Positions 1 through 64,000 of a DNA stretch of 64,000 bases are shown piece by piece (position 1 is the first letter of the stretch; each line of letters starts with the position of its first letter). A program made the translations under genes and the position numbers. The stretch is taken from NCBI GenBank assembly GCA_039105265.1, contig JAPFFF010000013.1:248001-312000 (forward strand). Reading direction: 5' to 3'. Below the pieces are notes generated by a model. The model was not told where the DNA came from, did no database searches, and saw nothing but the letters and a program-made list of their open reading frames with translations. This DNA comes from Tritrichomonas musculus. Taxonomy: Eukaryota; Parabasalia; Tritrichomonadida; Tritrichomonadidae.

Positions 1-225
1 CACATGCGAATTACATCTAACTTGATAACTCAATGGTCCACAACCCAGTTTATATACCTTTCGTTGACTTGGACTGAAGAAGTAGACTTGTTTACGGAAC
101 ATATCTGTTCCATCACAAGTAGACACTATTCGTTTAATATCATTCGGATACCTATCTGGAGTAATGAAATGGTAACTCTCTGGTTTAAACCTGAAATCGT
201 CATAGTACTTGAAGTACTCACTCAT
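1..225 (-). CDS. TIR-type small protein, 3' end outside window
   Basis: An open frame starts at the ATG complementary to 223-225 and runs off the left edge, giving 75 codons without a stop. The protein begins MSEYFKYYDDF and holds the stretch PNDIKR followed by KQVYFFSPSQ. This matches the layout of the 124-residue protein in the TIRs of element B (PNDVKR, then KRLYFISESE), so I place both in one family; the 100-residue protein in the TIRs of element C may be a distant member. Function is unknown. Because such genes normally point inward from an element end, this one may mark the right end of another element to the left rather than belong to element A. The family match is by eye over about 45 residues. 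Confidence 0.6.
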   Translation of the reverse strand, partial: MSEYFKYYDDFRFKPESYHFITPDRYPNDIKRIVSTCDGTDMFRKQVYFFSPSQRKVYKLGCGPLSYQVRCNSHV

Positions 226-426
226 TTGCAGTGACGATAAAAAGTTAAATTAATATCAGTAGCGTTGTCTTTTACAAATGATCGGTGGAGCTATGGTTTT
301 GGACCATCAACAGTGTTTTCGCTGATGAGTGAACTCGACGTACAATGCTGTTAAGGACGGGTGAAGTACGAAGTACGAAACCCTCCTTAACCTATCTACT
401 CTTTCGATTGACTTTACTAATGAAGG

Positions 427-742
427 AGTAGTATGTATAAGAGGGGGGCGATGGCTATTAAAATTCGCTAAAACAATTACGTTAACTTTATACGGTTTTA
501 CTAGGTCCGAACAACACTCAACAGTTCAGAACCAATTCGAAACACATCGCCGGTATATTGATACCCACTAACTGAAAACTATTACGAAAATAATTGGAAA
601 CGTTAGAGATACCCATATAAGTCCGATAGTTCGATAAAATCGTTAACAACGTCTGGAAAGTCCATCACAGACGATAATCATATACTAAAAATAATAGAGA
701 GATCATTTTAATAGCCATCGCCCCCCTCTTATACTATCTACT
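427..742. repeat. Short inverted-repeat element with Polinton-like termini
   Basis: Positions 435-464 and 705-734 are a perfect 30-bp inverted repeat containing a GAGGGGGGCGATGG core. Extended outward, the left arm starts AGTAGTATG at 427 and the right arm reads AGTAGATAG inward from 742. Both resemble the AGTAGTA termini of elements B and C. The 240-bp interior shows no gene. The flanks TGAAGG and TTGATT do not match, so a target duplication is not visible. It could be a small non-autonomous derivative, or the meeting point of two element ends. Confidence 0.65.
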
Positions 743-960
743 TTGATTTTGTCACCCTATAGAAATTATTATTATAGTTCAACCGATATTGATTTGTAAC
801 TGATAAACCTAATAACTAACTCGCTAACGAATTAATCTGTAAACGATATCACTAACGAAATACATTAAATGAACTCATGTGTATTGTTTAGTAAACGAAC
901 TCACTAACGAGTCATTGAATACGAATCACTAACGATAACATGTATGAACCATCTATAAAC

Positions 961-1045
961 GATCAGAATCACTCATGAACCACATCGTTGGTTACCGGGT
1001 TACATCTAACACGAAATGTACCACTTTTGTTAACAAGTCGATTTT
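961..1045 (+). repeat. Dispersed 85-bp repeat of element A, copy 1
   Basis: Copies lie at 961-1045, 6387-6471 and, inverted and more diverged, at 53766-53855. They share GATCAGAATCACTCATGAA, then GGTTACCGGGTTACATCTAA, then AATGTACCACTTTTGTTAAC. All three lie between genes of element A and none is in B or C. A regulatory or replication role is possible but not shown. Confidence 0.75.
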
Positions 1046-1135
1046 ATGGTCGATAATGATGAATTCGCTGACGAATCATGAGATGAATTCGCTGACGATG
1101 AAGAGTAAGTGATGTTTATTTTTGGTTTCACTTAA

Positions 1136-1495
1136 ATGAGTTATAGAAGAGATAACACAGAAGATGAACACATTCCGTTACCAATCGAAACGGTTTATAA
1201 CTCTATAGTTGATTCGTTAAGAGTTGAAACTGCTTATGGAACCACTAAATATTATACCGATAATGATGAACACTTCAACAGAATTTGCTTTAAATATCCA
1301 TCTGAATGGAGAACATCCAATCTCGGTGAAAAAATAATCGGTGTTCGTCATATGTCTGTTAAATGGAGAAACATCAATGATCTTAACGAACTCAATAATC
1401 GATTCATAGCTAGCTATGATGATGTATCTATGGATAAGAAGATCCAGTTGATCTATAAATGCATAGAACTTATGATAAACCGATCAATGAGTTAA
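1136..1495 (+). CDS. Fragment of vertex-capsid-like protein
   Basis: The 119-residue product contains HFNRICFKYPSEWRTSN followed by GEKIIGVRH. It matches FNRYYFNFPQEWCTSN and GESIIGVRN in the N-terminal part of the 353-residue protein of element C at 31118-32179. After that point the two sequences are unrelated and this one ends early, so it looks like a truncated N-terminal copy. In C a truncated N-terminal copy also sits at the inner edge of the left TIR, so the same TIR-boundary effect may explain this fragment. The ATG follows TTTATTTTTGGTTTCACTTA, with a TCACTT initiator-like motif six bases upstream. Whether it is functional is unclear. Confidence 0.65.
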   Translation: MSYRRDNTEDEHIPLPIETVYNSIVDSLRVETAYGTTKYYTDNDEHFNRICFKYPSEWRTSNLGEKIIGVRHMSVKWRNINDLNELNNRFIASYDDVSMDKKIQLIYKCIELMINRSMS

Positions 1496-1550
1496 ACCAT
1501 ATGTAGATTCCAATGAGTAGTAAGTGATGTTTATTTTTGATCTCATTTAA

Positions 1551-1718
1551 ATGAGTGATATACCAGTCGTTGTCGATTACTCGGAACCGACTCAAGATGA
1601 AATCGATAGAATACTATACGATGATGTTCATATACGTGTCATCGTGAATGTCTCATCCGATAATGATGTCAAAGTCGATACTCATGTGAATATTAATGTT
1701 AACGGTAATTATCGTTAA
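1551..1718 (+). CDS. Small 55-residue protein before the polymerase
   Basis: The ATG at 1551 opens 55 codons to TAA at 1716-1718, four bases before the annotated polymerase start. The upstream sequence GATGTTTATTTTTGATCTCATTTAA is almost the same as that before the 1136 gene, including the T-rich tract and a TCATTT motif, which supports a real transcript. The product is acidic, begins MSDIPVVVDYSEPTQDE and ends in a run of alternating Val and Asn. I recognise no family. Element C has a 56-residue reading frame in the equivalent place before its polymerase (18583-18753), without clear similarity. Confidence 0.5.
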   Translation: MSDIPVVVDYSEPTQDEIDRILYDDVHIRVIVNVSSDNDVKVDTHVNINVNGNYR

Positions 1719-1721
1719 ACT

Positions 1722-4700
1722 ATGAATATTATTTTTAAATCGATTGAAATGACGAAGTTGTTGAGTAGACTATCGAAATCTGAGATTCTATCATTACCAG
1801 GGTTTGATAGATATGGATCACTCAAGATCAAAGAGTTGAAACCTATATTGAAAAAGAGTATCAAACAGATGAATATCGCTTTTAGAGGTGTACGTGTAGA
1901 TGATTACGTTAACCGATTCAATGAAATTCGTGAACAGAAACAGTCTGATGACGATCTATTCAAACGAATGTCGACAATGAAACGTCAACAACAGAAACAA
2001 CATCAAAGTCATGAACAGTATAAACAGTCATTGAAAGATACAGCTATGTTCGAACGTTCATTGATGAATATGAGTGAACTCTATTCAGTTCCAAAACCAA
2101 GTGAATCTAAACTATTCATCGAATCGTTAATGAATGTCGATACTGAATATACGACAACCAAATCCGATGAACGACTCCGTTATGAAGAGAATGTTCATGA
2201 CAAAGATGAGTATCAAAACGAAATGAAGAGAATGATGATCGCTGTTAAGAATCATGAAACATTTGAAATCGATATCGATGATGATAGTGAGAAACAATAC
2301 GCTTTCGTTAAAGTGTTACGACATATTCGTAAGATGAAATCAAATGAATGGAGACCAATTATAACTGGTTATGACATGAACGGTGATGGTCGAAAGTTCA
2401 ATCTAAACAAAGAGTTAGATCTCGAAACTATGATACGATGTATACTCGGTGAGATAACTGTAGAACAATACAGTTCTGATTGTGATCCGAATCTAATCGG
2501 TTGGGATTACATTCCAGTTCGATTCGAAGTGAAGTTCATCAAGATGACTAAGAATGAAGAGACTGGAAAGACTGAGTTCATCGAAAAGGTTGATGGTGAA
2601 GAAGTAGTAATCGAATCAGTTGATGACTTTCGTGGATCACCAGACGGTGGTTTCTTTCCATATATCAACCTAATCAATGGTTTAGACTTGTCTAGATATC
2701 AAATATTCAACACCATTAACAAGAAGAACTATCGAGATAACTGTTTTGTATACGCTTGTGTTCAATCAGGGGTGTTCAATGATGACGAACTTCATAAACT
2801 ACGTTCAATAATGTTAACTCGATCGATACCAAACAAGAAGATATTGGAAATAGCTATTCAAATGAAGTGTCACTTCGTGATTAGTAGAGTTGATGAAAAG
2901 AGAGATTCACGACATCAGAAACGAGACTCAGTTGATACGCGTAAGAATCCAAAAGTCATAGCTGATCGTGTTGTTCGAATGCTGTTATATAAAGATCACT
3001 TCATGATTGATCATAACGAATTACTACCAATAACGAAGTTCTATATCGAACACAAAGATGAGATCGACATGTTATATCCAGATATGAACATTCAACAACG
3101 ATTCATCATATATGATATCACTAATAAAGGTACACCTATGATAGAACCAGATGATTGGACTGGAACTGGATTCAAAACGATTATTAAATCTATGTTCGAA
3201 CATGGATGTTTCAGAGAGATCAACCAATGTGAACAGGGTATACTCGATACATGTGAGTTCGATAATCATTTGAATGACTACGTCAGTCTCAGTTACGATG
3301 AAGAATCATGTTGTAGACTTGAATCCGCTGACACTAAGAAGATAACTGAATGGTCTCATATCTATTACGCTGATTACGAAACTGATGTAACTGTATCTCC
3401 ACATCGCCCATATCTGATTTGTTTCTGTGATGACAAACATTTAGAATCATTCACTGGATCTAATATCACATCGAGATTCTTGAACTCACTGAAGAGTAAC
3501 TCATTAACGTACTTCCACAACTTGAAATACGATGGGTGTTTCTTCATCCATGAACCAGATTGGGAGACTCAAGTGACTCAACGTAGTGGAACTCTATTAC
3601 AAGTCGTTATGGACCGTCGTAAGACTATTAAAGTACCTGTTATTGATAAAGAGACTGGTGAACCAGTTATCGATCCGAACACCGATGAACCGATAATGGA
3701 AGATAAAACGATTCATATTCGCTTGACATTTCGTAACAGCTATTCGATTATACCAGCTCCATTACGTGATTTCGATGACATGTTCAATCTAAAGGTTCAT
3801 AAAGAGATCATCGCTTATCGAATCTACACTGAAAAGAATCTACAACGTAAAACTATACCATTCGATGAATTCTATGATCAATACCTTAACGAAAACATCG
3901 ATAAGAAGACAGTAGATGAACTCGAACAAGATCGTAAACAGTTGATTTCAAACGCTAAGTTCGCTAAATCATACGATGAAGCTGATAAAACAATCGATAT
4001 CATGAAGTACGCTACGTTCTATTGTAAGAAAGATTGTATCACGTTGATGTATGGAATGACGAAGTTCAATAACGATTTAGCTGAAGTGTTCACCAAAACC
4101 GATAAACCATGGATTGGTATTCATCAATTCATATCTATCTCAGCTGTTGGTTATGATTTCGCTCGTATATATGGTTGTTTCGATGGATGTTATCTATTAA
4201 GTGGTAAACCACAGAACTTCATTCAACGTTGTGTCAGTGGTGGTCGTACAATGACAGCTAATAACGAAAAACAGTACATCGTTGATCGTATCCAAGACTT
4301 CGACGCTGTTAGTCTATATCCATCATCTATGTCAATTATGGATGGAGTCGCTAAAGGTAAACCAAAGGTGATTCCAGATGATTGTACTCATGAACAGTTA
4401 ATGAATTACGATACATTCTTTATCGAAGTCAACATCAACAAATTATCGTGTAAGTCCAATCGTCCGTATAAGTTCGGTCATGTATTCAAACATAACGACA
4501 AAGGTTCGAAGATCTTCTGTAATGAAACAGTCGATCATTACTACGTTGATAAGATCACCTTGATGGATTTAATCGAATTCTATGATATTGATTACGAACT
4601 CATCCGTGGATACTATTTCGATGAAGGTTTCAACAAAAAGATCAATGAGTTCATCAAAACGTTATTCGATCTAAGATTGAAGTATAAGAATGAACATAAT

Positions 4701-5435
4701 CCATTGGAGAAGACGATTAAACTGTTGTTGAACTCCATCTACGGTAAATCAATATTGAAACCAATGAATGATGAAATCAAAGTGGTCAATCGTAAGAATC
4801 TTATATCATATATCTATCGTAACTATAACTTCATCAAAGAAGTATCATTCAATGATTCAACTAAATGTTTCGTTAAGAAGATCAAACCAATCAACAATCA
4901 CTTCAATCTTCCACAGTTTGGAGCTTCTGTATTATCATGGAGTAAACACATCATGAATCAAGTGATGTCAACAGCTGAACAACACGGAATCGATATATAC
5001 TACACTGACACGGACAGTGTCCACATAAAAGAATCAGATGTACCTGTATTAGCTGAGATCTATAAAGAAAAGTATGGTAAAGAGTTGATCGGTAAACAGA
5101 TGACACAGTTTCATTGTGATTTCGATTCATTTCCAGGTGCTACTGGTCAGATACATTCACTAAAGTTGATCGCTCTTGGTAAGAAATCATATCTCGATAT
5201 ATTAGTTGACGAAGTTGGTAATGAAAACTATCATATTAGACTCAAAGGTTGTCCAAAACAGTGTATACTCAACAAATGTAAACGTATGAATATTACAGTA
5301 GAAGAGTTATATGAACGATTATACCGAGGTGAAGCTATTACGTTTGATCTCACTGATGGAACCAACTGTTTCCGTAAAACGAAGTGTTTTCAACAGATAA
5401 CATTACCACAGTTCACTAGAACTATCAAGTTCTAA
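1722..5435 (+). CDS. polB: Protein-primed family B DNA polymerase (element A)
   Basis: This polymerase should replicate the element from protein-bound ends. The exonuclease motifs are intact: DYE at 551-553, NLKYD ending at 604 and YCKKDC with Asp771. So are the polymerase motifs: DAVSLYPS from Asp861, LLLNSIYGKS with Asn1004 and YTDTDS with Asp1096 and Asp1098. The N-terminal 500 residues hold a basic coiled region and a NYRDNCFVYA motif, followed later by LLYKDHFMI. That Cys/His pair recalls papain- or OTU-like folds in related polymerases, which is inference. The protein is alignable along its length with the 1,145-residue polymerase of element C. ATG 1722 gives 1,237 residues. ATG 1749 follows a TTATTTTTAAA tract like those before neighbouring genes and may be the true start. 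Confidence 0.95.
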   Translation: MNIIFKSIEMTKLLSRLSKSEILSLPGFDRYGSLKIKELKPILKKSIKQMNIAFRGVRVDDYVNRFNEIREQKQSDDDLFKRMSTMKRQQQKQHQSHEQYKQSLKDTAMFERSLMNMSELYSVPKPSESKLFIESLMNVDTEYTTTKSDERLRYEENVHDKDEYQNEMKRMMIAVKNHETFEIDIDDDSEKQYAFVKVLRHIRKMKSNEWRPIITGYDMNGDGRKFNLNKELDLETMIRCILGEITVEQYSSDCDPNLIGWDYIPVRFEVKFIKMTKNEETGKTEFIEKVDGEEVVIESVDDFRGSPDGGFFPYINLINGLDLSRYQIFNTINKKNYRDNCFVYACVQSGVFNDDELHKLRSIMLTRSIPNKKILEIAIQMKCHFVISRVDEKRDSRHQKRDSVDTRKNPKVIADRVVRMLLYKDHFMIDHNELLPITKFYIEHKDEIDMLYPDMNIQQRFIIYDITNKGTPMIEPDDWTGTGFKTIIKSMFEHGCFREINQCEQGILDTCEFDNHLNDYVSLSYDEESCCRLESADTKKITEWSHIYYADYETDVTVSPHRPYLICFCDDKHLESFTGSNITSRFLNSLKSNSLTYFHNLKYDGCFFIHEPDWETQVTQRSGTLLQVVMDRRKTIKVPVIDKETGEPVIDPNTDEPIMEDKTIHIRLTFRNSYSIIPAPLRDFDDMFNLKVHKEIIAYRIYTEKNLQRKTIPFDEFYDQYLNENIDKKTVDELEQDRKQLISNAKFAKSYDEADKTIDIMKYATFYCKKDCITLMYGMTKFNNDLAEVFTKTDKPWIGIHQFISISAVGYDFARIYGCFDGCYLLSGKPQNFIQRCVSGGRTMTANNEKQYIVDRIQDFDAVSLYPSSMSIMDGVAKGKPKVIPDDCTHEQLMNYDTFFIEVNINKLSCKSNRPYKFGHVFKHNDKGSKIFCNETVDHYYVDKITLMDLIEFYDIDYELIRGYYFDEGFNKKINEFIKTLFDLRLKYKNEHNPLEKTIKLLLNSIYGKSILKPMNDEIKVVNRKNLISYIYRNYNFIKEVSFNDSTKCFVKKIKPINNHFNLPQFGASVLSWSKHIMNQVMSTAEQHGIDIYYTDTDSVHIKESDVPVLAEIYKEKYGKELIGKQMTQFHCDFDSFPGATGQIHSLKLIALGKKSYLDILVDEVGNENYHIRLKGCPKQCILNKCKRMNITVEELYERLYRGEAITFDLTDGTNCFRKTKCFQQITLPQFTRTIKF

Positions 5436-5501
5436 AACTAAACAATCATCGTCACCGGATCACGTCATTGGATTTGAATCAATTATTTTTATTCTATCGA
5501 A

Positions 5502-5966
5502 ATGTCTGTCGAAATCAAACCAACCGTCAAAAGCTTCGTCGAAACCATTCATCCAATCAACACTGATAAACTCTATGTGTATCTCGATAATAAGATCTAT
5601 CCAAACGAGTTCGGTATCAGTGTTCGTCCATTACTCGTCAAATACGGATCAACTGTTATAGACATGTCCAAGATGATCGACATGTTTGGTAAGGTTCCAT
5701 ACATCACCGTGAAAGAGAATCGTTTTCGATCAGTATATAGAGATCCAATGTTGATGACAATCGATTTGAAACCAAAACAATACAAAGACAACAATTATTA
5801 TCAATACTTCATCGATAAACTATGTTTACAATCCGAATTGAAGAGATATGAAGTGATCTACAACAAAGCTCATAAAGTCATCAGTGAATATAAACAAACG
5901 ATCACTAAGAGTCAGTCAGTTGATGATTTCCGTGAGATTGATAAAGATGACGATGAACCAATCTAA
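5502..5966 (+). CDS. Unknown 154-residue protein (element A)
   Basis: This is a 154-codon gene 66 bases after the polymerase, same strand. The ATG follows CAATTATTTTTATTCTATCGAA, the usual T-rich leader of element A. The product is rich in Lys, Asp and Tyr, has no predicted membrane segment, and ends in an acidic tail (DKDDDEPI). I see no counterpart in elements B or C and recognise no family. Its place between the polymerase and the split 329-codon gene suggests an accessory replication or regulatory role, but this is only position-based. Confidence 0.65.
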   Translation: MSVEIKPTVKSFVETIHPINTDKLYVYLDNKIYPNEFGISVRPLLVKYGSTVIDMSKMIDMFGKVPYITVKENRFRSVYRDPMLMTIDLKPKQYKDNNYYQYFIDKLCLQSELKRYEVIYNKAHKVISEYKQTITKSQSVDDFREIDKDDDEPI

Positions 5967-5996
5967 ATGGATTCATTCTATTTTTGATCCAAAAAG

Positions 5997-6086
5997 ATGA
6001 TCATCGAACAAAAACCAACTGTCTTCGTAGATGCGTCATGCATTCGATATGAGATGATACGTACCCGGGATGATACCACCCCATAA
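5997..6086 (+). CDS. Possible 29-residue peptide
   Basis: A short open frame MIIEQKPTVFVDASC... follows CTATTTTTGATCCAAAAAG, the same leader type as its neighbours. It is too short to judge. It may be a decayed gene start, since the sequence beyond its stop is non-coding. Confidence 0.2.
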   Translation: MIIEQKPTVFVDASCIRYEMIRTRDDTTP

Positions 6087-6573
6087 AGAGAAACAATATG
6101 CATCTACTCGGTTGGGGAACGTGTTTAACACGTTCATTACGAGGATTACATTTGCCGACAAATGCTTCTGTGTTATCTATACCACAAGTAATAGTTTACC
6201 ACAAGGTGATTAGTTCGCTAGGGTTCTATCACAAATATGATACAAAATAACACAGAAAAGTGGTATGGTAGCGAATCGAACCAGTGTTCCGGACCACCGA
6301 TTCATGACTCTACCACTATACCAGTTAGCGCTAACACTTATTAGATATCGATTTACTATTTATTCCGTTCACAGTCACTCATAATCGATCAGAATCACTC
6401 ATGAATCACTTCGTTGGTTACCGGGTTACATCTAACACGAAATGTACCACTTTTGTTAACAAGTCGATTTCGATACTATTTTGATCCATTTTCGATACAT
6501 TTCGACCATCATAATACGTTCACCAGAAACGCTATCAATCACATTCTAATCAATTATTTTATCGCTAATTCAA
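6087..6573. other. Structured non-coding stretch of element A
   Basis: No gene is seen. The stretch holds a palindrome GAACGTGTTTAACACGTTC near 6118-6136, an 11-bp inverted repeat TTCTGTGTTAT (6166-6176) with ATAACACAGAA (6247-6257), a tRNA-like sequence at about 6258-6330 that does not fold as a normal tRNA, and copy 2 of the dispersed 85-bp repeat. Confidence 0.5.
6387..6471 (+). repeat. Dispersed 85-bp repeat of element A, copy 2
   Basis: Nearly identical to 961-1045, differing at only a few bases, with the inverted third copy at 53766-53855. Confidence 0.75.
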
Positions 6574-6606
6574 ATGATCGCTGAAACATCAACAATAATC
6601 AACGGA
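6574..6606 (+). pseudogene. First 11 codons of a gene split by element B
   Basis: The ATG at 6574 follows CAATTATTTTATCGCTAATTCAA and opens MIAETSTIING, ending exactly at the target duplication 6601-6606. The reading frame resumes in phase at 52796 on the far side of element B. See 52796-53752 for the rest. Confidence 0.8.
6601..6606. other. Target-site duplication of element B, left copy
   Basis: AACGGA lies immediately before the AGTAGTATATG terminus. The second copy is at 52790-52795. Six base pairs is the usual Polinton duplication length. Confidence 0.95.
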
Positions 6607-6716
6607 AGTAGTATATGTATGTTGATTTGGACGGTCAGATAAAGTTTAAAGTTAACGGTCGCCACTTGAATATTCATCTTTGATATTTATATTTTATTTT
6701 TTTTTATTTCTATAAA

Positions 6717-7091
6717 ATGTATTACATCTATGAATCAACTTTTGGTGAAATGCCAAGAATACCAGACCCTGAAATGATGCCGAATGATGTTAAACGCTTG
6801 AGATTCTTTCGTGAACATACATTTAATAAACGACTTTATTTTATAAGTGAAAGTGAAATGATGATATATCGTTATTATGTTCCTGAAGAATACATTCAAC
6901 ATCCGAGTGAGAGAAGTTGGGACAAACTGCATCCAGGCTGTGAAAACGGATATATTAAAGAAGTTCATCATAAAGGAACAAAAACAAAAGGCTTTGAATT
7001 GATACCTGATGATGAATCTAAGAAAAGAAGGGTGTGGTTGACATTGAATGACAGTAATATGAAACAACTGAGAGCTCAAAATGATTTATAA
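6717..7091 (+). CDS. TIR protein, 124 residues, left copy
   Basis: This 124-residue gene lies wholly within the TIR and is repeated exactly at 52305-52679. The product starts MYYIYESTFGEMPRIPDPE, contains PNDVKRL and KRLYFISESEMMIYRYY, and has a basic C-terminal half (KKRRVWLTL). It belongs to the same family as the partial protein at 1-225 and perhaps the 100-residue TIR protein of element C. Function is unknown. Its position 110 bp from the terminus, pointing inward, and its presence as two copies suggest early or high-dose expression, perhaps a regulator or end-binding protein. The leader is a T-rich tract ending TTTCTATAAAATG. Confidence 0.75.
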   Translation: MYYIYESTFGEMPRIPDPEMMPNDVKRLRFFREHTFNKRLYFISESEMMIYRYYVPEEYIQHPSERSWDKLHPGCENGYIKEVHHKGTKTKGFELIPDDESKKRRVWLTLNDSNMKQLRAQNDL

Positions 7092-7353
7092 ATGAATCAA
7101 CATTAATGATGTTTTATTTTTGTGGAGGTCAGATAAATTTTAAAGTTAACGGTCGCCACTTTTGATCTTCATCTTTGAATCTTCATCTTTGAATTTACAT
7201 CTTTGAATTTACATCTTTGAACTTGTTTAGTAGTATATATCAGTCGGTTTCCGTCGGGCTAAAGCCCACCGTCAACACGACTAATGACCAAAAATAACAA
7301 CAACGAAAAATAGAACTTTCAAAAATTTTTTATTTTTTTATCAGCAATTTATA

Positions 7354-7596
7354 ATGTCAAACCAAGCCGAAACATTAAGCATCCTCATTAATAGAATCAA
7401 CAAAAAGCTAAAAGGATGGAGACCTGCATTAAAATACCTCTACGATAATGATGATGTTGTTGACGGAGTACTAAAAGAGATAAATCACTTTATTGAACAA
7501 CTAAAGAAATTCAACGGTAGCTGCGAACACTCGCTGCCTCCGACGAACGGAGGACCTGCTGAATTAATTGCTGAACTTGAAGAGCTCATTTATTAA
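7354..7596 (+). CDS. TIR protein, 80 residues, with 12-codon insertion
   Basis: The second TIR gene makes an 80-residue helical, lysine-rich protein that starts MSNQAETLSILINRINKK. The right-TIR copy (51836-52042) has 68 residues and is otherwise the same. The extra 12 residues here (SCEHSLPPTNGG, between KKFNG and PAELIAE) come from a GC-rich palindromic insertion at 7518-7553. No family is recognised. The gene is preceded by AGTAGTATATAT at 7229 and by a TTTTTATTTTTTTATCAGC leader. The right copy is the ancestral form. Confidence 0.7.
   Translation: MSNQAETLSILINRINKKLKGWRPALKYLYDNDDVVDGVLKEINHFIEQLKKFNGSCEHSLPPTNGGPAELIAELEELIY
7518..7553 (+). repeat. 36-nt double-hairpin insertion inside a TIR gene
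   Basis: These 36 nt are absent from the otherwise matching right TIR, so this is an insertion with a visible empty site. It folds as GCGA/TCGC plus a perfect CCTCCG/CGGAGG stem. A 31-of-35 match lies in inverse orientation at 27248-27282 in element C. Confidence 0.9.
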
Positions 7597-7666
7597 AAAG
7601 ATATCTGAAGTGTCTTCAATGACGTTTTTATTTTTGTTTTTTGTTTTTTAATTTCACTCTAAAGAT

Positions 7667-8125
7667 ATGTCAACACCAAAAGTTTATGATTACATCAATT
7701 CACTTATTGATATGTTGGATGAATCAGAGAAGTTCAAACAATGTGATTTCTCAATTCTGTGTGATAGATATCCAATACCTTGTGGAAAGGCTGCATATAA
7801 ATCTAAAGTGATATACATATCATTGAAGAACAAAGATAATGCATTTAAACGATTATATTATGATAAGATTGTTGAACTCGGGCTCGAATATATAACATTA
7901 ACATCAAATGTTAGAAGAAGAATATCAACAACATCTATTGAGTTCTTCGTTGAAGGTTCAAATGAAGAGCAATCATTTAAAGAATACAAGTATTATAATT
8001 ACAGTATCAGGAAAGTTAATGATAAGAAAACAAAAGAACTCATTGAACAAATGAGACAAAAATATAATATCAATACACCACAACTGTTTGTTGGTGTTCA
8101 ACAACAAATTGTATTAGATGAATGA
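7667..8125 (+). CDS. Conserved Polinton protein, 152 residues
   Basis: The 152-residue product is clearly related to the 149-residue product of 24834-25283 in element C. Both have VYDYIN near the start, then C(D/N)F(S/A)ILCD(R/K)(Y/F)PI, KVIYISLK, a RRR(I/L) motif, GSN(E/Q)EQ, YYNYSI, and end with TP(Q/E)L(F/Y)(V/I)G...Q...VL. Conservation across two distant lineages suggests a core structural or packaging role, but I recognise no fold. The gene lies just inside the left TIR and its last 12 bases overlap the end of the ATPase gene on the other strand. The leader is TTTTTAATTTCACTCTAAAGAT. Confidence 0.75.
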   Translation: MSTPKVYDYINSLIDMLDESEKFKQCDFSILCDRYPIPCGKAAYKSKVIYISLKNKDNAFKRLYYDKIVELGLEYITLTSNVRRRISTTSIEFFVEGSNEEQSFKEYKYYNYSIRKVNDKKTKELIEQMRQKYNINTPQLFVGVQQQIVLDE

Positions 8126-8269
8126 AAGGTTATTAGTTCGAACATTGATTAAAACGAATTGATGTGCTTTCATTGTTCTGTATCGATTCCATAGCTCTTC
8201 GAAATCTATTGGAAATGGAACTTGTTGATATATGTAGCCGAGTTTCTGTCGTGAATAACCACTAAAGAT
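8114..8269 (-). pseudogene. 3' part of packaging ATPase gene of element B
   Basis: Read on the minus strand, the frame enters from the target duplication 8265-8269 and codes SGYSRQKLGYIYQQ onward to TAA at 8114-8116. The 5' part is at 32895-33688, beyond element C. Removing C and one duplication copy joins the halves in frame into about 314 codons. The SGYS motif matches SGYSEEDF in the intact ATPase of element C (29117-29971), which confirms the join. Confidence 0.9.
8265..8269. other. Target-site duplication of element C, left copy
   Basis: AAGAT precedes the terminus AGTAGTAAAG, and the right copy is at 32895-32899. Only five bases match, one short of the usual six, so one base may have changed. 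Confidence 0.85.
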
Positions 8270-8530
8270 AGTAGTAAAGTATAGGCTCCGGTACGCTTCG
8301 CTCCCCGAAGCCTATACCGCAGCGCTCCGCCAAGGCTCCGCTCGCGCTACTCCAGGGCTCCCGCCCCGGACCCCATTTTTAAAATAGATATATTAATTGT
8401 ATACCCCTTCCTCCCCCCCTATAAATGAAAATTAAAAAATTCAAAAAAACTGAAAATTGAAAAAACTGAAAATCAAAAAATTGAAAAATCAAAAAATTGA
8501 AAAAAAAAATTTCAAAAAAAATCTCTAAAA

Positions 8531-8544
8531 AGTAGTATATATAA
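8531..8544 (+). promoter_or_regulatory. AGTAGTATATATAA motif before TIR gene
   Basis: The motif repeats the element-terminus sequence internally and lies 74 bp before the 8605 ATG. Equivalent motifs are at 7229-7240 (125 bp before the 7354 gene) and at the terminus 6607 (110 bp before 6717), with mirror copies at 52156-52167 and 32622-32633. A TATA-like promoter role is inferred. Confidence 0.45.
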
Positions 8545-8604
8545 ATGGCGTGATTTCTTAACGTCCCGTCAAGAAATCCCAACCATTTTTTATCACGACG
8601 ACAA

Positions 8605-8907
8605 ATGGACGCCCCGAGTGATTTAAAAATGATGACAGAATATAAAGGCTACACTTTACGCAACCCCTATTATACATCAAGACAGACGCAACAAATCTAT
8701 GATGCGCAAAAAAATGTTAGGACGTGCGATAGCAAAGGATACGTCATTTTGGAAGTATTAGATGAAAGGAACAAGTTTAGCGGCTTTAGATATGCAAAAT
8801 TTAGACGAGCAGCTTTGTTGAAATATAGTGGTGATTACGATTTGTTGAAGGAAAAAGACGCTCCAAGATATCGATATTTCGATGAGAACCATCAAATATT
8901 TAAGTGA
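8605..8907 (+). CDS. TIR protein, 100 residues, left copy
   Basis: The 100-residue gene lies wholly in the TIR and is repeated exactly at 32257-32559. The product begins MDAPSDLKMMTEYKGYTLRN and is rich in Tyr, Arg and Lys, ending YRYFDENHQIFK. It may be a distant relative of the 124-residue TIR protein of element B, on the basis of position, size and a shared aromatic/basic character; sequence similarity is weak. The leader is TTTTTTATCACGACGACAA, close to the leaders of the GIY-YIG and bZIP genes of this element. The function is unknown. Confidence 0.7.
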   Translation: MDAPSDLKMMTEYKGYTLRNPYYTSRQTQQIYDAQKNVRTCDSKGYVILEVLDERNKFSGFRYAKFRRAALLKYSGDYDLLKEKDAPRYRYFDENHQIFK

Positions 8908-8984
8908 ATCTAAGCATTTTTTTTGGAAGAAATCCCAACCATTTTTTGTTAAGATATCCCTTCGAATCAAGAAGTTGTTTTATA

Positions 8985-9056
8985 ATGATTGAAATGTACC
9001 CGACGCTCAATCCAGCTGAAGAACAAACACCAATCCCTATGGAGCACGCTTTCTTT
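8985..9056 (+). pseudogene. Truncated 5' copy of vertex-like gene at TIR edge
   Basis: The first 24 codons of the gene at 31118-32179 are repeated here because the TIR boundary falls inside that gene. After 9056 the sequence becomes the end of the convergent fibre gene, so no full product can be made from this copy. Confidence 0.85.
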
Positions 9057-12000
9057 ATAGTAATGAATGTATTTCATTCTTGGTGTTATCTTCAGCTAAG
9101 ATACCATTTGATGTAAAGAATGTTGTATTTATCAATATAAAATTAGCTGTTGCATTGACAATAAAATTGCTACTATTTAATGGAAATTCAATATTGTTTA
9201 TCCATATCTTATTTGGTTCGCATTGATATTCATACTTAGGAGTATTTTTAACATTGAATGATATATTGATTTTCATTTCTTTATCACTGGCAACATTATT
9301 TTTGTTTTCATGATATGTCAAATAGAGCATAGCTTCATATACATCAAGTTGTTGGTCAAATTGATAACGAATGCTAGTACTATTTGGTATGCTGAATGTA
9401 TAGTTAATTCGTGTTAATTTATTCTCTAACGCTGCTAATCTTGTCTCTAAGTTTTCTATCCTTGTCTTCAATACTTCATTCTCACTTTTCAAAGCATAAT
9501 TGGTCAAATCAACAGGTTCAGGAATCTCACTTTTTAATGCTATTTGGTCTTGCTTCAATATTTTTTCCGCTAATATTAATTTGGTATCAAAATAGTCTGC
9601 CCCGTTATCGATAAAAAAGCACAGACCATTACTATCACTTTTATAATAAGTTAAGTAATAAGTTGTTCCGTCGATTTCAAAAGCGACATTAACATCTCCA
9701 TCTTCAGTAATATCACCATTATAATCAAACAAATAATCAAACTCTTTTACAAAGCCATCGTTATTTGATATTGTTCCAACAAGATGAGTTCCCCTAGTCA
9801 ATTTTATTTTGACTTCCCACGTTCCTGAACTATCTTGTACATTTTCAAAAGGCACATCGACAGCATCTTTATATATCAAATCATTTTTTTCTCGATATTT
9901 TGATAAATCTACGGCGGCAGGAATCTCACTCTTTACTTTCTCCAACGCCTCATTTACTTCATCAACAGTAGGGAAATTATTAAATTCAGCTTCTAGTTCA
10001 TTTACTTTTTCGGCAAGTAATTTAAATGCAGGCTTCAAAGAATCTCTAAATATATTACCAATATCCATAGCCCCACTTAAAGTTAAGGCTCCACTGTCAG
10101 GGTTATCATTTTCATCTTCAAATTTTATATCATCTAATGGTTTATATTCTTCTTCACACCACATAATTATTGGAGTAATATCTTTTGTGATAGACCTAGC
10201 GACGGTCCCAGACATGAAATTAATAGATGACCGCAACAAATCACTCATGCCTTTCGTTGATTTGTTAGAGAAAATTCTCTTCAAAAATCCACCGCCCTTT
10301 ATTGTTGGAAAACTAATTCCTTCGGGAAAAAGCTGCATGCCTATAGAGCCCATAGAACCTGCTGTTCCTGCTACTCCAAAAGCTAAAGCTGTCCATGACA
10401 CAATTCTTAACTTATCAACATCTTCTTCTAGATGCTGAGTTATTGTTTCTGCTCTTGATACTCTTCCTTTGAGGCTTTCCATTGTCGTGCTCATTTCCTG
10501 GACGTCATAACTTATCACATCAACATTATTGCTTACCATATTTAAATCACTTCTCATTGTAGTAATATTGTCGGCAGTAATAATTTTGGATGAGGTAATG
10601 TTATAGTCTGTATATAATGTTGTTGCAGCATTAGGATTGGGATATATCTCATAAAATTGTTGTTTGATAATATATTCGAAGGGGTTTGTTGTAGGGTCCC
10701 AATTGACCTCATCTATCGGGTCAACATATTCTTTGAATAAATATATTCTAATATTTCGTGAGTCATTAGGGGTTGATGAAGCATAACAATATTCTACTTT
10801 TTCACACGAATCTAATATACCAGTGATGAAATACCATTTCTTATCACTCTTGGGGTCAAATATTTTTCCAGTAGGTCTCATAGAAAATCTGTTTGCCTTG
10901 ATGGTACCGTCCAAAGTGATATCAAGTAAAAATTCTTCCACTTTAGAAATATCTAATTCGCTCCCTGTACCGTTTGCTTTATAGCATCTTATAGCTTCAA
11001 TATCATATCCATCAACATTTATTCCTCCATTACTTGTTTGATAGCCCAATCCATATTTTGAAAAACTTTCTATCTCACCCGTCTTTAGTTTTAATTTACA
11101 GTCCAATTTACATTTCCCTCCATGTATCATATAATGTAGGAGATTATCAATAGAATAGTTATCAGGCTTTTTAATCAACATTTTATTTCTTTCACTTCTC
11201 TTGATTCTAATATATGTTCCATCCTCTCCATGTTCATTCTCTTTATTTAATGCATTTTTTATATTTCCGTTTATGTTTCCTTGTATATTATCTCCTACCC
11301 ACTTAGTTCCATCCCAGCTTAAAATCCATTTATTACCAAAACAATATTCACTAAACTTAAATTCCAAGCCGCTAGGTATATTGTAATTATCGTCTATATT
11401 CCATTGCAGTAGCCAATACATTTTATCATCTATTTGGACTTCACTAGTTAGTGTGGGTTTATAGAGATACAATACATCACTTTTATGAAGCTTCAAAGCA
11501 TTATCAGCCTTGATGATTGAACATTTTATTGCCTTCTCTGTTTGTAAACTATCAGCAAGATATTCATTCATTATACTCAACTCACCATTCAACCAAAGGG
11601 AATAGGGATTAAAATCGAGGCTAGAATCGAAAGCTATGTTGATGTATTCAAATATGGTGCTGTTATTTATAGAACAGCCATTACTGCTTTTGGTTATGAG
11701 AGGGCAATAAACCTTTCCATCCTTGGCATAAATAAAGAATTCCTTCACTAAATTTCCATTCGTATCGTATATAATATTTTTTCTCAAAACAACTTTGAAA
11801 AGATTTGTTTGGGCTGTTATTTCCTTCACTTTATTCATGAAATCCTCAGGTATATTAACAAATTTAAGAATATGATATTGGGTTGTTGATGACTCAAATG
11901 ACTCGTATTGTATATTATTATTTTTGATATTAAATTCTGGTATGCCATCTACTTCATTGAATAAATGGCCTGTCTGAACATATCCATCTAAATCACTTAG

Positions 12001-12084
12001 GGTTAATAACTGGCTTGCTTTACGAGTGCTGTCTCCTACCTTGAATTGTATATCTCCGATGAATTTTGTTGTTGTTGCTGCCAT
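9055..12084 (-). CDS. Fibre-like protein, module 2 (element C)
   Basis: A 1,009-residue protein is read from the ATG at 12084, which follows TTTTTTTGGGTTTGAA; an upstream in-frame start at 12150 would overlap the neighbouring gene. In order it has a beta-rich N-terminal half containing YLYKP and YCFGNKW, the motif YPNPNAATTLYTD with SKIITADNITTMRSDLN, a coiled coil, a Gly/Ala-rich hydrophobic stretch, then ALKSEIPEPVDLTNY repeats and a second coiled coil (ENLETRLAALENKL). Such repeats are typical of trimeric fibres, so a surface spike or receptor-binding role is inferred. It is about half alike to the 815-residue frame next to it and to module 2 of the giant gene in element A. Confidence 0.75.
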   Translation of the reverse strand: MAATTTKFIGDIQFKVGDSTRKASQLLTLSDLDGYVQTGHLFNEVDGIPEFNIKNNNIQYESFESSTTQYHILKFVNIPEDFMNKVKEITAQTNLFKVVLRKNIIYDTNGNLVKEFFIYAKDGKVYCPLITKSSNGCSINNSTIFEYINIAFDSSLDFNPYSLWLNGELSIMNEYLADSLQTEKAIKCSIIKADNALKLHKSDVLYLYKPTLTSEVQIDDKMYWLLQWNIDDNYNIPSGLEFKFSEYCFGNKWILSWDGTKWVGDNIQGNINGNIKNALNKENEHGEDGTYIRIKRSERNKMLIKKPDNYSIDNLLHYMIHGGKCKLDCKLKLKTGEIESFSKYGLGYQTSNGGINVDGYDIEAIRCYKANGTGSELDISKVEEFLLDITLDGTIKANRFSMRPTGKIFDPKSDKKWYFITGILDSCEKVEYCYASSTPNDSRNIRIYLFKEYVDPIDEVNWDPTTNPFEYIIKQQFYEIYPNPNAATTLYTDYNITSSKIITADNITTMRSDLNMVSNNVDVISYDVQEMSTTMESLKGRVSRAETITQHLEEDVDKLRIVSWTALAFGVAGTAGSMGSIGMQLFPEGISFPTIKGGGFLKRIFSNKSTKGMSDLLRSSINFMSGTVARSITKDITPIIMWCEEEYKPLDDIKFEDENDNPDSGALTLSGAMDIGNIFRDSLKPAFKLLAEKVNELEAEFNNFPTVDEVNEALEKVKSEIPAAVDLSKYREKNDLIYKDAVDVPFENVQDSSGTWEVKIKLTRGTHLVGTISNNDGFVKEFDYLFDYNGDITEDGDVNVAFEIDGTTYYLTYYKSDSNGLCFFIDNGADYFDTKLILAEKILKQDQIALKSEIPEPVDLTNYALKSENEVLKTRIENLETRLAALENKLTRINYTFSIPNSTSIRYQFDQQLDVYEAMLYLTYHENKNNVASDKEMKINISFNVKNTPKYEYQCEPNKIWINNIEFPLNSSNFIVNATANFILINTTFFTSNGILAEDNTKNEIHSLL

Positions 12085-12112
12085 TTCAAACCCAAAAAAA
12101 TATTTCCCTATT

Positions 12113-14560
12113 CTACTCAATATTTGCACACTTCTTCTCCAATGCAGCAATCCTTTTCTCCAATGAATCGATATATAAATCCTTTTGCTCCAGCATTTCT
12201 TTGACTTCCAATTTTGTAATATAAGCAGTCATATCTATATCATCTAGGGGATGCTTTGTGCTTTGAACAGATTTTATTTCGTTAGCTAATATTTTGAAAA
12301 CAGGCTTCAAAGAATCTCTGAAAATATTACATAAATTAAATGTTGCCTGAAGAGTCATTACCCCCTTGTCTGGATCGTCAAAATCATTTTCGAAAGTAAT
12401 CTCTTCTAATTCATCTAACCCTTCATCACACCATTCTAATACTTTATTTGTGTCTGAAATTGTCCTAGACCAAGGGTCAAATTTTCTTAGCCGAGAAGCG
12501 CCGCTAAAATATGACTCTTCCAATAAATATGATGTCCTAGCATGAGTTATTGTTGTCGCTGCTACTGCTACTTCTGATGACGCTTCTGCTCCTCCAAATG
12601 TAATGCCCATCGATGATAAAGCTAAGCCTCCACCAACTATTCCACCTGCTATAGTGAAGGCTAAAGAAATCCCTTCAACAATCTTTATTGACTTCATATC
12701 TGAAATTAAATGTTCAGTCTTATCTTCGACTGTTATTAATCTCCTATCCATTTGGCCAACTTTATTCTCCAATTTATTGAAGTCATATGATAAAACATCA
12801 AAGTTATTACTTACCAAATTTAAATCACTTCTCATCGTAGTAATATTGTCGGCAGTAATAATTTTGGATGAGCATATATTATAATCTGTATACAAAGTGG
12901 TAGCTGCATTAGGATTGGGGTATATCTCATAAAATTGTTGCCTGATAATATATTCAAAGGGATTCATTTTACCATCCCAATTCATTTCTTCGAAGGGGTC
13001 TGCCATGCTCTTTCGTAAATATATTTCAATATTCCTTTCCTCAGGATTGATAAAACTATCTGTCCAATCACAGGCTATTCTATCTATTGTGTCCAAATCT
13101 CCTATCAAATCAACATTTCCATTCAGCTGTCCATAAACATGAAGTATTTGTGGTAATATTTTGAATGTTAGTCGGGTAGGAGTAGATGATTTTGGCAAAT
13201 AAATATCTAAATATACTCTTGAGATTTTAGGAATTAATTCATTAAATTTAATTATATTAGCCTCATAATTAAATAATCTACACTCAACACCTACCAAATC
13301 ATAGCCTTCATATGTCTCTTTATTATGTCCTCCCATCTCAAACACCCAACAACTAATATGATTTTCATCCCCATTTATAATTTCATCATTGTTTAACAAT
13401 AATTTGGTTTCTAATTTTCCTTCTTTACTAGCGAGTGCATATAAGCTATACAATATACCCTTCTCTCCTCTTGGTATTATTTCGTTGTGTATATCATCAT
13501 TTTTCATCATTGCATAGCATAAATGTGTTCTATTATCATTATGATAATACCCTGTGTTTCTTTTATTTAATTTGTTAATGACACTCCCTCCTAATCTTCC
13601 GCTCAAATTATTGCCTGTCCATTTATCTTCCTTCCATTCCATTTCCCATGAATTACCGAAGCAATACTCCTTGAATTTGAATTTGAAGCCTTCGATGAGA
13701 TGGTAATCATCTGGGATTTCATATATCATTTTATAATATTCTTTATCTCCTATTGTAGCGTCAGTAATTTTTGTTGGTTTATATAAATAAATAATATCAG
13801 AATTATGTAATTTAAGAGCATTCTTAGCCTCTATTGTATCACACTTTATTGTTGGCTCAACAGCTACCAAAGAGTCTTGAGGTAATAAATACATTATACT
13901 TAGCTCTCCCTTGAGATATAAATCATAAGAATCAATTCTAACCCCTTCATCATGAGCAATATATAATTTATTTGTTGTCGTTTCATGGAAATAACTAAGC
14001 CGGGTTTCATCATGCTCGGTATTGTGTATGAGGATTGGATTATATATTTTTCCATCTTCTGCATAGATATAGAACTCTTTAATTATTTTTCCATTAGCAT
14101 TCATCATAATATTGTTTCGAAGAATTATTTTAAATATATTTATCCTTCCCTGAGTATCTTTTATTTGTTCTTGTATTTCTTCTGTACCACCTATCACCAT
14201 CATCTTAAAGTCTCTATCAAATAATCTAAAAGTATCTGTGCTGAGCAAATTATTGGTGAGAATATATTTGGGAAAGCCAGATTGATAAGTAAAATTAGAT
14301 GTGGTAATACCCCCTCCCGATGATAAATTTGATATATCTACTCCATTTATTAATCCATTAACATTTAAATTTGCTTTGATATTAACATCTCCATATATTG
14401 GTTTTTCTCTATTAAATTGATAATTCTTTGGTGGTTCGATATATTTGTTTCCATATACTTCTAATGCTTTCTTGAACGATTCAAGGTCTGACCCTGGAAT
14501 TGAAATAGACCCATCAGGCTGTTTTGGTGGTGTGCCGATATCGATGCTATGCGATGTCAA
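12113..14560 (-). CDS. Fibre-like protein, module 1, lacking a normal ATG
   Basis: This is an 815-codon frame with the same motif order as its neighbour: YLYKP, YCFGNSW, YPNPNAATTLYTD, SKIITADNITTMRSDLN, a coiled coil, a Gly-rich hydrophobic stretch (about 640-665) and a C-terminal helix. The frame opens just after a stop, and the first possible start is TTG at 14560. It overlaps the end of the 581-codon frame by 14 bases in a different phase. The 581 and 815 frames therefore look like one gene broken by a one-base shift, or two genes in which this one lost its ATG. In element A the corresponding modules are in one frame, which favours the first view. Confidence 0.65.
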   Translation of the reverse strand: MTSHSIDIGTPPKQPDGSISIPGSDLESFKKALEVYGNKYIEPPKNYQFNREKPIYGDVNIKANLNVNGLINGVDISNLSSGGGITTSNFTYQSGFPKYILTNNLLSTDTFRLFDRDFKMMVIGGTEEIQEQIKDTQGRINIFKIILRNNIMMNANGKIIKEFYIYAEDGKIYNPILIHNTEHDETRLSYFHETTTNKLYIAHDEGVRIDSYDLYLKGELSIMYLLPQDSLVAVEPTIKCDTIEAKNALKLHNSDIIYLYKPTKITDATIGDKEYYKMIYEIPDDYHLIEGFKFKFKEYCFGNSWEMEWKEDKWTGNNLSGRLGGSVINKLNKRNTGYYHNDNRTHLCYAMMKNDDIHNEIIPRGEKGILYSLYALASKEGKLETKLLLNNDEIINGDENHISCWVFEMGGHNKETYEGYDLVGVECRLFNYEANIIKFNELIPKISRVYLDIYLPKSSTPTRLTFKILPQILHVYGQLNGNVDLIGDLDTIDRIACDWTDSFINPEERNIEIYLRKSMADPFEEMNWDGKMNPFEYIIRQQFYEIYPNPNAATTLYTDYNICSSKIITADNITTMRSDLNLVSNNFDVLSYDFNKLENKVGQMDRRLITVEDKTEHLISDMKSIKIVEGISLAFTIAGGIVGGGLALSSMGITFGGAEASSEVAVAATTITHARTSYLLEESYFSGASRLRKFDPWSRTISDTNKVLEWCDEGLDELEEITFENDFDDPDKGVMTLQATFNLCNIFRDSLKPVFKILANEIKSVQSTKHPLDDIDMTAYITKLEVKEMLEQKDLYIDSLEKRIAALEKKCANIE

Positions 14561-16292
14561 TACTCATGTCCGAAGGACTATCTATACTCAAAGGGCTAAC
14601 AGCACTATTGCAGTATATCCATTCATTTTCATTTTCATCCCATACTATATCTCCTTCTTTGTTTTTTGTATTGTTTGCCATAAAGGCTGCATACACAGCC
14701 ACACTCATTCTATCTTCATTATTCCTCCAACCTTGACATTTATTATCAAAATCAGTAATCATAATCTGAATCCAGTTTTGTCTGTCCACATCAAATATAA
14801 ATGAAGGAGGCGCATCAAAGCTTCTATTTGTTCTCCAGCCTGATGGAAAATCATCAAATGAATACCCACTTTCTGTTAATAAAACCCATCTATGAAAGAG
14901 GGCTGACCAATAATATCTTTCATCATGTTCAACATCAAAAGACCTATCATTCATGAAATTGGTATGCTGTATATTGGAATCTATATGCTGATTTTGATTT
15001 TGATATTGATTTACCAAATCATTTATACCGTCATCATTATTGAAAATTGAAAAGTCAACTACCTGTGATTGAGCCAGCTGGACCTGATTATCAAAATGCA
15101 AACGACTAATATCATGCTCTTGAAGATGGCCTTCGACTCCATCAACTCTATCATATAAATCAGAAAATAATTCAATAAATATGTCATCATTTACATCTTC
15201 AAAATTATTCTCTCCTTCTTGATTACAATTGCATGATTTTATTTTTGAACAATAATCAGCCCAATAGTTTAATGATACTATTATATTATTTATATTCAGC
15301 TGGACATCATTTAGGATTTGATTTAAACTGACCTTTACTTTTGTACCATCGATATTGTCAATTTTTATTGTATGGTCTACAGTTAATGATGTCGTAAATA
15401 GTTTTAGAGCCGATGCCAGCTCATATCCAAGAACACTAGATAACAATAGATTTTGAATTATTTTTGGATAATTTGCGTAATTATCTTTTTGATTTTGCAT
15501 GTATATATCAATAAATTCACCCGGGCTTCCTACCTCCACTAGCTGGTCTGCTTTAACTTCTTCATCGCTATTTTTATATTTATATCCTATTGTCTTAAGA
15601 GTATTGTCTTGAAGATTGTAATGATATTGCTTTGTTCCATTTATGAATTTTATCCAGTTTGCTTCATTAAATACCTCATATAATATTCTCGTTGTGTTTT
15701 GATTTCTCTTTTCATTCTTCATAATATTCATCAACATATCAGCTAAATTATGATATGACTTGTATTGGAGGAAAGGTTCAGTTGGCTTAGGCTCTGGTGG
15801 AGCAGTATGAGTTTGAACATATTTAACTACTTCACATTTCCCCTTGTCTTCTTCCAATACTACTTGTTCGTATCCATCTGCTGCGCACATCAATTCGCTA
15901 TACATATCATGGATTGCTTCACAAGTCTTAGATTCCCCTTCGATAATATCATTAAATGTATTAACACAATATTCATCTCTGATAAGTTCTCTGTTGGATT
16001 CAACAAATGAATTCGTTCTTGCTAATGCTTTGTATTCAAGTATTTGTGTAGATTTTTCAGTTATGGGAACATCCCCAAATCCTTTGAGACTACCTCCATT
16101 TTCAATATAATCATTTACCACTCTGGCATCAACTTCAGCTTTATTGTATAGACAATTAAATTTTGGGTATTCATCGGGCTTATCTTCTTGGATGATATTT
16201 ATTTTTTCATCTTCTCCAGCACATATTTCAAATCCATTTGCTTTAAGTTTTTTTGCTTCTTTGCTCTTTGCAGAATATAGTGTCAAGGACAT
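14547..16292 (-). CDS. Fibre-like protein, N-terminal module (element C)
   Basis: A 581-codon frame from ATG 16292, 19 bases from the divergent 244-residue gene. Its first 50 residues (AKKLKANGFEI, then FNCLYNKAEVDARV) match the start of the giant fibre gene of element A (RINCIYTKKEID), so it is the N-terminal anchor of the same protein system. The middle is Asn/Asp/Gln-rich, with a short Cys pair (KSCNCNQ), and the last 100 residues carry aromatic motifs (WNEWIY-like). It ends at TAG 14547-14549 in a different phase from the next module. The divergent pairing with the 244-residue gene is also seen in element A (55012/55028). Confidence 0.7.
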   Translation of the reverse strand: MSLTLYSAKSKEAKKLKANGFEICAGEDEKINIIQEDKPDEYPKFNCLYNKAEVDARVVNDYIENGGSLKGFGDVPITEKSTQILEYKALARTNSFVESNRELIRDEYCVNTFNDIIEGESKTCEAIHDMYSELMCAADGYEQVVLEEDKGKCEVVKYVQTHTAPPEPKPTEPFLQYKSYHNLADMLMNIMKNEKRNQNTTRILYEVFNEANWIKFINGTKQYHYNLQDNTLKTIGYKYKNSDEEVKADQLVEVGSPGEFIDIYMQNQKDNYANYPKIIQNLLLSSVLGYELASALKLFTTSLTVDHTIKIDNIDGTKVKVSLNQILNDVQLNINNIIVSLNYWADYCSKIKSCNCNQEGENNFEDVNDDIFIELFSDLYDRVDGVEGHLQEHDISRLHFDNQVQLAQSQVVDFSIFNNDDGINDLVNQYQNQNQHIDSNIQHTNFMNDRSFDVEHDERYYWSALFHRWVLLTESGYSFDDFPSGWRTNRSFDAPPSFIFDVDRQNWIQIMITDFDNKCQGWRNNEDRMSVAVYAAFMANNTKNKEGDIVWDENENEWIYCNSAVSPLSIDSPSDMSIDIA

Positions 16293-16311
16293 TTTAATCT
16301 GAAATTAAATA

Positions 16312-17046
16312 ATGCTGTATAGTGTTCAGAGCCAGCCAGAGAATTATAATACTGTAAGAATGAATATAGATATTCCTTGGAAATGCCCTTTCGTCAAGTA
16401 TTATGTTTCGTCTATTAATACTAAAGCCAATATTTTGTTAACCACCGATGATGATTATTTAATATTTGAGACAGAAAATAGTGAAGTTCGAATTGATTTC
16501 GAGGAGTCGTATGCCTATTCTTTTGCAAATCTGGTTAAATTTTTAAATGAAAGTCAGACTGTAATTACCTTCAAAAATGTCAACAATAGAACCATATCTT
16601 TAAAGCCTGTCCAAACAGTAAAATTCAAAGAAGGCAGCCATAGAGCAAAATTAATCACTGGATTGTTCAATACTAAGCCTGGACATATATTTCCAAATGG
16701 AGTTGAATGCAACGTCCCAGATTTGCCAATTCTTGATTTTGCCAATAAATTATATTTAGTATCTTTGCAGGGTGTAGCAGCGCACTCATCTATTGGAGAC
16801 CAAGAATATACTCCCAGCATCATCGCAAATATTGATACAATGATTATGGACCAAGAAGCTTTAATAGTGAATTATGATTTGACAAAACCAATAAAAGTAA
16901 AAGTAAATACAGATTCGTTAAAGTATTTGGAAATGAGGTTGGTCGACTTTATGTTCCAGCCAGTAATCTTAAAATCCCCCTTGTTCATTACTCTGAAGAT
17001 AAAACCATCCCAGGATGCTGATATATATGATATACTCACGAAGTGA
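16312..17046 (+). CDS. Conserved virion-type protein, 244 residues
   Basis: The protein is beta-rich, without a signal peptide or membrane segment. It matches the 253-residue protein of element A (54251-55012). Both start ML(Y/L)S(V/L)QS, then IPW(K/N)C, INT, NKLYLVS, a QG.A..S(S/N)IGD.EYTPS.IA motif near residue 165, and end with a VDF..QPV.L.SP.F.T.K.KP strand pattern. Both lie head to head with a fibre gene, 15-19 bp apart, so they are probably co-expressed and may form a capsid-fibre connector. The family is not named here. The 116-residue protein of element B at 47145-47495 may be a shorter relative. Confidence 0.7.
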   Translation: MLYSVQSQPENYNTVRMNIDIPWKCPFVKYYVSSINTKANILLTTDDDYLIFETENSEVRIDFEESYAYSFANLVKFLNESQTVITFKNVNNRTISLKPVQTVKFKEGSHRAKLITGLFNTKPGHIFPNGVECNVPDLPILDFANKLYLVSLQGVAAHSSIGDQEYTPSIIANIDTMIMDQEALIVNYDLTKPIKVKVNTDSLKYLEMRLVDFMFQPVILKSPLFITLKIKPSQDADIYDILTK

Positions 17047-17319
17047 TTTATATCTCACGAAGCAATAGATATTTTTAAATTCTGATTATATATTTAGATT
17101 CTACATTGGATTTGCAAGATTTTTCACTATAAGAAGTTTAAAAAATATTGAATATTCATCGAGTTATTGAAAAGGGATTTTTGAAAAAAAGCGTGAGTAG
17201 GGGGTCATGGTTTTGATATTGGAAAATATAAAATAAGTTTAAAAAAATATGTATGAGCAGGCATGTTCATTTTTTTATATATTTTACTTTCAAGTTTTCC
17301 AAAAGATTAGGAAAATTAA

Positions 17320-17645
17320 ACGGTCGACAATAAACGTACGGATGAATAAACGTACGGATATAAACGTACGAATATAAACGGTCGATAATAAACGGTCGAC
17401 AATGAACGTACAGATGAATAAACGTCGACAATAAACGTACGGATATAAACGTACGGATGAATAAACGGTCTATAATAAACGGTCGATAATAAACGGTCGA
17501 CAATAAACGTACAGATGAATAAACGGTCGACAATAAACGTACATAAACGGTCGATAATAAACGTACAGATGAATAAACGATAATAAACGTACGATGAATA
17601 AACGGTCGATAAAAAACGTACAGATGAATAAACGGTCGATAAAAA
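17320..17645. repeat. Tandem repeat: AATAAACGGTCGA and AAACGTACGGATG units
   Basis: Irregular tandem copies of AATAAACGGTCGAYA and ATAAACGTACRGATG alternate about a dozen times each. No gene is present, although the repeats leave short open frames. Confidence 0.9.
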
Positions 17646-17719
17646 TTTTAGATTTGAGAGGGTATTGAAAAAAATGATCGGAAAAATTTTGCCTCATAAT
17701 TGTGAGTAAAATTTTGGTT

Positions 17720-17866
17720 AGTGCGGCATTAACATAAGATAGTGCGGCATTAACATAAGATAGTGCGGCATTAACATAAGATAGTGCGACATTAACATAA
17801 GATAGTGCGGCATTAACATAAGATAGTGCGGCATTAACATAAGATAGTGCGGCATTAACATAAGAA
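17720..17866. repeat. Seven 21-bp tandem repeats
   Basis: The unit AGTGCGGCATTAACATAAGA plus one T is repeated seven times, and copy 4 has GCGAC in place of GCGGC. Two direct copies of AAAATTTTAGATTTGAGAGG flank the array (near 17640 and 17875). Confidence 0.95.
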
Positions 17867-17938
17867 ATTCAGACAAAAATTTTAGATTTGAGAGGGCATT
17901 GAAAAACCTAATCGGCAAAGATTTTAGATTTGAGAAGG

Positions 17939-18135
17939 CTTTTAAAATTTTTTCTTTCAAATTATTTTTTAAAATTTTTTCTTTCAAATTATTTTTTTAA
18001 AATTTTTTCTTTCAAATTATTTTTTAAAATTTTTTCTTTCAAATTATTTTTTAAAATTATTTTTTAAAATTTTTTCTTTCAAATTATTTTTTAAAATTTT
18101 TTCTTTCAAATTATTTTTTAAAATTTTTTCATGAA
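17939..18135. repeat. About seven 28-bp AT-rich tandem repeats
   Basis: The unit TTTTTTAAAATTTTTTC followed by TTTCAAATTAT is repeated about seven times, with one shortened copy. The composition is almost pure A+T, which would make it easy to melt. Confidence 0.9.
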
Positions 18136-18206
18136 ATGTTATTTGAAAAAAATAAATTAAACGTATAGATAAATAAATATATGGATGAATGTGGCCAGAT
18201 AAGTAT

Positions 18207-18478
18207 TGAATTTTGCCTTGCTTATATCTCGATGAATATTCAATATTTTTGAATGGTTCAAGAGAGAAGTTCCTTCCAAATTCAGAGGAGAATTCAAATA
18301 TTCAATCAGTATTGAAAAATCTCTATTGCCGATAGGCAAGTTCACTTCGTGAATCGTACATACAGATTTGAATGTATCTTTATTGAAATTTGCCTTGTTT
18401 ATATCTCGATGAATATTCAATATTTTTAAACGTTCTTATAGTCAATTTTCTTCCAAATTCAGAGGAGAATTCAATGAA
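18207..18478. repeat. Two direct copies of a ~95-bp sequence
   Basis: Copies at about 18207-18306 and 18384-18478 share TATATCTCGATGAATATTCA, then CAATATTTTT, and end TTCCAAATTCAGAGGAGAAT. With the arrays before it, the 1.5 kb between the 244-residue gene and the small 18583 gene is almost all repeats. Confidence 0.85.
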
Positions 18479-18482
18479 ATAA

Positions 18483-18826
18483 TTATCTATTTTTAGTCTG
18501 CAGGTGAACGGGTGAATTCTCACCTCCAACTTCACCTCCAACTTCACCTTTCAATTTTTTCTATTTTTTATTTTTAGGCCAAATGACCCTCCTCCCCGCA
18601 GCAACAAATCAAACCAGCATTACAGCCATTACTCTTGCCCAAGACAAGTATAAATCCACTTTTAAAATCAATTTAACATTTGATGAATTGAAGAGAAAAA
18701 TTGAAGAAACGGGCTGTTCACAATATCAAATGTCCATAGAACCATGTATGTAAATAGGAAATAAATGAGAGGTGAACTGGCAGGTGAATTATTGGGTGAA
18801 AATTCACCCCTTCACCCCTGGATGAT
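18483..18826. promoter_or_regulatory. Inverted GGTGAA/TTCACC clusters before polymerase
   Basis: Clusters of GGTGAA and TTCACC at about 18500-18552 and 18771-18819 flank the 56-residue frame and could form hairpins or bind a dimeric regulator. The second cluster ends about 95 bp before the polymerase ATG. An operator role is inferred. Confidence 0.45.
18583..18753 (+). CDS. Small 56-residue protein before the polymerase
   Basis: The ATG at 18583 follows CTATTTTTTATTTTTAGGCCAA, a leader like those of recognised genes, and opens 56 codons to TAA at 18751-18753. The product starts MTLLPAATNQTSITAITLAQ and contains a Lys/Glu-rich helix (FDELKRKIEETG). No family is recognised. It stands in the same place as the 55-residue frame of element A, directly before the polymerase, and lies between two inverted GGTGAA clusters. 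Candidates include a regulator or a priming cofactor, but this rests on position only. Confidence 0.45.
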   Translation: MTLLPAATNQTSITAITLAQDKYKSTFKINLTFDELKRKIEETGCSQYQMSIEPCM

Positions 18827-18912
18827 TTTTACAGTTTTTTTTGCTCATTTTTGAGCCGAAGCATTTTTTTGTCGCGTGATATTTTTTTATCACTTTTTAA
18901 TTTTATTGTAAA

Positions 18913-21900
18913 ATGGCTGCTACGCAGACTCTTGCAAAGCAAGTGGACAACCAGCTCATTTCCAAACTATCCAAGAAGCAAATTTTATCCCTCCCAGGAT
19001 TCCAAAATAAAGGGAAACAAACCGTAAAAAAACTCCGAGAAGAGCTCAGACAAAATATCTCTCGAATGAAATTAAACAAAAGAGGCTTGAAAGTGAAGGA
19101 TTATATCAAGGCATTTAATGAAAGTGATGATAAGTTGTTTAACAATCTGCGCAGGCAAAAGAATATCAGACAAAAAGAAAAGGCATCGCGAAGAGAATAC
19201 AAACAAAGCATCAAAAATAATGCCAGAGCAGAAAGGGATATATTAAATATTTCGGTCGATTTGTACTCTACAGCTAAGACCGAAGCCAGAAAAGAGTACA
19301 AGGAAAGAGTCAAAAATATTAAAGATAAGCCAAAATTTAAGAAGCAGATGAAGGAATTTATGATGAAAGCGAACAAAGAAATTTCATTCGAAATAGTTAT
19401 TGGAGATGATGAAGATACCAGGATGGCATTTACTGAAACTCTAAGGCAGCTTCACAAGAAGAATAAAAAGAACGTGGTAGTAAAAAGTGAGTCGTTAGAT
19501 GGGGAGGAATATAAGTGGTATACCATCTCATCGGCACGAAATATTGACACAACTATTGGTCATATCTCCGGTACAATAGATTTAAATGATGATTGTTCTG
19601 ATAATAATCCTTGGATTGGTAATGTATTTATCCCAGCAAAATATCAATTACTCTTCATTCAAAACAAAAAGAAAGGCAAACAAACCGTCTTCACAATCAA
19701 TAAACAAACTAGTAAAGGGAAGCTATATGAAGAAGAAGTAGAAATTGATGAAGATTATAGAGAAAAACCAGACGGAGGATTCTTTCCATATATCAATCTT
19801 TCTGATATTGATTTGACTATATATCAAATATTTAAGTCTGTGGAGAAGAAAAATTATCAAGATAATTGCCTGGTCTATGCATGTATTCAATCAAAAGTTT
19901 TCTCAGAGGAAGAAATAAATCATCTACGTTCCATGGTGAAAACAAGGATGGTGCCAAATACTTTAATATATGATATTGCTAAATATTTTAAATGTCATTT
20001 TATTGTCAGGAGGATTGATGAAAAATATGCTACGAGAGACCAACAGCAAATCAAAATAGATACCCGAAAGAAAGCCTGGGCTAAAGCTTTTAACAGGACT
20101 GTAGACCTGTTATTATACAAAAATCATTACATGATTAACAAACCTGTGGGAAACACAAAGCTGATTACAGTCCTACGAAAGCTATTTAAAGAAGGCATGT
20201 TCAGAGAAATAAAATCTTGCGAGATGAATATTTTGGCCACAAATGAATATAACAGTCATCTAGCAGATTATCAAGATTTAAATTATGACCCTTCCCTTTG
20301 CTGTCAAAAAATAGATTCGTCTGTTATGAAAAAAGAGAGGGAGTGGTCAAAGATATACTACTCTGATTTTGAGACCGATACAACATTATCTCCCCATAAA
20401 CCATATCTTAACATTACAGTATATAGAACAAAAGAATTGATACATAAAATGGTTTTTGATGGGGATAATATAGCCGAGAGATTATTAAAATCTTTGGAAA
20501 ATAATTCTTTGACATACTTTCATAATCTAAAATATGATGCCTGCTTCTTCATCAACACCCCTGGATGGGACGTCCAAATAACTGAAAGGAACGGTACAAT
20601 TCTTCAAATTGTCATGACAAAATATAAAATAAACAAAAGATTAACCTTCCGAAATAGCTACTCTTTGATACCTGCTGCCCTATCTTCCTTCGCTAAAATG
20701 TTCCAACTACCCGTCCACAAAGAAGTGATGGCATATAAAATATACACAGAAAAAAATATCAAACGAAAAGAAGTCTCAGCACTAGAATTCCAACTACAAT
20801 ATTATCTCGAAAATAAAGACAAAAAAACACTTCAACAAATAAAACAAGACTGGAAACAGCTTATCGATAATGCAATAAATTGTGGCGCTTATGAAAATCT
20901 CCAGATAGACATTATGAAATATGCCATCTATTATTGTAAGCTCGACTGTATTGTTTTGATGAAAGGAGTTGAGAAATTTAATCGAGACTTGATAGAAGTG
21001 TTCAGACAAACAAAAACAGATATGCTAGACGTCCATAATTTTATCTCTATCTCTTCGATTGGATATTATTATGCCTACAAATTTGGTTGCTTCGATGAGT
21101 GCTATCAGCTAAGTGGTAAGCCACAAAACTTTATCCAGAGATGTGTTTCTGGGGGAAGAACTATGACAGCCAACAATGAAAAGCAGTATGTAGAAGCGAG
21201 AATACAAGATTTCGATGCCGTCTCTTTATATCCGTCGGCCATGAGTATTATGTCTGGAGTGCCCAAAGGAATGCCTAAAATAATTCCTGAAGGAATATCT
21301 ACTGAAGAACTATTACGTTATGACCAGTTCTTTGCTGAAATAAACATTAAAAAATTAAGCTGTAAATCAGAGAGGCCATATAAATTTGGGCAGGTATTTA
21401 GCAGGAACGACCAGGGCTCAAAAATATTTACCAACAATCCAACAGACCACTATTATATTGACAAGAGAGCTTTTATGGACCTGATGGAATTTTATACTTT
21501 TGACTACGATTTTTATCGAGGATATTATTTTGACGAAGGATTTAATAGTAAAATTAATATATTCATCGAGAAATTGTTTAATCTCCGAAAGAAATATCAG
21601 GATGCAAAAAATCCTCTACAACAAACTATTAAACTCCTCTTGAATTCTATTTATGGAAAATCTATTCTCAAAGCCACTACGACAGAAACAAAATGCATAC
21701 CAAAAGATAAAGCCATCAAATATATCTGGAAAAATTATAATTATATCACAGAAATAATAGAGAATAAATCAATCGAAAATGTGTATGTCAAGAAAGTAAA
21801 ACCAATAAATAATCACTTTAATCTACCACACTTTGGAGCAAGTGTGTTGTCCTGGAGTAAGCATTTGATGAATAGAGTGATAAGTTCAGCAGAGCAGAAT

Positions 21901-22350
21901 GGGATTGAAATATACTACACAGACACGGACAGTATACATATCAAAGAAGAAGATGTAGCAAGGATAGGAGAAGTGTTCAAAAAGAGATATGGCAAGGAGT
22001 TAATAGGCAAAAAGATGACTCAGTTTCACTGTGATTTTGATTCGTTTGAAGGAGCTGTTGGGGCTGTTCATTCAAGAAAATTAATAGCTCTGGGGAAGAA
22101 ATCATATCTCGATATTTTGGTAGATGAGAAGGGGAATGAAGGCCTACATATAAGACTGAAAGGAATTCCAAAACAATGTATTCTAAACAAAGCAAAGAGG
22201 ATGAATATATCAGTGGAGGAGTTATATGAGAAATTATATTGTGGCGAAGAGATAGTTTTCAATCTTCTTGATGGGGCTAATTGTTTCAAAAAAAATAGCT
22301 CATACCAACAGATAAATTTACCAACATTTGAGAGAAGAATCAAATTTTGA
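18913..22350 (+). CDS. polB: Protein-primed family B DNA polymerase (element C)
   Basis: The 1,145-residue polymerase is of the same lineage as that of element A. Its proofreading domain has DFE at 485-487, NLKYD later, and YCKLDC. The polymerase domain has DAVSLYPS from Asp768, LLLNSIYGKS with Asn911 and YTDTDS with Asp1004 and Asp1006, so all catalytic residues are present. The N-terminal region begins with a LSLPGFQNKGKQTVKKLREE segment also found in A. It continues with a long basic coiled region and a NYQDNCLVYAC motif paired with LLYKNHYMI, as in A. The ATG follows TTTTTAATTTTATTGTAAA. Confidence 0.96.
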   Translation: MAATQTLAKQVDNQLISKLSKKQILSLPGFQNKGKQTVKKLREELRQNISRMKLNKRGLKVKDYIKAFNESDDKLFNNLRRQKNIRQKEKASRREYKQSIKNNARAERDILNISVDLYSTAKTEARKEYKERVKNIKDKPKFKKQMKEFMMKANKEISFEIVIGDDEDTRMAFTETLRQLHKKNKKNVVVKSESLDGEEYKWYTISSARNIDTTIGHISGTIDLNDDCSDNNPWIGNVFIPAKYQLLFIQNKKKGKQTVFTINKQTSKGKLYEEEVEIDEDYREKPDGGFFPYINLSDIDLTIYQIFKSVEKKNYQDNCLVYACIQSKVFSEEEINHLRSMVKTRMVPNTLIYDIAKYFKCHFIVRRIDEKYATRDQQQIKIDTRKKAWAKAFNRTVDLLLYKNHYMINKPVGNTKLITVLRKLFKEGMFREIKSCEMNILATNEYNSHLADYQDLNYDPSLCCQKIDSSVMKKEREWSKIYYSDFETDTTLSPHKPYLNITVYRTKELIHKMVFDGDNIAERLLKSLENNSLTYFHNLKYDACFFINTPGWDVQITERNGTILQIVMTKYKINKRLTFRNSYSLIPAALSSFAKMFQLPVHKEVMAYKIYTEKNIKRKEVSALEFQLQYYLENKDKKTLQQIKQDWKQLIDNAINCGAYENLQIDIMKYAIYYCKLDCIVLMKGVEKFNRDLIEVFRQTKTDMLDVHNFISISSIGYYYAYKFGCFDECYQLSGKPQNFIQRCVSGGRTMTANNEKQYVEARIQDFDAVSLYPSAMSIMSGVPKGMPKIIPEGISTEELLRYDQFFAEINIKKLSCKSERPYKFGQVFSRNDQGSKIFTNNPTDHYYIDKRAFMDLMEFYTFDYDFYRGYYFDEGFNSKINIFIEKLFNLRKKYQDAKNPLQQTIKLLLNSIYGKSILKATTTETKCIPKDKAIKYIWKNYNYITEIIENKSIENVYVKKVKPINNHFNLPHFGASVLSWSKHLMNRVISSAEQNGIEIYYTDTDSIHIKEEDVARIGEVFKKRYGKELIGKKMTQFHCDFDSFEGAVGAVHSRKLIALGKKSYLDILVDEKGNEGLHIRLKGIPKQCILNKAKRMNISVEELYEKLYCGEEIVFNLLDGANCFKKNSSYQQINLPTFERRIKF

Positions 22351-22493
22351 AGTATATATGAGGCTTTTTTTAGGGTGATTTTGAAAATGGGATCGAAAAT
22401 GGGATCGAAAAAATGAAAATGGGATTGATTGAAAAAGACCCTATTTTAGCTGTTTTTTGACCTAAAAAGTGCTTAAATCAGCCTCTTTTTCTA

Positions 22494-22683
22494 AAAACGC
22501 TATCCCATTTTTGATCCCATTTTTAATCCCATTTTTAAAAAAAGATATATAAATATAAGATTTACGTTTTCTTAAAAATAAATTATATAACTCTTCTATA
22601 GTTCGTATATATATATGTTAGAAATTTTTGGGGGGATCAAAAAATGGGATCAAAAATGGGATCAAAAATGGGATAGCGTTTTT
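22494..22683. promoter_or_regulatory. 44-bp inverted repeat before GIY-YIG-type gene
   Basis: 22494-22537 and 22640-22683 are inverse copies with one mismatch, each holding three spaced units of AAAAATGGGAT. Further direct ATGGGATCGAAA units lie at 22384-22430. The right arm ends about 37 bp before the next ATG. It could be an operator or a long hairpin. Confidence 0.7.
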
Positions 22684-22719
22684 TTTTTTATTTTTTTAAT
22701 TTTTTTATCACGAAGCCAA

Positions 22720-23484
22720 ATGTGTCAAGAAATGACATTACAAGAAGCCCTCCAAGAAATTCAAAAATTAAAAGCTGAAAATAAAATGAAAGACGAACAG
22801 ATTGCTGACATCCAGGCTCAGAAAAGCATGCTCGAAGATGAATTTGAACATAATGATGTGATGTTCTCTGAAATATATCATGAAAACCAATTCAATAAAA
22901 AGCGAGTCCAGGAGCTGGAACAATCCTTCAATACAGTAAATGATGAACTAAAAAGACTCAAGACCAAGTATGAAATCACATCTCTAGAACAATTTATGGA
23001 GCACTACGGGAAGATTATGAACAGGGGAGATATAAAAATTATCCAGGAAAAATACTTCGAAGAGACAGGAATAAAATATTCTGTACAGCAACTGAAAAGA
23101 GAGTTGGAGCAGCTAGGATTCCAAGTAAAATGGTTAGGAAATCGAGCAACCCATTATGTTTCCAAAAACGTTAAAGGCCATATATATATAGTCCAATTAG
23201 CAAAACATAAAGATACAGAAATATATAAAGTGGGGAGGACATTTTGCATGAAACAAAGATTAAATACATATAAAAGATATGACGGAGGAGCTAATGAAAT
23301 AACATCATCCAAAGTAAATAATCAATTCAAAGCCGAAGTCAAACTACTTCAATTACTCAACGATGCTGTAGATAGAAATGAATTAAAGAAGGATGATTAT
23401 GGGGATGAATATTTTGAAGGCCCCCTTGATGTAATCAAGAAATATTACGATGATGTAGTCAAAGAATTTAAAGACGAAGAGTAA
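22720..23484 (+). CDS. Coiled-coil protein with GIY-YIG/T5orf172-type domain
   Basis: A start at 22720 is chosen because ATG follows TTTTTTATCACGAAGCCAA, a leader shared with other genes of this element; an earlier in-frame ATG at 22615 lies in the inverted repeat. The 254-residue product has a coiled coil at about 5-85, a helical middle with a possible winged-helix (YSVQQLKRELEQLGFQV), and a C-terminal domain from residue 153 with GHIYIVQ, YKVGRT (171 on), QRLNTYKR and AEVKLLQLL. This spacing is that of T5orf172-type GIY-YIG nucleases. It sits directly after the polymerase, convergent with the bZIP gene. Activity is not proven. Confidence 0.75.
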   Translation: MCQEMTLQEALQEIQKLKAENKMKDEQIADIQAQKSMLEDEFEHNDVMFSEIYHENQFNKKRVQELEQSFNTVNDELKRLKTKYEITSLEQFMEHYGKIMNRGDIKIIQEKYFEETGIKYSVQQLKRELEQLGFQVKWLGNRATHYVSKNVKGHIYIVQLAKHKDTEIYKVGRTFCMKQRLNTYKRYDGGANEITSSKVNNQFKAEVKLLQLLNDAVDRNELKKDDYGDEYFEGPLDVIKKYYDDVVKEFKDEE

Positions 23485-23515
23485 AAAAAATACCTCCATC
23501 TAATATTTTTTTACT

Positions 23516-23800
23516 TTATGCCTTCACTAATTCAGCCAATTTTTTCAGCTCCTCTAGCTCTTTTTTCTTTCGTAGCCTATACTCCTTCTGTTGTTGCCTT
23601 CTTGCCTCGAGCCTTTCCTCTGGTGTATTGTATTTACTCTTTCTGCCTCGCTTTTGTTTTTCAGGGAGGGGTTCGGCTTGGGTTTCCTCTTCAGCTTTTT
23701 CTTCAGAGATTATTTTTAAATTCTCTTCGGATTTACTTTTAGATAGTTTTTTTATAATATCAGTTTTATTGAATTGTGTGAGGTCTATTTGATTAGTCAT
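23516..23800 (-). CDS. AT-hook/bZIP-like DNA-binding protein (element C)
   Basis: The 94-residue protein starts at 23800; the ATG follows TTTTATCACGAAGGCAA, matching the leader of the GIY-YIG gene. It has an acidic N-terminal half, an AT-hook-like RGRKSKY at 51-57, a basic stretch ARRQQQKEYRLRKKK at 65-79 and a short leucine-rich helix. The homologue in element A (53952-54245) has RGRKRKY and ARRLQQKQYRERKKQ at the same spacing. It is probably a sequence-specific DNA-binding regulator, or a DNA-condensing protein. The zipper is too short for a classic bZIP dimer, so the label is tentative. Confidence 0.75.
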   Translation of the reverse strand: MTNQIDLTQFNKTDIIKKLSKSKSEENLKIISEEKAEEETQAEPLPEKQKRGRKSKYNTPEERLEARRQQQKEYRLRKKKELEELKKLAELVKA

Positions 23801-23831
23801 TTGCCTTCGTGATAAAATGTAAAATAAATTT

Positions 23832-24356
23832 CTAAACACACACATATTTCAAACACAGATGATATTTGTTAATTAGTTCGTTGTATTGTTTGTTATATAC
23901 TTGCTTGAAGTCCATACAAACTTCTCCCTTATCATTTACTATTTTTATTGCTTCGATTCTGCGTATCGGATTAGCTTTCCCAGCACAGCATTTTATATCT
24001 TCATCCACATGCAATTCTACCATCTCAGCTTTGACAGAACATTTAATTATATCAATCAACGCCTCTACTGGAACAATGATACAATTTTTTGAAATAAGAT
24101 TAGTTAGTAAAGCTTTATCTTGGTTCAATAAAATATTGGCAAAAGTCTCGAGAATAATATATTTTACATCTTTTACATCGTCTTCTGGGCTGTCTTCTAG
24201 CTCCACATTTCTTGTTATCACAATCTCTTCCTTCCCATCATCCCTTTTGTTTATGATGATATTGTTATTAATATTTGATGTTGATTGAGCTGCGGCTTGT
24301 GGTTCTAATGATAAATTAGCATTAACACCTGCATTATTTGCTCGTTTCTTAATCAT
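23832..24356 (-). CDS. Conserved Polinton protein, 174 residues
   Basis: The last 80 residues align with the 191-residue product of element B at 33855-34430. Both have L(I/M)(D/E)(I/L)IK, then (K)VEL.V..D..C, a short cysteine-containing turn (KCCAG here, CACNGC in B), and end in YN..Y.ELI..H.LCLK-like text. The N-terminal part is low-complexity, with Asn/Gln runs. Pairs of cysteines suggest metal binding, but only two or three are shared. The function is unknown. It occupies the cluster that leads to the capsid genes in both elements. Confidence 0.65.
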   Translation of the reverse strand: MIKKRANNAGVNANLSLEPQAAAQSTSNINNNIIINKRDDGKEEIVITRNVELEDSPEDDVKDVKYIILETFANILLNQDKALLTNLISKNCIIVPVEALIDIIKCSVKAEMVELHVDEDIKCCAGKANPIRRIEAIKIVNDKGEVCMDFKQVYNKQYNELINKYHLCLKYVCV

Positions 24357-24379
24357 TTCATTTCGAAAAAAAATTTTAT

Positions 24380-24808
24380 TTAATAGATTATGTTCTCTAT
24401 TTTTACTTTATGCTGCGGGCCATATATGACATTCCCTTTATCTTTTTCATTAGCCTTCCCTTGTATCTCCCCTAATTTTTCAGGTTTCTTGAGGTAAGGA
24501 GGAAGGATGGGTGCTTTAGGAGCCTTATCTTTTTTTAAATAATACCCTCCGTCTGTGATGCTGACAGGTGGTTCATGCAAGGGTTTCGTTCTATGTTGAT
24601 TACTCTTTGGTGGCCTCACAGGCTTGTTTTCAATATATTTGATAGGCGGTCTATTGTAATATGGATTAAATGTGATAGCATAAGTATTATCATTAGAGAA
24701 TATGCCAAAATGATTAAAGCCTATGGTGTGTTCTGTTTTTGTTCCTTCGTTGAACATTTCTCCTTCTACTCCAATGATAGATGAACTAGGATTCCTATAT
24801 TTATTCAT
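24380..24808 (-). CDS. Unknown proline-rich protein, 142 residues
   Basis: The 142-residue protein begins MNKYRNPSSSIIGVEGE, has an aromatic middle (FNHFGIFSNDNTYAITFNPYY), and a Pro/Lys-rich C-terminal half with KAPILPPYLKKPEKL. There is no membrane segment. It lies in the leftward virion-gene cluster between the 149- and 174-residue genes, each separated by about 25 bases, so it is probably a virion or assembly protein. I see no counterpart in element B. Confidence 0.6.
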   Translation of the reverse strand: MNKYRNPSSSIIGVEGEMFNEGTKTEHTIGFNHFGIFSNDNTYAITFNPYYNRPPIKYIENKPVRPPKSNQHRTKPLHEPPVSITDGGYYLKKDKAPKAPILPPYLKKPEKLGEIQGKANEKDKGNVIYGPQHKVKIENIIY

Positions 24809-24833
24809 TTCATTTCCAAAAAAATTATCCAGC

Positions 24834-25283
24834 TTACTCTAGGACGAGTGGTTGATGCTCCCCAATGTATAGTTCCGGCGTGCTTAAATTGTATTTCTCT
24901 CGTAGCTGAATAATTAATTCTTTCGTTTGTTTTGAAGCATTTTCTATAGAATAATTATAGTAGCTATGCGCTTCATATACCTGTTCTTGATTTGAGCCGT
25001 TGATAAAGAACTCATTCATCCTATAATTTAATCGACGGCGAGAATTTGCATTGATAATTACATGCTCTATTTCATATTTTTTGATTTTGTCAGGATATAT
25101 TCTCCAGGTCTTTTTTTCTGTCTTAAGTGATATATATATTACTTTGCCCAAAAATTTGTTGCGAGAAAGCTGGATGGGAAATTTATCACAGAGGATAGCA
25201 AAATTACATTCCTTCCATTCTTCTGGATTTTCAGCGAGGGAGATAATATTGTTGATGTAATCGTAGACTCTTTGCTCTTGCAT
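24834..25283 (-). CDS. Conserved Polinton protein, 149 residues
   Basis: A start at 25283 (MQEQRVYDYIN) is chosen because it aligns with the start of the 152-residue relative in element B (7667-8125) and follows AAATTTTTTTTATCTCCACCACAA; the frame is open further upstream into the capsid gene. Shared motifs are VYDYIN, CNFAILCDKFPI, KVIYISLK, NSRRRL, GSNQEQ, YYNYSI and the ending TPELYIGEHQPLVLE. It is preserved in two otherwise distant lineages and lies next to the major capsid gene here. That suggests a structural or packaging role; no fold is recognised. Confidence 0.75.
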   Translation of the reverse strand: MQEQRVYDYINNIISLAENPEEWKECNFAILCDKFPIQLSRNKFLGKVIYISLKTEKKTWRIYPDKIKKYEIEHVIINANSRRRLNYRMNEFFINGSNQEQVYEAHSYYNYSIENASKQTKELIIQLREKYNLSTPELYIGEHQPLVLE

Positions 25284-25320
25284 TTGTGGTGGAGATAAAA
25301 AAAATTTTAAGAATGAATAT

Positions 25321-26919
25321 TTATTGTGGAGTAGTGAGGTCATAATTTCCAAGACGAACGAGAGGAGGCATACCATTAGGCTGAACCAAAATTGATATTG
25401 ATGAATCAAATAAAAGACAAATTAGAGGTGGGGTTTGAACATCACTGGCATATGTATTTGCCCCAGTATTTTGTGATACAATAATTTCAAAATTAATAGG
25501 AGACAGAGATGTGAGTCCCTGCTGATATGTGTTGTCTGTCTCTGTTGGCAGAGCAATGAAAAAGCTGGTCCTGTCATCAGGATAATTTCCAGTTGAGCGT
25601 CTGTATGGTTGATTATTTGTTAGTGAAGCTACGACTTCTTTATTAAACCCGCTTTGTCCACCATTCATATTCATAGCGTTTTGGCAGTACTCTAAGAATT
25701 CTGGATACTCATCTGTCGTTCCAAATGCTTTTGCAGGGATGTTTCCATAGCCTCCACAGTTTAATTGAAATAGCTTAAATTGTGGATTCTTGAAGTAGGT
25801 ATGATGAGTGTGCTTTTCAGGGAATAAACAAAATATTGAGTCAACAAAGCGAGGAGTAATAGTACAGGTGGTTTTGCAATTTGGATTTTTTAGTCTATTT
25901 GTTGTAGTATATACAGAAAGGGTTTGTGTAGGAAATGTTAATGGATGAGTTGGGTCAGCATATCTTTGAACGAGACTGGAATAAATATTATCTTCAATAC
26001 CAAAGCATGGTATGATAGATGAGCATTCAGTAGTTTCATAACTGTTTACTTGGAATGTTCTGGGGTTTGCTGTAAGTGTTGTTTTGTCTGATGATATGGC
26101 AGTATACATTGTTATTGGTTCATTTATTGGAGTAAATTCATTCGTAATATTTGGTAAAGTATATTTTGATATTTCTTTATAGTTATTTTGCAAACATAGT
26201 TCTGGGCCCAAAGGACAGCATACCATTCCAGCACACGAGAAGAATAATCGAAGCTCTATCTTGCCTGCGAAGGCTGGGAGGTATTTAATATTAGAGAGTG
26301 GTAAGAATCGTCTTAAATCTATCTTGAGATGAATTTTATATTTTTGTTCATACCATTTAATACCATTTCTCTCTTTCCAATCAACAATGAATCCTGTTCT
26401 ACTTCCTGACTTACCATTCCATATATCTTTATGTCTGGCCTTAGAATATACATCTGCTCTCTTTGTTGTTTCGTTGGCACAACAGGCTGTTAAAAATGAT
26501 TCTTCACAACCAAAATTCTGTGTATAGATAGTAATGCCATTAGCCACGATTTCATATTTTTCGACGGCATCTCTAGCATCTTTAAAGCCAAACCAAACTC
26601 TATTGAATTGATAATTATCATCTGTATTTTCTATTTCTTTAACCTCTTGTCCAGCAGCTTCTTTAATACTGACTTCCATATCAGCTCTAATAAATCCATT
26701 ATATATGTCTGCTGTATTGTTTGTGTTTGGAGATATAATAGCAGTGGTATATGAGCCTTGGGGGATTGAAGGAGATGGAGAATATGATGTCTGGGGACTT
26801 ATAGTATACTGTTTGTTGGTATCACTTAGGGCTATACAATTATCTACAATATCAAAATATGATGCTATTTGGGTACATACTTCAGCTGATGTTCTGAGTT
26901 CAATCTCTGGATTAATCAT
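25321..26919 (-). CDS. Major capsid protein candidate (element C)
   Basis: The 532-residue protein has the layout of Polinton double jelly-roll capsid proteins: a long N-terminal beta-domain with FNRVWFGFKDARDAVEKYEI, a WKERNGIKWYEQKYKIHLKIDLRRFLPLS-type strand pair (quoted in part as KIHLKIDLRRFLPL), then GKIELRLFFSC. These match the order in the 647-residue protein of element B (LYKLFVGFKSSNQLFDRLEI, FDLNVPFDDLLAL, GDLSIRFQVSP). It is the largest single virion gene in the leftward cluster, next to basic core-type proteins, ATPase and vertex gene. The assignment rests on this pattern and gene order, not on a direct search. Confidence 0.8.
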   Translation of the reverse strand: MINPEIELRTSAEVCTQIASYFDIVDNCIALSDTNKQYTISPQTSYSPSPSIPQGSYTTAIISPNTNNTADIYNGFIRADMEVSIKEAAGQEVKEIENTDDNYQFNRVWFGFKDARDAVEKYEIVANGITIYTQNFGCEESFLTACCANETTKRADVYSKARHKDIWNGKSGSRTGFIVDWKERNGIKWYEQKYKIHLKIDLRRFLPLSNIKYLPAFAGKIELRLFFSCAGMVCCPLGPELCLQNNYKEISKYTLPNITNEFTPINEPITMYTAISSDKTTLTANPRTFQVNSYETTECSSIIPCFGIEDNIYSSLVQRYADPTHPLTFPTQTLSVYTTTNRLKNPNCKTTCTITPRFVDSIFCLFPEKHTHHTYFKNPQFKLFQLNCGGYGNIPAKAFGTTDEYPEFLEYCQNAMNMNGGQSGFNKEVVASLTNNQPYRRSTGNYPDDRTSFFIALPTETDNTYQQGLTSLSPINFEIIVSQNTGANTYASDVQTPPLICLLFDSSISILVQPNGMPPLVRLGNYDLTTPQ

Positions 26920-26945
26920 GGTGTTTTTATAAAAAAATAAAAACT

Positions 26946-27578
26946 TTATAACATATCAGAGAAAATATTATTCCTCCTTCTACGAATGACCTGAGGTTGA
27001 GGAGGAGGTGTTGGTGGTAGTTCTTCCTCTGGTTCTTCTTCTATATCATTGACAAAGTCAACTTTGCCTGAAGTCAAATTAGGCTCTTGAATATATTGTG
27101 GCTGAGTATATTGGTAGTAGGGTTTGCTCATTTGTTTTTGCACCACTTCTTTTATCATCCTTTTTTGTTCTTTCTTTTCTCGTTTATTTTTTATTTCTTC
27201 CCCCAATAACTTTAGCTGATTTAATATTTCCATATTTATTGTAGGGTCCTCCGCTTGTCGGAGGCAGCGAGGGCTCGCAGCTTCAAAAATGGCTGAATTA
27301 TTTGATTGCGGCTTAGTCCTTTCGATTTTTTTGGCAGAGCAGACCTTTCCCTGAGAGCAAGTGGGGAGAGGTTTGGTAGGCTCTTCTGCTGGCTCTTCTA
27401 CTTCCTGCTCTTCTACCTGTGGTTCAGCTTGAGGTTTGGATAGGGGCTCTGTTCTTCTTTTCACAATATATTTATTCTCTTTTTTTGTAGGCAAGACATC
27501 CCACTCAGGGTCATCACGACCATTTAACCAGTTTTGTATTACTTGTAATCTCTTCGATCCAGTCAAATGTTTAGACAT
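26946..27578 (-). CDS. Unknown charged protein, 210 residues, with hairpin insertion
   Basis: The protein starts MSKHLTGSKRLQVIQNWLNG and continues with DPEWDVLPTKKENKYIVKRR, which looks like a conserved N-terminal domain. A Pro/Glu-rich linker, a basic helix (KREKKEQKRMIKEVVQ) and an acidic Pro-rich tail ending in RRRRNNIFSDML follow. The residues ASPRCLRQAED at about 99-110 are coded by a GC-rich double hairpin (27248-27282) and look inserted. It lies between the major capsid gene and the basic core genes, so it is probably a virion or scaffold protein. Confidence 0.6.
   Translation of the reverse strand: MSKHLTGSKRLQVIQNWLNGRDDPEWDVLPTKKENKYIVKRRTEPLSKPQAEPQVEEQEVEEPAEEPTKPLPTCSQGKVCSAKKIERTKPQSNNSAIFEAASPRCLRQAEDPTINMEILNQLKLLGEEIKNKREKKEQKRMIKEVVQKQMSKPYYQYTQPQYIQEPNLTSGKVDFVNDIEEEPEEELPPTPPPQPQVIRRRRNNIFSDML
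27248..27282 (-). repeat. 35-nt double hairpin in element C coding sequence
   Basis: In inverse orientation it matches 31 of 35 bases of 7519-7553. It keeps the perfect CCTCCG/CGGAGG stem and forms GCGAG/CTCGC, one pair longer than in the B copy. It is in frame within the 210-residue gene. Confidence 0.85.
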
Positions 27579-27642
27579 TTAAATAATATTAAAATCGCTT
27601 TCTTTGAGTTTTATTTGCTTTTTTGGAGTTTTTGGGAGTTTT

Positions 27643-28398
27643 TCACCTCCTTGCTTTTCTTCTTCTTCTCATGCCTCTTATCATTCTATATCTTTTGCCT
27701 TGATATATTTTATAACCTGATGGTTTTCTTGAATAATGGATACGTGGATAATTTAAAGAATTTAGATAATAATTGGCTAATAATTCATTATTTACGTCTC
27801 CTATTTTTTTCTCTAATTCTTTCTTCTTCTCTTTGTTGTCTATTCTCTCACTGCTCTCTCCTAGTGATTTTATTACTTTAGCTCCTACTTTAACATATTT
27901 ATTGTCTGTTGCATTACCAATGGTTTCTGCAATTTCACCACCTCCTATGAGTAATTCAGTTTTATTATCCCATGCCCATTTCAATCTCTCTTTCATTTTA
28001 TTTACGTGTTCATAATTATTTTTGGGTATTCCATCTGTCATTTTATTATATGCTTTTTTAAGCTTGTTTACAAATTTCCCTGCTATCCCTTCGGAATTAT
28101 TTTGAGTTGTCATAGGGGGTGGCATAGGAGCTGGTGCTGGTGCTGGAGGCGGCATATAATGTGGGGTAGGAGGAGGTTCTTGGATTGGCTTGGGAGGAGC
28201 TGGAGTAGGAGTAGGAACTGGAACTGGTTTTTGGATTGGTTCTAGAGAAGGTCCTTGGGTGGGTTTTTTGCTAAAGAATTTGTTATATGTATTGCTCACA
28301 AGATTTGATATTTTATCACTTATCCCTCCTATTGGCTCTTCTGTACCATCACTTCGTAGGGTAGGAGCAGTACCCATCGTTAAAAATGGAATAGACAT
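27643..28398 (-). CDS. Proline-rich basic virion protein, 251 residues
   Basis: In order: a short N-terminal helix (ISDKISNLVSNTYNKFF), a Pro-rich linker at about 50-95 with repeated PAPAP and PPPPM units, a helical domain with NKTELLIGGGEIAETIGNATD, a charged helix, and a strongly basic tail (RMIRGMRRRRKARR). The helical domain and the HYSRKPSGYKIYQ stretch recur in the next gene (NKAEILQGAADVGDIIGEATG, FYGRKPTRYKMYQ), so the two are tandem duplicates that diverged. A core, DNA-binding or membrane-active capsid protein similar in role to adenoviral minor proteins is inferred. Confidence 0.65.
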   Translation of the reverse strand: MSIPFLTMGTAPTLRSDGTEEPIGGISDKISNLVSNTYNKFFSKKPTQGPSLEPIQKPVPVPTPTPAPPKPIQEPPPTPHYMPPPAPAPAPMPPPMTTQNNSEGIAGKFVNKLKKAYNKMTDGIPKNNYEHVNKMKERLKWAWDNKTELLIGGGEIAETIGNATDNKYVKVGAKVIKSLGESSERIDNKEKKKELEKKIGDVNNELLANYYLNSLNYPRIHYSRKPSGYKIYQGKRYRMIRGMRRRRKARR

Positions 28399-28420
28399 TT
28401 AAATGAAGACAAAATTTAGC

Positions 28421-29101
28421 TTACCAATCATCCTTCTCAAACTTGTCATATGCTTCTCTTTGTCTTCTTACAGCTTCTTGTAGATCGGCCACAAATTGTT
28501 TATCTTGTTTCCAATTTCTAGCTTTTTCAGCTGCTGACATTTTTTTCTTTGGAGGTGATTCTTGTTTCTTTGGTAATGCTTTGGGAGGCGGGGATGGTTT
28601 TTTGGGAGGCGGGGATGGTTTTTTGGGAGATGATTTTTTATTTTCTGTCGTGGCTTCTTTTTGTTTTTGCTCTATTTGTTTCTTCAACTGATTTAATTTT
28701 TCATTGGCTTCATCAATATATTTATTTCTTCTTTGATACATTTTATATCTTGTTGGCTTCCTTCCATAAAACATCCTTGGTACATCAGCGTAGGCTATAT
28801 GTTTGTTTCCAAACATCCGAGCATTCCTTTCCTGAATTAATTGAGCCAACAATTTTTCCTGGCTGTTTTTATCATCAATTTGTCCTGCAGTTTTACCAAC
28901 AACTCTTACAACATCAGCTGCTACATTCCATTTATTATTTCCAGTCGCTTCCCCAATTATATCACCTACATCTGCAGCTCCTTGTAAAATTTCTGCTTTA
29001 TTATTATTAATCCAATTACCAATTTTTCCAAATATACTAACACCAGCATCTGAAGGGGTAGATGGAATATATTTTCCAGAATCAATAGTTCCTGAAGGCA
29101 T
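28421..29101 (-). CDS. Lysine/proline-rich virion protein, 226 residues
   Basis: This is a paralogue of the 251-residue protein that follows it. The N-terminal half has VSIFGKIGNWINNNKAEILQ, a Gly/Ala-rich amphipathic region (GAADVGDIIGEATG), and YGRKPTRYKMYQRRNKY. The C-terminal half is a coiled coil followed by KKPSPPP repeats and a charged tail. It is probably a DNA-binding or capsid-lining protein. Element B has an 84-residue protein (50645-50899) with a similar amphipathic Gly/Val region but no tail. The gap to the ATPase gene is 15 bases. Confidence 0.6.
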   Translation of the reverse strand: MPSGTIDSGKYIPSTPSDAGVSIFGKIGNWINNNKAEILQGAADVGDIIGEATGNNKWNVAADVVRVVGKTAGQIDDKNSQEKLLAQLIQERNARMFGNKHIAYADVPRMFYGRKPTRYKMYQRRNKYIDEANEKLNQLKKQIEQKQKEATTENKKSSPKKPSPPPKKPSPPPKALPKKQESPPKKKMSAAEKARNWKQDKQFVADLQEAVRRQREAYDKFEKDDW

Positions 29102-29116
29102 TTATTGTGAAATAAA

Positions 29117-29971
29117 TCATTCAAAGTAATATTTGTTGGCTGTTATATTACAAATAAATTTGTCGTGAGGCTCACGATGCTGCAAATATTCCTTGACTGT
29201 TTTTTTGATATTTAGATTGTTATTTGTTTGTTGGAGCAATGATGTAAAATCTTCTTCTGAATATCCACTATAGCATATAATATCGGTGGCCAATCTCTTT
29301 GCATTTATATGGACAAATCTAATGGTTTGGATAGCCATAATGCATGTAATATTATAGTGCCTAGTTTTTGTTAGTAGCCTTAAGAATTCAGTATTATTAT
29401 GCGTCAATAAATCGCTCCCAGCACAGTCATCCAATATTATTAGAGTGTTATATGGATATGATGAAGTTTGATATTTTACTAGCTTGTTTGCTATATATAC
29501 TATTCTATCATCTATTTCTTGAAGGGAGTGCTTGTTTATAAGCCGCTGCATTTCTTCATTTGTCTCTTTCATTTTTGATAATACATGCTTTACCATCGCA
29601 TAATATTTTATCTTTCGCTTTAGATGTTTTTTCAAATAATCCATCAATTCTGCTTCGTTCAAATATATGATTGGTGTCTTGACATTTTGACTCATCGCCT
29701 CTGCAGTTTTGTCCATCTTACCGCTTGTGGAACAGAATACTATCTTCTGGTAGTAGGGATACTTAAATAATCTCTCGGTAATTAAAATGTGTTTCCATAT
29801 CCAATAACTTTTTCCAGCACCTGGTTTGCCTATCAAAAAATATATACCGTTCGTGCTAAATGGATAGGAAGGATGAATTGGTTTCATAAGTGCAGACTCT
29901 ATTTCCTTTTGGTTTTTTCGCATGGTTTTTTGGATTAAAACTTCTACTTCTTTCATTATTTGTTTAGCCAT
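29117..29971 (-). CDS. DNA-packaging ATPase (element C), intact
   Basis: The 284-residue protein has a Walker A motif GKPGAGKS at 48-55, a Walker B TLIILDDCAGS near 175-185, and later SGYSEEDF. This fits the A32/FtsK-HerA-type packaging ATPases of Polintons and large DNA viruses, which should pump the element's DNA into capsids. Size and motif spacing are normal. It is the only complete ATPase gene in the window, because element C itself broke that of element B. It is separated from the integrase gene by ten bases, both leftward. Confidence 0.9.
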   Translation of the reverse strand: MAKQIMKEVEVLIQKTMRKNQKEIESALMKPIHPSYPFSTNGIYFLIGKPGAGKSYWIWKHILITERLFKYPYYQKIVFCSTSGKMDKTAEAMSQNVKTPIIYLNEAELMDYLKKHLKRKIKYYAMVKHVLSKMKETNEEMQRLINKHSLQEIDDRIVYIANKLVKYQTSSYPYNTLIILDDCAGSDLLTHNNTEFLRLLTKTRHYNITCIMAIQTIRFVHINAKRLATDIICYSGYSEEDFTSLLQQTNNNLNIKKTVKEYLQHREPHDKFICNITANKYYFE

Positions 29972-29981
29972 TTATTGTTGG

Positions 29982-31091
29982 TTAAATCCATTTTTTAATG
30001 TTTGATGGGATATTTTTTTGTTTGCTCCAATAATCCATTTCGAGGTTTGATAATTTAGTTGGGGCTCCTTCTCGTAAATTTTTGGCTGGAATAACATCTT
30101 CTGTCCCTTCACTATATTTAATTTTATATTTATTCTTAGCTGCATCGTAGGATATAATTTTATCCACAATACCTCTCTTGCCTCCCTTTAGTGTCTGAGC
30201 AAGAGGCACTTCTGCCCCGGGGCCCTTCAGGCCCTTATTTTTATTCTGTGTTTTTATCAATCTATATCCCGGCAACTTATCTATTGATTCATCTTTGGAC
30301 TTAACAATAAATTGATTTCCAGCTTTTGAATCAACAATATAAGCCTCCTTGCTGACCCTATTTCTTCGCTTCGAAAATGGTTCCTTGGCTTGTATAATTC
30401 TCACCCTGTCGTTAGGCTGAAAGTCATAAGGATTGATTTGTGATTTAGTATTAATATATTCTTTTTCATCTTTCTCTGTCATTTCGTTTGGTATTTTATA
30501 GTCCAACGATCGGTGAGGGGATTTATTGTAGGAATCTATTAATCCCTTCATTTCTTGTTCTCCAATAAATCTATTCTCTCCTACCATATCTCTTATAGTT
30601 CTCATGAATCTATTTATGATGCCTAGTACATTATGATTATTGTCTTCCGTAGTATTGTATATAATATTTTTTGCCTTCATTATTTGCAAAACATCATTGG
30701 ACAAATAGGCTGCATCCTGGTCTGAAGTAATAGAATAAACATTTGGTTCATCTACTAAAAATTGATTTAATGCTCTAGCTACTTCTTTTGCTCCCTTCCC
30801 TCTCATCGCATAACAAAAAGCCTTCCTGGTATTGATATTTATAAACATCAGATAATTCAAACCATCTTTTGTTTTGTCATTTATGAAAGTGTCCATTTGA
30901 TATCCTCCTGAGTGTTTTGAATATATATTCATAAATTTTGCCTTTGGTACTTTAACATCATGCACTATATTCTTCAAATAATTTAATGCTGCTTCTTCTG
31001 TAAATCCATATCGTTTTGCAAGAGGAACAAATTTTGATGGTGTTTTCCACGGAAACTTTTTATATAACTCCTCTATTGTTTTGTAAGTCAT
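29982..31091 (-). CDS. Retroviral-type integrase (element C), third catalytic residue changed
   Basis: The 369-residue integrase inserts the element. The catalytic core has Asp67 in YQMDTF and Asp124 in ITSDQD. Exactly 35 residues further, where the third acidic residue belongs, is Asn160 in GIINRFMRTIRD. The integrase of element B has Asp at the aligned site (CVDAVIRTLRN). The C-terminal part has an SH3-like region (NDRVRIIQAKEPF) and a chromo/Tudor-like region (VDKIISYDAAKNKYKIKY) that could bind chromatin. GAT to AAT is a single transition, so a recent inactivating change is possible. If so, transposition would need enzyme from elsewhere. Confidence 0.9.
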   Translation of the reverse strand: MTYKTIEELYKKFPWKTPSKFVPLAKRYGFTEEAALNYLKNIVHDVKVPKAKFMNIYSKHSGGYQMDTFINDKTKDGLNYLMFININTRKAFCYAMRGKGAKEVARALNQFLVDEPNVYSITSDQDAAYLSNDVLQIMKAKNIIYNTTEDNNHNVLGIINRFMRTIRDMVGENRFIGEQEMKGLIDSYNKSPHRSLDYKIPNEMTEKDEKEYINTKSQINPYDFQPNDRVRIIQAKEPFSKRRNRVSKEAYIVDSKAGNQFIVKSKDESIDKLPGYRLIKTQNKNKGLKGPGAEVPLAQTLKGGKRGIVDKIISYDAAKNKYKIKYSEGTEDVIPAKNLREGAPTKLSNLEMDYWSKQKNIPSNIKKWI

Positions 31092-31117
31092 TGTTTTGAA
31101 AAAAAATAAACCCTCAG

Positions 31118-32179
31118 TTAATATAACATTTTACGGTAAGGGAAGAATATCATTTCGATAGAAAAGCTTTCGCTTCTCGGTATTTTTACTGGTATATCTT
31201 TATGTCGACCAGAATATAGTTCGATCCAGAATCGTTGGTCAGTTGAGTTCAGCTTAAAGTATTTTATGGGGTTGAAGTATATTGTTGTGTTTCCAACATA
31301 TCCTTGATTTGATTGGTCCCCGAAGGATGAATAAATTTTACATGAATGCCTATCCCATACATTATAAAAATTGACTTCTCTAAGCCATTTAAATTTATAG
31401 TTATTATGATAATTTGCCCCTTGGTCTGTCTCTCCACTAATATTAAACACATCTTCGAAATCATATTTTCGGTCTATCAATCCAAAATCTTGAACGGTTC
31501 GATGAGGAAAATCAATTGATATGTCAATATAAAATGGACTCTTCTTATCATAATTATGTCGAGATAAAATTCTTTCCAAATATGTTTTTCTCCTATAATC
31601 ATAGAATCCATCAGCCATGACATCAAGCTCAGTTGAAAGGCCATAAGGGTCTTCACTAAATCTTGGCTTGTCTTTATACTTAGCTTTCTCTTCTTCTGTT
31701 TTTGCCTTCGCCAAATTGTCTTCAATCTCTTGATTATATTTTTTCATTTCAGCCCATAGATATTCATATAATACGTGTCCAAAACCACCGAAATCATCCT
31801 TCTCACTCATCCACATTAAAACATTTACTTCAACCATAGATTTCCTTGCAGCAGGTATACTTATATACGCTGAGTGGTCATATAAGTTTGGGTCATCTGA
31901 TTTTGGAGGAGGAGTGGCATATTTATTGTAGTCCTCTTTGTAGTATTTCCTAACTTTAATTTTAAATTCTAGCCTTCTCTTTCTAGCTAACATAAATATA
32001 TTTCTAACACCAATAATAGACTCACCACGATTAGATGTGCACCATTCTTGTGGAAAATTAAAATAATAACGATTAAATTTCGCAGGGTCTCTTTCTCCAT
32101 CTTCCAGAAAGAAAGCGTGCTCCATAGGGATTGGTGTTTGTTCTTCAGCTGGATTGAGCGTCGGGTACATTTCAATCAT
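31118..32179 (-). CDS. Vertex/minor capsid-like protein (element C)
   Basis: The start at 32179 (MIEMYPTLNPAEEQ) is preferred over an upstream in-frame ATG at 32260, which lies in the tail of the TIR gene. The 353-residue product has FNRYYFNFPQEWCTSN, GESIIGVRN, several long beta-strand-like stretches and a C-terminal IEMIFFPYRKMLY. Its size and place beside integrase and ATPase fit the minor (penton-like) capsid protein of Polintons, which is inference. The first 24 codons lie in the right TIR, so a truncated copy exists at 8985-9056. The N-terminal domain also recurs alone in element A (1136-1495). Confidence 0.65.
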   Translation of the reverse strand: MIEMYPTLNPAEEQTPIPMEHAFFLEDGERDPAKFNRYYFNFPQEWCTSNRGESIIGVRNIFMLARKRRLEFKIKVRKYYKEDYNKYATPPPKSDDPNLYDHSAYISIPAARKSMVEVNVLMWMSEKDDFGGFGHVLYEYLWAEMKKYNQEIEDNLAKAKTEEEKAKYKDKPRFSEDPYGLSTELDVMADGFYDYRRKTYLERILSRHNYDKKSPFYIDISIDFPHRTVQDFGLIDRKYDFEDVFNISGETDQGANYHNNYKFKWLREVNFYNVWDRHSCKIYSSFGDQSNQGYVGNTTIYFNPIKYFKLNSTDQRFWIELYSGRHKDIPVKIPRSESFSIEMIFFPYRKMLY

Positions 32180-32894
32180 TATAAAACAACTTCTTGATTC
32201 GAAGGGATATCTTAACAAAAAATGGTTGGGATTTCTTCCAAAAAAAATGCTTAGATTCACTTAAATATTTGATGGTTCTCATCGAAATATCGATATCTTG
32301 GAGCGTCTTTTTCCTTCAACAAATCGTAATCACCACTATATTTCAACAAAGCTGCTCGTCTAAATTTTGCATATCTAAAGCCGCTAAACTTGTTCCTTTC
32401 ATCTAATACTTCCAAAATGACGTATCCTTTGCTATCGCACGTCCTAACATTTTTTTGCGCATCATAGATTTGTTGCGTCTGTCTTGATGTATAATAGGGG
32501 TTGCGTAAAGTGTAGCCTTTATATTCTGTCATCATTTTTAAATCACTCGGGGCGTCCATTTGTCGTCGTGATAAAAAATGGTTGGGATTTCTTGACGGGA
32601 CGTTAAGAAATCACGCCATTTATATATACTACTTTTTAGAGATTTTTTTTGAAATTTTTTTTTTCAATTTTTTGATTTTTCAATTTTTTGATTTTCAGTT
32701 TTTTCAATTTTCAGTTTTTTTGAATTTTTTAATTTTCATTTATAGGGGGGGAGGAAGGGGTATACAATTAATATATCTATTTTAAAAATGGGGTCCGGGG
32801 CGGGAGCCCTGGAGTAGCGCGAGCGGAGCCTTGGCGGAGCGCTGCGGTATAGGCTTCGGGGAGCGAAGCGTACCGGAGCCTATACTTTACTACT
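32108..32894 (-). repeat. Right terminal inverted repeat of element C
   Basis: The inverse of 8270-9056, 787 bp, with no difference seen. Confidence 0.95.
32257..32559 (-). CDS. TIR protein, 100 residues, right copy
   Basis: The exact duplicate of 8605-8907 within the right TIR, reading inward. Its stop codon is 78 bases before the chosen start of the vertex-like gene on the same strand, so here the two may be transcribed together. Confidence 0.7.
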   Translation of the reverse strand: MDAPSDLKMMTEYKGYTLRNPYYTSRQTQQIYDAQKNVRTCDSKGYVILEVLDERNKFSGFRYAKFRRAALLKYSGDYDLLKEKDAPRYRYFDENHQIFK

Positions 32895-32899
32895 AAGAT
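32895..32899. other. Target-site duplication of element C, right copy
   Basis: AAGAT follows the terminus CTTTACTACT and matches 8265-8269. Confidence 0.85.
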
Positions 32900-33137
32900 G
32901 AAGAATGATGTTGCATTATTTTTCCATTCTGTTGTTAAAGCTTTGAAGAACTGGATGTTAACGAATATGATTAGATTCTTATGTCGAAGCTGACTGATGG
33001 TATTGATAAAATAGGATGATTTAATTAGTTTCGATTTCAAGAAGTCTTCACAAAGAATGATAGTATTTAGTGGTTTATTTGGTTGACCTAGTTTATTGAT
33101 ATGAAGAAACTCAAACATATCGTTTAACTTCTTTTCA

Positions 33138-33168
33138 TTTTGCTTCGCAAAAGGGGACTCCGTCCCTT
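33138..33168. repeat. 31-nt double hairpin, copy in ATPase gene
   Basis: It consists of TTTTGCTTCGCAAAA followed by a GGGAC/GTCCC stem with a three-base loop. Related 31-nt copies are at 37899-37929 and, inverted, at 48596-48626. It is in frame within the ATPase gene. Confidence 0.85.
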
Positions 33169-33712
33169 CGATTACTATTTTTGGTGTTGATGAATATTTG
33201 TTATACAATTCTTTATATAAATCAAGTTGTTTAAGATATTCTTCAGCATTGCTGTCAGCAACAGTTTTTATTGGTAGCTGTATCAATTCGCGTTGGCTTT
33301 CGAATGTTGCATCATTGATTGTTCCGTTTCGTGATACATAAACAATTAAATGAAAGCCAGCGTTCTTCATTCGAGACATTTGAATAACATCTCGTAGCAT
33401 TATATGACTCTTTCCTTTACCTTGCTGACCAACGAGTATGTTCAATGAATTGTAATATGAATAAATACCGTTTGCGATTGGTCTGATTGATTCATTCTTT
33501 ATTTTTGATTCATTGCGTTGATATGCTTTATTCATCTCGTCATCAATATTAAATGTTGTTTCATTAACAGTTGGCTTGAATGATTCATATTCAAATGCAA
33601 AACTCATTTGGTCATCATCATAATCAGAGCCACTAGAGAATAAAATCTCATTATAATTAAACTGAGTGGGTTTCATGAAACGTTTCATTTCTTTAGTTTT
33701 CGTTAAAGCTCT

Positions 33713-33844
33713 TCATGAATACATTTTTGTTCTTATCTCTTCACTGAGTTCTGGTTCTTTGTCAGGCATCATTAAAGATACTTCAACAATCTTCACTAAA
33801 AATAAACCTGTTAATAATGAAACAACTAATATTTCATATATCAT
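33713..33844 (-). CDS. Small 43-residue membrane protein
   Basis: An ATG at 33844, ten bases after the 191-residue gene and following AACTAATAA, opens 43 codons to TGA at 33713-33715. The product has a hydrophobic segment at residues 1-20 (MIYEILVVSLLTGLFLVKIV), long enough to cross a membrane once, and then a charged tail (PDKEPELSEEIRTKMYS). It fits between the ATPase and 191-residue genes with normal spacing and the same direction. A role in capsid membrane or entry is possible. I recognise no family. Confidence 0.5.
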   Translation of the reverse strand: MIYEILVVSLLTGLFLVKIVEVSLMMPDKEPELSEEIRTKMYS

Positions 33845-33854
33845 TTATTAGTTT

Positions 33855-34430
33855 TTAAATACATGTTTTTAATGAAATGTTGTGTCTAATGAGTTCGGTA
33901 TAAATGCTATTATATTTGTATTTCAAGTCATTTGATTCATTATTTTTGTACACCAATATCCTATCAATTAAAAGATATTTGGAACGAGAAACGCAACCAT
34001 TACACGCACAATCATCATTGACAATCAATTCAACTTTATCTGCTTGTGTTAGTAATTTGATGAGTTCCATTAATGTATTTGAATGACAAATCAATAAATC
34101 ATTGACTTTTATTGGTTTTGTTTCATAGATTGATAACAATATCTCAAGGAATTTGTTTTTGGTTTCAAGTTCTGTTATATCAGCTCCAATATCACTGATA
34201 CCTCTTTCTAGGGAAACGTTGTTTGTTGGATGCTGTGATTGATATACTCCATTCATCTGAGGTATAGTAAAATTTGTGGCTTGAGATGATTGTGGTAATG
34301 GTTGAACTGATGGATATTCAACTGGTTGTGGTTGCTTTGGTTTGATGTTTATATTAATACTGGTTGATTGTTCCTGCTTAACTGATGCATCGTTCTCACT
34401 GGAAAGAATACGAGCTTTTGATAATGCCAT
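33855..34430 (-). CDS. Conserved Polinton protein, 191 residues
   Basis: The C-terminal 80 residues match those of the 174-residue protein of element C (23832-24356): LMELIKLL, KVELIVNDDCACNGC, and the ending YNSIYTELIRHNISLKTCI. The N-terminal half is low-complexity, rich in Gln, Pro and Ser. Conservation in two distant lineages marks it as a core Polinton protein of unknown function. It is in the same relative area, between polymerase and ATPase. The Cys cluster could bind a metal. Confidence 0.65.
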   Translation of the reverse strand: MALSKARILSSENDASVKQEQSTSININIKPKQPQPVEYPSVQPLPQSSQATNFTIPQMNGVYQSQHPTNNVSLERGISDIGADITELETKNKFLEILLSIYETKPIKVNDLLICHSNTLMELIKLLTQADKVELIVNDDCACNGCVSRSKYLLIDRILVYKNNESNDLKYKYNSIYTELIRHNISLKTCI

Positions 34431-34484
34431 GAATGTTTGAATAAAAATAAAACAACATTAATGATGAGTCATTCAATGATTCAT

Positions 34485-34730
34485 TTACAAAGTCATTTGT
34501 TCAGCTGATTTGATACGTTCATCAATAGCTCTTAATTGTATTTTAATCGATTCAATATCATTAAATAGTTGTTTATATATCGACAATATGTGAATCATCT
34601 TATCAAACTTTCCGTTTAATGCATCATCTTCAGAATTCATACATTCATTGAATATCTTGTCTTTAACTATTCGAAACTGAGCGTGTAAAGCTGATGTATC
34701 ACAACTCAAACCTTTAATTGCACTATTCAT
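34485..34730 (-). CDS. Small helical protein, 81 residues
   Basis: An 81-residue protein begins MNSAIKGLSCDTSALHAQF and is mostly predicted helix, with a coiled-coil-like C-terminal half (IESIKIQLRAIDERIKSAEQ). No family is recognised. It is in a leftward row with the 116- and 191-residue genes, with gaps of about 40-55 bases filled by A/T-rich leaders, so it is probably expressed. Confidence 0.55.
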   Translation of the reverse strand: MNSAIKGLSCDTSALHAQFRIVKDKIFNECMNSEDDALNGKFDKMIHILSIYKQLFNDIESIKIQLRAIDERIKSAEQMTL

Positions 34731-34768
34731 TTTAAACCAAAAATAAACAAATTAATTAAATGATATTT

Positions 34769-35119
34769 TTATTCTTTGTTGTTCTTAAATGCCAATAATC
34801 TATTAATCATATATGATGATACATTTAACTTCAATTTTTCCTTCAATAAGTTTTGTGTATATGAACACCTTTTATGTCCTGGCAACTTATTTATATCATT
34901 CATTACTTTATCATCCAAAAATTGTATAACTTTTTCACGTTCATCCTTGTTCAAGAACTTTGATGAATTGAATATTGAACGCGTTCTTTTATGGTTTGCT
35001 TCTGTATTTGCTTCTTCATTTGTTTCTTCTTCTTCACTTACTTCTTGTTTTGATTCTAATATCAAAAGTAATTTATGTATTTCTTCAATGTGTTTTATTA
35101 TTTCTCTTAACTCAGACAT
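34769..35119 (-). CDS. Possible DNA-binding protein, 116 residues
   Basis: The N-terminal half is a coiled coil with an acidic run (EVSEEEETNEEANTE), followed by a basic KRTRS stretch and a helical C-terminal domain (KFLNKDEREKVIQFLDDKV, then YTQNLLKEKLKLNVSSYMIN) that could be a winged helix. Similar C-terminal helices occur in the GIY-YIG-type protein of element C and the split protein of element A. It starts 92 bases from the divergent polymerase gene and could regulate it, which is inference. Confidence 0.5.
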   Translation of the reverse strand: MSELREIIKHIEEIHKLLLILESKQEVSEEEETNEEANTEANHKRTRSIFNSSKFLNKDEREKVIQFLDDKVMNDINKLPGHKRCSYTQNLLKEKLKLNVSSYMINRLLAFKNNKE

Positions 35120-35211
35120 TTCAATGAAATAAAAAACTCGAAATATTTTTTATTTTTTGATTTAACATTTTTTTAAATTTCAAATAATTTGATTTTTTAA
35201 TAATATCATAA

Positions 35212-38200
35212 ATGAGTTCTCGTTATTACTATAGAAAAGATACCAAATCATTTGTTATTGAACAAATCAGGTATATCAATAATGAACTTCAATTAAAACC
35301 TCGTTTGTCAACATCTAAACCTAGTGATTATGAAGTAAAACATTTCAAGTCAATCTTAGAAAATTATCTAACTTCATTTGGTTTTAGAGAACATGAAGGT
35401 AATAGAATAGATGACATATCAATATTAGATTTCGTTAATAGAATGAAGAAAGAAGCAGAAGAACAAGCAGAAGAAGAGGAAGAAGAGGAGGAAGAAGAAG
35501 AAGAACAAGATGATGAACAAAAACTAAAACAAAAACAAATCGAGAACAACATTAAAATTGCTCATGATGCACTCAACAAAGCCCTTCAATTAATTAAATC
35601 TGAAAATATATTATTGAGACCATTACCGCCAAAGACAAACAAACAACCTCAACGATATGAAGACATTCGATTTAACAATGAAAATGCTGAATTAATTGAA
35701 TATCTCAAAAAGTTTAGCTATAAAGGTGTTCATTCAAAACATGATTCATATTTCATAATCAACGAACCTGAGAACTTTGATGAAGCAGTTGAAGCATGTA
35801 GTCATTTCATTGACCAATTCCCAAATGATAGTGAAAAGGTTGAACGATTAGATGAAGACAGTAAAGAACCGATTAAAATATATTACAAAAACGGTGTTTC
35901 ATCAATTGAAGACATCAATGAATATTTAACTGAAACAGTATTTAAACAAGAAGTGAAACCGTTCAAAATATATTTTCAATTGACTGGTATATTTGAGATA
36001 CCACCAAAGAATGAAAGTGAAAGATATACATATGAGGCAAGTGATATTAATTGGAAGAATTATAAATCATCAATTCCGATAATTGTTAGAGAGAATAAAG
36101 ATATTGATAAAATTAAACTGTATATTGAATCAAAGATTCATGAATATGAAACCACGGCTTCAAACATTAAATTATGTATCGTTTGGTCTGTTTCATTTAC
36201 AATCTCTCGTGTAGTTAAGATAACAGGAAAGATTGATGAAGTTTCAGAATTGTTTGGCAAAAATAAATATATCATTATTGATAACGTTGATGATTGTTTG
36301 TGTTGGTATCGTTTCCTTGCTTGTTGTTTGTTTCCTGAACTAACAAATCAAAACAAAGATGAAAAGAAAACAAAATATAATACAGCTAACAGAACCAAAG
36401 CAGCAAAGAAAATATTATGTGAAGACCACGGAATAACTTATTCAACTAAACCTACAAAAGAAGCAAATCAAATCATCAATTCGTTCAAAGGTATCACGAT
36501 TGAAGAAATGAAGGAATCAGCCAAGAATCATAACATCAATGTCAACATCTATGAATATGACAAAGAGAAACATATTTATGATATTCAAGAACAATGGCAT
36601 AACATAGACGAATCAAACAAAACGTTTTCAGCCCTGTTGTATTCAAAGGATAAGATACTTCACATAATGTACATCATCAATGCTGAAGCATTAACAAATA
36701 TTCATATTTGTCCTCATTGTGGTTCATACATTCACAAAGGAAATAACAATATTGACAGATTCAACAGACATGTAGATAAATGTGAGAAGCTAGGAGGCAA
36801 ATTCAAAAAGGATTTCATACCTTCACGAGAAGCTTTACCGTACTGCCCGCACATCTTAAACAATCCTGTTTATTTGTATTGTCTTTCATATGAGCTTGAA
36901 TGGAAGCCAACAAAGCATTATATCACTTATGATTTTGAAACAATGGAACAAAAGATTGAAAAGAAAGTCAGTGATAAATCTGTTATCAATTCTCGATTGA
37001 TTCCTTTGAGTGTTTCATCATGTGTGAAGCTTGATAAAGGTTTGATAACAAAGAACTTTGATATACGAACAAATGAATTCATTGCCAAATGGATTGACTG
37101 GTTATTTGTTGTTGGCTGTGATGTGTATGTTGATAAATTGAATCATTTAAAATCATTCATTAAAGATAAATCGGAAGAAGAACTCAATAAAATAGATACA
37201 TCATTGAAAACAATAACAGTATTCGGTTTTAATTCATCACGATTTGATTCAAACTTATTCAAAGAGCAATTGATTAAAAATCATTGGTCTATCGATAGCG
37301 GAATGATTGGAACAGCTGCATCATTGAAACAATTTATATTGAAATCATCAAAGTACCCTATTCGATTACGATTCATTGACGCACAAGCATTTGTTGCTGG
37401 AGGAACACTCAAACAGTTTGGAATCGATTTTGGCGGTATATCTAACAGTTCGAAAGGTGTATTTCCTTATGAAGCAATCAACAGCGAGAATTATAATGAA
37501 GTGTTATCAAAGAATGAACCATTCAAATATGAAGACTTCTACAGTTATCTCAATCAAAAGAATCCATTAACAAAAGCTGATTATGAAGAGTATTTGATTG
37601 ATTCAAAGAGGTTTGCAACACGTTGGGATTACTTGTTATCATACAATGACAATGATGTTGAAATGATGATTAATCCTATTGACAACCTTATTCAAATGAA
37701 TGCTGAATATAAAGTTGATTTGATTAGCAATCTTTCATTGTCAAAGAACGCATCATGTATCAAATATGCTCTTGCTTACAAAGATTTCAACCCGAAGAAT
37801 GACTATGAAACCATAAACAAGATGAATACATTCAAACCATCAATGAAATGGTGGTTAAATAAATGTGATAACTATCGAAAGCAAGACATGAAACATAATT
37901 TTTGCTCGCAAAAAGGCGATTCATCGCTTCAATCAAATCAAAATCAACGTGATATATCAAAATGTGTTAGTGAAAAAGATTTTGATGCATTCATGAAATT
38001 GTATGAATCAAATGAAACAGGTAAATGTCATTTATGTGGTGAACACTTTACTTACAACAACAAACCAACTCTTGACCGAATAGATAACAACAAAGGACAT
38101 CAGATTGATAACTGTTTACTTGCTTGTGCTGAATGTAATCGTTTGAGACAACGTGATGATGACAAGATAACAAGAACCAAAATACAATTGAAGAAATTCT

Positions 38201-39801
38201 GCAAGCTCCATCACCTGCCAACACTCATAACTGATGAAAAAGAATACTACAACTTGAGAGAGAACATAACAGGAGGTTTATCAAATGTACTTCATCGAGT
38301 GAACATCAGAGGTCAAACATTAATCAATAAACTCAAATATGATGCCGTTAATGACAGAATCATTAGCTATGACACTTCAAACATAGTTTCACACGTTGCT
38401 GGTATTGATTTCAATTCATTGTATCCCTCATCATTCAGTTCAGTAAAACATTCATTCAATCCTTATCACGGAGGAATCATGTACATGCCTGGTTCATTTA
38501 TAAAACGATTTGATGTTTATGATGAACAAGGAAACAAGAATGAAAAGGTTCTCAATGCTGCAATGAATATCATTCAATCAAAGAAGCGATTTGATGCAAA
38601 CCCTGAGTTTATATTCAAAGCTGAAGTCAAATTAAGATGTCCAAAGAATAAAATCAATGATTTGATTAACTTTCCCCCTGTGTTTAGAAACATCAATATA
38701 ATGAATGATGAGCAAACAATCGGAAGTTATATGTACAAATACATGAAAGACAATAAACTGAATTCAGCCGATAAAGAAACAAGAAAGCTGACAATGTTGC
38801 TTGATACATGCGGAACATTTATGACGTTCTCGAATTACCTTTTATGGTTTTTAATCGACCACGGACTTATAGTTGATGACATTAAGAGCTTAAGTTTATA
38901 TGAAGCTCATGACGGATTCAATCAATTTGTTTGTGAGTTTATGAAGAAGCGTCAAGATATATTGTCAGGAAAGGCACACGGGAACGAAAAGTTTTACAAG
39001 ATTAGTATGAACGGATCTTACGGATATGACGGTATGAATTCAGAGAACTTTAATAAAGTCAGAATTGTTGATAAAAATAAAGCCTTTCAATTGATTGCAT
39101 CCGATACTTATCGTAATGGATGTAAACTGTCAAATGATTGTTATTTGATACAATCACAACCTCATTCATTCAAATGTAATACATGTCTTCAGGAATCATT
39201 TTGGACTTTAGACAATGCGAAATATTGGTATTTAACTTTCCTTTATGACTTTCTATACAAATGCATTGACATGAATAAGATTCATTTCAACTCAGTCGAT
39301 ACGGACAGCCTTTACATGTCTATAGCTGGTGATATGAATAAACCGATTGACCAGTTGTTTGATTACGTCATCAAAGACAAAACATTTTATGACAAACACA
39401 TTTATAGCTTTATGCCAAACCCTGCAATCAATGATGTATATGATGAGAAAAAGATACTCGGATGCTGTGTAGAAAAGTTCGGAGCAAATCAAGTTGCTTT
39501 ATGTGCCAAGTGTTATACGATTTGGTCAGATGACAAAACAATTTCATTAAAGCTCAAAGGTGTTTCATTGAAGAAGAACAACATCAAATCAAGTGATTAC
39601 AAAAATGTCATTGAAAAGCAATCAGTAATGAAAGGAAAGAATATAAACCTTCAATTAAATTCACAACTGATGAGTAAAATAACTGTTATCAAAAATGCTT
39701 TAACAGCAGCACATTCAAAAATGTTGGTATTATCAAATCATTGTTGTTGTCCTTATGTCAATGGTTTCACTGCAAAGGATTATTTCATTGAGAATCATTA
39801 A
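35212..39801 (+). CDS. polB: Protein-primed family B DNA polymerase with internal HNH domain (element B)
   Basis: The 1,529-residue polymerase has, in order: a Glu-rich run at 82-101, a DDCLCWYRFLACCLF motif near 360, a C2H2 finger (CPHCG...H...C) near 500-523, exonuclease motifs DFE at 574-576, Asp679 and Asp815, an HNH domain at about 939-978 (CHLCG, LDRIDNNKGH, CAECNRLR), then polymerase motifs with Asp1066 (DFNSLYPS), Asn1267 (MNGSYGYDG) and Asp1363/Asp1365 (VDTDS). All catalytic residues are present. The HNH domain lies between proofreading and palm domains. A 31-nt hairpin (37899-37929) codes the residues just before it. This lineage differs from the polymerases of A and C. Confidence 0.95.
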   Translation: MSSRYYYRKDTKSFVIEQIRYINNELQLKPRLSTSKPSDYEVKHFKSILENYLTSFGFREHEGNRIDDISILDFVNRMKKEAEEQAEEEEEEEEEEEEQDDEQKLKQKQIENNIKIAHDALNKALQLIKSENILLRPLPPKTNKQPQRYEDIRFNNENAELIEYLKKFSYKGVHSKHDSYFIINEPENFDEAVEACSHFIDQFPNDSEKVERLDEDSKEPIKIYYKNGVSSIEDINEYLTETVFKQEVKPFKIYFQLTGIFEIPPKNESERYTYEASDINWKNYKSSIPIIVRENKDIDKIKLYIESKIHEYETTASNIKLCIVWSVSFTISRVVKITGKIDEVSELFGKNKYIIIDNVDDCLCWYRFLACCLFPELTNQNKDEKKTKYNTANRTKAAKKILCEDHGITYSTKPTKEANQIINSFKGITIEEMKESAKNHNINVNIYEYDKEKHIYDIQEQWHNIDESNKTFSALLYSKDKILHIMYIINAEALTNIHICPHCGSYIHKGNNNIDRFNRHVDKCEKLGGKFKKDFIPSREALPYCPHILNNPVYLYCLSYELEWKPTKHYITYDFETMEQKIEKKVSDKSVINSRLIPLSVSSCVKLDKGLITKNFDIRTNEFIAKWIDWLFVVGCDVYVDKLNHLKSFIKDKSEEELNKIDTSLKTITVFGFNSSRFDSNLFKEQLIKNHWSIDSGMIGTAASLKQFILKSSKYPIRLRFIDAQAFVAGGTLKQFGIDFGGISNSSKGVFPYEAINSENYNEVLSKNEPFKYEDFYSYLNQKNPLTKADYEEYLIDSKRFATRWDYLLSYNDNDVEMMINPIDNLIQMNAEYKVDLISNLSLSKNASCIKYALAYKDFNPKNDYETINKMNTFKPSMKWWLNKCDNYRKQDMKHNFCSQKGDSSLQSNQNQRDISKCVSEKDFDAFMKLYESNETGKCHLCGEHFTYNNKPTLDRIDNNKGHQIDNCLLACAECNRLRQRDDDKITRTKIQLKKFCKLHHLPTLITDEKEYYNLRENITGGLSNVLHRVNIRGQTLINKLKYDAVNDRIISYDTSNIVSHVAGIDFNSLYPSSFSSVKHSFNPYHGGIMYMPGSFIKRFDVYDEQGNKNEKVLNAAMNIIQSKKRFDANPEFIFKAEVKLRCPKNKINDLINFPPVFRNINIMNDEQTIGSYMYKYMKDNKLNSADKETRKLTMLLDTCGTFMTFSNYLLWFLIDHGLIVDDIKSLSLYEAHDGFNQFVCEFMKKRQDILSGKAHGNEKFYKISMNGSYGYDGMNSENFNKVRIVDKNKAFQLIASDTYRNGCKLSNDCYLIQSQPHSFKCNTCLQESFWTLDNAKYWYLTFLYDFLYKCIDMNKIHFNSVDTDSLYMSIAGDMNKPIDQLFDYVIKDKTFYDKHIYSFMPNPAINDVYDEKKILGCCVEKFGANQVALCAKCYTIWSDDKTISLKLKGVSLKKNNIKSSDYKNVIEKQSVMKGKNINLQLNSQLMSKITVIKNALTAAHSKMLVLSNHCCCPYVNGFTAKDYFIENH
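37899..37929. repeat. 31-nt double hairpin, copy in polymerase gene
   Basis: It consists of TTTTTGC-TC-GCAAAAA followed by a GCGAT/ATCGC stem. It has the same length and shape as 33138-33168 with a different second stem. It is in frame, coding NFCSQKGDSSL, about 30 residues before the HNH domain. Confidence 0.75.
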
Positions 39802-39856
39802 ACAATTAATTTAATGATTTTATTTTAAAAAATCAATTTTTTTATTTTTGTTATAA

Positions 39857-40495
39857 ATGAGTCAACCAACTGAACAAACACAAATTGAAAATGCTGAAGC
39901 TGAATTTGAACCTTTGAAAGGTTTTGAAAGTGATTATGAAATTCAAACAACTTTCCCTTATAACATCAAGAATAAGAAAACAGGAAAAATAATAGCTGAA
40001 GGTGAATACAGACAAAATGTTTATCCGTGTGTAAACCTAAATAACAAAATATATTATAAACATATTCTTGTAGCAAAGCAATTTATTGAAAACCCTAATA
40101 ATCTACCACAAGTCGACCATAAGAATAGAATCAAAACTGATTATCATCTTGATAATTTACGATTTGTATCAAGTTCAGAGAATAATAAAAATAAATCAAA
40201 TTATAAAGGTATTCAATATGAATTCATTGATGACATACCTGATGATGCAATTGTTATTGATTTCTATGAAACAAAGACAGAAAGGAAAGAATTTGAAGAA
40301 AACACGTATTATTATTACCATGATGATACTAATAATGAAGACATTTTTTATGCAAAGATTACTGATAATATTTATAAAATTCTTCATATCAATACAAATA
40401 AATCAGGCAATGAATTTATTTCAATGAACGATATAAATAATCAAAAAGTTAGCGTATATATTAATAGATTCAAACATCAACATGATTTGATTTGA
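39857..40495 (+). CDS. HNH homing-type endonuclease, 212 residues
   Basis: The N-terminal half follows the plan of phage and organellar HNH_3/NUMOD-type nucleases: YPCVNLNNKIYYKHILVAKQF with His69, then LPQVDHKNRIKTDYHLDNLRFV, and SSSENNKNKS (to about residue 116). His, Asp-His and Asn residues of the active site are visible. The C-terminal half is not recognised and is rich in Tyr and Asp. It is 56 bases downstream of the polymerase, on the same strand, and convergent with the fibre gene (6-bp gap). It may act as a homing enzyme or as a helper in replication. Confidence 0.8.
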   Translation: MSQPTEQTQIENAEAEFEPLKGFESDYEIQTTFPYNIKNKKTGKIIAEGEYRQNVYPCVNLNNKIYYKHILVAKQFIENPNNLPQVDHKNRIKTDYHLDNLRFVSSSENNKNKSNYKGIQYEFIDDIPDDAIVIDFYETKTERKEFEENTYYYYHDDTNNEDIFYAKITDNIYKILHINTNKSGNEFISMNDINNQKVSVYINRFKHQHDLI

Positions 40496-40501
40496 TTTGA
40501 T

Positions 40502-43500
40502 TTACTCTTTGAATACAGCTAATGTTCTTTCATCAATGATACTTGTAATGATTCCAACGGTCATACGTTTTATTTTTGATGTTATTGCTGTCTCTCCTGA
40601 AAGAACTTTCAGCTTATTGTCTTCATTATCGATAAACACCTCATCACCGATTGAATAACATGATGAATCATTAACGCGAACCATATAATCACCATGACTT
40701 GCAAATGTTATACATTTATTTTTGTCATCGATTCTCACACATATACCGACATATTCTTTCCATGTTCCTGATGTTTTGACACTACAAATACAATCAGTTG
40801 TATCATCTGCTGTTGATGGTTTCCATTCATCACCAACATGTTTGTAAACCTTACCTGTCATATACACTGGAGAACCAACAACGAAATCACTAACAGAGTT
40901 CATTGATGATTCAATCGGCGAGTAATGTGTGATTGTTGTGTTTGATTGTGCACCGTAAATAGCAGCCTTATATTTTGCTAAATAACCTCGGGACATGATG
41001 CATCTTGAATATATTTGTTTAGCATCTAATAATTCCTGAGTAGTTGTCCAAGAATATCCGCCTATTGGGAAATTATATGTCAGGGGTCTTCCTGATGCTA
41101 TATCAACAGTGTCTTCATAATAGAATGGGAATTTGAAATTGTCGAAATACACAGTTCTTTGATGTAATACAAGAACAATGTTATGAGGATTTCCAGTTGT
41201 ATCATAGAATAATATTCTTATTTCCAAACATAGCGCATAATCACCTACTATGTATTCCAGTTTAATTACCTTATCTTCAAGTTTTAGATAATGAATTGAT
41301 ATTTCACCGCCCTCTGTAATCGGTCCGCAATCAATAGCACATTTTTTTATTAGTTGTTCTTCTGTTATGACGTTTGACTTCAGTGCAAAGTTATCATTCA
41401 CATATTTCACCGAAGTAATCATATCATCATTCACAGGTCGGATGCTGATTAATGTGATAGATGCATCATAAATATTGGTTAGTGTATCATCCTCAGCTCT
41501 CAATGAAACAATACGTGTAGCTACACGAATATCTATCAATTCACTCGACTCTCCGCTGGTTGATTTGTATATGAGATTTGCACTCTTTCGTCCAGAATAT
41601 TCGTATTCAGCTTCTTCATATGTCGCATCATCAGCATTTCGTTTGAACTTTACAATAATATTTTTGGTTGTTAATACCCTTCGTATATATTCATCTGGGA
41701 TTACACAACCACTATCATTCTGTGTACATTGAATTGTGATTTGTTCTGGACTTCCATCAACAACATTCGAGTCTTTGATAAATGGCGATTCGATTTGGGC
41801 TCTAATGAAATTATATGCTATTGGATTATTATTTCTATGTGCTGCAATATATGATACATATACAATTTGTCCATCATCATAACGCCATATTATTCTATCA
41901 ATGCGTTTGCCATTGCTATCATACCTGTCCATGCTGTCATAAGTGCTAGTAGAACCATTTGGTTTAAATATTACATCAATATGCATTATATCATCATCTT
42001 GATTATCTCCCCAATTAACATCAAATATCAAATGAACTCCAGCATTTGGTAGCTTAGGGGTAATATATGCACCGTCATATAATTTTGCAGGATATTCAAT
42101 ATTCAATTCAGTTCCGTATAGTGCAGTATTCAATGCAGATTCATTAACCAAATCAGTTGGAATTGTTGGTATATCTGTTTTCAATGCATATTTATCTAAT
42201 TCATAAGCTAATTCATCTTCATCAACAAACTTCTCATCAGCTTGTGCACTAGTATAATACGGTGTCAAGTCAACTGGTTCTGGTATATCCGTCTTCAATG
42301 CATAAGTGTTCGACACATATCTAGCTGAATAAGCGTTTCTGTCTGTTGGTTCGATAGTTTTGGTAATTGAACACGATAAAACTTCTGGTGTATCGCCAGT
42401 TCCTGGATTGATTAATTCATGGCTGTCATACAAAAACCAAATACTTGAATCACTTCCTTCGATACGCATTATCTGAGAGGGTTGTTCGTCATCATCGTCA
42501 TTGTACGAATAGTCTACATGAACATAATGACCCGTATAAAAACTGTTTGATGAAACAATATCCAACCCGTATTGCTCAATCAGTTCATGATATGTGTTGT
42601 AATCCAAATCAGGAATTGTATTATTGACGATTTCGAATTGAATTGTTGTTTGACCCTCAATAATTTCTGGGATTTCACTCTTCATTGCATATTTTCCTTC
42701 TGCAACTGTTTTCGTTTCATACTTATCCAATTCATAAGCCAATTCATCCTCATCGACGAACTTCTCATCAGCTTGTGCACTAGTATAATACGGTGTCAAA
42801 TCAATTGGTTCAGGTATATCACTCTTCAATGCTAATCTTTCTTCTGTTTCTGCTAATGTTATTGTTATTGGAAGGTATTGATATCTATCATAAATTGCTC
42901 CACTAACTTCATCCCACACTAATTCAAAATACTCACCTTCACTTTCAAATCCTTCAGCTTCATGTTGTTTAACGTTATATTCATCATCAGTATATAATTC
43001 ATTTGTCTTGAATCTGATATCAAAATGGAATATATCACCACTATTGTCTACTTTATAACCAACCAAATGTGTTCCTTCTTTGAACGGTAAAACGTGAGAT
43101 GTATCCATTCCGTTTTCTTCATATTCTTCTGGTACTGGACCTATATTAGGAAACATATATGTCTTAGTTTCAATTGTGTATTCAGTTGATACATTCAAAT
43201 TATCTCTCGTGATGTAATTCTTCAAATCATCTTTTGGAACATATCGTTCGGCACAAACATCCAAAGCCGATTGAAAACCTTCATTAGCCGCTATACTTGT
43301 TAAACACATTGATGCTTTAGCTGATAATGGTTTATCATCTTCAGCCATCAATTTCTGAAACATTTCTTCCAGTAATAGTTCTTTTATGTTCAATTGCAAC
43401 TCACTATTTTTGAGTACTTCTGGTATTTCACTCTTCAGTGCATAATTCGTTAAATCAACAGGTTCAGGTATATCAGTTGATAAAGCATAATTGTTGATAA

Positions 43501-43696
43501 CATAATCACGCAATCCGTTAACAGCTTCATTCAATTGTTCCTCAGTGATTCCATTTCCGTTTGGAATCCCTACGTTTCCGTTCGATGAATCGCCTTTGAT
43601 AACATAATTATCGACATATCTTTTAATGTATTCGTTAATCAATCCGTCAATAGTATTTGTTTTTGTTATGTGTCCGCTCTGCTCAATCGTAAACAT
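40502..43696 (-). CDS. Fibre-like protein, 1,064 residues (element B)
   Basis: The N-terminal part resembles a tail-fibre attachment region. Repeats of YALKSEIPEPVDLTPYYTSA, with EKFVDEDELAYELDKY, occur at least four times between beta-rich segments. Two 25-codon units near 42200 and 42740 are almost the same. The C-terminal 150 residues (SVSDFVVGSPVYMTG, VGICVRIDDKNKCITF, YSIGDEVFIDN) look like a terminal beta-domain. Such architecture is that of trimeric phage or adenovirus-like spikes, so attachment to cells is inferred. The same ALKSEIP repeats occur in fibre genes of A and C although the rest differs. The start is 22 bases from the divergent 764-residue gene. Confidence 0.75.
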   Translation of the reverse strand: MFTIEQSGHITKTNTIDGLINEYIKRYVDNYVIKGDSSNGNVGIPNGNGITEEQLNEAVNGLRDYVINNYALSTDIPEPVDLTNYALKSEIPEVLKNSELQLNIKELLLEEMFQKLMAEDDKPLSAKASMCLTSIAANEGFQSALDVCAERYVPKDDLKNYITRDNLNVSTEYTIETKTYMFPNIGPVPEEYEENGMDTSHVLPFKEGTHLVGYKVDNSGDIFHFDIRFKTNELYTDDEYNVKQHEAEGFESEGEYFELVWDEVSGAIYDRYQYLPITITLAETEERLALKSDIPEPIDLTPYYTSAQADEKFVDEDELAYELDKYETKTVAEGKYAMKSEIPEIIEGQTTIQFEIVNNTIPDLDYNTYHELIEQYGLDIVSSNSFYTGHYVHVDYSYNDDDDEQPSQIMRIEGSDSSIWFLYDSHELINPGTGDTPEVLSCSITKTIEPTDRNAYSARYVSNTYALKTDIPEPVDLTPYYTSAQADEKFVDEDELAYELDKYALKTDIPTIPTDLVNESALNTALYGTELNIEYPAKLYDGAYITPKLPNAGVHLIFDVNWGDNQDDDIMHIDVIFKPNGSTSTYDSMDRYDSNGKRIDRIIWRYDDGQIVYVSYIAAHRNNNPIAYNFIRAQIESPFIKDSNVVDGSPEQITIQCTQNDSGCVIPDEYIRRVLTTKNIIVKFKRNADDATYEEAEYEYSGRKSANLIYKSTSGESSELIDIRVATRIVSLRAEDDTLTNIYDASITLISIRPVNDDMITSVKYVNDNFALKSNVITEEQLIKKCAIDCGPITEGGEISIHYLKLEDKVIKLEYIVGDYALCLEIRILFYDTTGNPHNIVLVLHQRTVYFDNFKFPFYYEDTVDIASGRPLTYNFPIGGYSWTTTQELLDAKQIYSRCIMSRGYLAKYKAAIYGAQSNTTITHYSPIESSMNSVSDFVVGSPVYMTGKVYKHVGDEWKPSTADDTTDCICSVKTSGTWKEYVGICVRIDDKNKCITFASHGDYMVRVNDSSCYSIGDEVFIDNEDNKLKVLSGETAITSKIKRMTVGIITSIIDERTLAVFKE

Positions 43697-43718
43697 TCAA
43701 TTTATTAGAAACTAAACA

Positions 43719-46013
43719 ATGTCAAAACAAGATAAAAATAATTCATCTGATAGCTTTGAATTAGATTTAAGTAATATTGATGATGAAACTATATTTGATA
43801 GTGAGGTATCTAAACCTGATGATGATGAAGAACTAGAGGACCCGATAGATTATTTTAAGAACACGTTTCTCAGTACATACAAACTAGAACACCCCAATGA
43901 TTTAATTAATTTGTTGTATCAAATACAAAACAATGAATATACAGGAAGAAGTGTCGGAAAGATTCGTGAAATGAAAGTCAAGTTTCGTCGATTTGTTTCA
44001 TTGATGAACAAAATCAATGCAGGTATTAAAAGTAAAGGCAATCGATTCCTTAGTTTAAAAGAGTACACAACAGATAAAAAAAGTCTTGATACAATTATCA
44101 ATTACTTCAATATTGTTGTCAACGATGATTTGAATTATAGCTCTGATGGTTTTCGTTCATCACCCATCAAACCACCGAGAAAGAGTCAAACACCACAAAC
44201 CAACAAAGGAAGAAGAAAGAGAACAAGCATACATGAACCAACACTTGATACTAATAAACGAAGAACACCAAGAAGAAAACGCATAACTCCGAGTGATTCT
44301 GATGAAAATGACTCGACAATACAATTGCCTAAAGACAGTGAAGATTCATTACTTAATATAACATTAAGCGAATCAGATTCTGAGTCATTAATATTGAAAA
44401 ACGATGATTTATCTGATTCTTTTATTGAACCATCAAAGGAACACAATAAAAATAATTTTTCAACTAATAAAATGGCAGACGACAACAACAATAATAACGG
44501 ACCTCTTCAATCATTATATGATGATGAATTAGATGATTGGCAAGATGATAATGAAGCAGCAACCGAAGCATACAGATATACAAAAACACCTGCAAAACAA
44601 CCATACAAATATGATGATGATGAAGAAGAAGCACAAGAAATTAAATCACCTTTTGCAAGGAAATACAAAGGATATGCAGAAGATAACAAAGCAGATGATG
44701 AAATACTTGATGAATTAATAAGAAATGCAAAGCAACCCTCAAAGAATACTCGCGGACGACGTGATAATAAAGATATGCCACATGTTAACTCAACATTAAA
44801 GGATTCATTTGACAAGCTTGAAATACCTCGTGTTGGTGGTAATATATCCTATTACAGAGATAAATTTATTGATATGATTATTAACGGAAACTTCAGAATC
44901 AAATACATTCCGAATGCAGCTTGTCGTGATACAGCTATTGAATACTGTAAGAATTCAGTTGATAAAGACGGTAAACCAAGATATCGTTTATTACCAGAAA
45001 ATGCCAAAGACCCGTTAGGAAACTCAATAACAGACTTGAACGGTGATAAAGTTGATGATGTTGTTTTAATTGATAGGAACGGTAATCCTTCAATCATTAA
45101 CGGATACAAGCTTGTATTTGCTTCTCCTTACAAGAAAGTTTGGAAATCTGTTATTAAAACAAAACAAGAAAGAAAAGAAATGCCGTTCAATAAATGGATT
45201 CAATCATTATTTGATAAAGATATCAAGAAAATTGATTGGGATGCTGGTCAATACAAATTAACAAAGGGAAAAGAAATGCAAGAGCTAGAAAATTATTACG
45301 GTCCTATGGGTCTGGGAAAAGCAAGAGTCAGCAAACGTATTACACCAAGTTCTTATTGGTCATCAATCTTTTCTAAAGTCTGGAAAGTGTATTGGAATGA
45401 CGAACAATTCTTTGTATTATCTCCTTTGAAGAAACTCATCAATTACCTTGCTGTATCAAATATGTTATTTGCTTATCTCTTTGATGCTCCTTTCAAAGAA
45501 CTAATTCAAGACAATAAGTTCAATGGAAAGATATTAACATATGAACAATGGGTATATTGGAAACAACAGAACAATAAAGAATATGTTTCAGTATTAGGAA
45601 AGAATGTTCAATCATATGTTGAGAAGATTATTGATAAAGCTATTGATATCACATCAGGAGAATTAAAGGCTGAACCAAGTAATTGGGGTAAACAATTTAC
45701 TGAATTAATGCATTACATTGATTATGTTGTCTTTGGTGTTGGTTTCAATGTTGATGTAAGTAAGCAAGAAGGATATAACAGGTTGAAACGAAATGCAGAA
45801 GGAATTAAAGAAGCATCGCCAGAAGATATTAAGAACGTTAAAGATAATTTCATTAAACGAATCTCTGCAGCAATAGAAAGAGATATATATCCAAATTGTG
45901 GATACACAGCATTCAAAGCACAACTTAAAGAAAGCAAATTGCAGAACAAAAATAAATATGATAATTTTGCTGTTAATCTTAAACCATTACATCAAAGAAT
46001 GAATAATGAATAA
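43719..46013 (+). CDS. Unknown large charged protein, 764 residues
   Basis: The N-terminal third is acidic and Ser-rich, with basic stretches (KGRRKRTS, RRTPRRKR). An internal MADDNNNNNGP at about residue 252 could be a second start. The C-terminal 380 residues look like a folded domain with FRIKYIPNAACRDTAIEYC, then DLNGDKVDDVVLIDRNGNP followed by IINGYKLVF, and an aromatic region (YWSSIFSKVWKVYW). The DxNGDxxDD segment looks like a calcium loop of the FG-GAP or EF-hand sort. No overall family is recognised; a large virion or DNA-associated protein is possible. It ends one base from the convergent 372-residue gene. Confidence 0.7.
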   Translation: MSKQDKNNSSDSFELDLSNIDDETIFDSEVSKPDDDEELEDPIDYFKNTFLSTYKLEHPNDLINLLYQIQNNEYTGRSVGKIREMKVKFRRFVSLMNKINAGIKSKGNRFLSLKEYTTDKKSLDTIINYFNIVVNDDLNYSSDGFRSSPIKPPRKSQTPQTNKGRRKRTSIHEPTLDTNKRRTPRRKRITPSDSDENDSTIQLPKDSEDSLLNITLSESDSESLILKNDDLSDSFIEPSKEHNKNNFSTNKMADDNNNNNGPLQSLYDDELDDWQDDNEAATEAYRYTKTPAKQPYKYDDDEEEAQEIKSPFARKYKGYAEDNKADDEILDELIRNAKQPSKNTRGRRDNKDMPHVNSTLKDSFDKLEIPRVGGNISYYRDKFIDMIINGNFRIKYIPNAACRDTAIEYCKNSVDKDGKPRYRLLPENAKDPLGNSITDLNGDKVDDVVLIDRNGNPSIINGYKLVFASPYKKVWKSVIKTKQERKEMPFNKWIQSLFDKDIKKIDWDAGQYKLTKGKEMQELENYYGPMGLGKARVSKRITPSSYWSSIFSKVWKVYWNDEQFFVLSPLKKLINYLAVSNMLFAYLFDAPFKELIQDNKFNGKILTYEQWVYWKQQNNKEYVSVLGKNVQSYVEKIIDKAIDITSGELKAEPSNWGKQFTELMHYIDYVVFGVGFNVDVSKQEGYNRLKRNAEGIKEASPEDIKNVKDNFIKRISAAIERDIYPNCGYTAFKAQLKESKLQNKNKYDNFAVNLKPLHQRMNNE

Positions 46014-47132
46014 TTAATTTAAATCAAAACCTCCATTATTGTTATTATTATTATTATTATTTTTGTCATTTGGGTCTGAAACGATTCTAAAACTATAACG
46101 TTTTGTTGATTGTGGTTGTTTCTTCTGGTCTTGCTGATTATCAAGTGAAGTTGACAAGTCTTCAAAAGTATCATTATTTATGTTTTGTTGTCGTTCAGAA
46201 TAATTTGATGTCTTATTAGGATTTGGTGTTTCAAAATAAAAGCCTTGTGATTGATTTTGATTTCTTACATGCCAATCGTCTTCAATTTCCATAGGTTCAT
46301 AGCTTGTTGGATAATTTGGTTTTGTACTTATGGCTGATGCTGAAAAATGAACTTTGTTATCATTTTCTTTTGATTTATGCTTTCTTGGTGGATTGGGAGT
46401 TAATGATTTAATATTTTCTGTTGTTTCATTTGTTGTTGTTTCGTTATCGGGTTTTATATTTGGTTTGAATATAGGATATTCAGTGAATATAGTATCATTT
46501 CGAAAACCTAAATGTGCAGGTTTCTTCGGTTTATAATTCGTATTTTGATTTAAATCGTTCATTGTTTGTATTCTAATATCATTGGTGTCAGAACCTGGTT
46601 CTGTGTTATCATAGAAATCAATTATCGGTATTAAGTTTGGATTATCATAAACGGTGAATGATATATATGTTTTATTTGCATTAGGATTATAACCTGTATC
46701 AGCTGCAGTAATTATATTATTAAATGCATTCATGAATACCTCATAAGTAAAAGCGAAATTTACTCTATTAAAATAAGCTTCACCATCATATTCTACATAA
46801 TAATTTGTTATATCTTTAGGTGTGTTATCATTTAATAATACAAATACAGGTTCTTGAAATCCTGGTAGTATCTTTCGTATAAATATGTATGACGGACTAT
46901 AAATTCCATCACCAATTAAATATAACATCCATGCAGGTCTAGTCGTTAATGTTGTACCTTTATAAATACTTTGAACTTGCCTCGGAAATGTAAAAGTTGA
47001 TGGAAAAATATAAATTGACCTTGATTCAGTAGTCGTAATCATAGCAAATGCAATCGGTGCTACACCCTTAATTTTATAATTGCTCATATCAGCCAATTGA
47101 TTCGGATTTAAATAAAATACATGAGAATCCAT
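46014..47132 (-). CDS. Unknown virion-type protein, 372 residues
   Basis: The first 200 residues are beta-rich, with IYIFPSTFTFPRQVQSIY and DGEAYFNRVNFAFTYEVF. The last part is low-complexity and ends in nine Asn codons and GGFDLN. The FNRVNF motif weakly recalls FNRYYF in the vertex-like protein of element C, so this may be the minor capsid protein of element B. That is a guess from one motif, size and place in the leftward cluster with integrase and major capsid gene. The Asn run is coded by repeated ATT/ATTATT on the plus strand and may vary in length. Confidence 0.55.
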   Translation of the reverse strand: MDSHVFYLNPNQLADMSNYKIKGVAPIAFAMITTTESRSIYIFPSTFTFPRQVQSIYKGTTLTTRPAWMLYLIGDGIYSPSYIFIRKILPGFQEPVFVLLNDNTPKDITNYYVEYDGEAYFNRVNFAFTYEVFMNAFNNIITAADTGYNPNANKTYISFTVYDNPNLIPIIDFYDNTEPGSDTNDIRIQTMNDLNQNTNYKPKKPAHLGFRNDTIFTEYPIFKPNIKPDNETTTNETTENIKSLTPNPPRKHKSKENDNKVHFSASAISTKPNYPTSYEPMEIEDDWHVRNQNQSQGFYFETPNPNKTSNYSERQQNINNDTFEDLSTSLDNQQDQKKQPQSTKRYSFRIVSDPNDKNNNNNNNNNGGFDLN

Positions 47133-47144
47133 TTTGAATAGTCA

Positions 47145-47495
47145 TTAATAAATCAAAAGACAACTGAATATAAATGATTCAGGTTCAATAACGTTTCCTT
47201 TCATATCTGTAAACCATAAATGATACTCTTTTTTTGTATTGTTCAGACACTCATATTTTCGATATTTCGTTTGTCGTCTGTTAGCAAGCATAATGAAATG
47301 GTCGCAGAAAGGCATGAATTCAACAATATCTGAATGAACCATCAAATCACCGACAATATGTTGATTGACAACAGCACCACAATACTGAACAACAATGTAC
47401 TTCTTGTTGCGACTATAAACGAAATCATCAGGAAGATTAAAATCTTTTGTTTGTGTGTGATAGTATCGTTTTGTGATTGGTTGTTTAGCTTTCAT
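47145..47495 (-). CDS. Unknown beta-rich protein, 116 residues
   Basis: The protein starts MKAKQPITKRYYHTQ and continues with YIVVQYCGAVVNQHIVGDLM and a C-terminal WFTDMKGNVIEPESFIFSCLLIY. The last segment resembles the ending VDF..QPV.L.SP.F.T.K.K of the 244- and 253-residue proteins of elements C and A, so it could be their shorter counterpart. That is low-confidence. The gene overlaps the end of the integrase gene by 11 bases on the same strand, which ties its expression to that gene. Confidence 0.5.
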   Translation of the reverse strand: MKAKQPITKRYYHTQTKDFNLPDDFVYSRNKKYIVVQYCGAVVNQHIVGDLMVHSDIVEFMPFCDHFIMLANRRQTKYRKYECLNNTKKEYHLWFTDMKGNVIEPESFIFSCLLIY

Positions 47496-48564
47496 TTTGC
47501 GTTTTATAAGTCAAAAAGAATACTTTATAATCATCATTCAAAGCATCTATTGATGAACAAACATATTTTGTGTACATGATTGGGACAGTTATTATTGTTT
47601 TGTTCTTCAGTGTTTTGTTAGTTTGACGCAAAGGATTTAATAGTTTACATTTAACGTTTCCAGATTCATAACAAATGAATTCAGCAAGTTCATTGAACAC
47701 TCTTCTTCGCTTTTCATGTTTCTTTTCTGTTTTTCCGTAATCGGTGTGAATGAGTATTATATTTTTGGGTTTATATGACAGAAGACCTTTAAATCGTTGT
47801 TTTTGTTGAATCTCTTTCAATTGCATTGATTTTGCTCTTATGTACTGCCATTCAAAGTCGCGGTCGTCTTGCATCTGTTGAGGTGTAAGATAAATGTATT
47901 TTGATTGCCGTTTGTCAAGGTATTCATCAGTTTCTTCATCAAATGATGTGTATAAAGGATTCAATAAACGAAGAGATGAGTGAGGAGTGTTATTGTACCA
48001 TGCAACCGTTTGTTGCATCAATACATTGTTTGTCATTCGTTGTTGTGATTGACCGAAAGCATTTCGTAATGTTCTGATTACTGCATCAACACATTTATGT
48101 GCATTCGTGAAAGGTGAATCATCAATGATTAACTTTATTTTGTTTGGTGCTTTGAATTTAATTGTGTGTTTGTCTAATTGATATCTTTGCTCTTCACCGT
48201 TGCAATAACTTTTGAATGCATTTGATATAAAAGCCTTTTCACCATCACATTTAATTGTTTCAATTCTGATATTTCTTTTATTGACTAGTTTATCAATTAC
48301 TTTGATTACATAATACTCAGACTTGTAATCAATTGGTTCAACAATTAGGTATTTGGTGTTTACATTGATTATTACTAAATAAGCTTTATTTAATGCAAAC
48401 ATTATATCAATTTCGTACGCATACGGTTCAAATGAGAAGTCAGGTTTTGATAGTTTCTTTACTGTCTTCAATTGGTAATCCTTAATATAGGGCTCGGTTT
48501 TAATGCCCGTGTCTTTGATGTACTTGTATTTAGATTTGAAAGGATAGTTGATTGATTCATTCAT
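47485..48564 (-). CDS. Retroviral-type integrase (element B)
   Basis: The 359-residue protein has a core with Asp53 (YEIDIMF), Asp107 (IKCDGEKAF) and a third acidic residue Asp160 (CVDAVIRTLRN), giving a D,D,D rather than D,D,E set. The interval between the second and third residues is longer than usual, with a Lys-rich insertion. NNTPHSSL after the core matches NKSPHRSL in element C. The C-terminal region is basic. It inserts the element into DNA, giving the 6-bp duplication seen at both ends. It is the most plausible active integrase in the window, since that of element C has Asn at the third site. Confidence 0.85.
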   Translation of the reverse strand: MNESINYPFKSKYKYIKDTGIKTEPYIKDYQLKTVKKLSKPDFSFEPYAYEIDIMFALNKAYLVIINVNTKYLIVEPIDYKSEYYVIKVIDKLVNKRNIRIETIKCDGEKAFISNAFKSYCNGEEQRYQLDKHTIKFKAPNKIKLIIDDSPFTNAHKCVDAVIRTLRNAFGQSQQRMTNNVLMQQTVAWYNNTPHSSLRLLNPLYTSFDEETDEYLDKRQSKYIYLTPQQMQDDRDFEWQYIRAKSMQLKEIQQKQRFKGLLSYKPKNIILIHTDYGKTEKKHEKRRRVFNELAEFICYESGNVKCKLLNPLRQTNKTLKNKTIITVPIMYTKYVCSSIDALNDDYKVFFLTYKTQNES

Positions 48565-48595
48565 TTGAATCGCAAAAATAAAGCATTAATTTATG

Positions 48596-48626
48596 AAGGA
48601 ACTCTGTTCCCTTTTGCAAAGCAAAA
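48596..48626 (-). repeat. 31-nt double hairpin, intergenic copy
   Basis: In inverse orientation it reads TTTTGCTTTGCAAAA followed by a GGAAC/GTTCC stem with loop AGA. Compared with 33138-33168 one stem pair has changed G-C to A-T on both sides. It lies between the integrase and major capsid genes. Confidence 0.85.
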
Positions 48627-48651
48627 TGATTATTTAATGAAATCAATTTAT

Positions 48652-50595
48652 TTATTCATTTGCTTGGCTTCCTTTTGGTGATTCGTCGTCATGATATTCT
48701 AAACCGTCAAGTGATAGTTTAAAGTAAGAGTCCCTAGTTATCCAAAGTTGAGTCGGAGGAGGTTTGACAATGGTTCCATCTGGTTCAACAACATTGAAAT
48801 ATGTGTCATCATCTCCTGTATATATTGGTTGCCCATTGACTTGTATCTGAACGTTTCCGAAACCTCCATCAAGTCCGTCATAACAATATCCTGCACTTGC
48901 TCGTTCTGTTTGAATGTTGAATACAAATGATGTTGCATCACTGATTGTGTTGTTGTATCTCTTACCGTTAGCGTCATTCTTTGGCATTGTCATCGAATCC
49001 TCAAATTCCTTTGTGCATGAAAGAGTGATTGCATCTAAATCACCAGCTGTTAATTGATTTTCAAAGAATCGCGCACCAATAGTTGAAACGTTTTCGTCTG
49101 GGAAGTTCTTTCCACCAATATTCAAGAAACAGTTTTGATAAACTGGATTTTCAAAGACAGTTAAATCATTATGATGCTTTGGAAACATGATTGATAAATT
49201 AGTTGCATTGATTAATGGGATATTCAATGTTGACTTGATTCCGTTAGCTGCTGGAGCGATTGGAAAAGCATGATAATCAACTTTTTGTGAAGGAATGATT
49301 AAACCTTGTCTTAAAATGTCTTCAATTCCTTGTCTTGTAGCTTCACAAACTCCAAAGCCTTGCATATTAGATTTACAAGCTGTGATGGTCATTCGATTAA
49401 CTGTTAATGTTGCTGTTTGTTTTGAATAATGAGCGCTCATCAACTTGTTGGCTTCAGTTTTAGATACAAAGTTAACGTAAACATGACCTGCATGTGATGG
49501 TTGAGGTAATTTACCATGTTCTTTGGTATAATGGGCTTGACAAATTGCTTTATTATCATCAGTCTTTTCGATTCCAAGTTCAGTAAATTCATCATCAGTA
49601 AAGCTAAATATTAATGAACAATTTTCAATCAGTTCATCGAAATCACCTCCAGATGCAGATACGTATTGTTCTCTAACTTCATACTTCAATTGATATTTCG
49701 TTGGTGTTGGTTCAGGTAATGGTGGGTCTGGATTGTCTCCAGGTCCTGGAATCACTGCTTGATTACCAATTTGTGTGAATTGATGTTTGAGGTGTCCTCG
49801 TGCTTTGATTTCCTTTAGTCTGTTTAATTCTTCCATCGATATTGAATCATTGTCTTCAAGAAATACTTTTGCTTCAGCAACTGTGTAAGGGTCTAATACT
49901 GCCCAAACAAGACCAGCTGGACTGACTTGAAAACGAATTGATAAATCACCAATGATTCCGTTAGGGAATAAATCAAATGCTTGTAATGCGAGCAAATCAT
50001 CAAAAGGAACATTCAAATCAAATTCGACTTCACTTCTTCCTGTGTTCTTAAATGAATTCAAGTTAACATAAGCTCCTGCATGTGTCTGTGAATAGTTGCT
50101 AATGTTTTCCCACAATGAATGAACGAATCTGCGACGTTTCTTCTCGGCTTCTGGTTTAACTGAAGAATATAAGAAGCCCTCACGAATGCATTCATTCTGT
50201 TGGTATCCGACATTGACATTATTATGAAGAATCTCTAACCTGTCAAACAACTGGTTTGATGATTTGAAACCGACAAACAGTTTGTACAAGTTGTTGGGGT
50301 CATTGATTTCATTTAATTTACTCATATCTGTATTCAATGATAAATCTAATTTAACGTGAAATGTTAAGAAACCTTTATCAATATCACTTATGAAGTGGTC
50401 AGGATGTGTTAAACTTATTTGCGAATATTGTCCTTGATGAAATGGAGCTGGTTGGTCATGACAGTCAACAGTTCTAAATGAAAATGAACGTGTACCGTCA
50501 TTGACATTAATCATGTTTCTCATCTCTTCAAATGCATGAAGAACGTTTCCTGTTTCAGTGCGAAGATTATGGGCTCTCTCGTTTCTGTATAACAT
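48652..50595 (-). CDS. Major capsid protein candidate (element B)
   Basis: The 647-residue protein has the strand pattern of Polinton double jelly-roll capsids. The N-terminal half has RSFSFRTVDCHDQPAPFHQG, DIDKGFLTFHVKLDLSLN, LYKLFVGFKSSNQLFDRLEI and VEFDLNVPFDDLLALQAF with GDLSIRFQVSPAGLVW. The C-terminal half has another set ending near TQLWITRDSYFKLSLDG. Motif order matches the 532-residue protein of element C at low identity. It starts 49 bases from the divergent 84-residue gene. It would form the capsid shell of a B particle, as known for this protein family. Confidence 0.82.
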   Translation of the reverse strand: MLYRNERAHNLRTETGNVLHAFEEMRNMINVNDGTRSFSFRTVDCHDQPAPFHQGQYSQISLTHPDHFISDIDKGFLTFHVKLDLSLNTDMSKLNEINDPNNLYKLFVGFKSSNQLFDRLEILHNNVNVGYQQNECIREGFLYSSVKPEAEKKRRRFVHSLWENISNYSQTHAGAYVNLNSFKNTGRSEVEFDLNVPFDDLLALQAFDLFPNGIIGDLSIRFQVSPAGLVWAVLDPYTVAEAKVFLEDNDSISMEELNRLKEIKARGHLKHQFTQIGNQAVIPGPGDNPDPPLPEPTPTKYQLKYEVREQYVSASGGDFDELIENCSLIFSFTDDEFTELGIEKTDDNKAICQAHYTKEHGKLPQPSHAGHVYVNFVSKTEANKLMSAHYSKQTATLTVNRMTITACKSNMQGFGVCEATRQGIEDILRQGLIIPSQKVDYHAFPIAPAANGIKSTLNIPLINATNLSIMFPKHHNDLTVFENPVYQNCFLNIGGKNFPDENVSTIGARFFENQLTAGDLDAITLSCTKEFEDSMTMPKNDANGKRYNNTISDATSFVFNIQTERASAGYCYDGLDGGFGNVQIQVNGQPIYTGDDDTYFNVVEPDGTIVKPPPTQLWITRDSYFKLSLDGLEYHDDESPKGSQANE

Positions 50596-50644
50596 TTATG
50601 ATTAAATAAAAAGGAAATAAAACTTTTTTATCATTAATTAAATT

Positions 50645-50899
50645 ATGGGTGTCGGTATATTCAACAAAATCAAGAACGCATTTAAATCAATTGGCGGCAA
50701 AGTCAAATCATTCGCTCAGAAAGCAGTTAAAGCAATTCCACAAGTTGTTGATGTTGGAAAGCAAATCGTTGACAGAGTTAAACCGATTACACAATTCATT
50801 CCTGGTGTCGGTCAGGTTGTTGACGCAATTGATACAGGTTTAAATGTTGCTGACAGAGTTGGGAGATTTGGAAAATCAATATTGAATGAAGTTAAATGA
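50645..50899 (+). CDS. Small amphipathic minor-capsid-like protein, 84 residues
   Basis: The protein begins MGVGIFNKIKNAFKSIGGKV and is an alternating Lys/hydrophobic and Gly/Val-rich sequence, with TQFIPGVGQVVDAIDTGL in the middle. It is basic and likely forms amphipathic helices. Similar Gly/Ala-rich helices are present in the two larger core-type proteins of element C. Small proteins of this kind in adenovirus-like viruses line the capsid or disturb membranes, so that role is inferred. It lies head to head with the capsid gene. Confidence 0.6.
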   Translation: MGVGIFNKIKNAFKSIGGKVKSFAQKAVKAIPQVVDVGKQIVDRVKPITQFIPGVGQVVDAIDTGLNVADRVGRFGKSILNEVK

Positions 50900-50935
50900 A
50901 AAACAATGAATTATAATGATTTAATATAATTATAA

Positions 50936-51412
50936 ATGAATGAAAACATTAATGAACTTAAAGTTATAAATGATAATGTAAATGAATCAAAAGTATTTAA
51001 ATCAATTGAAGAGTTCAATTTGTTCTATCAAAAGAATATCGAGCAAATGAAATCACAAACGACTAACTATTTGAACAAGATTTATAAAATCATCACTAAT
51101 GACGGCAACGAATACAAAATCACTAAGCGAAATTGTACAGACGGTAAAAGACTTAACGGCGACATTTATTTGAAGAAAGTTGGGAACACAATCACTAAAA
51201 CACTTGAAAATGACAACATCAAAGCTGATATATCATTAATGAAAGAATCGATTAACGAACTCAATGAATTAATAAATCAATTGAACAACAAAAATAAAAT
51301 ACTTGAAGAACATATTAATAAGCTTTCAAACGTTGTCGACCAACAATCAAAAGTTATTAATGAATATGTATTAAATGTTGTTGCTCCTGACAACCACAGA
51401 ATGATTAAGTGA
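50936..51412 (+). CDS. Coiled-coil protein, 158 residues
   Basis: Starts MNENINELKVINDNVNESK. A central region (YKIITNDGNEYKITKRNC) may be a small beta-domain. The C-terminal half is a long coiled coil (LMKESINELNELINQLNNKN, then KILEEHINKLSNVVDQQ). No family is recognised. The gene is 36 bases after the 84-residue gene in the same direction, and its last 42 bases overlap the 77-residue gene on the other strand. Confidence 0.55.
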   Translation: MNENINELKVINDNVNESKVFKSIEEFNLFYQKNIEQMKSQTTNYLNKIYKIITNDGNEYKITKRNCTDGKRLNGDIYLKKVGNTITKTLENDNIKADISLMKESINELNELINQLNNKNKILEEHINKLSNVVDQQSKVINEYVLNVVAPDNHRMIK

Positions 51413-51604
51413 ATCATGATGATTTAATGATTTAGTCGTTTTTGGAGGTGGTTCATGAAATATATTTCCTTTTTCATTATAACATTTCACTGTTGGTGCT
51501 GAATTTATTTTTGTTCTATTCTTTTGCATCGTTAATTGTAATCTATCAAAATGGTTTTTATGCTTATCGTCATGAACGGTTCTTAATTGATTAATAGCAG
51601 ACAT
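51371..51604 (-). CDS. Small basic protein, 77 residues
   Basis: The protein starts MSAINQLRTVHDDKHKNHFD and is basic and His-rich, with EPPPKTTKSLNHHDSLNH near the end. It overlaps the end of the 158-residue gene by 42 bases on the opposite strand. The ATG lies 14 bases from the divergent 75-residue gene in a TTAATTATTATTAA spacer, which looks like a shared promoter. I recognise no family, and confidence is limited by the overlap. Confidence 0.45.
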   Translation of the reverse strand: MSAINQLRTVHDDKHKNHFDRLQLTMQKNRTKINSAPTVKCYNEKGNIFHEPPPKTTKSLNHHDSLNHSVVVRSNNI

Positions 51605-51618
51605 TTAATTATTATTAA

Positions 51619-51846
51619 ATGAGTGAACTAACAGAATACAAGAAAGAAATACCCGAACTAAAACGAATCAAACGAGGATTGAAAGAAAAGTGTTATGATT
51701 ACAAACAATGTCTAAACAATATCAAATCAGGAATGTTAGGTTCTGACGGTCTTGCTGTTCGTGAATCTCTTATTGAAGACATCAACAGCCTCAAAAATAA
51801 AGTTCATCAACTTGAGAACGAATTGAATGAATTGTCTAATAAATGA
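51619..51846 (+). CDS. Coiled-coil protein, 75 residues
   Basis: The protein begins MSELTEYKKEIPELKRIKRG and ends in a coiled coil (LKNKVHQLENELNELSNK). Its TGA stop at 51844-51846 lies inside the right TIR, so the last three codons are formed by the TIR sequence. It overlaps the end of the convergent TIR gene by 11 bases. No family is recognised. Confidence 0.5.
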   Translation: MSELTEYKKEIPELKRIKRGLKEKCYDYKQCLNNIKSGMLGSDGLAVRESLIEDINSLKNKVHQLENELNELSNK

Positions 51847-52042
51847 GCTCTTCAAGTTCAGCAATTAATTCAGCAGGTCCGTTGAATTTCTTTAGTTGTT
51901 CAATAAAGTGATTTATCTCTTTTAGTACTCCGTCAACAACATCATCATTATCGTAGAGGTATTTTAATGCAGGTCTCCATCCTTTTAGCTTTTTGTTGAT
52001 TCTATTAATGAGGATGCTTAATGTTTCGGCTTGGTTTGACAT
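51836..52042 (-). CDS. TIR protein, 68 residues, right copy without insertion
   Basis: The same gene as 7354-7596 but without the 36-nt hairpin insertion, so KKFNG runs directly into PAELIAELEELIY. This is the empty site for that insertion and probably the ancestral form. It is helical and Lys/Glu-rich; the function is unknown. Confidence 0.75.
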   Translation of the reverse strand: MSNQAETLSILINRINKKLKGWRPALKYLYDNDDVVDGVLKEINHFIEQLKKFNGPAELIAELEELIY

Positions 52043-52789
52043 TATAAATTGCTGATAAAAAAATAAAAAATTTTTGAAAGTTCTATTTTTCGTTGTTGTT
52101 ATTTTTGGTCATTAGTCGTGTTGACGGTGGGCTTTAGCCCGACGGAAACCGACTGATATATACTACTAAACAAGTTCAAAGATGTAAATTCAAAGATGTA
52201 AATTCAAAGATGAAGATTCAAAGATGAAGATCAAAAGTGGCGACCGTTAACTTTAAAATTTATCTGACCTCCACAAAAATAAAACATCATTAATGTTGAT
52301 TCATTTATAAATCATTTTGAGCTCTCAGTTGTTTCATATTACTGTCATTCAATGTCAACCACACCCTTCTTTTCTTAGATTCATCATCAGGTATCAATTC
52401 AAAGCCTTTTGTTTTTGTTCCTTTATGATGAACTTCTTTAATATATCCGTTTTCACAGCCTGGATGCAGTTTGTCCCAACTTCTCTCACTCGGATGTTGA
52501 ATGTATTCTTCAGGAACATAATAACGATATATCATCATTTCACTTTCACTTATAAAATAAAGTCGTTTATTAAATGTATGTTCACGAAAGAATCTCAAGC
52601 GTTTAACATCATTCGGCATCATTTCAGGGTCTGGTATTCTTGGCATTTCACCAAAAGTTGATTCATAGATGTAATACATTTTATAGAAATAAAAAAAAAT
52701 AAAATATAAATATCAAAGATGAATATTCAAGTGGCGACCGTTAACTTTAAACTTTATCTGACCGTCCAAATCAACATACATATACTACT
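51837..52789 (-). repeat. Right terminal inverted repeat of element B
   Basis: The inverse of 6607-7595 without the 36-nt insertion, 953 bp. It contains the 68- and 124-residue genes and mirror copies of the 35-nt direct repeats and of AGTAGTATATAT. Confidence 0.95.
52305..52679 (-). CDS. TIR protein, 124 residues, right copy
   Basis: An exact duplicate of the product of 6717-7091, reading inward from the right end of element B. Confidence 0.75.
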   Translation of the reverse strand: MYYIYESTFGEMPRIPDPEMMPNDVKRLRFFREHTFNKRLYFISESEMMIYRYYVPEEYIQHPSERSWDKLHPGCENGYIKEVHHKGTKTKGFELIPDDESKKRRVWLTLNDSNMKQLRAQNDL

Positions 52790-52795
52790 AACGGA
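52790..52795. other. Target-site duplication of element B, right copy
   Basis: AACGGA follows the terminus CATATACTACT and matches 6601-6606. Confidence 0.95.
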
Positions 52796-53752
52796 CTTGA
52801 CTTCGCTGATGAATCATCACGTAAGTTACTCTTCAACCCATCACTCATGATCATCGGAACTGAACAGATCATGGAGAAGTACAATACCAACTCCAATAAC
52901 GATCAATTGAAAGAGTGGTATACTAAACGATCACAGATCAAAAACGATCTCTTCAACAGAACACTCGATACGAAGTGTACTCGTGATAGAAACACTAAGA
53001 GTGTTGAAGATGTAGTCAATGTGTTCAATTCAATACCATCTCTGTTGTCATTCGCGAGATCCAAACCGATTATTCCAGAGTTCGATGAGATCCTTGTTGA
53101 ACCAACTGATACAGCCGATATCAAAAAGTTCATTCGTAAAGTCAACTATGAGATGATTGGTTATCATTGTAATCATAAAGTGATGAACGAACAGTGTGAT
53201 CAAGTGTTCAAAAACATATCCGATCTATATCACAGTAAAGAGTATGTCGAGTATGAATCATTCATTGATAGACTCTCAAAATTGATACATCAGATCCGAT
53301 CGAAAGATAGTTACGGTAAAGACTTTCATGATGGTGAACTATATTACATACCATTGAATCATGAGATTAAACACATCATCGATAACGTCATCAAGATGAA
53401 TGGATCCATAACAGCTTATAACGCTAAGACCAATCCTGAATGTAGTCGATGTAAATCAACTGTACGTAAATACGAGTACTCATTACGTGAGATTGAACGT
53501 ATGAGATCAGAGATTCAACAGATTCATCAACAAGTTACATCTAAACCAGCTGAATTCAAATACGATATCAGAGAGTTTCTGATGAAGAACTATCCAACAG
53601 TCGACCGAGTTCCGTTAAGAGATGTCAAAGATAGATACAAACAAGAGTTCAAAGTGAGTCTCAAGTTCGCTGATTTAACTGAGAAGATAGAGTCAACGAA
53701 GCTATTCAAGATCACTAACGTTCATAACATCAAGTACATGAATCGCTTATAA
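52796..53752 (+). pseudogene. Main part of a 329-codon gene of element A, split by element B
   Basis: The frame enters from the target duplication with LDFADESSRKLLFNPSL and reaches the first internal ATG at 52847, from which 301 residues could still be made. With the 11 codons at 6574-6606 the original protein had about 329 residues. It has a charged helical N-terminal half, CNHKVMNEQC and CSRCK Cys/His pairs that could bind zinc, a coiled coil (SLREIERMRSEIQQIHQQV), and a C-terminal domain (REFLMKNYPTVDRVPLRDVK, then KFADLTEKI) that looks like a winged helix. A DNA-binding role is inferred. Only the N-terminal end has been lost, so the protein might still function. Confidence 0.8.
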
Positions 53753-53765
53753 ATGGTTTATTTTT

Positions 53766-53855
53766 GATCGAAATCGGCTTGGTTACTAAACGTGGTACAT
53801 ATTGTGTTAGAGTTAACCCCCTAACCAAACGATTGATTCATGAGTGATTCTGATC
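53766..53855 (-). repeat. Dispersed 85-bp repeat of element A, inverted copy 3
   Basis: Read on the minus strand it begins GATCAGAATCACTCATGAAT and continues with CTCTAACACAATATGTACCA. It is more diverged than copies 1 and 2. Confidence 0.65.
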
Positions 53856-53951
53856 ATTATCGAACTCATCCGTCAACATTTATGCGATACGAATCTACTG
53901 ATTCATCCATCAACGTTCACGTTCAATACTAATATTTTATTTTCAACGCAA

Positions 53952-54245
53952 ATGACTATCAACACAGACATCTTCAACGAAACAGACGTAATCAAATCAT
54001 TACGATCCAAACAATCAGACGAATTAGTCACTGACGACAACAATGTCAACGAACTACTCGCTGATGAACCATCCACTCCATCCAAATCCAATCGTGGACG
54101 TAAACGTAAATACGCTACTGATGAAGAGAGAATCATCGCTAGACGCTTACAACAAAAACAATACCGTGAACGAAAGAAACAAGAGTTAGCTGAGTTACGC
54201 GCGTTAAAAGCTCGTCTCGACGCTGAATCCAAATCAAATGAGTAA
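53952..54245 (+). CDS. AT-hook/bZIP-like DNA-binding protein (element A)
   Basis: The start at 53952 (MTINTDIFNETDVIKSL) follows ATATTTTATTTTCAACGCAA and aligns with the start of the C homologue (LTQFNKTDIIKKL). The 97-residue product has an acidic N-terminal half, RGRKRKY at 48-54, ARRLQQKQYRERKKQ at 63-77 and a short Leu-rich helix (LAELRALKARL). It is related to 23516-23800 over its whole length. Probably it binds A/T-rich DNA as an element-coded regulator. An earlier in-frame start at 53844 falls within the dispersed repeat and is not favoured. Confidence 0.75.
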   Translation: MTINTDIFNETDVIKSLRSKQSDELVTDDNNVNELLADEPSTPSKSNRGRKRKYATDEERIIARRLQQKQYRERKKQELAELRALKARLDAESKSNE

Positions 54246-54250
54246 ATCCA

Positions 54251-55012
54251 TTAATGTAATTTCATTTTTGGATTATCACATGGTTTAACTTTAATGGTAA
54301 CGAACATCGGACTGGCTAACACTACTGGTTGATACTGGAAGTCGACTAGTTGCAGATCGATTTGTTTGAACGAATCTATGTTAACGATATTTTTGATTGG
54401 TTTACCATAGGTTTCGAAGTTCTGGATGATTGGTGTATCTATGTCGATGATATGATCGATACTAGCTATGACTGATGGTGTGTATTCTATGTCACCGATA
54501 TTAGATTGAATAGCTTGACCCTGTTTCGATACCAAATATAGTTTATTCGCATAGTCTCTAATCGGTCTCTCAGCTATAATCAATTTATTAGCTGGATATA
54601 CTGTATTGAGTTTCATGTTGTATAGTCCAGTGACTAATCCAGCGCGATGATCAATTCGTGTGAATTTGAATTCATCCATTAACGGAGTAATCAGTGTTCG
54701 ACCTCTACTTCCATCACCTTCAAGGTTAACTCCGACATTGATATATCTTTCAGCACCATCCCATGTGAGTATACTATTAGCATCTTTCTTACTAACGTTG
54801 AACAGATCCATACACTTCAATGTATGTTTATCGGTGTCACCCCAATTATCTTCATATTCGAATTCGATTACATCATCTTCTGTCGTTATCAATAGATCTC
54901 TCGTGTTTATCGAAGCGACATGATATTCAATGTACTCACAATTCCATGGTATGTTAATGTTTGCTTGTAAATGACTGTAGTCCGGTCCGGTACTTTGTAA
55001 CGATAACAGCAT
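54251..55012 (-). CDS. Conserved virion-type protein, 253 residues (element A)
   Basis: It matches the 244-residue protein of element C in the start (MLLSLQSTGPDYS), IPWNC, INT, NKLYLVSKQGQAIQSNIGD with IEYTPSVIASID, and the last strands (VDFQYQPVVLASPMFVTIKV). It is beta-rich, without signal peptide or membrane segment. It lies head to head with the giant fibre gene, 15 bases between start codons, as its relative does in element C. Co-regulation with the fibre is therefore conserved, and a structural partner role is inferred. It ends five bases from the end of the bZIP gene. Confidence 0.7.
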   Translation of the reverse strand: MLLSLQSTGPDYSHLQANINIPWNCEYIEYHVASINTRDLLITTEDDVIEFEYEDNWGDTDKHTLKCMDLFNVSKKDANSILTWDGAERYINVGVNLEGDGSRGRTLITPLMDEFKFTRIDHRAGLVTGLYNMKLNTVYPANKLIIAERPIRDYANKLYLVSKQGQAIQSNIGDIEYTPSVIASIDHIIDIDTPIIQNFETYGKPIKNIVNIDSFKQIDLQLVDFQYQPVVLASPMFVTIKVKPCDNPKMKLH

Positions 55013-55027
55013 TTTACACGTAATAAA

Positions 55028-58000
55028 ATGATTACCCCATTAGCTGTGCGTGCAATGACATTGAAAGATCGCGGTTACAAAATCAAAGTCAGAGACGATG
55101 AATTAAAGATCACCAAAGACAGTAAAGTTGATGATGTACGCATCAATTGTATCTACACCAAGAAAGAAATCGATGATCTAATCCAAAACACCAAATCAGA
55201 GATTAATGATAACTCACTATTCGAACTACGTGAATCCGATCAACTGTATCTATATAAACCGTCATTGATCACTCAATCAAGTAAGTACTATGAGATGATA
55301 TGGAATATCGATTCGAACTATGAAATACCATTACAGTTAGAATTCGAATTCAAAGACTATCTGTTTGGTCATACATGATCATTAATATGGGATGGTCATT
55401 CATGGACCGGAAACAACGTCGTGAACCTATCATTCAATAAACAGTCAACCGTTAGAAACAACAATGGAAGTCCAGCGATAGTAGTTCGTCACAATGATTA
55501 CATCGCTAAATGGATCCGCTGTTTTGTAGATACCGTCAAAGACTCAGACAACTATGCTACTATACTATCCAAATACGTTACAAACTGGAGAGTAATGTAC
55601 GCTGATGGAACCATCATCAATGTATCTGATGATAACGTTAAACTCGGTGAATCACCCCATTACGATAACATCGATGTTCAACAATTCGGTGTTAAAGTAT
55701 CTAACGACGTATCCAGTAATAACATGTTGTATGTACTAGCTGATATCAATATCAACGGTTTTGTAACTCCATTGAAGTGGGATCTGAACATAACTACTCC
55801 AATCAACCTTCATTATCTGAATACTCGTGATAACAATCCAGTTATAGAGTCATTCACATACATCCGCGAAGTCAAACACTCGAACAAGTCTATTCCAGAA
55901 GAGAATACAAATAACGACATTCACATCTATATCGAGAAAGAGTATTTCGAACAGAAGCCAGATACCGCTGATGAAACGTACAATCCATTCGATATCATGA
56001 TCACTCAACAGTTCTATGGAGTCAAACCAGATCCACGTGAATGTACTACCATCACCACTGACAACAACATCTACTCATCGAAGATCATATGGGCTGATAA
56101 CATCATGACTATGCGTAGAGATCTGAACGTAGTTGGTGGTACCGTTGACGTACTCGCATATGACTACTCAGTGTTACGTGCTATCATCAATGGTATCCAA
56201 GAACAACTTCGATTACAAGCTGCGTATAACGAGTACATTGATTCTATTCGTAAAGGTTTAGCGATTGCTAGTGACATAATCACAATACTTTCAGGTGCAG
56301 TGAATATGGTTAAAGATCTATCAACTCTATCCATGACAGGTGAGAACATGAACATCAACACATATCGAACTGAAGACTTTACATTCCCTGGAATGGGTGG
56401 ACCGAATGATGATTACCCCGGCGGTAAACAACCGATTAGTGGTAAATTCCTCCTCGATATGGATACTAGCGCTGCTGGTCAAGTACTGAAACGATTCATT
56501 CCAACACAGACAGAGATTCCAGCAGCTACATCATCGTTAACTGCTACTGATTTGGTACTAAACGCGATGAACTCGTTAACTCAGATCGGTACTACAACCA
56601 CGACATTAATTGCTGGTGGATTAACATTAGATCGAGTACCGGAAATGATTGAAGGTGTAAGAACTATTCAACAATCGATACAAACTATTACTGATTCAGT
56701 TCGTGAATTGCGTCGTAGATGGAGAGAACATAGAGATAACACCATTGTTGATCACACAGTCGAAAACACTGATGATATGGAACTAGATGATTTAGATGAT
56801 GATGATGATGATTTAGATGAAACACCAACGACTAGATTAACTCATGATACAACCACTAACGCCGGATCTGGATTTGGTGATCATAATCTGGAATCATTAT
56901 CGGATCTCACTGATGAAGAGTTGTTAGCGTTGAACTCATCTGATGTCCATGTTGATCAGATCGGTAATGATCTCATACTCATAACGAGTGTAACTACTGG
57001 TGAAGTGGTTTATATCAGAAGACGTGATCATGTACAATCAATAACGACTCCAGAACGTATCAGATTCGATAGCAGACGTCGTGTAGATACCTCCTCAACA
57101 TGGTCTTATGATGGACGAACCGCGTTAGAAATAGAACAGATGTTATTGTCTGATCGAATCCTATTCGAGAATACACATCCTGAACTCCAATTCGTTAGAA
57201 ACAGTGATGTAGATACCGGTGTTGATTGGACTGAAGTGAGAGATTCGACTGGTAGAACTGTTGCGATCATCGATGTAACCATGCTGACTCGTACATCAGT
57301 TGACGGTGATGGAATATCGATTCACAATCACGGATCATCTGTTAACGTTAACTCAGATGGTATTCACGTCAATGATGATACTCGTGAACTCATCGCTAAT
57401 GAATACAATGTAGTGGTTGTCAATCACGAACTCACTCCAACGGATGATGCTGATGTAGTCATCCCTGGAACAACTATCACACTTGGCGATATCGAACAGA
57501 TGGATTGGTTTCAACGTCATAGACTCGCTAATGAGATCAATGGATTGAGATTCAGAGATTCGCGAAGCGAACTTGGTTCCACTAACAATGATGATCACAC
57601 AGAAGTGGTTTACAAAAACAATGTTATTGGAGTTATCGATCGACGACATATCAATCAAGTAACCATCAATGATAATCAAATCACTCTCACTAATCCCGAT
57701 AATCAACTAACACTCACTGATCATGATATTCAATGGATGAGAGATCACGATGAACAGCATCGATCAACATTACGTGGATTCATATCGAACATCAACAACC
57801 GATTAGAAGAGATCAACATGGATATGGAGTGGTTACTAGATCATCCGTCATTGACTGATCGTTATGTAATCTGTAGAGGTTCACGTATATTGGTTCCGAT
57901 AGTAGATGCTGTGTTGTATATACCCCGATCGATTCGCAAAGCTAGTGCTTATTCATTAGAGGGTGAATCCGTTGATGGTGAATCCGTTGATGGTGAATCC

Positions 58001-59043
58001 ATACCAAATAAACTCAGTCTACAACCCCTTATCGATTGGTGTAAGAGTACTGAATCTGATATATCGATTCCAGATGATAGTAACGAAGCTATATCATTGA
58101 ACTCATGCGTCAACATATGTAAGACATTTCGTGATACTATTAAGGGTCCATTAGAGTTGTTATCGTATAAGATTCAAGAGGTTGAATCCAATCAACCATC
58201 TACTAGCGGAGATAGCGAATTCGATACCGTCGATGGTTATCCCGCATATTACGTCAAACATAGTGATATCACCACATATGAACCAACATCAACTGATTCA
58301 GTTCAAGATCCAGTCATCATCATGAAGATATCATTACCAAGTGAACTCAAGAGTAGGTTTACTACAACGGTTGATGTGTTCAAGATTCATATGCGAAATC
58401 TATTGATATTGGATTGGCAAGGGAATGTATTGAACGATTTCATCATATCATTCGATAACGGCAAATTCATATGTCCGGAGTTGACTCATAACAAAGCTCG
58501 TGATTGCTACACATACTCAACTCGTGAACGTGATGATCCAGAGATCATGTTCGATAAAGACCTTAACATAGAACCATACTCATGCTATCTCAATGGTGAC
58601 ATGACCATTCATAACTTACTGAATGATGACTCATTAGTATCACGTAAACCAGTTATCAAATGCGATATCATCGATGCGAAGAACGCGTTGAGATTACAAG
58701 AATCTGATGTCTACTATTTCTATCGTCCATCAATGATCACTTATGATGAACATGTTAAGTATGACGATACATTCGGAGACGAGATATTGGAGTATGAGTG
58801 TGAGTGTTATCAGATGATTTATAAGATACCATCTACATATGAGATACTAACTAATCTGACATTCAAGTTCACTGAATACTGTTTCGGTAATAAATGGTCG
58901 TTAACGTGGGATGGTAATAAATGGATCGGTGATGATATTCAAGGTCGATTCCAGAGTAAGATCATCAGTAAGTGTCAGAAACGTGATCCGAAACCAGATA
59001 ACTATGGTTCAACTGGTTGTATCATTGCTGTTAAACGAGATAC
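55028..59043 (+). pseudogene. Giant fibre-like gene of element A, first part, with internal TGA
   Basis: One frame runs from ATG 55028 to the insertion at 59044, interrupted only by TGA at 55376-55378 (codon 117). In three aligned modules of A and C this position is Trp (FGNKW or FGNSW), so TGA replaced TGG. A second ATG at 55421 could restart it. Two copies of the fibre module are fused: module 1 has YLYKP, then SSKIIWADNIMTMRRDLN, a coiled coil and a hydrophobic segment (GLAIASDIITILSGAVNMV); a central Asp-rich region follows; module 2 begins near 58200 with YFYRP and YCFGNKW. It continues at 61791. A large surface fibre is inferred, now broken twice. Confidence 0.8.
59035..59043. other. 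9-bp direct repeat flanking insertion D, left copy
   Basis: ACGAGATAC occurs here and at 61782-61790. Joining the fibre gene across them keeps the frame and restores alignment with the C homologues. Confidence 0.75.
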
Positions 59044-61781
59044 TAATGGTCTCACTGTGGGGAAGATTTTTCCCCATGGGGGAAATCCTTGGGGAAATGT
59101 AACCATCTCTTTTCAAATTTTTTTTTTTTGAAATAAAAATATAGGAAATATTATGATATTTACTGAAATATTTGATGAATTTTGAAAAATCAAATAGCAA
59201 AAGTGCAAATACTGTCTATTCATATATTTATCAACGTTTGGAATTTGCAATTTTGGTTTTCTCTAATAATAATTTATTGCAAATATTTATGAGAAAATAT
59301 AAAGTTGCTTTAAAAGTGTTTGAAATTATTAAAACGAAAATTTTTCTCTGAAAGCTTTCGATATTATAAATATTAAGTTATCTTATTAAATACTAAATAT
59401 CATTTATATTTTTAATTATATATATAATTTTCATTTGATAATATAATAATAAAATAATGTTAAAATGGAACTACTAAGATAGAAATATATAAAACCATAT
59501 TTTAACAAAATTTTCGATAAATTATGAAAATTCAAAAAAGTGGCAAAAATTCGATACCTACAGTAAACAGTCAAATTATTAAATTCTCAAAAGATGTAAT
59601 GCATTGCATCAAATATCAATGTAGAGTGTTAAGGTAGTATTCCTTTTACATATAAAGAAATCATCATTTTTCTGAAAAACAATTAAATGAAGGAAAAAAT
59701 CATATATAAAGAATGTTTACTTAAAATAGCCATCAAAATAGAATAAATATAAAGTATTATAGACTAATCTATTAAAAGTATTGAATTATTCCAAATTGTT
59801 CATGAGAAAAACTTATTTTAAATTCATTTAAAAAAATGAAGCAGATTTTGTCCCGAAATTGACTTTTGTCTACCAACTATATATTTTATGTTGTTGAGCA
59901 ATTAATTTTTGATCGCAATTTTCACGATATTTGGCTTCGGACGTTGATTGCAATTCGCTGATATTGCCATTGAGCGATTAATTTTTGATCATAATTCACT
60001 AATATTTCAATTGAGGAATTTAATTTCCCGATATTCGGCTTCGATTTTTGATTGTAATTCTGAAATCTTGGTATTAAGTTGTTCAACTTGTTGTTGTGGT
60101 TCTTATTTTCAGAGTTCAATCTTGAGATTTCGTTGGTCAATTCAGTGATCTTTCATTTGATGGCTTCGATTTCTCTGTTTTTGACTTCAACAGTGGATTG
60201 AAGTTCAACAATCGTGCAATTGAGTGATTCAATTGTTGAATTATAAACATTGATCTTGTCATTGAGGCTTCCGATCTCTCTATCCTTGGCTTCATTTGTT
60301 GATTGCAACTAGCTGATCTTGCCTTTTAGAGCTTCGATTTCTCTGTTCCTTGATTCAATAGTTGATTGTGATTGTGCAATCTGCCTATTGGGTCCTTCGA
60401 TTGTCGAATTCAATTCATTGATCTTGCTGTTGAGTGCTTCAATCTCTCTGTTCTTGGCTCCAACAGTTGTTTGAAGTTCTGTAGTCTTGGCATTGAGGGA
60501 ATCAAATGTAGCTGTCATCTCGCTGATCTTGCCAATTAGAGCTTCGATTTCTCTGTTCTTAGCTCCAATTGTTGATTGTTATCCTGCAATCTGTACATTG
60601 AGTCCTTTGATTGTTGAATTCAATTCATTGATCATGTCGTTGAGTGCTTCAATCTCTCTGTTCTTGGTATCAACAGTGGGCTATATTTCGGCATTTATTT
60701 AATAAAAAATGATATGAAAAAACATATCACATCAAAAGATATTTTTAAAATGAATTTAAACTTGACGTTAAGTATAAATTCGGCGGGCTTTTTAAAGTCA
60801 AATTATTGTTAAATCTTAAAGTTTTTTTTTAATTTTACTATATTTTTGGCTTTAAATATTATATTCATAAAAATATTAACGATTTATAAGTTTCGGTTTT
60901 AAATTTATTATGAATTAAAAAAAAAAAGATTTAAATTTATTCAAATATAGTTAAATTATAAAGTTCTACATTTGCTCTATCATGGTTGGCATGCATTCTT
61001 TATTAAAAAAATTATTTTTATATAATATTCTTCTTTTTAAAAAGAATTTAATGGATTAACTTATAAAAAAGTATCTTTATTCGATAGTATATTTAAATCC
61101 ATCCTTTAATTTCCAATTTGAAAAAATAGAATAATATATTAAAATAATTTGTTGCTCAGATTTTCTGGGGAATGCAATTTTTAATTATATGACCATGTAT
61201 AGAAATTATTTATAAAATAAAAAAAATAGCAAATTTTTCGATTTTCATCCCCTGGGGAAAAATCCCCAAGCTTTATTTGGGGGAAAAATTGAATGAAATT
61301 GAATGGTTTATGTTTTGGGGATTTTTCCCCAAGAAGATTTTTTGGGGAAAAAATTTAAAAAATGAAATTAAACAAAATATATTTATTATTATAAATATAA
61401 TATAATGAATTATAATTTACTTTATCTCTTAACACCTAAATTATTGATTTTTAGAGTTGGTTTACTGTAAATTTGGAGAGTTCTTTAATTTTCAAAAAAC
61501 CATGGGTAGCTACTCACACTTAAAAAAGGAAAAACAAATTATTTCTTCAAAAAAACCATGAGTAGCTAGCTACTCATGGTTTTTTTGATATAATAATATT
61601 AATTAATATTTATTATTAATATTATAAATAACAAATATATACAGAAGTATAATCAAATATTAGGCACAAATAATGAATTTTAATATATTATAACCATTTT
61701 TTTGAGAATTTTAGTATATTCCCCATCTCCCCAAGGCTGGGGATTGAATCCCCACGGAATTTGGGGAATGTTGAGAGGGTT
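59044..61781. mobile_element. Insertion D, 2.7 kb, in the fibre gene of element A
   Basis: The ends are rich in GGGGAA/TTCCCC and share CCTTGGGGA with ATG soon after, in inverse orientation, so imperfect terminal repeats are likely. The interior is very A/T-rich, with no transposase frame. A 9-bp duplication suits a Mutator-like element, but this class is a guess. GGGG/CCCC clusters recur at 61250-61350. A perfect inverted repeat CATGGGTAGCTACTCA-like unit occurs near 61500-61580. It carries a decayed coiled-coil gene, so it may have captured host sequence. Confidence 0.7.
59890..60700 (-). pseudogene. Decayed coiled-coil gene fragment in insertion D
   Basis: The minus strand codes repeated units such as KNREIEALNSKINELNSTIE and SRNREIEALKGKIS. 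The longest uninterrupted piece is 60309-60518; other pieces are separated by stops and frame changes, and no start or end is clear. Units of about 40 residues recur at least five times. Long coiled-coil proteins of this style are common in parabasalids, so capture of a host gene is likely. It is not expected to be functional. Confidence 0.65.
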
Positions 61782-64000
61782 ACGAGATACATTGAATAGT
61801 AGAGCGATTCGTGAAACAAACTCGAATGGACTAGCATATTCGTTACTTCGTACATGTATGAGTGACGAGGGTGGTGTATACGAACCGTATATCAAGTTCA
61901 AAGATGGTTCTGTCGTTAACGGATCTGATTATTCATTGAGTATTGGTTTCACATCAGCTGATTCATCAGTCGAGTTGGATGGATATGATCTCGCTTCAGT
62001 ATCATGTACTATCGGTAATTACTCGACATCGAAGTTGAATATCAGTGATATCGAACAGTTATATCTCGATCTGGTTCTACCTGGACAAGAACTCGTTAAT
62101 CGATTGTCTTTCACGATTGATGGTGATGAAGTTCATCGCAGTGGTACCAACGACAATGGTTACGTTGATTTGAAAGGTGCATTGGATACAGTCGATAGAA
62201 TCGGTTACGTATGGAGTATGCGATCGAAGAATGACACTGGTCGTGATATCACTTTATATCTACGTCATGACTATACTGATCCGATAAATGAAGTCAACTG
62301 GGATCCATCAACGAACGCGTTCGAGTATATCATCAAACAACAGTTCTATGAAGTATCACCGAATCCGAACGCAGCTACGACACTATATACTGATTTCAAT
62401 ATCACATCATCGAAGATCATCACAGCTGATAATATAACAACAATGAGATCGGATTTGAATCTAGTGACGAACAACGTTGATATAGTATCATACGACGTTA
62501 AAGAGGTGAAGAGTAAAGTCGATGCACTTAGTTCAGAAATGGTTGATCAACAATCGAAGACCAAGTATCTACAGAAAGAGGTTGACAATATCGATATGAA
62601 AGCTAATGTTGGTATCGCGTTGGGTGTAGCTGGATGTGTTATAGGTGCTACTGGATTGGGTGTCGCTGGTAAAGCGTTGTCGTTCGCATCGAAAGGTGTT
62701 GTTAATACAGTCGGTCGTGAGTTGGTGAATACTGTTACGAAGGTTAGTGATGTTGGTGCTGATGTCGTTACAGACATGGCTGGTAAGTTGGTTGATGAGT
62801 TACCGGATATTGGTGCTGATATATTCTTCGGTGATATGGTTTCAGTACCAGTTAGTCGAATGATGAAATCGCGAACGGTGTTATCGAATACAGATAAACT
62901 GAATAAGATAATCGAATGGTGTGATCAAGAGTACGTACCTGTTGAAGACATGACGTTCACTGATGAACTAGATGATCCATCTAAAGTTGCTATGACGTTG
63001 ACATCAACGATGGATATGTGTAAACGATTCAGACATACGATGAAACCGATGATCAAGACACTAGCACAGACTATGCAGTTATCGAGAGATGATGTCATTG
63101 ATATTGTTGGTAAGATTGATGGTATAGACAAAAATATCCAACTCGTTGCGGAAGATATTATCACTGATGGATCGATCAGAGTTAAACTCATGGTAAGAAC
63201 AATAAGTGAGTTCAATGATGTTGATTATGATGAACAGTATGTTTCGTTAACGATCACTAATGGTGTCATATCTGAATATGTTGGTACGGATACATTTCCA
63301 TCAGCTACAATGGATGAGACTGTTACACAGATCATTATATTGAATCCACAACACGTTCAAGTCACTGGTATCACGATTAAAGAGAACACATTGATCAGAC
63401 ACATGGAGTTCACTACTGATGATATAGCGTATACGTGTGATGTAGATGCATTACAAAAGAAGATAGATTCATTACATGATCAACTCGAACAGAATGATAA
63501 GTCATTGGCTACTACACTGAATGAGTTTCCGACTGTAGATGAAGTTAACACAGCGTTGGATACAGTTAAGAATGAATCTGATATCAAATATGCGTTGAAG
63601 AGTGAGATACCAACAACGATTGATCTTAGTGATTATTCAACAACGACTGAATGTGATTCTAAGTACATTCATCAAGATAGTATCATTCCGAGTACAGACA
63701 CAACTACTACTGAATTCACTGATGATGATATTCTATCAGCGTTGAACACCGTTAATCGCATCAATAACGCACAGTTCTGGTATCGATCGGGTAACGTGAT
63801 AAGACCGATTTCTGGTGATTTCGTTCGATGTATGTTCTATGCAGAGCAACTCAGGTTCACTAACGATTCAAGTAGATACGTCAACGATCTCGCGTTGAGT
63901 ACCGAAACTGTAAACAACGATACTTCACTAGCAACATCAGCGTTCGTACATAAATGTGTTGATGACGCGGTTGCTAACATTGATTTAACTGATTATGCGT
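61768..64000 (+). pseudogene. Giant fibre-like gene of element A, second part, runs off window
   Basis: The frame is open from ATG 61768 to the right edge (744 codons, no stop); the native gene part begins at 61791. It completes module 2: GQELVNRLSFTID, EYIIKQQFYEVSPNPNAATT, SSKIITADNITTMRSDLN, a coiled coil (MVDQQSKTKYLQKEVDNID), a Gly/Ala-rich hydrophobic segment (VGIALGVAGCVIGATGLGVA) and IIEWCDQEYVPVEDM. It then continues into YALKSEIPTTIDLSDYSTTT repeats as in elements B and C. It is separated from its 5' part by insertion D and lacks its own promoter, so a full product is unlikely. Confidence 0.8.

Follow-up and report, generated by a model that had tools for sequence, protein, structure and literature searches.

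A 30-nt double hairpin in the Mavericks of Tritrichomonas musculus: a candidate mobile DNA element

Three copies of a short sequence with two adjacent hairpins lie within one Maverick of Tritrichomonas musculus, and both partners of a stem pair differ between two of these copies. Does such a paired change speak for selection on a folded RNA, as a preliminary description of this DNA had proposed, or can it arise at the level of the DNA itself? The locus was analysed within a stretch of 64 kb (the window) of the 193-Mb assembly, which consists of 746 contigs; the G+C content of the window is about 0.28–0.41. All three copies are hosted by the outer of two Mavericks, and the coordinates of the features are collected in Table 1. 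The target duplication of the outer Maverick is the 6-nt AACGGA (6601-6606 and 52790-52795). The nested Maverick cuts the ATPase gene of the outer element just past copy 1, after about residue 273, and the listed ATPase ORF of 303 residues finishes in terminal-repeat sequence. Stacked tandem arrays (TAAACGGTCGA-type, 21-nt TAGTGCGGCATTAACATAAGA units and T-rich units) occupy positions 17317-18180, ~700 nt before the polymerase ORF of the nested Maverick at 18913. A DUF3839 protein, of a family that is presumably trichomonad-specific, is also present in the window.

Table 1. Features of the window
Feature	Position	Strand	Remarks
Outer Maverick ('element B')	6607..52789		Host of all three copies; terminal inverted repeats and target duplication
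Nested Maverick	8270-32894		Inside outer Maverick; 5-nt target duplication AAGAT
P-loop ATPase ORF	32777-33688	-	
B-family polymerase ORF	35212-39801	+	
HNH_3 endonuclease ORF	39857-40495		Free-standing, directly after polymerase gene; PF13392, E=1.6e-6
Integrase-like ORF	47485-48564	-	rve match below cut-off
Site A, 30-nt element	33139..33168	+	In P-loop ATPase ORF, antisense to gene
Site B, 30-nt element	37900..37929	+	In B-family polymerase ORF, sense
Site C, 30-nt element	48596..48625	-	Intergenic, ~32 nt before ATG of integrase-like ORF
Site I, empty target	51945..51946	.	In terminal-repeat ORF; relatives L043-L047, L053 and L057 filled here with 30-nt element
36-nt element, copy 1	7519..7554	+	Second family; 12 codons, G+C-rich double hairpin; in left terminal-repeat ORF
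36-nt element, copy 2	27247..27282	-	Second family; inside nested Maverick (ORF 26946-27578, -)

The three copies of 31 nt that had been noted earlier were indeed read at 33138-33168 (+), 37899-37929 (+), and 48596-48626 (with the element on the - strand). The length of exactly 31 nt holds for the copies as read, but the insertion itself amounts to 30 nt, since one base remains at the junction in empty alleles; 31 stands for 30 plus one T of ambiguous assignment. The consensus of the element consists of two adjacent hairpins, T/TTTGC-NNN-GCAAA/AG/GGGAC-NNN-GTCCC/TT. At site A, stem 1 is formed by 33138-33143 and 33147-33152, and stem 2 by 33154-33158 and 33162-33166. Copy 2 (site B) has a 2-nt loop 1 and a 4-nt loop 2, and splits 16+15, unlike the other copies (15+16). 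Predicted DNA folds (five variants) and RNA folds (four sequences) both gave the two hairpins; hence, folding does not separate a DNA reading from an RNA reading. As for the host genes, the labels ATPase and polymerase rest on motifs that we take to be a P-loop (GQQGKGKS) and polymerase signatures (YDFET, DFNSLYPS, and DTDS), but neither ORF was called by Pfam at E<=0.001. At about residues 930-980 of the polymerase, some 30-40 residues after copy 2, there is a stretch that resembles an HNH insertion, CxxC...DRIDNNKGH...CxxC, for which Pfam gave a weak zinc-ribbon match and nothing more.

When a degenerate pattern of the second half was searched at up to 3 mismatches, it was found at 3 places in the window, compared with 0.22 expected from shuffles. 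Copies 1 and 3 matched it without mismatch, while copy 2 does not fit; the third match, at 44635 (3 mismatches), was taken as chance. When the window was scanned for double hairpins under a strict stem requirement, 4 regions were found, a number within the range of 0-4 seen in ten resampled controls. In the whole genome, a loose pattern was matched 254 times forward and 314 times in reverse, compared with 19 and 19 times for the reversed pattern. A chance repeat was ruled out, as the pattern matches exceed the shuffle and reversed-pattern controls in the window and in the genome. These counts give no exact copy total for the genome, because copy 2 is counted more than once, some matches are plainly other sequences, and the listing covers the first places. 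Moreover, many of the matches are the same insertions carried within repeated Mavericks and not independent copies.

Copies were counted as distinct when they differed over 150 nt on each side, and sites were grouped by their flanks. The loci examined contain 57 distinct filled copies, whose 30-nt sequences are of 13 kinds and which fall into 12 sites, labelled A to L (copies per site: A 9, B 8, C 6, D 4, E 2, F 8, G 6, H 1, I 8, J 2, K 1, and L 2). A further flank pattern gave 16 places, all of types already met. Eleven of the 12 sites adjoin ORFs similar to the Maverick ORFs of the window; at site L (L036/L037, of which L037 was tested) no match to these ORFs was found nearby. Five sites are intergenic and seven lie in open frames, six antisense and one sense. 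At E<=1, the window has two Rfam matches, both below the gathering score and neither at the copies.

Filled and empty alleles were compared by their flanks. In the systematic rows for sites A, B, and I, where gaps of -10 to 80 were accepted, the gap was 0 or exactly 30 nt in every row. The distinct rows, empty to filled, numbered 8/9 for A, 10/8 for B, and 3/7 for I; sites F and D gave filled rows only. Several of the rows at A and I had been retrieved for other sites and so were not selected by the pattern. Clean empty alleles were found for site A (L063, 99% flank identity), site B (L072 against the filled L003, 99.5%), site D (96.6% over 145 nt), site H (97%), and site I (95% and 97.5%, in two lineages). 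At site E the window lacks the element, but there is a further 3-nt gap at the junction. Sites C (L040), F (L039), and G (L009) gave weak or gapped matches that lack the element and nothing cleaner, and for J, K, and L no empty allele occurred among the sequences compared. The flanks of site B were found joined without the element at 29 places in the genome, 14 reading AAT^CAA and 15 reading AAC^CAA. Where empty alleles were compared, no target duplication beyond the one ambiguous T was seen. The insertion is thus precise.

It is also oriented. The target is close to (A/C)AT^CA, and the orientation of the element to this word is identical at every site. For 13 flank classes (the 12 sites, with F taken twice), A was found at -2 in 12, T at -1 in all 13, C at +1 in 12, and A at +2 in 11. 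Among the 57 copies, the target words were CAT/CA (27), AAT/CA (16), CAT/CG (6), CAT/TA (3), AAT/AG (2), TAT/CA (2), and CTT/CA (1). The exceptions are a T at +1 in three copies of site A, the CTT that precedes K, and the AG that follows L; at the empty site B places, C instead of T stands at -1 in the 15 AAC cases. The ends of the element are TTTTGC and CTT in the aligned variants. The terminal inverted repeats and target duplication that together mark a terminal-inverted-repeat MITE were not observed.

Thirty nucleotides are ten codons, and all seven open-frame sites stay open through the element. Six of these (A, B, E, G, H, and I) lie in ORFs that have homologues among the Maverick ORFs of the window, and L lies in an unsupported open frame; short stop-to-stop frames touched by C and F were left uncounted. 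The insertion point of site E falls in a relative of the HNH_3 ORF, in L055. Site A reads EGTESPFAKQ in frame, and A, E, G, H, and I all read EGTxSPFAxQ (EGTxFPFAxQ for H), antisense to the element. Site B reads FCSQKGDSSL in the sense direction, while site L is read antisense in another phase. When the flanking bases are included, 12 of the 13 variants are closed in one or more of the six frames, and for most variants the other five are open; the frame affected is in most cases that in which the junction gives TGA, and it is closed in the empty site too. With a length divisible by three and so few closed frames, the element can sit within genes as ten codons. Five of the seven open-frame sites (five of the six with homologues) share one phase. 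However, 228 of the 552 target words in the Maverick ORFs of the window are in this phase and strand, so that the supply of targets explains much of the bias. Selection on the peptide phase was set aside, the excess being weak (about 0.05-0.1 by hand estimate).

In an alignment of 90 ATPase rows (89 homologues and the query), of which a few do not cover the insert position, the ten-residue insert was present in two (P0002 and P0003); no relative in viral contigs was found in this alignment. In related metagenomic Maverick ATPases, about twelve further in-frame inserts, each unique and 8-13 residues long, are seen in comparison with relatives of at least 90% identity. Among these are the inserts of P0009, P0024, P0045, P0047, P0055, P0074, and others.

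The change from G-C to A-T between copies 1 and 3, reported in the preliminary description, was found at element columns 19-27, and both loops differ between the two copies. Covariation was then counted over 12 distinct variants, the type of copy 2 being omitted for its differing arm lengths. Nine cells were changed on both sides and none on one side, with one cell unpaired, and four of the five stem-2 pairs had changed on both sides. None of 500 shuffles reached the observed value, and sliding the partners gave 0-2 such cells. The nine cells reflect at least four independent double changes, one per pair. One-sided intermediates, G-U pairs included, are absent from the 12 variants; the broken pair (GGTGAC/GTCCC variant) is kept in three distinct copies. 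It may be noted that stem 1 is constant because the search patterns fixed it. Genome patterns that left the stem-2 pairs free, with the common types excluded, gave 2, 3, and 35 places with 8 distinct sequences. The free pairs were complementary in all 40 places, and the reversed-pattern control gave none.

At site F, loop 2 is AAG in some copies and CTT in others, which are exact reverse complements. In four pairs of AAG and CTT copies, the flank identity was 87.8-99.1% upstream and 95.3-97.4% downstream. For L054 and L065, which are 99.1% (upstream) and 95.3% (downstream) identical over 1400 nt, loop 2 is the sole difference within the element. Between sites, loop 1 likewise shows both TTC and GAA, and both TTT and AAA. 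Template switching between the arms of an inverted repeat is described as homogenising the arms and inverting the spacer, with a ttc/gaa case in a yeast gene, in the part of PMC8604942 consulted. In the portion of PMC8794818 used here, it is proposed as an explanation of compensatory changes without intermediates. Double changes without G-U steps, together with loop flips, are footprints of template switching; the pairing therefore needs no selection on a folded RNA. Thus the earlier claim is partly supported: the covariation is borne out by the larger set, whose clear excess of paired over unpaired changes passes the check proposed in the preliminary description, but the step from covariation to RNA selection is not.

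The presence of the element is patchy. Filled and empty rows are mixed in the flank trees, and presence does not form one clade. On the best flank tree, 5 changes were counted for A (at least 2 on starred branches), 2 for B, and 3 for I (at least 2 starred), the strong (starred) branches being few and most others weak (1 of 14 starred for A, 3 of 15 for B, and 2 of 7 for I). Either repeated filling of one site, or precise restoration of the empty site, or short conversion tracts would produce this patchiness. At positions left free by the patterns, the elements differ by 2.64 (summed site means), compared with 9.3 predicted from the flanks, and 1.61 of the 2.64 comes from the loop flip at site F. 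Identical elements occur in divergent flanks.

From these observations, we propose that the sequence is probably a 30-nt mobile double-hairpin DNA element, which would spread at the DNA level as Mavericks replicate, copying of arm against arm keeping its stems paired. Mavericks belong to a class that is copied through strand displacement by a protein-primed polymerase. Such copying would expose single strands on which both hairpins could fold. Short template switches, or an enzyme that acts on single strands, might then place a copy of the element in a new CAT/CA site. Loss or restoration at a given site could follow the same route. Copying of arm against arm would keep the stems paired and flip the loops, and as it would maintain pairing by itself, the compensatory changes would need no folded-RNA function. 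Neither an insertion intermediate nor a responsible enzyme was seen. An enzyme would account for the conserved ends and the two-sided target as well as, or better than, unaided template switching.

An enzyme of the HUH type is a serious rival, which we regard as possible though not probable. It would act in trans on single strands, either as in IS200/IS605-like peel-and-paste or as a Helitron-type Rep; the unit moved would be a minimal non-autonomous element, with one hairpin as its left end and the other as its right. The hairpins at both ends, the lack of a target duplication, the fixed orientation, and possibly the precise restoration of empty sites are all in its favour. Helitrons insert between A and T without duplication, and the 1-nt ambiguity lets the present insertion be read as A^T; the A at -2 and the T at -1 of the flank classes agree with this, although the empty site B reads AAC at 15 of 29 places. 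Helitron_like_N (PF14214) gave 22 matches in the genome, some of them in frames open up to 1937 residues and others with stops. Those in long open frames (1808 and 1937 residues; G000:C1:1490187, G000:C6:2062457, and G000:C20:409178) are possibly intact Helitron-type elements. PF14214 was found in none of 14 control genomes, so that this search is one without a positive control. For Y1_Tnp (PF01797), on the other hand, the genome yielded no match, although 5 of the 14 control genomes were positive in this search. The ends of Helitrons are 5'-TC...CTRR-3', and those of the element are not of this type. Right-end searches of the genome found no longer element with the same right end.

Three other explanations involve RNA or a nuclease. 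The earlier reading, in which selection acts on a folded RNA, be it regulatory, cleaved, or protected, and the double changes compensate at the RNA level, draws on the strong covariation, on predicted RNA folds that match the model, and on elements that are more conserved than their flanks at free positions. We consider it unlikely, since the one-sided and G-U intermediates are lacking, one site shows an exact loop inversion, the element lies in both gene orientations and between genes, Rfam gave no match at the copies, and near-identical Mavericks differ in having the element or not. Homing, in which the HNH nuclease of the Maverick would cut empty sites and the element would be copied in from a filled Maverick, could account for the patchy presence at fixed sites and for identical elements in divergent flanks, and the HNH_3 match does lie beside the polymerase gene. 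It explains the re-filling of one site but not the spread to 12 unrelated sites, and is on this account quite improbable. Insertion through an RNA intermediate, by reverse splicing or reverse transcription, agrees with the lack of a target duplication; the similar suggestion for the double-hairpin elements of Allomyces rests on lacking duplications, as far as the portion of PMC2800124 used here goes. It appears very unlikely for the present element, as general scans, with Rfam for the window and with Pfam for part of the ORFs in it, gave no significant ribozyme or reverse transcriptase, and the double changes and loop flips point to copying of DNA in any case.

How does the proposed mobile DNA element compare with known systems? 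Double-hairpin elements (DHE) of Allomyces mitochondria were reportedly described by Paquin et al. in 2000. IS200/IS605-derived palindromic elements and REPINs have hairpin ends, an oriented target, and no duplication, as has the present element, but unlike for these IS200/IS605 or REP/RAYT derivatives, no Y1 transposase was found in the genome by Pfam. Fungal mitochondrial DHE vary in presence between close relatives, sometimes lie within genes, and are retained in transcripts, according to the part of PMC2800124 consulted. The present element resembles them in its two adjacent hairpins (five variants folded, twelve counted for pairs) and in being present or absent among close relatives without a target duplication (sites A, B, and I). 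In contrast to DHE, it is found inside nuclear Mavericks on large contigs and not in mitochondrial DNA; the fixed length of 30 nt and the AT^CA target are features found here. Rickettsia palindromic elements, of ~150 bp and with a conserved peptide, lie in bacterial genes; in the sections of PMC10969869 drawn on, they share with the present case palindromic DNA that is in frame in coding genes and several families per genome, but the present element has 30 nt and lies in eukaryotic Mavericks. PARCEL coding palindromes, which are also read in frame, form tandem repeats of 25 residues, some in surface proteins, as given in the extract of PMC2996958 used, unlike the single ten-codon insertions found here. 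The hairpins attributed to template switching in the consulted parts of PMC8604942 and PMC8794818 have the same homogenised arms or double changes without intermediates, and the same inverted spacers or loops, but they are resident inverted repeats, whereas here the hairpin pair itself would be mobile. The element works like fungal mitochondrial DHE and Rickettsia palindromic elements, and belongs to neither by the tests made. Among the matches listed for open-licence papers that combine Trichomonas or Polintons with palindromes, hairpins, repeats, or transposons, no title or abstract start describes it, though it may still have been published.

A second family of the same kind is present in the window. 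The left terminal repeat of the outer Maverick contains a 36-nt double hairpin, for which the right terminal repeat is empty near 51878/51879, although over 911 and 44 nt the two arms do not differ in any other way. This difference arose very recently, by gain, loss, or conversion. The 36-nt element is lacking in L044 and L045, and also in L057 as read through a messy alignment, but is present in L018 and L052/L053.

Tentatively, the replication of Polintons/Mavericks may host minimal mobile DNA, in the form of 30- or 36-nt hairpin pairs of whole codons that would hop on single strands between genes, re-enter sites, and write in-frame peptides into replication and other proteins. If this is true, few of the mobile elements known from nuclear genomes would be as short as these, which would also constitute a natural assay of template switching; the unexplained inserts of 8-13 residues in the metagenomic ATPases could be of the same class in other trichomonads. 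For double-hairpin mobile elements, the nuclear Mavericks are an unexpected setting and the size is extremely small. A route by which short in-frame peptides enter the proteins of virus-like elements is suggested. As exact empty and filled alleles exist in near-identical Mavericks, the movement of such tiny elements is testable. The locus is also a clean case for separating covariation from selection, with double Watson-Crick swaps and a loop flip in DNA that is inserted as one unit and lies in either orientation to transcripts. For repeats inside such elements, template switching should be checked before covariation is taken as a sign of RNA function.

An import from bacteria or viruses was also considered and rejected. 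No two-hairpin copy was present in 36 stretches of viral contigs and 10 of genome contigs, all 46 of which were read by eye; the patterns used required a given stem 1 and the GG...CTT frame, and records of the genome of the window itself may be missing from the collections. The repeated matches of the type CGGGGC-TTTTGCGTTAGCAAAA-GGGTGGGG were something else and not the element. Within the genome, no place was found where stem 2 (GGGRAC/GTYCC) follows an AAAA that is preceded by any base but C. Stem 2 that is not preceded by A was found at 11 places, compared with 1 and 1 in the controls. Five of the 11 were read: four belong to one site with another stem 1 and one is a single variant. In these sequences (L143-L145 and L147; L146), the same stem 2 stands with a different or degenerate stem 1 and is followed by CAT or C.
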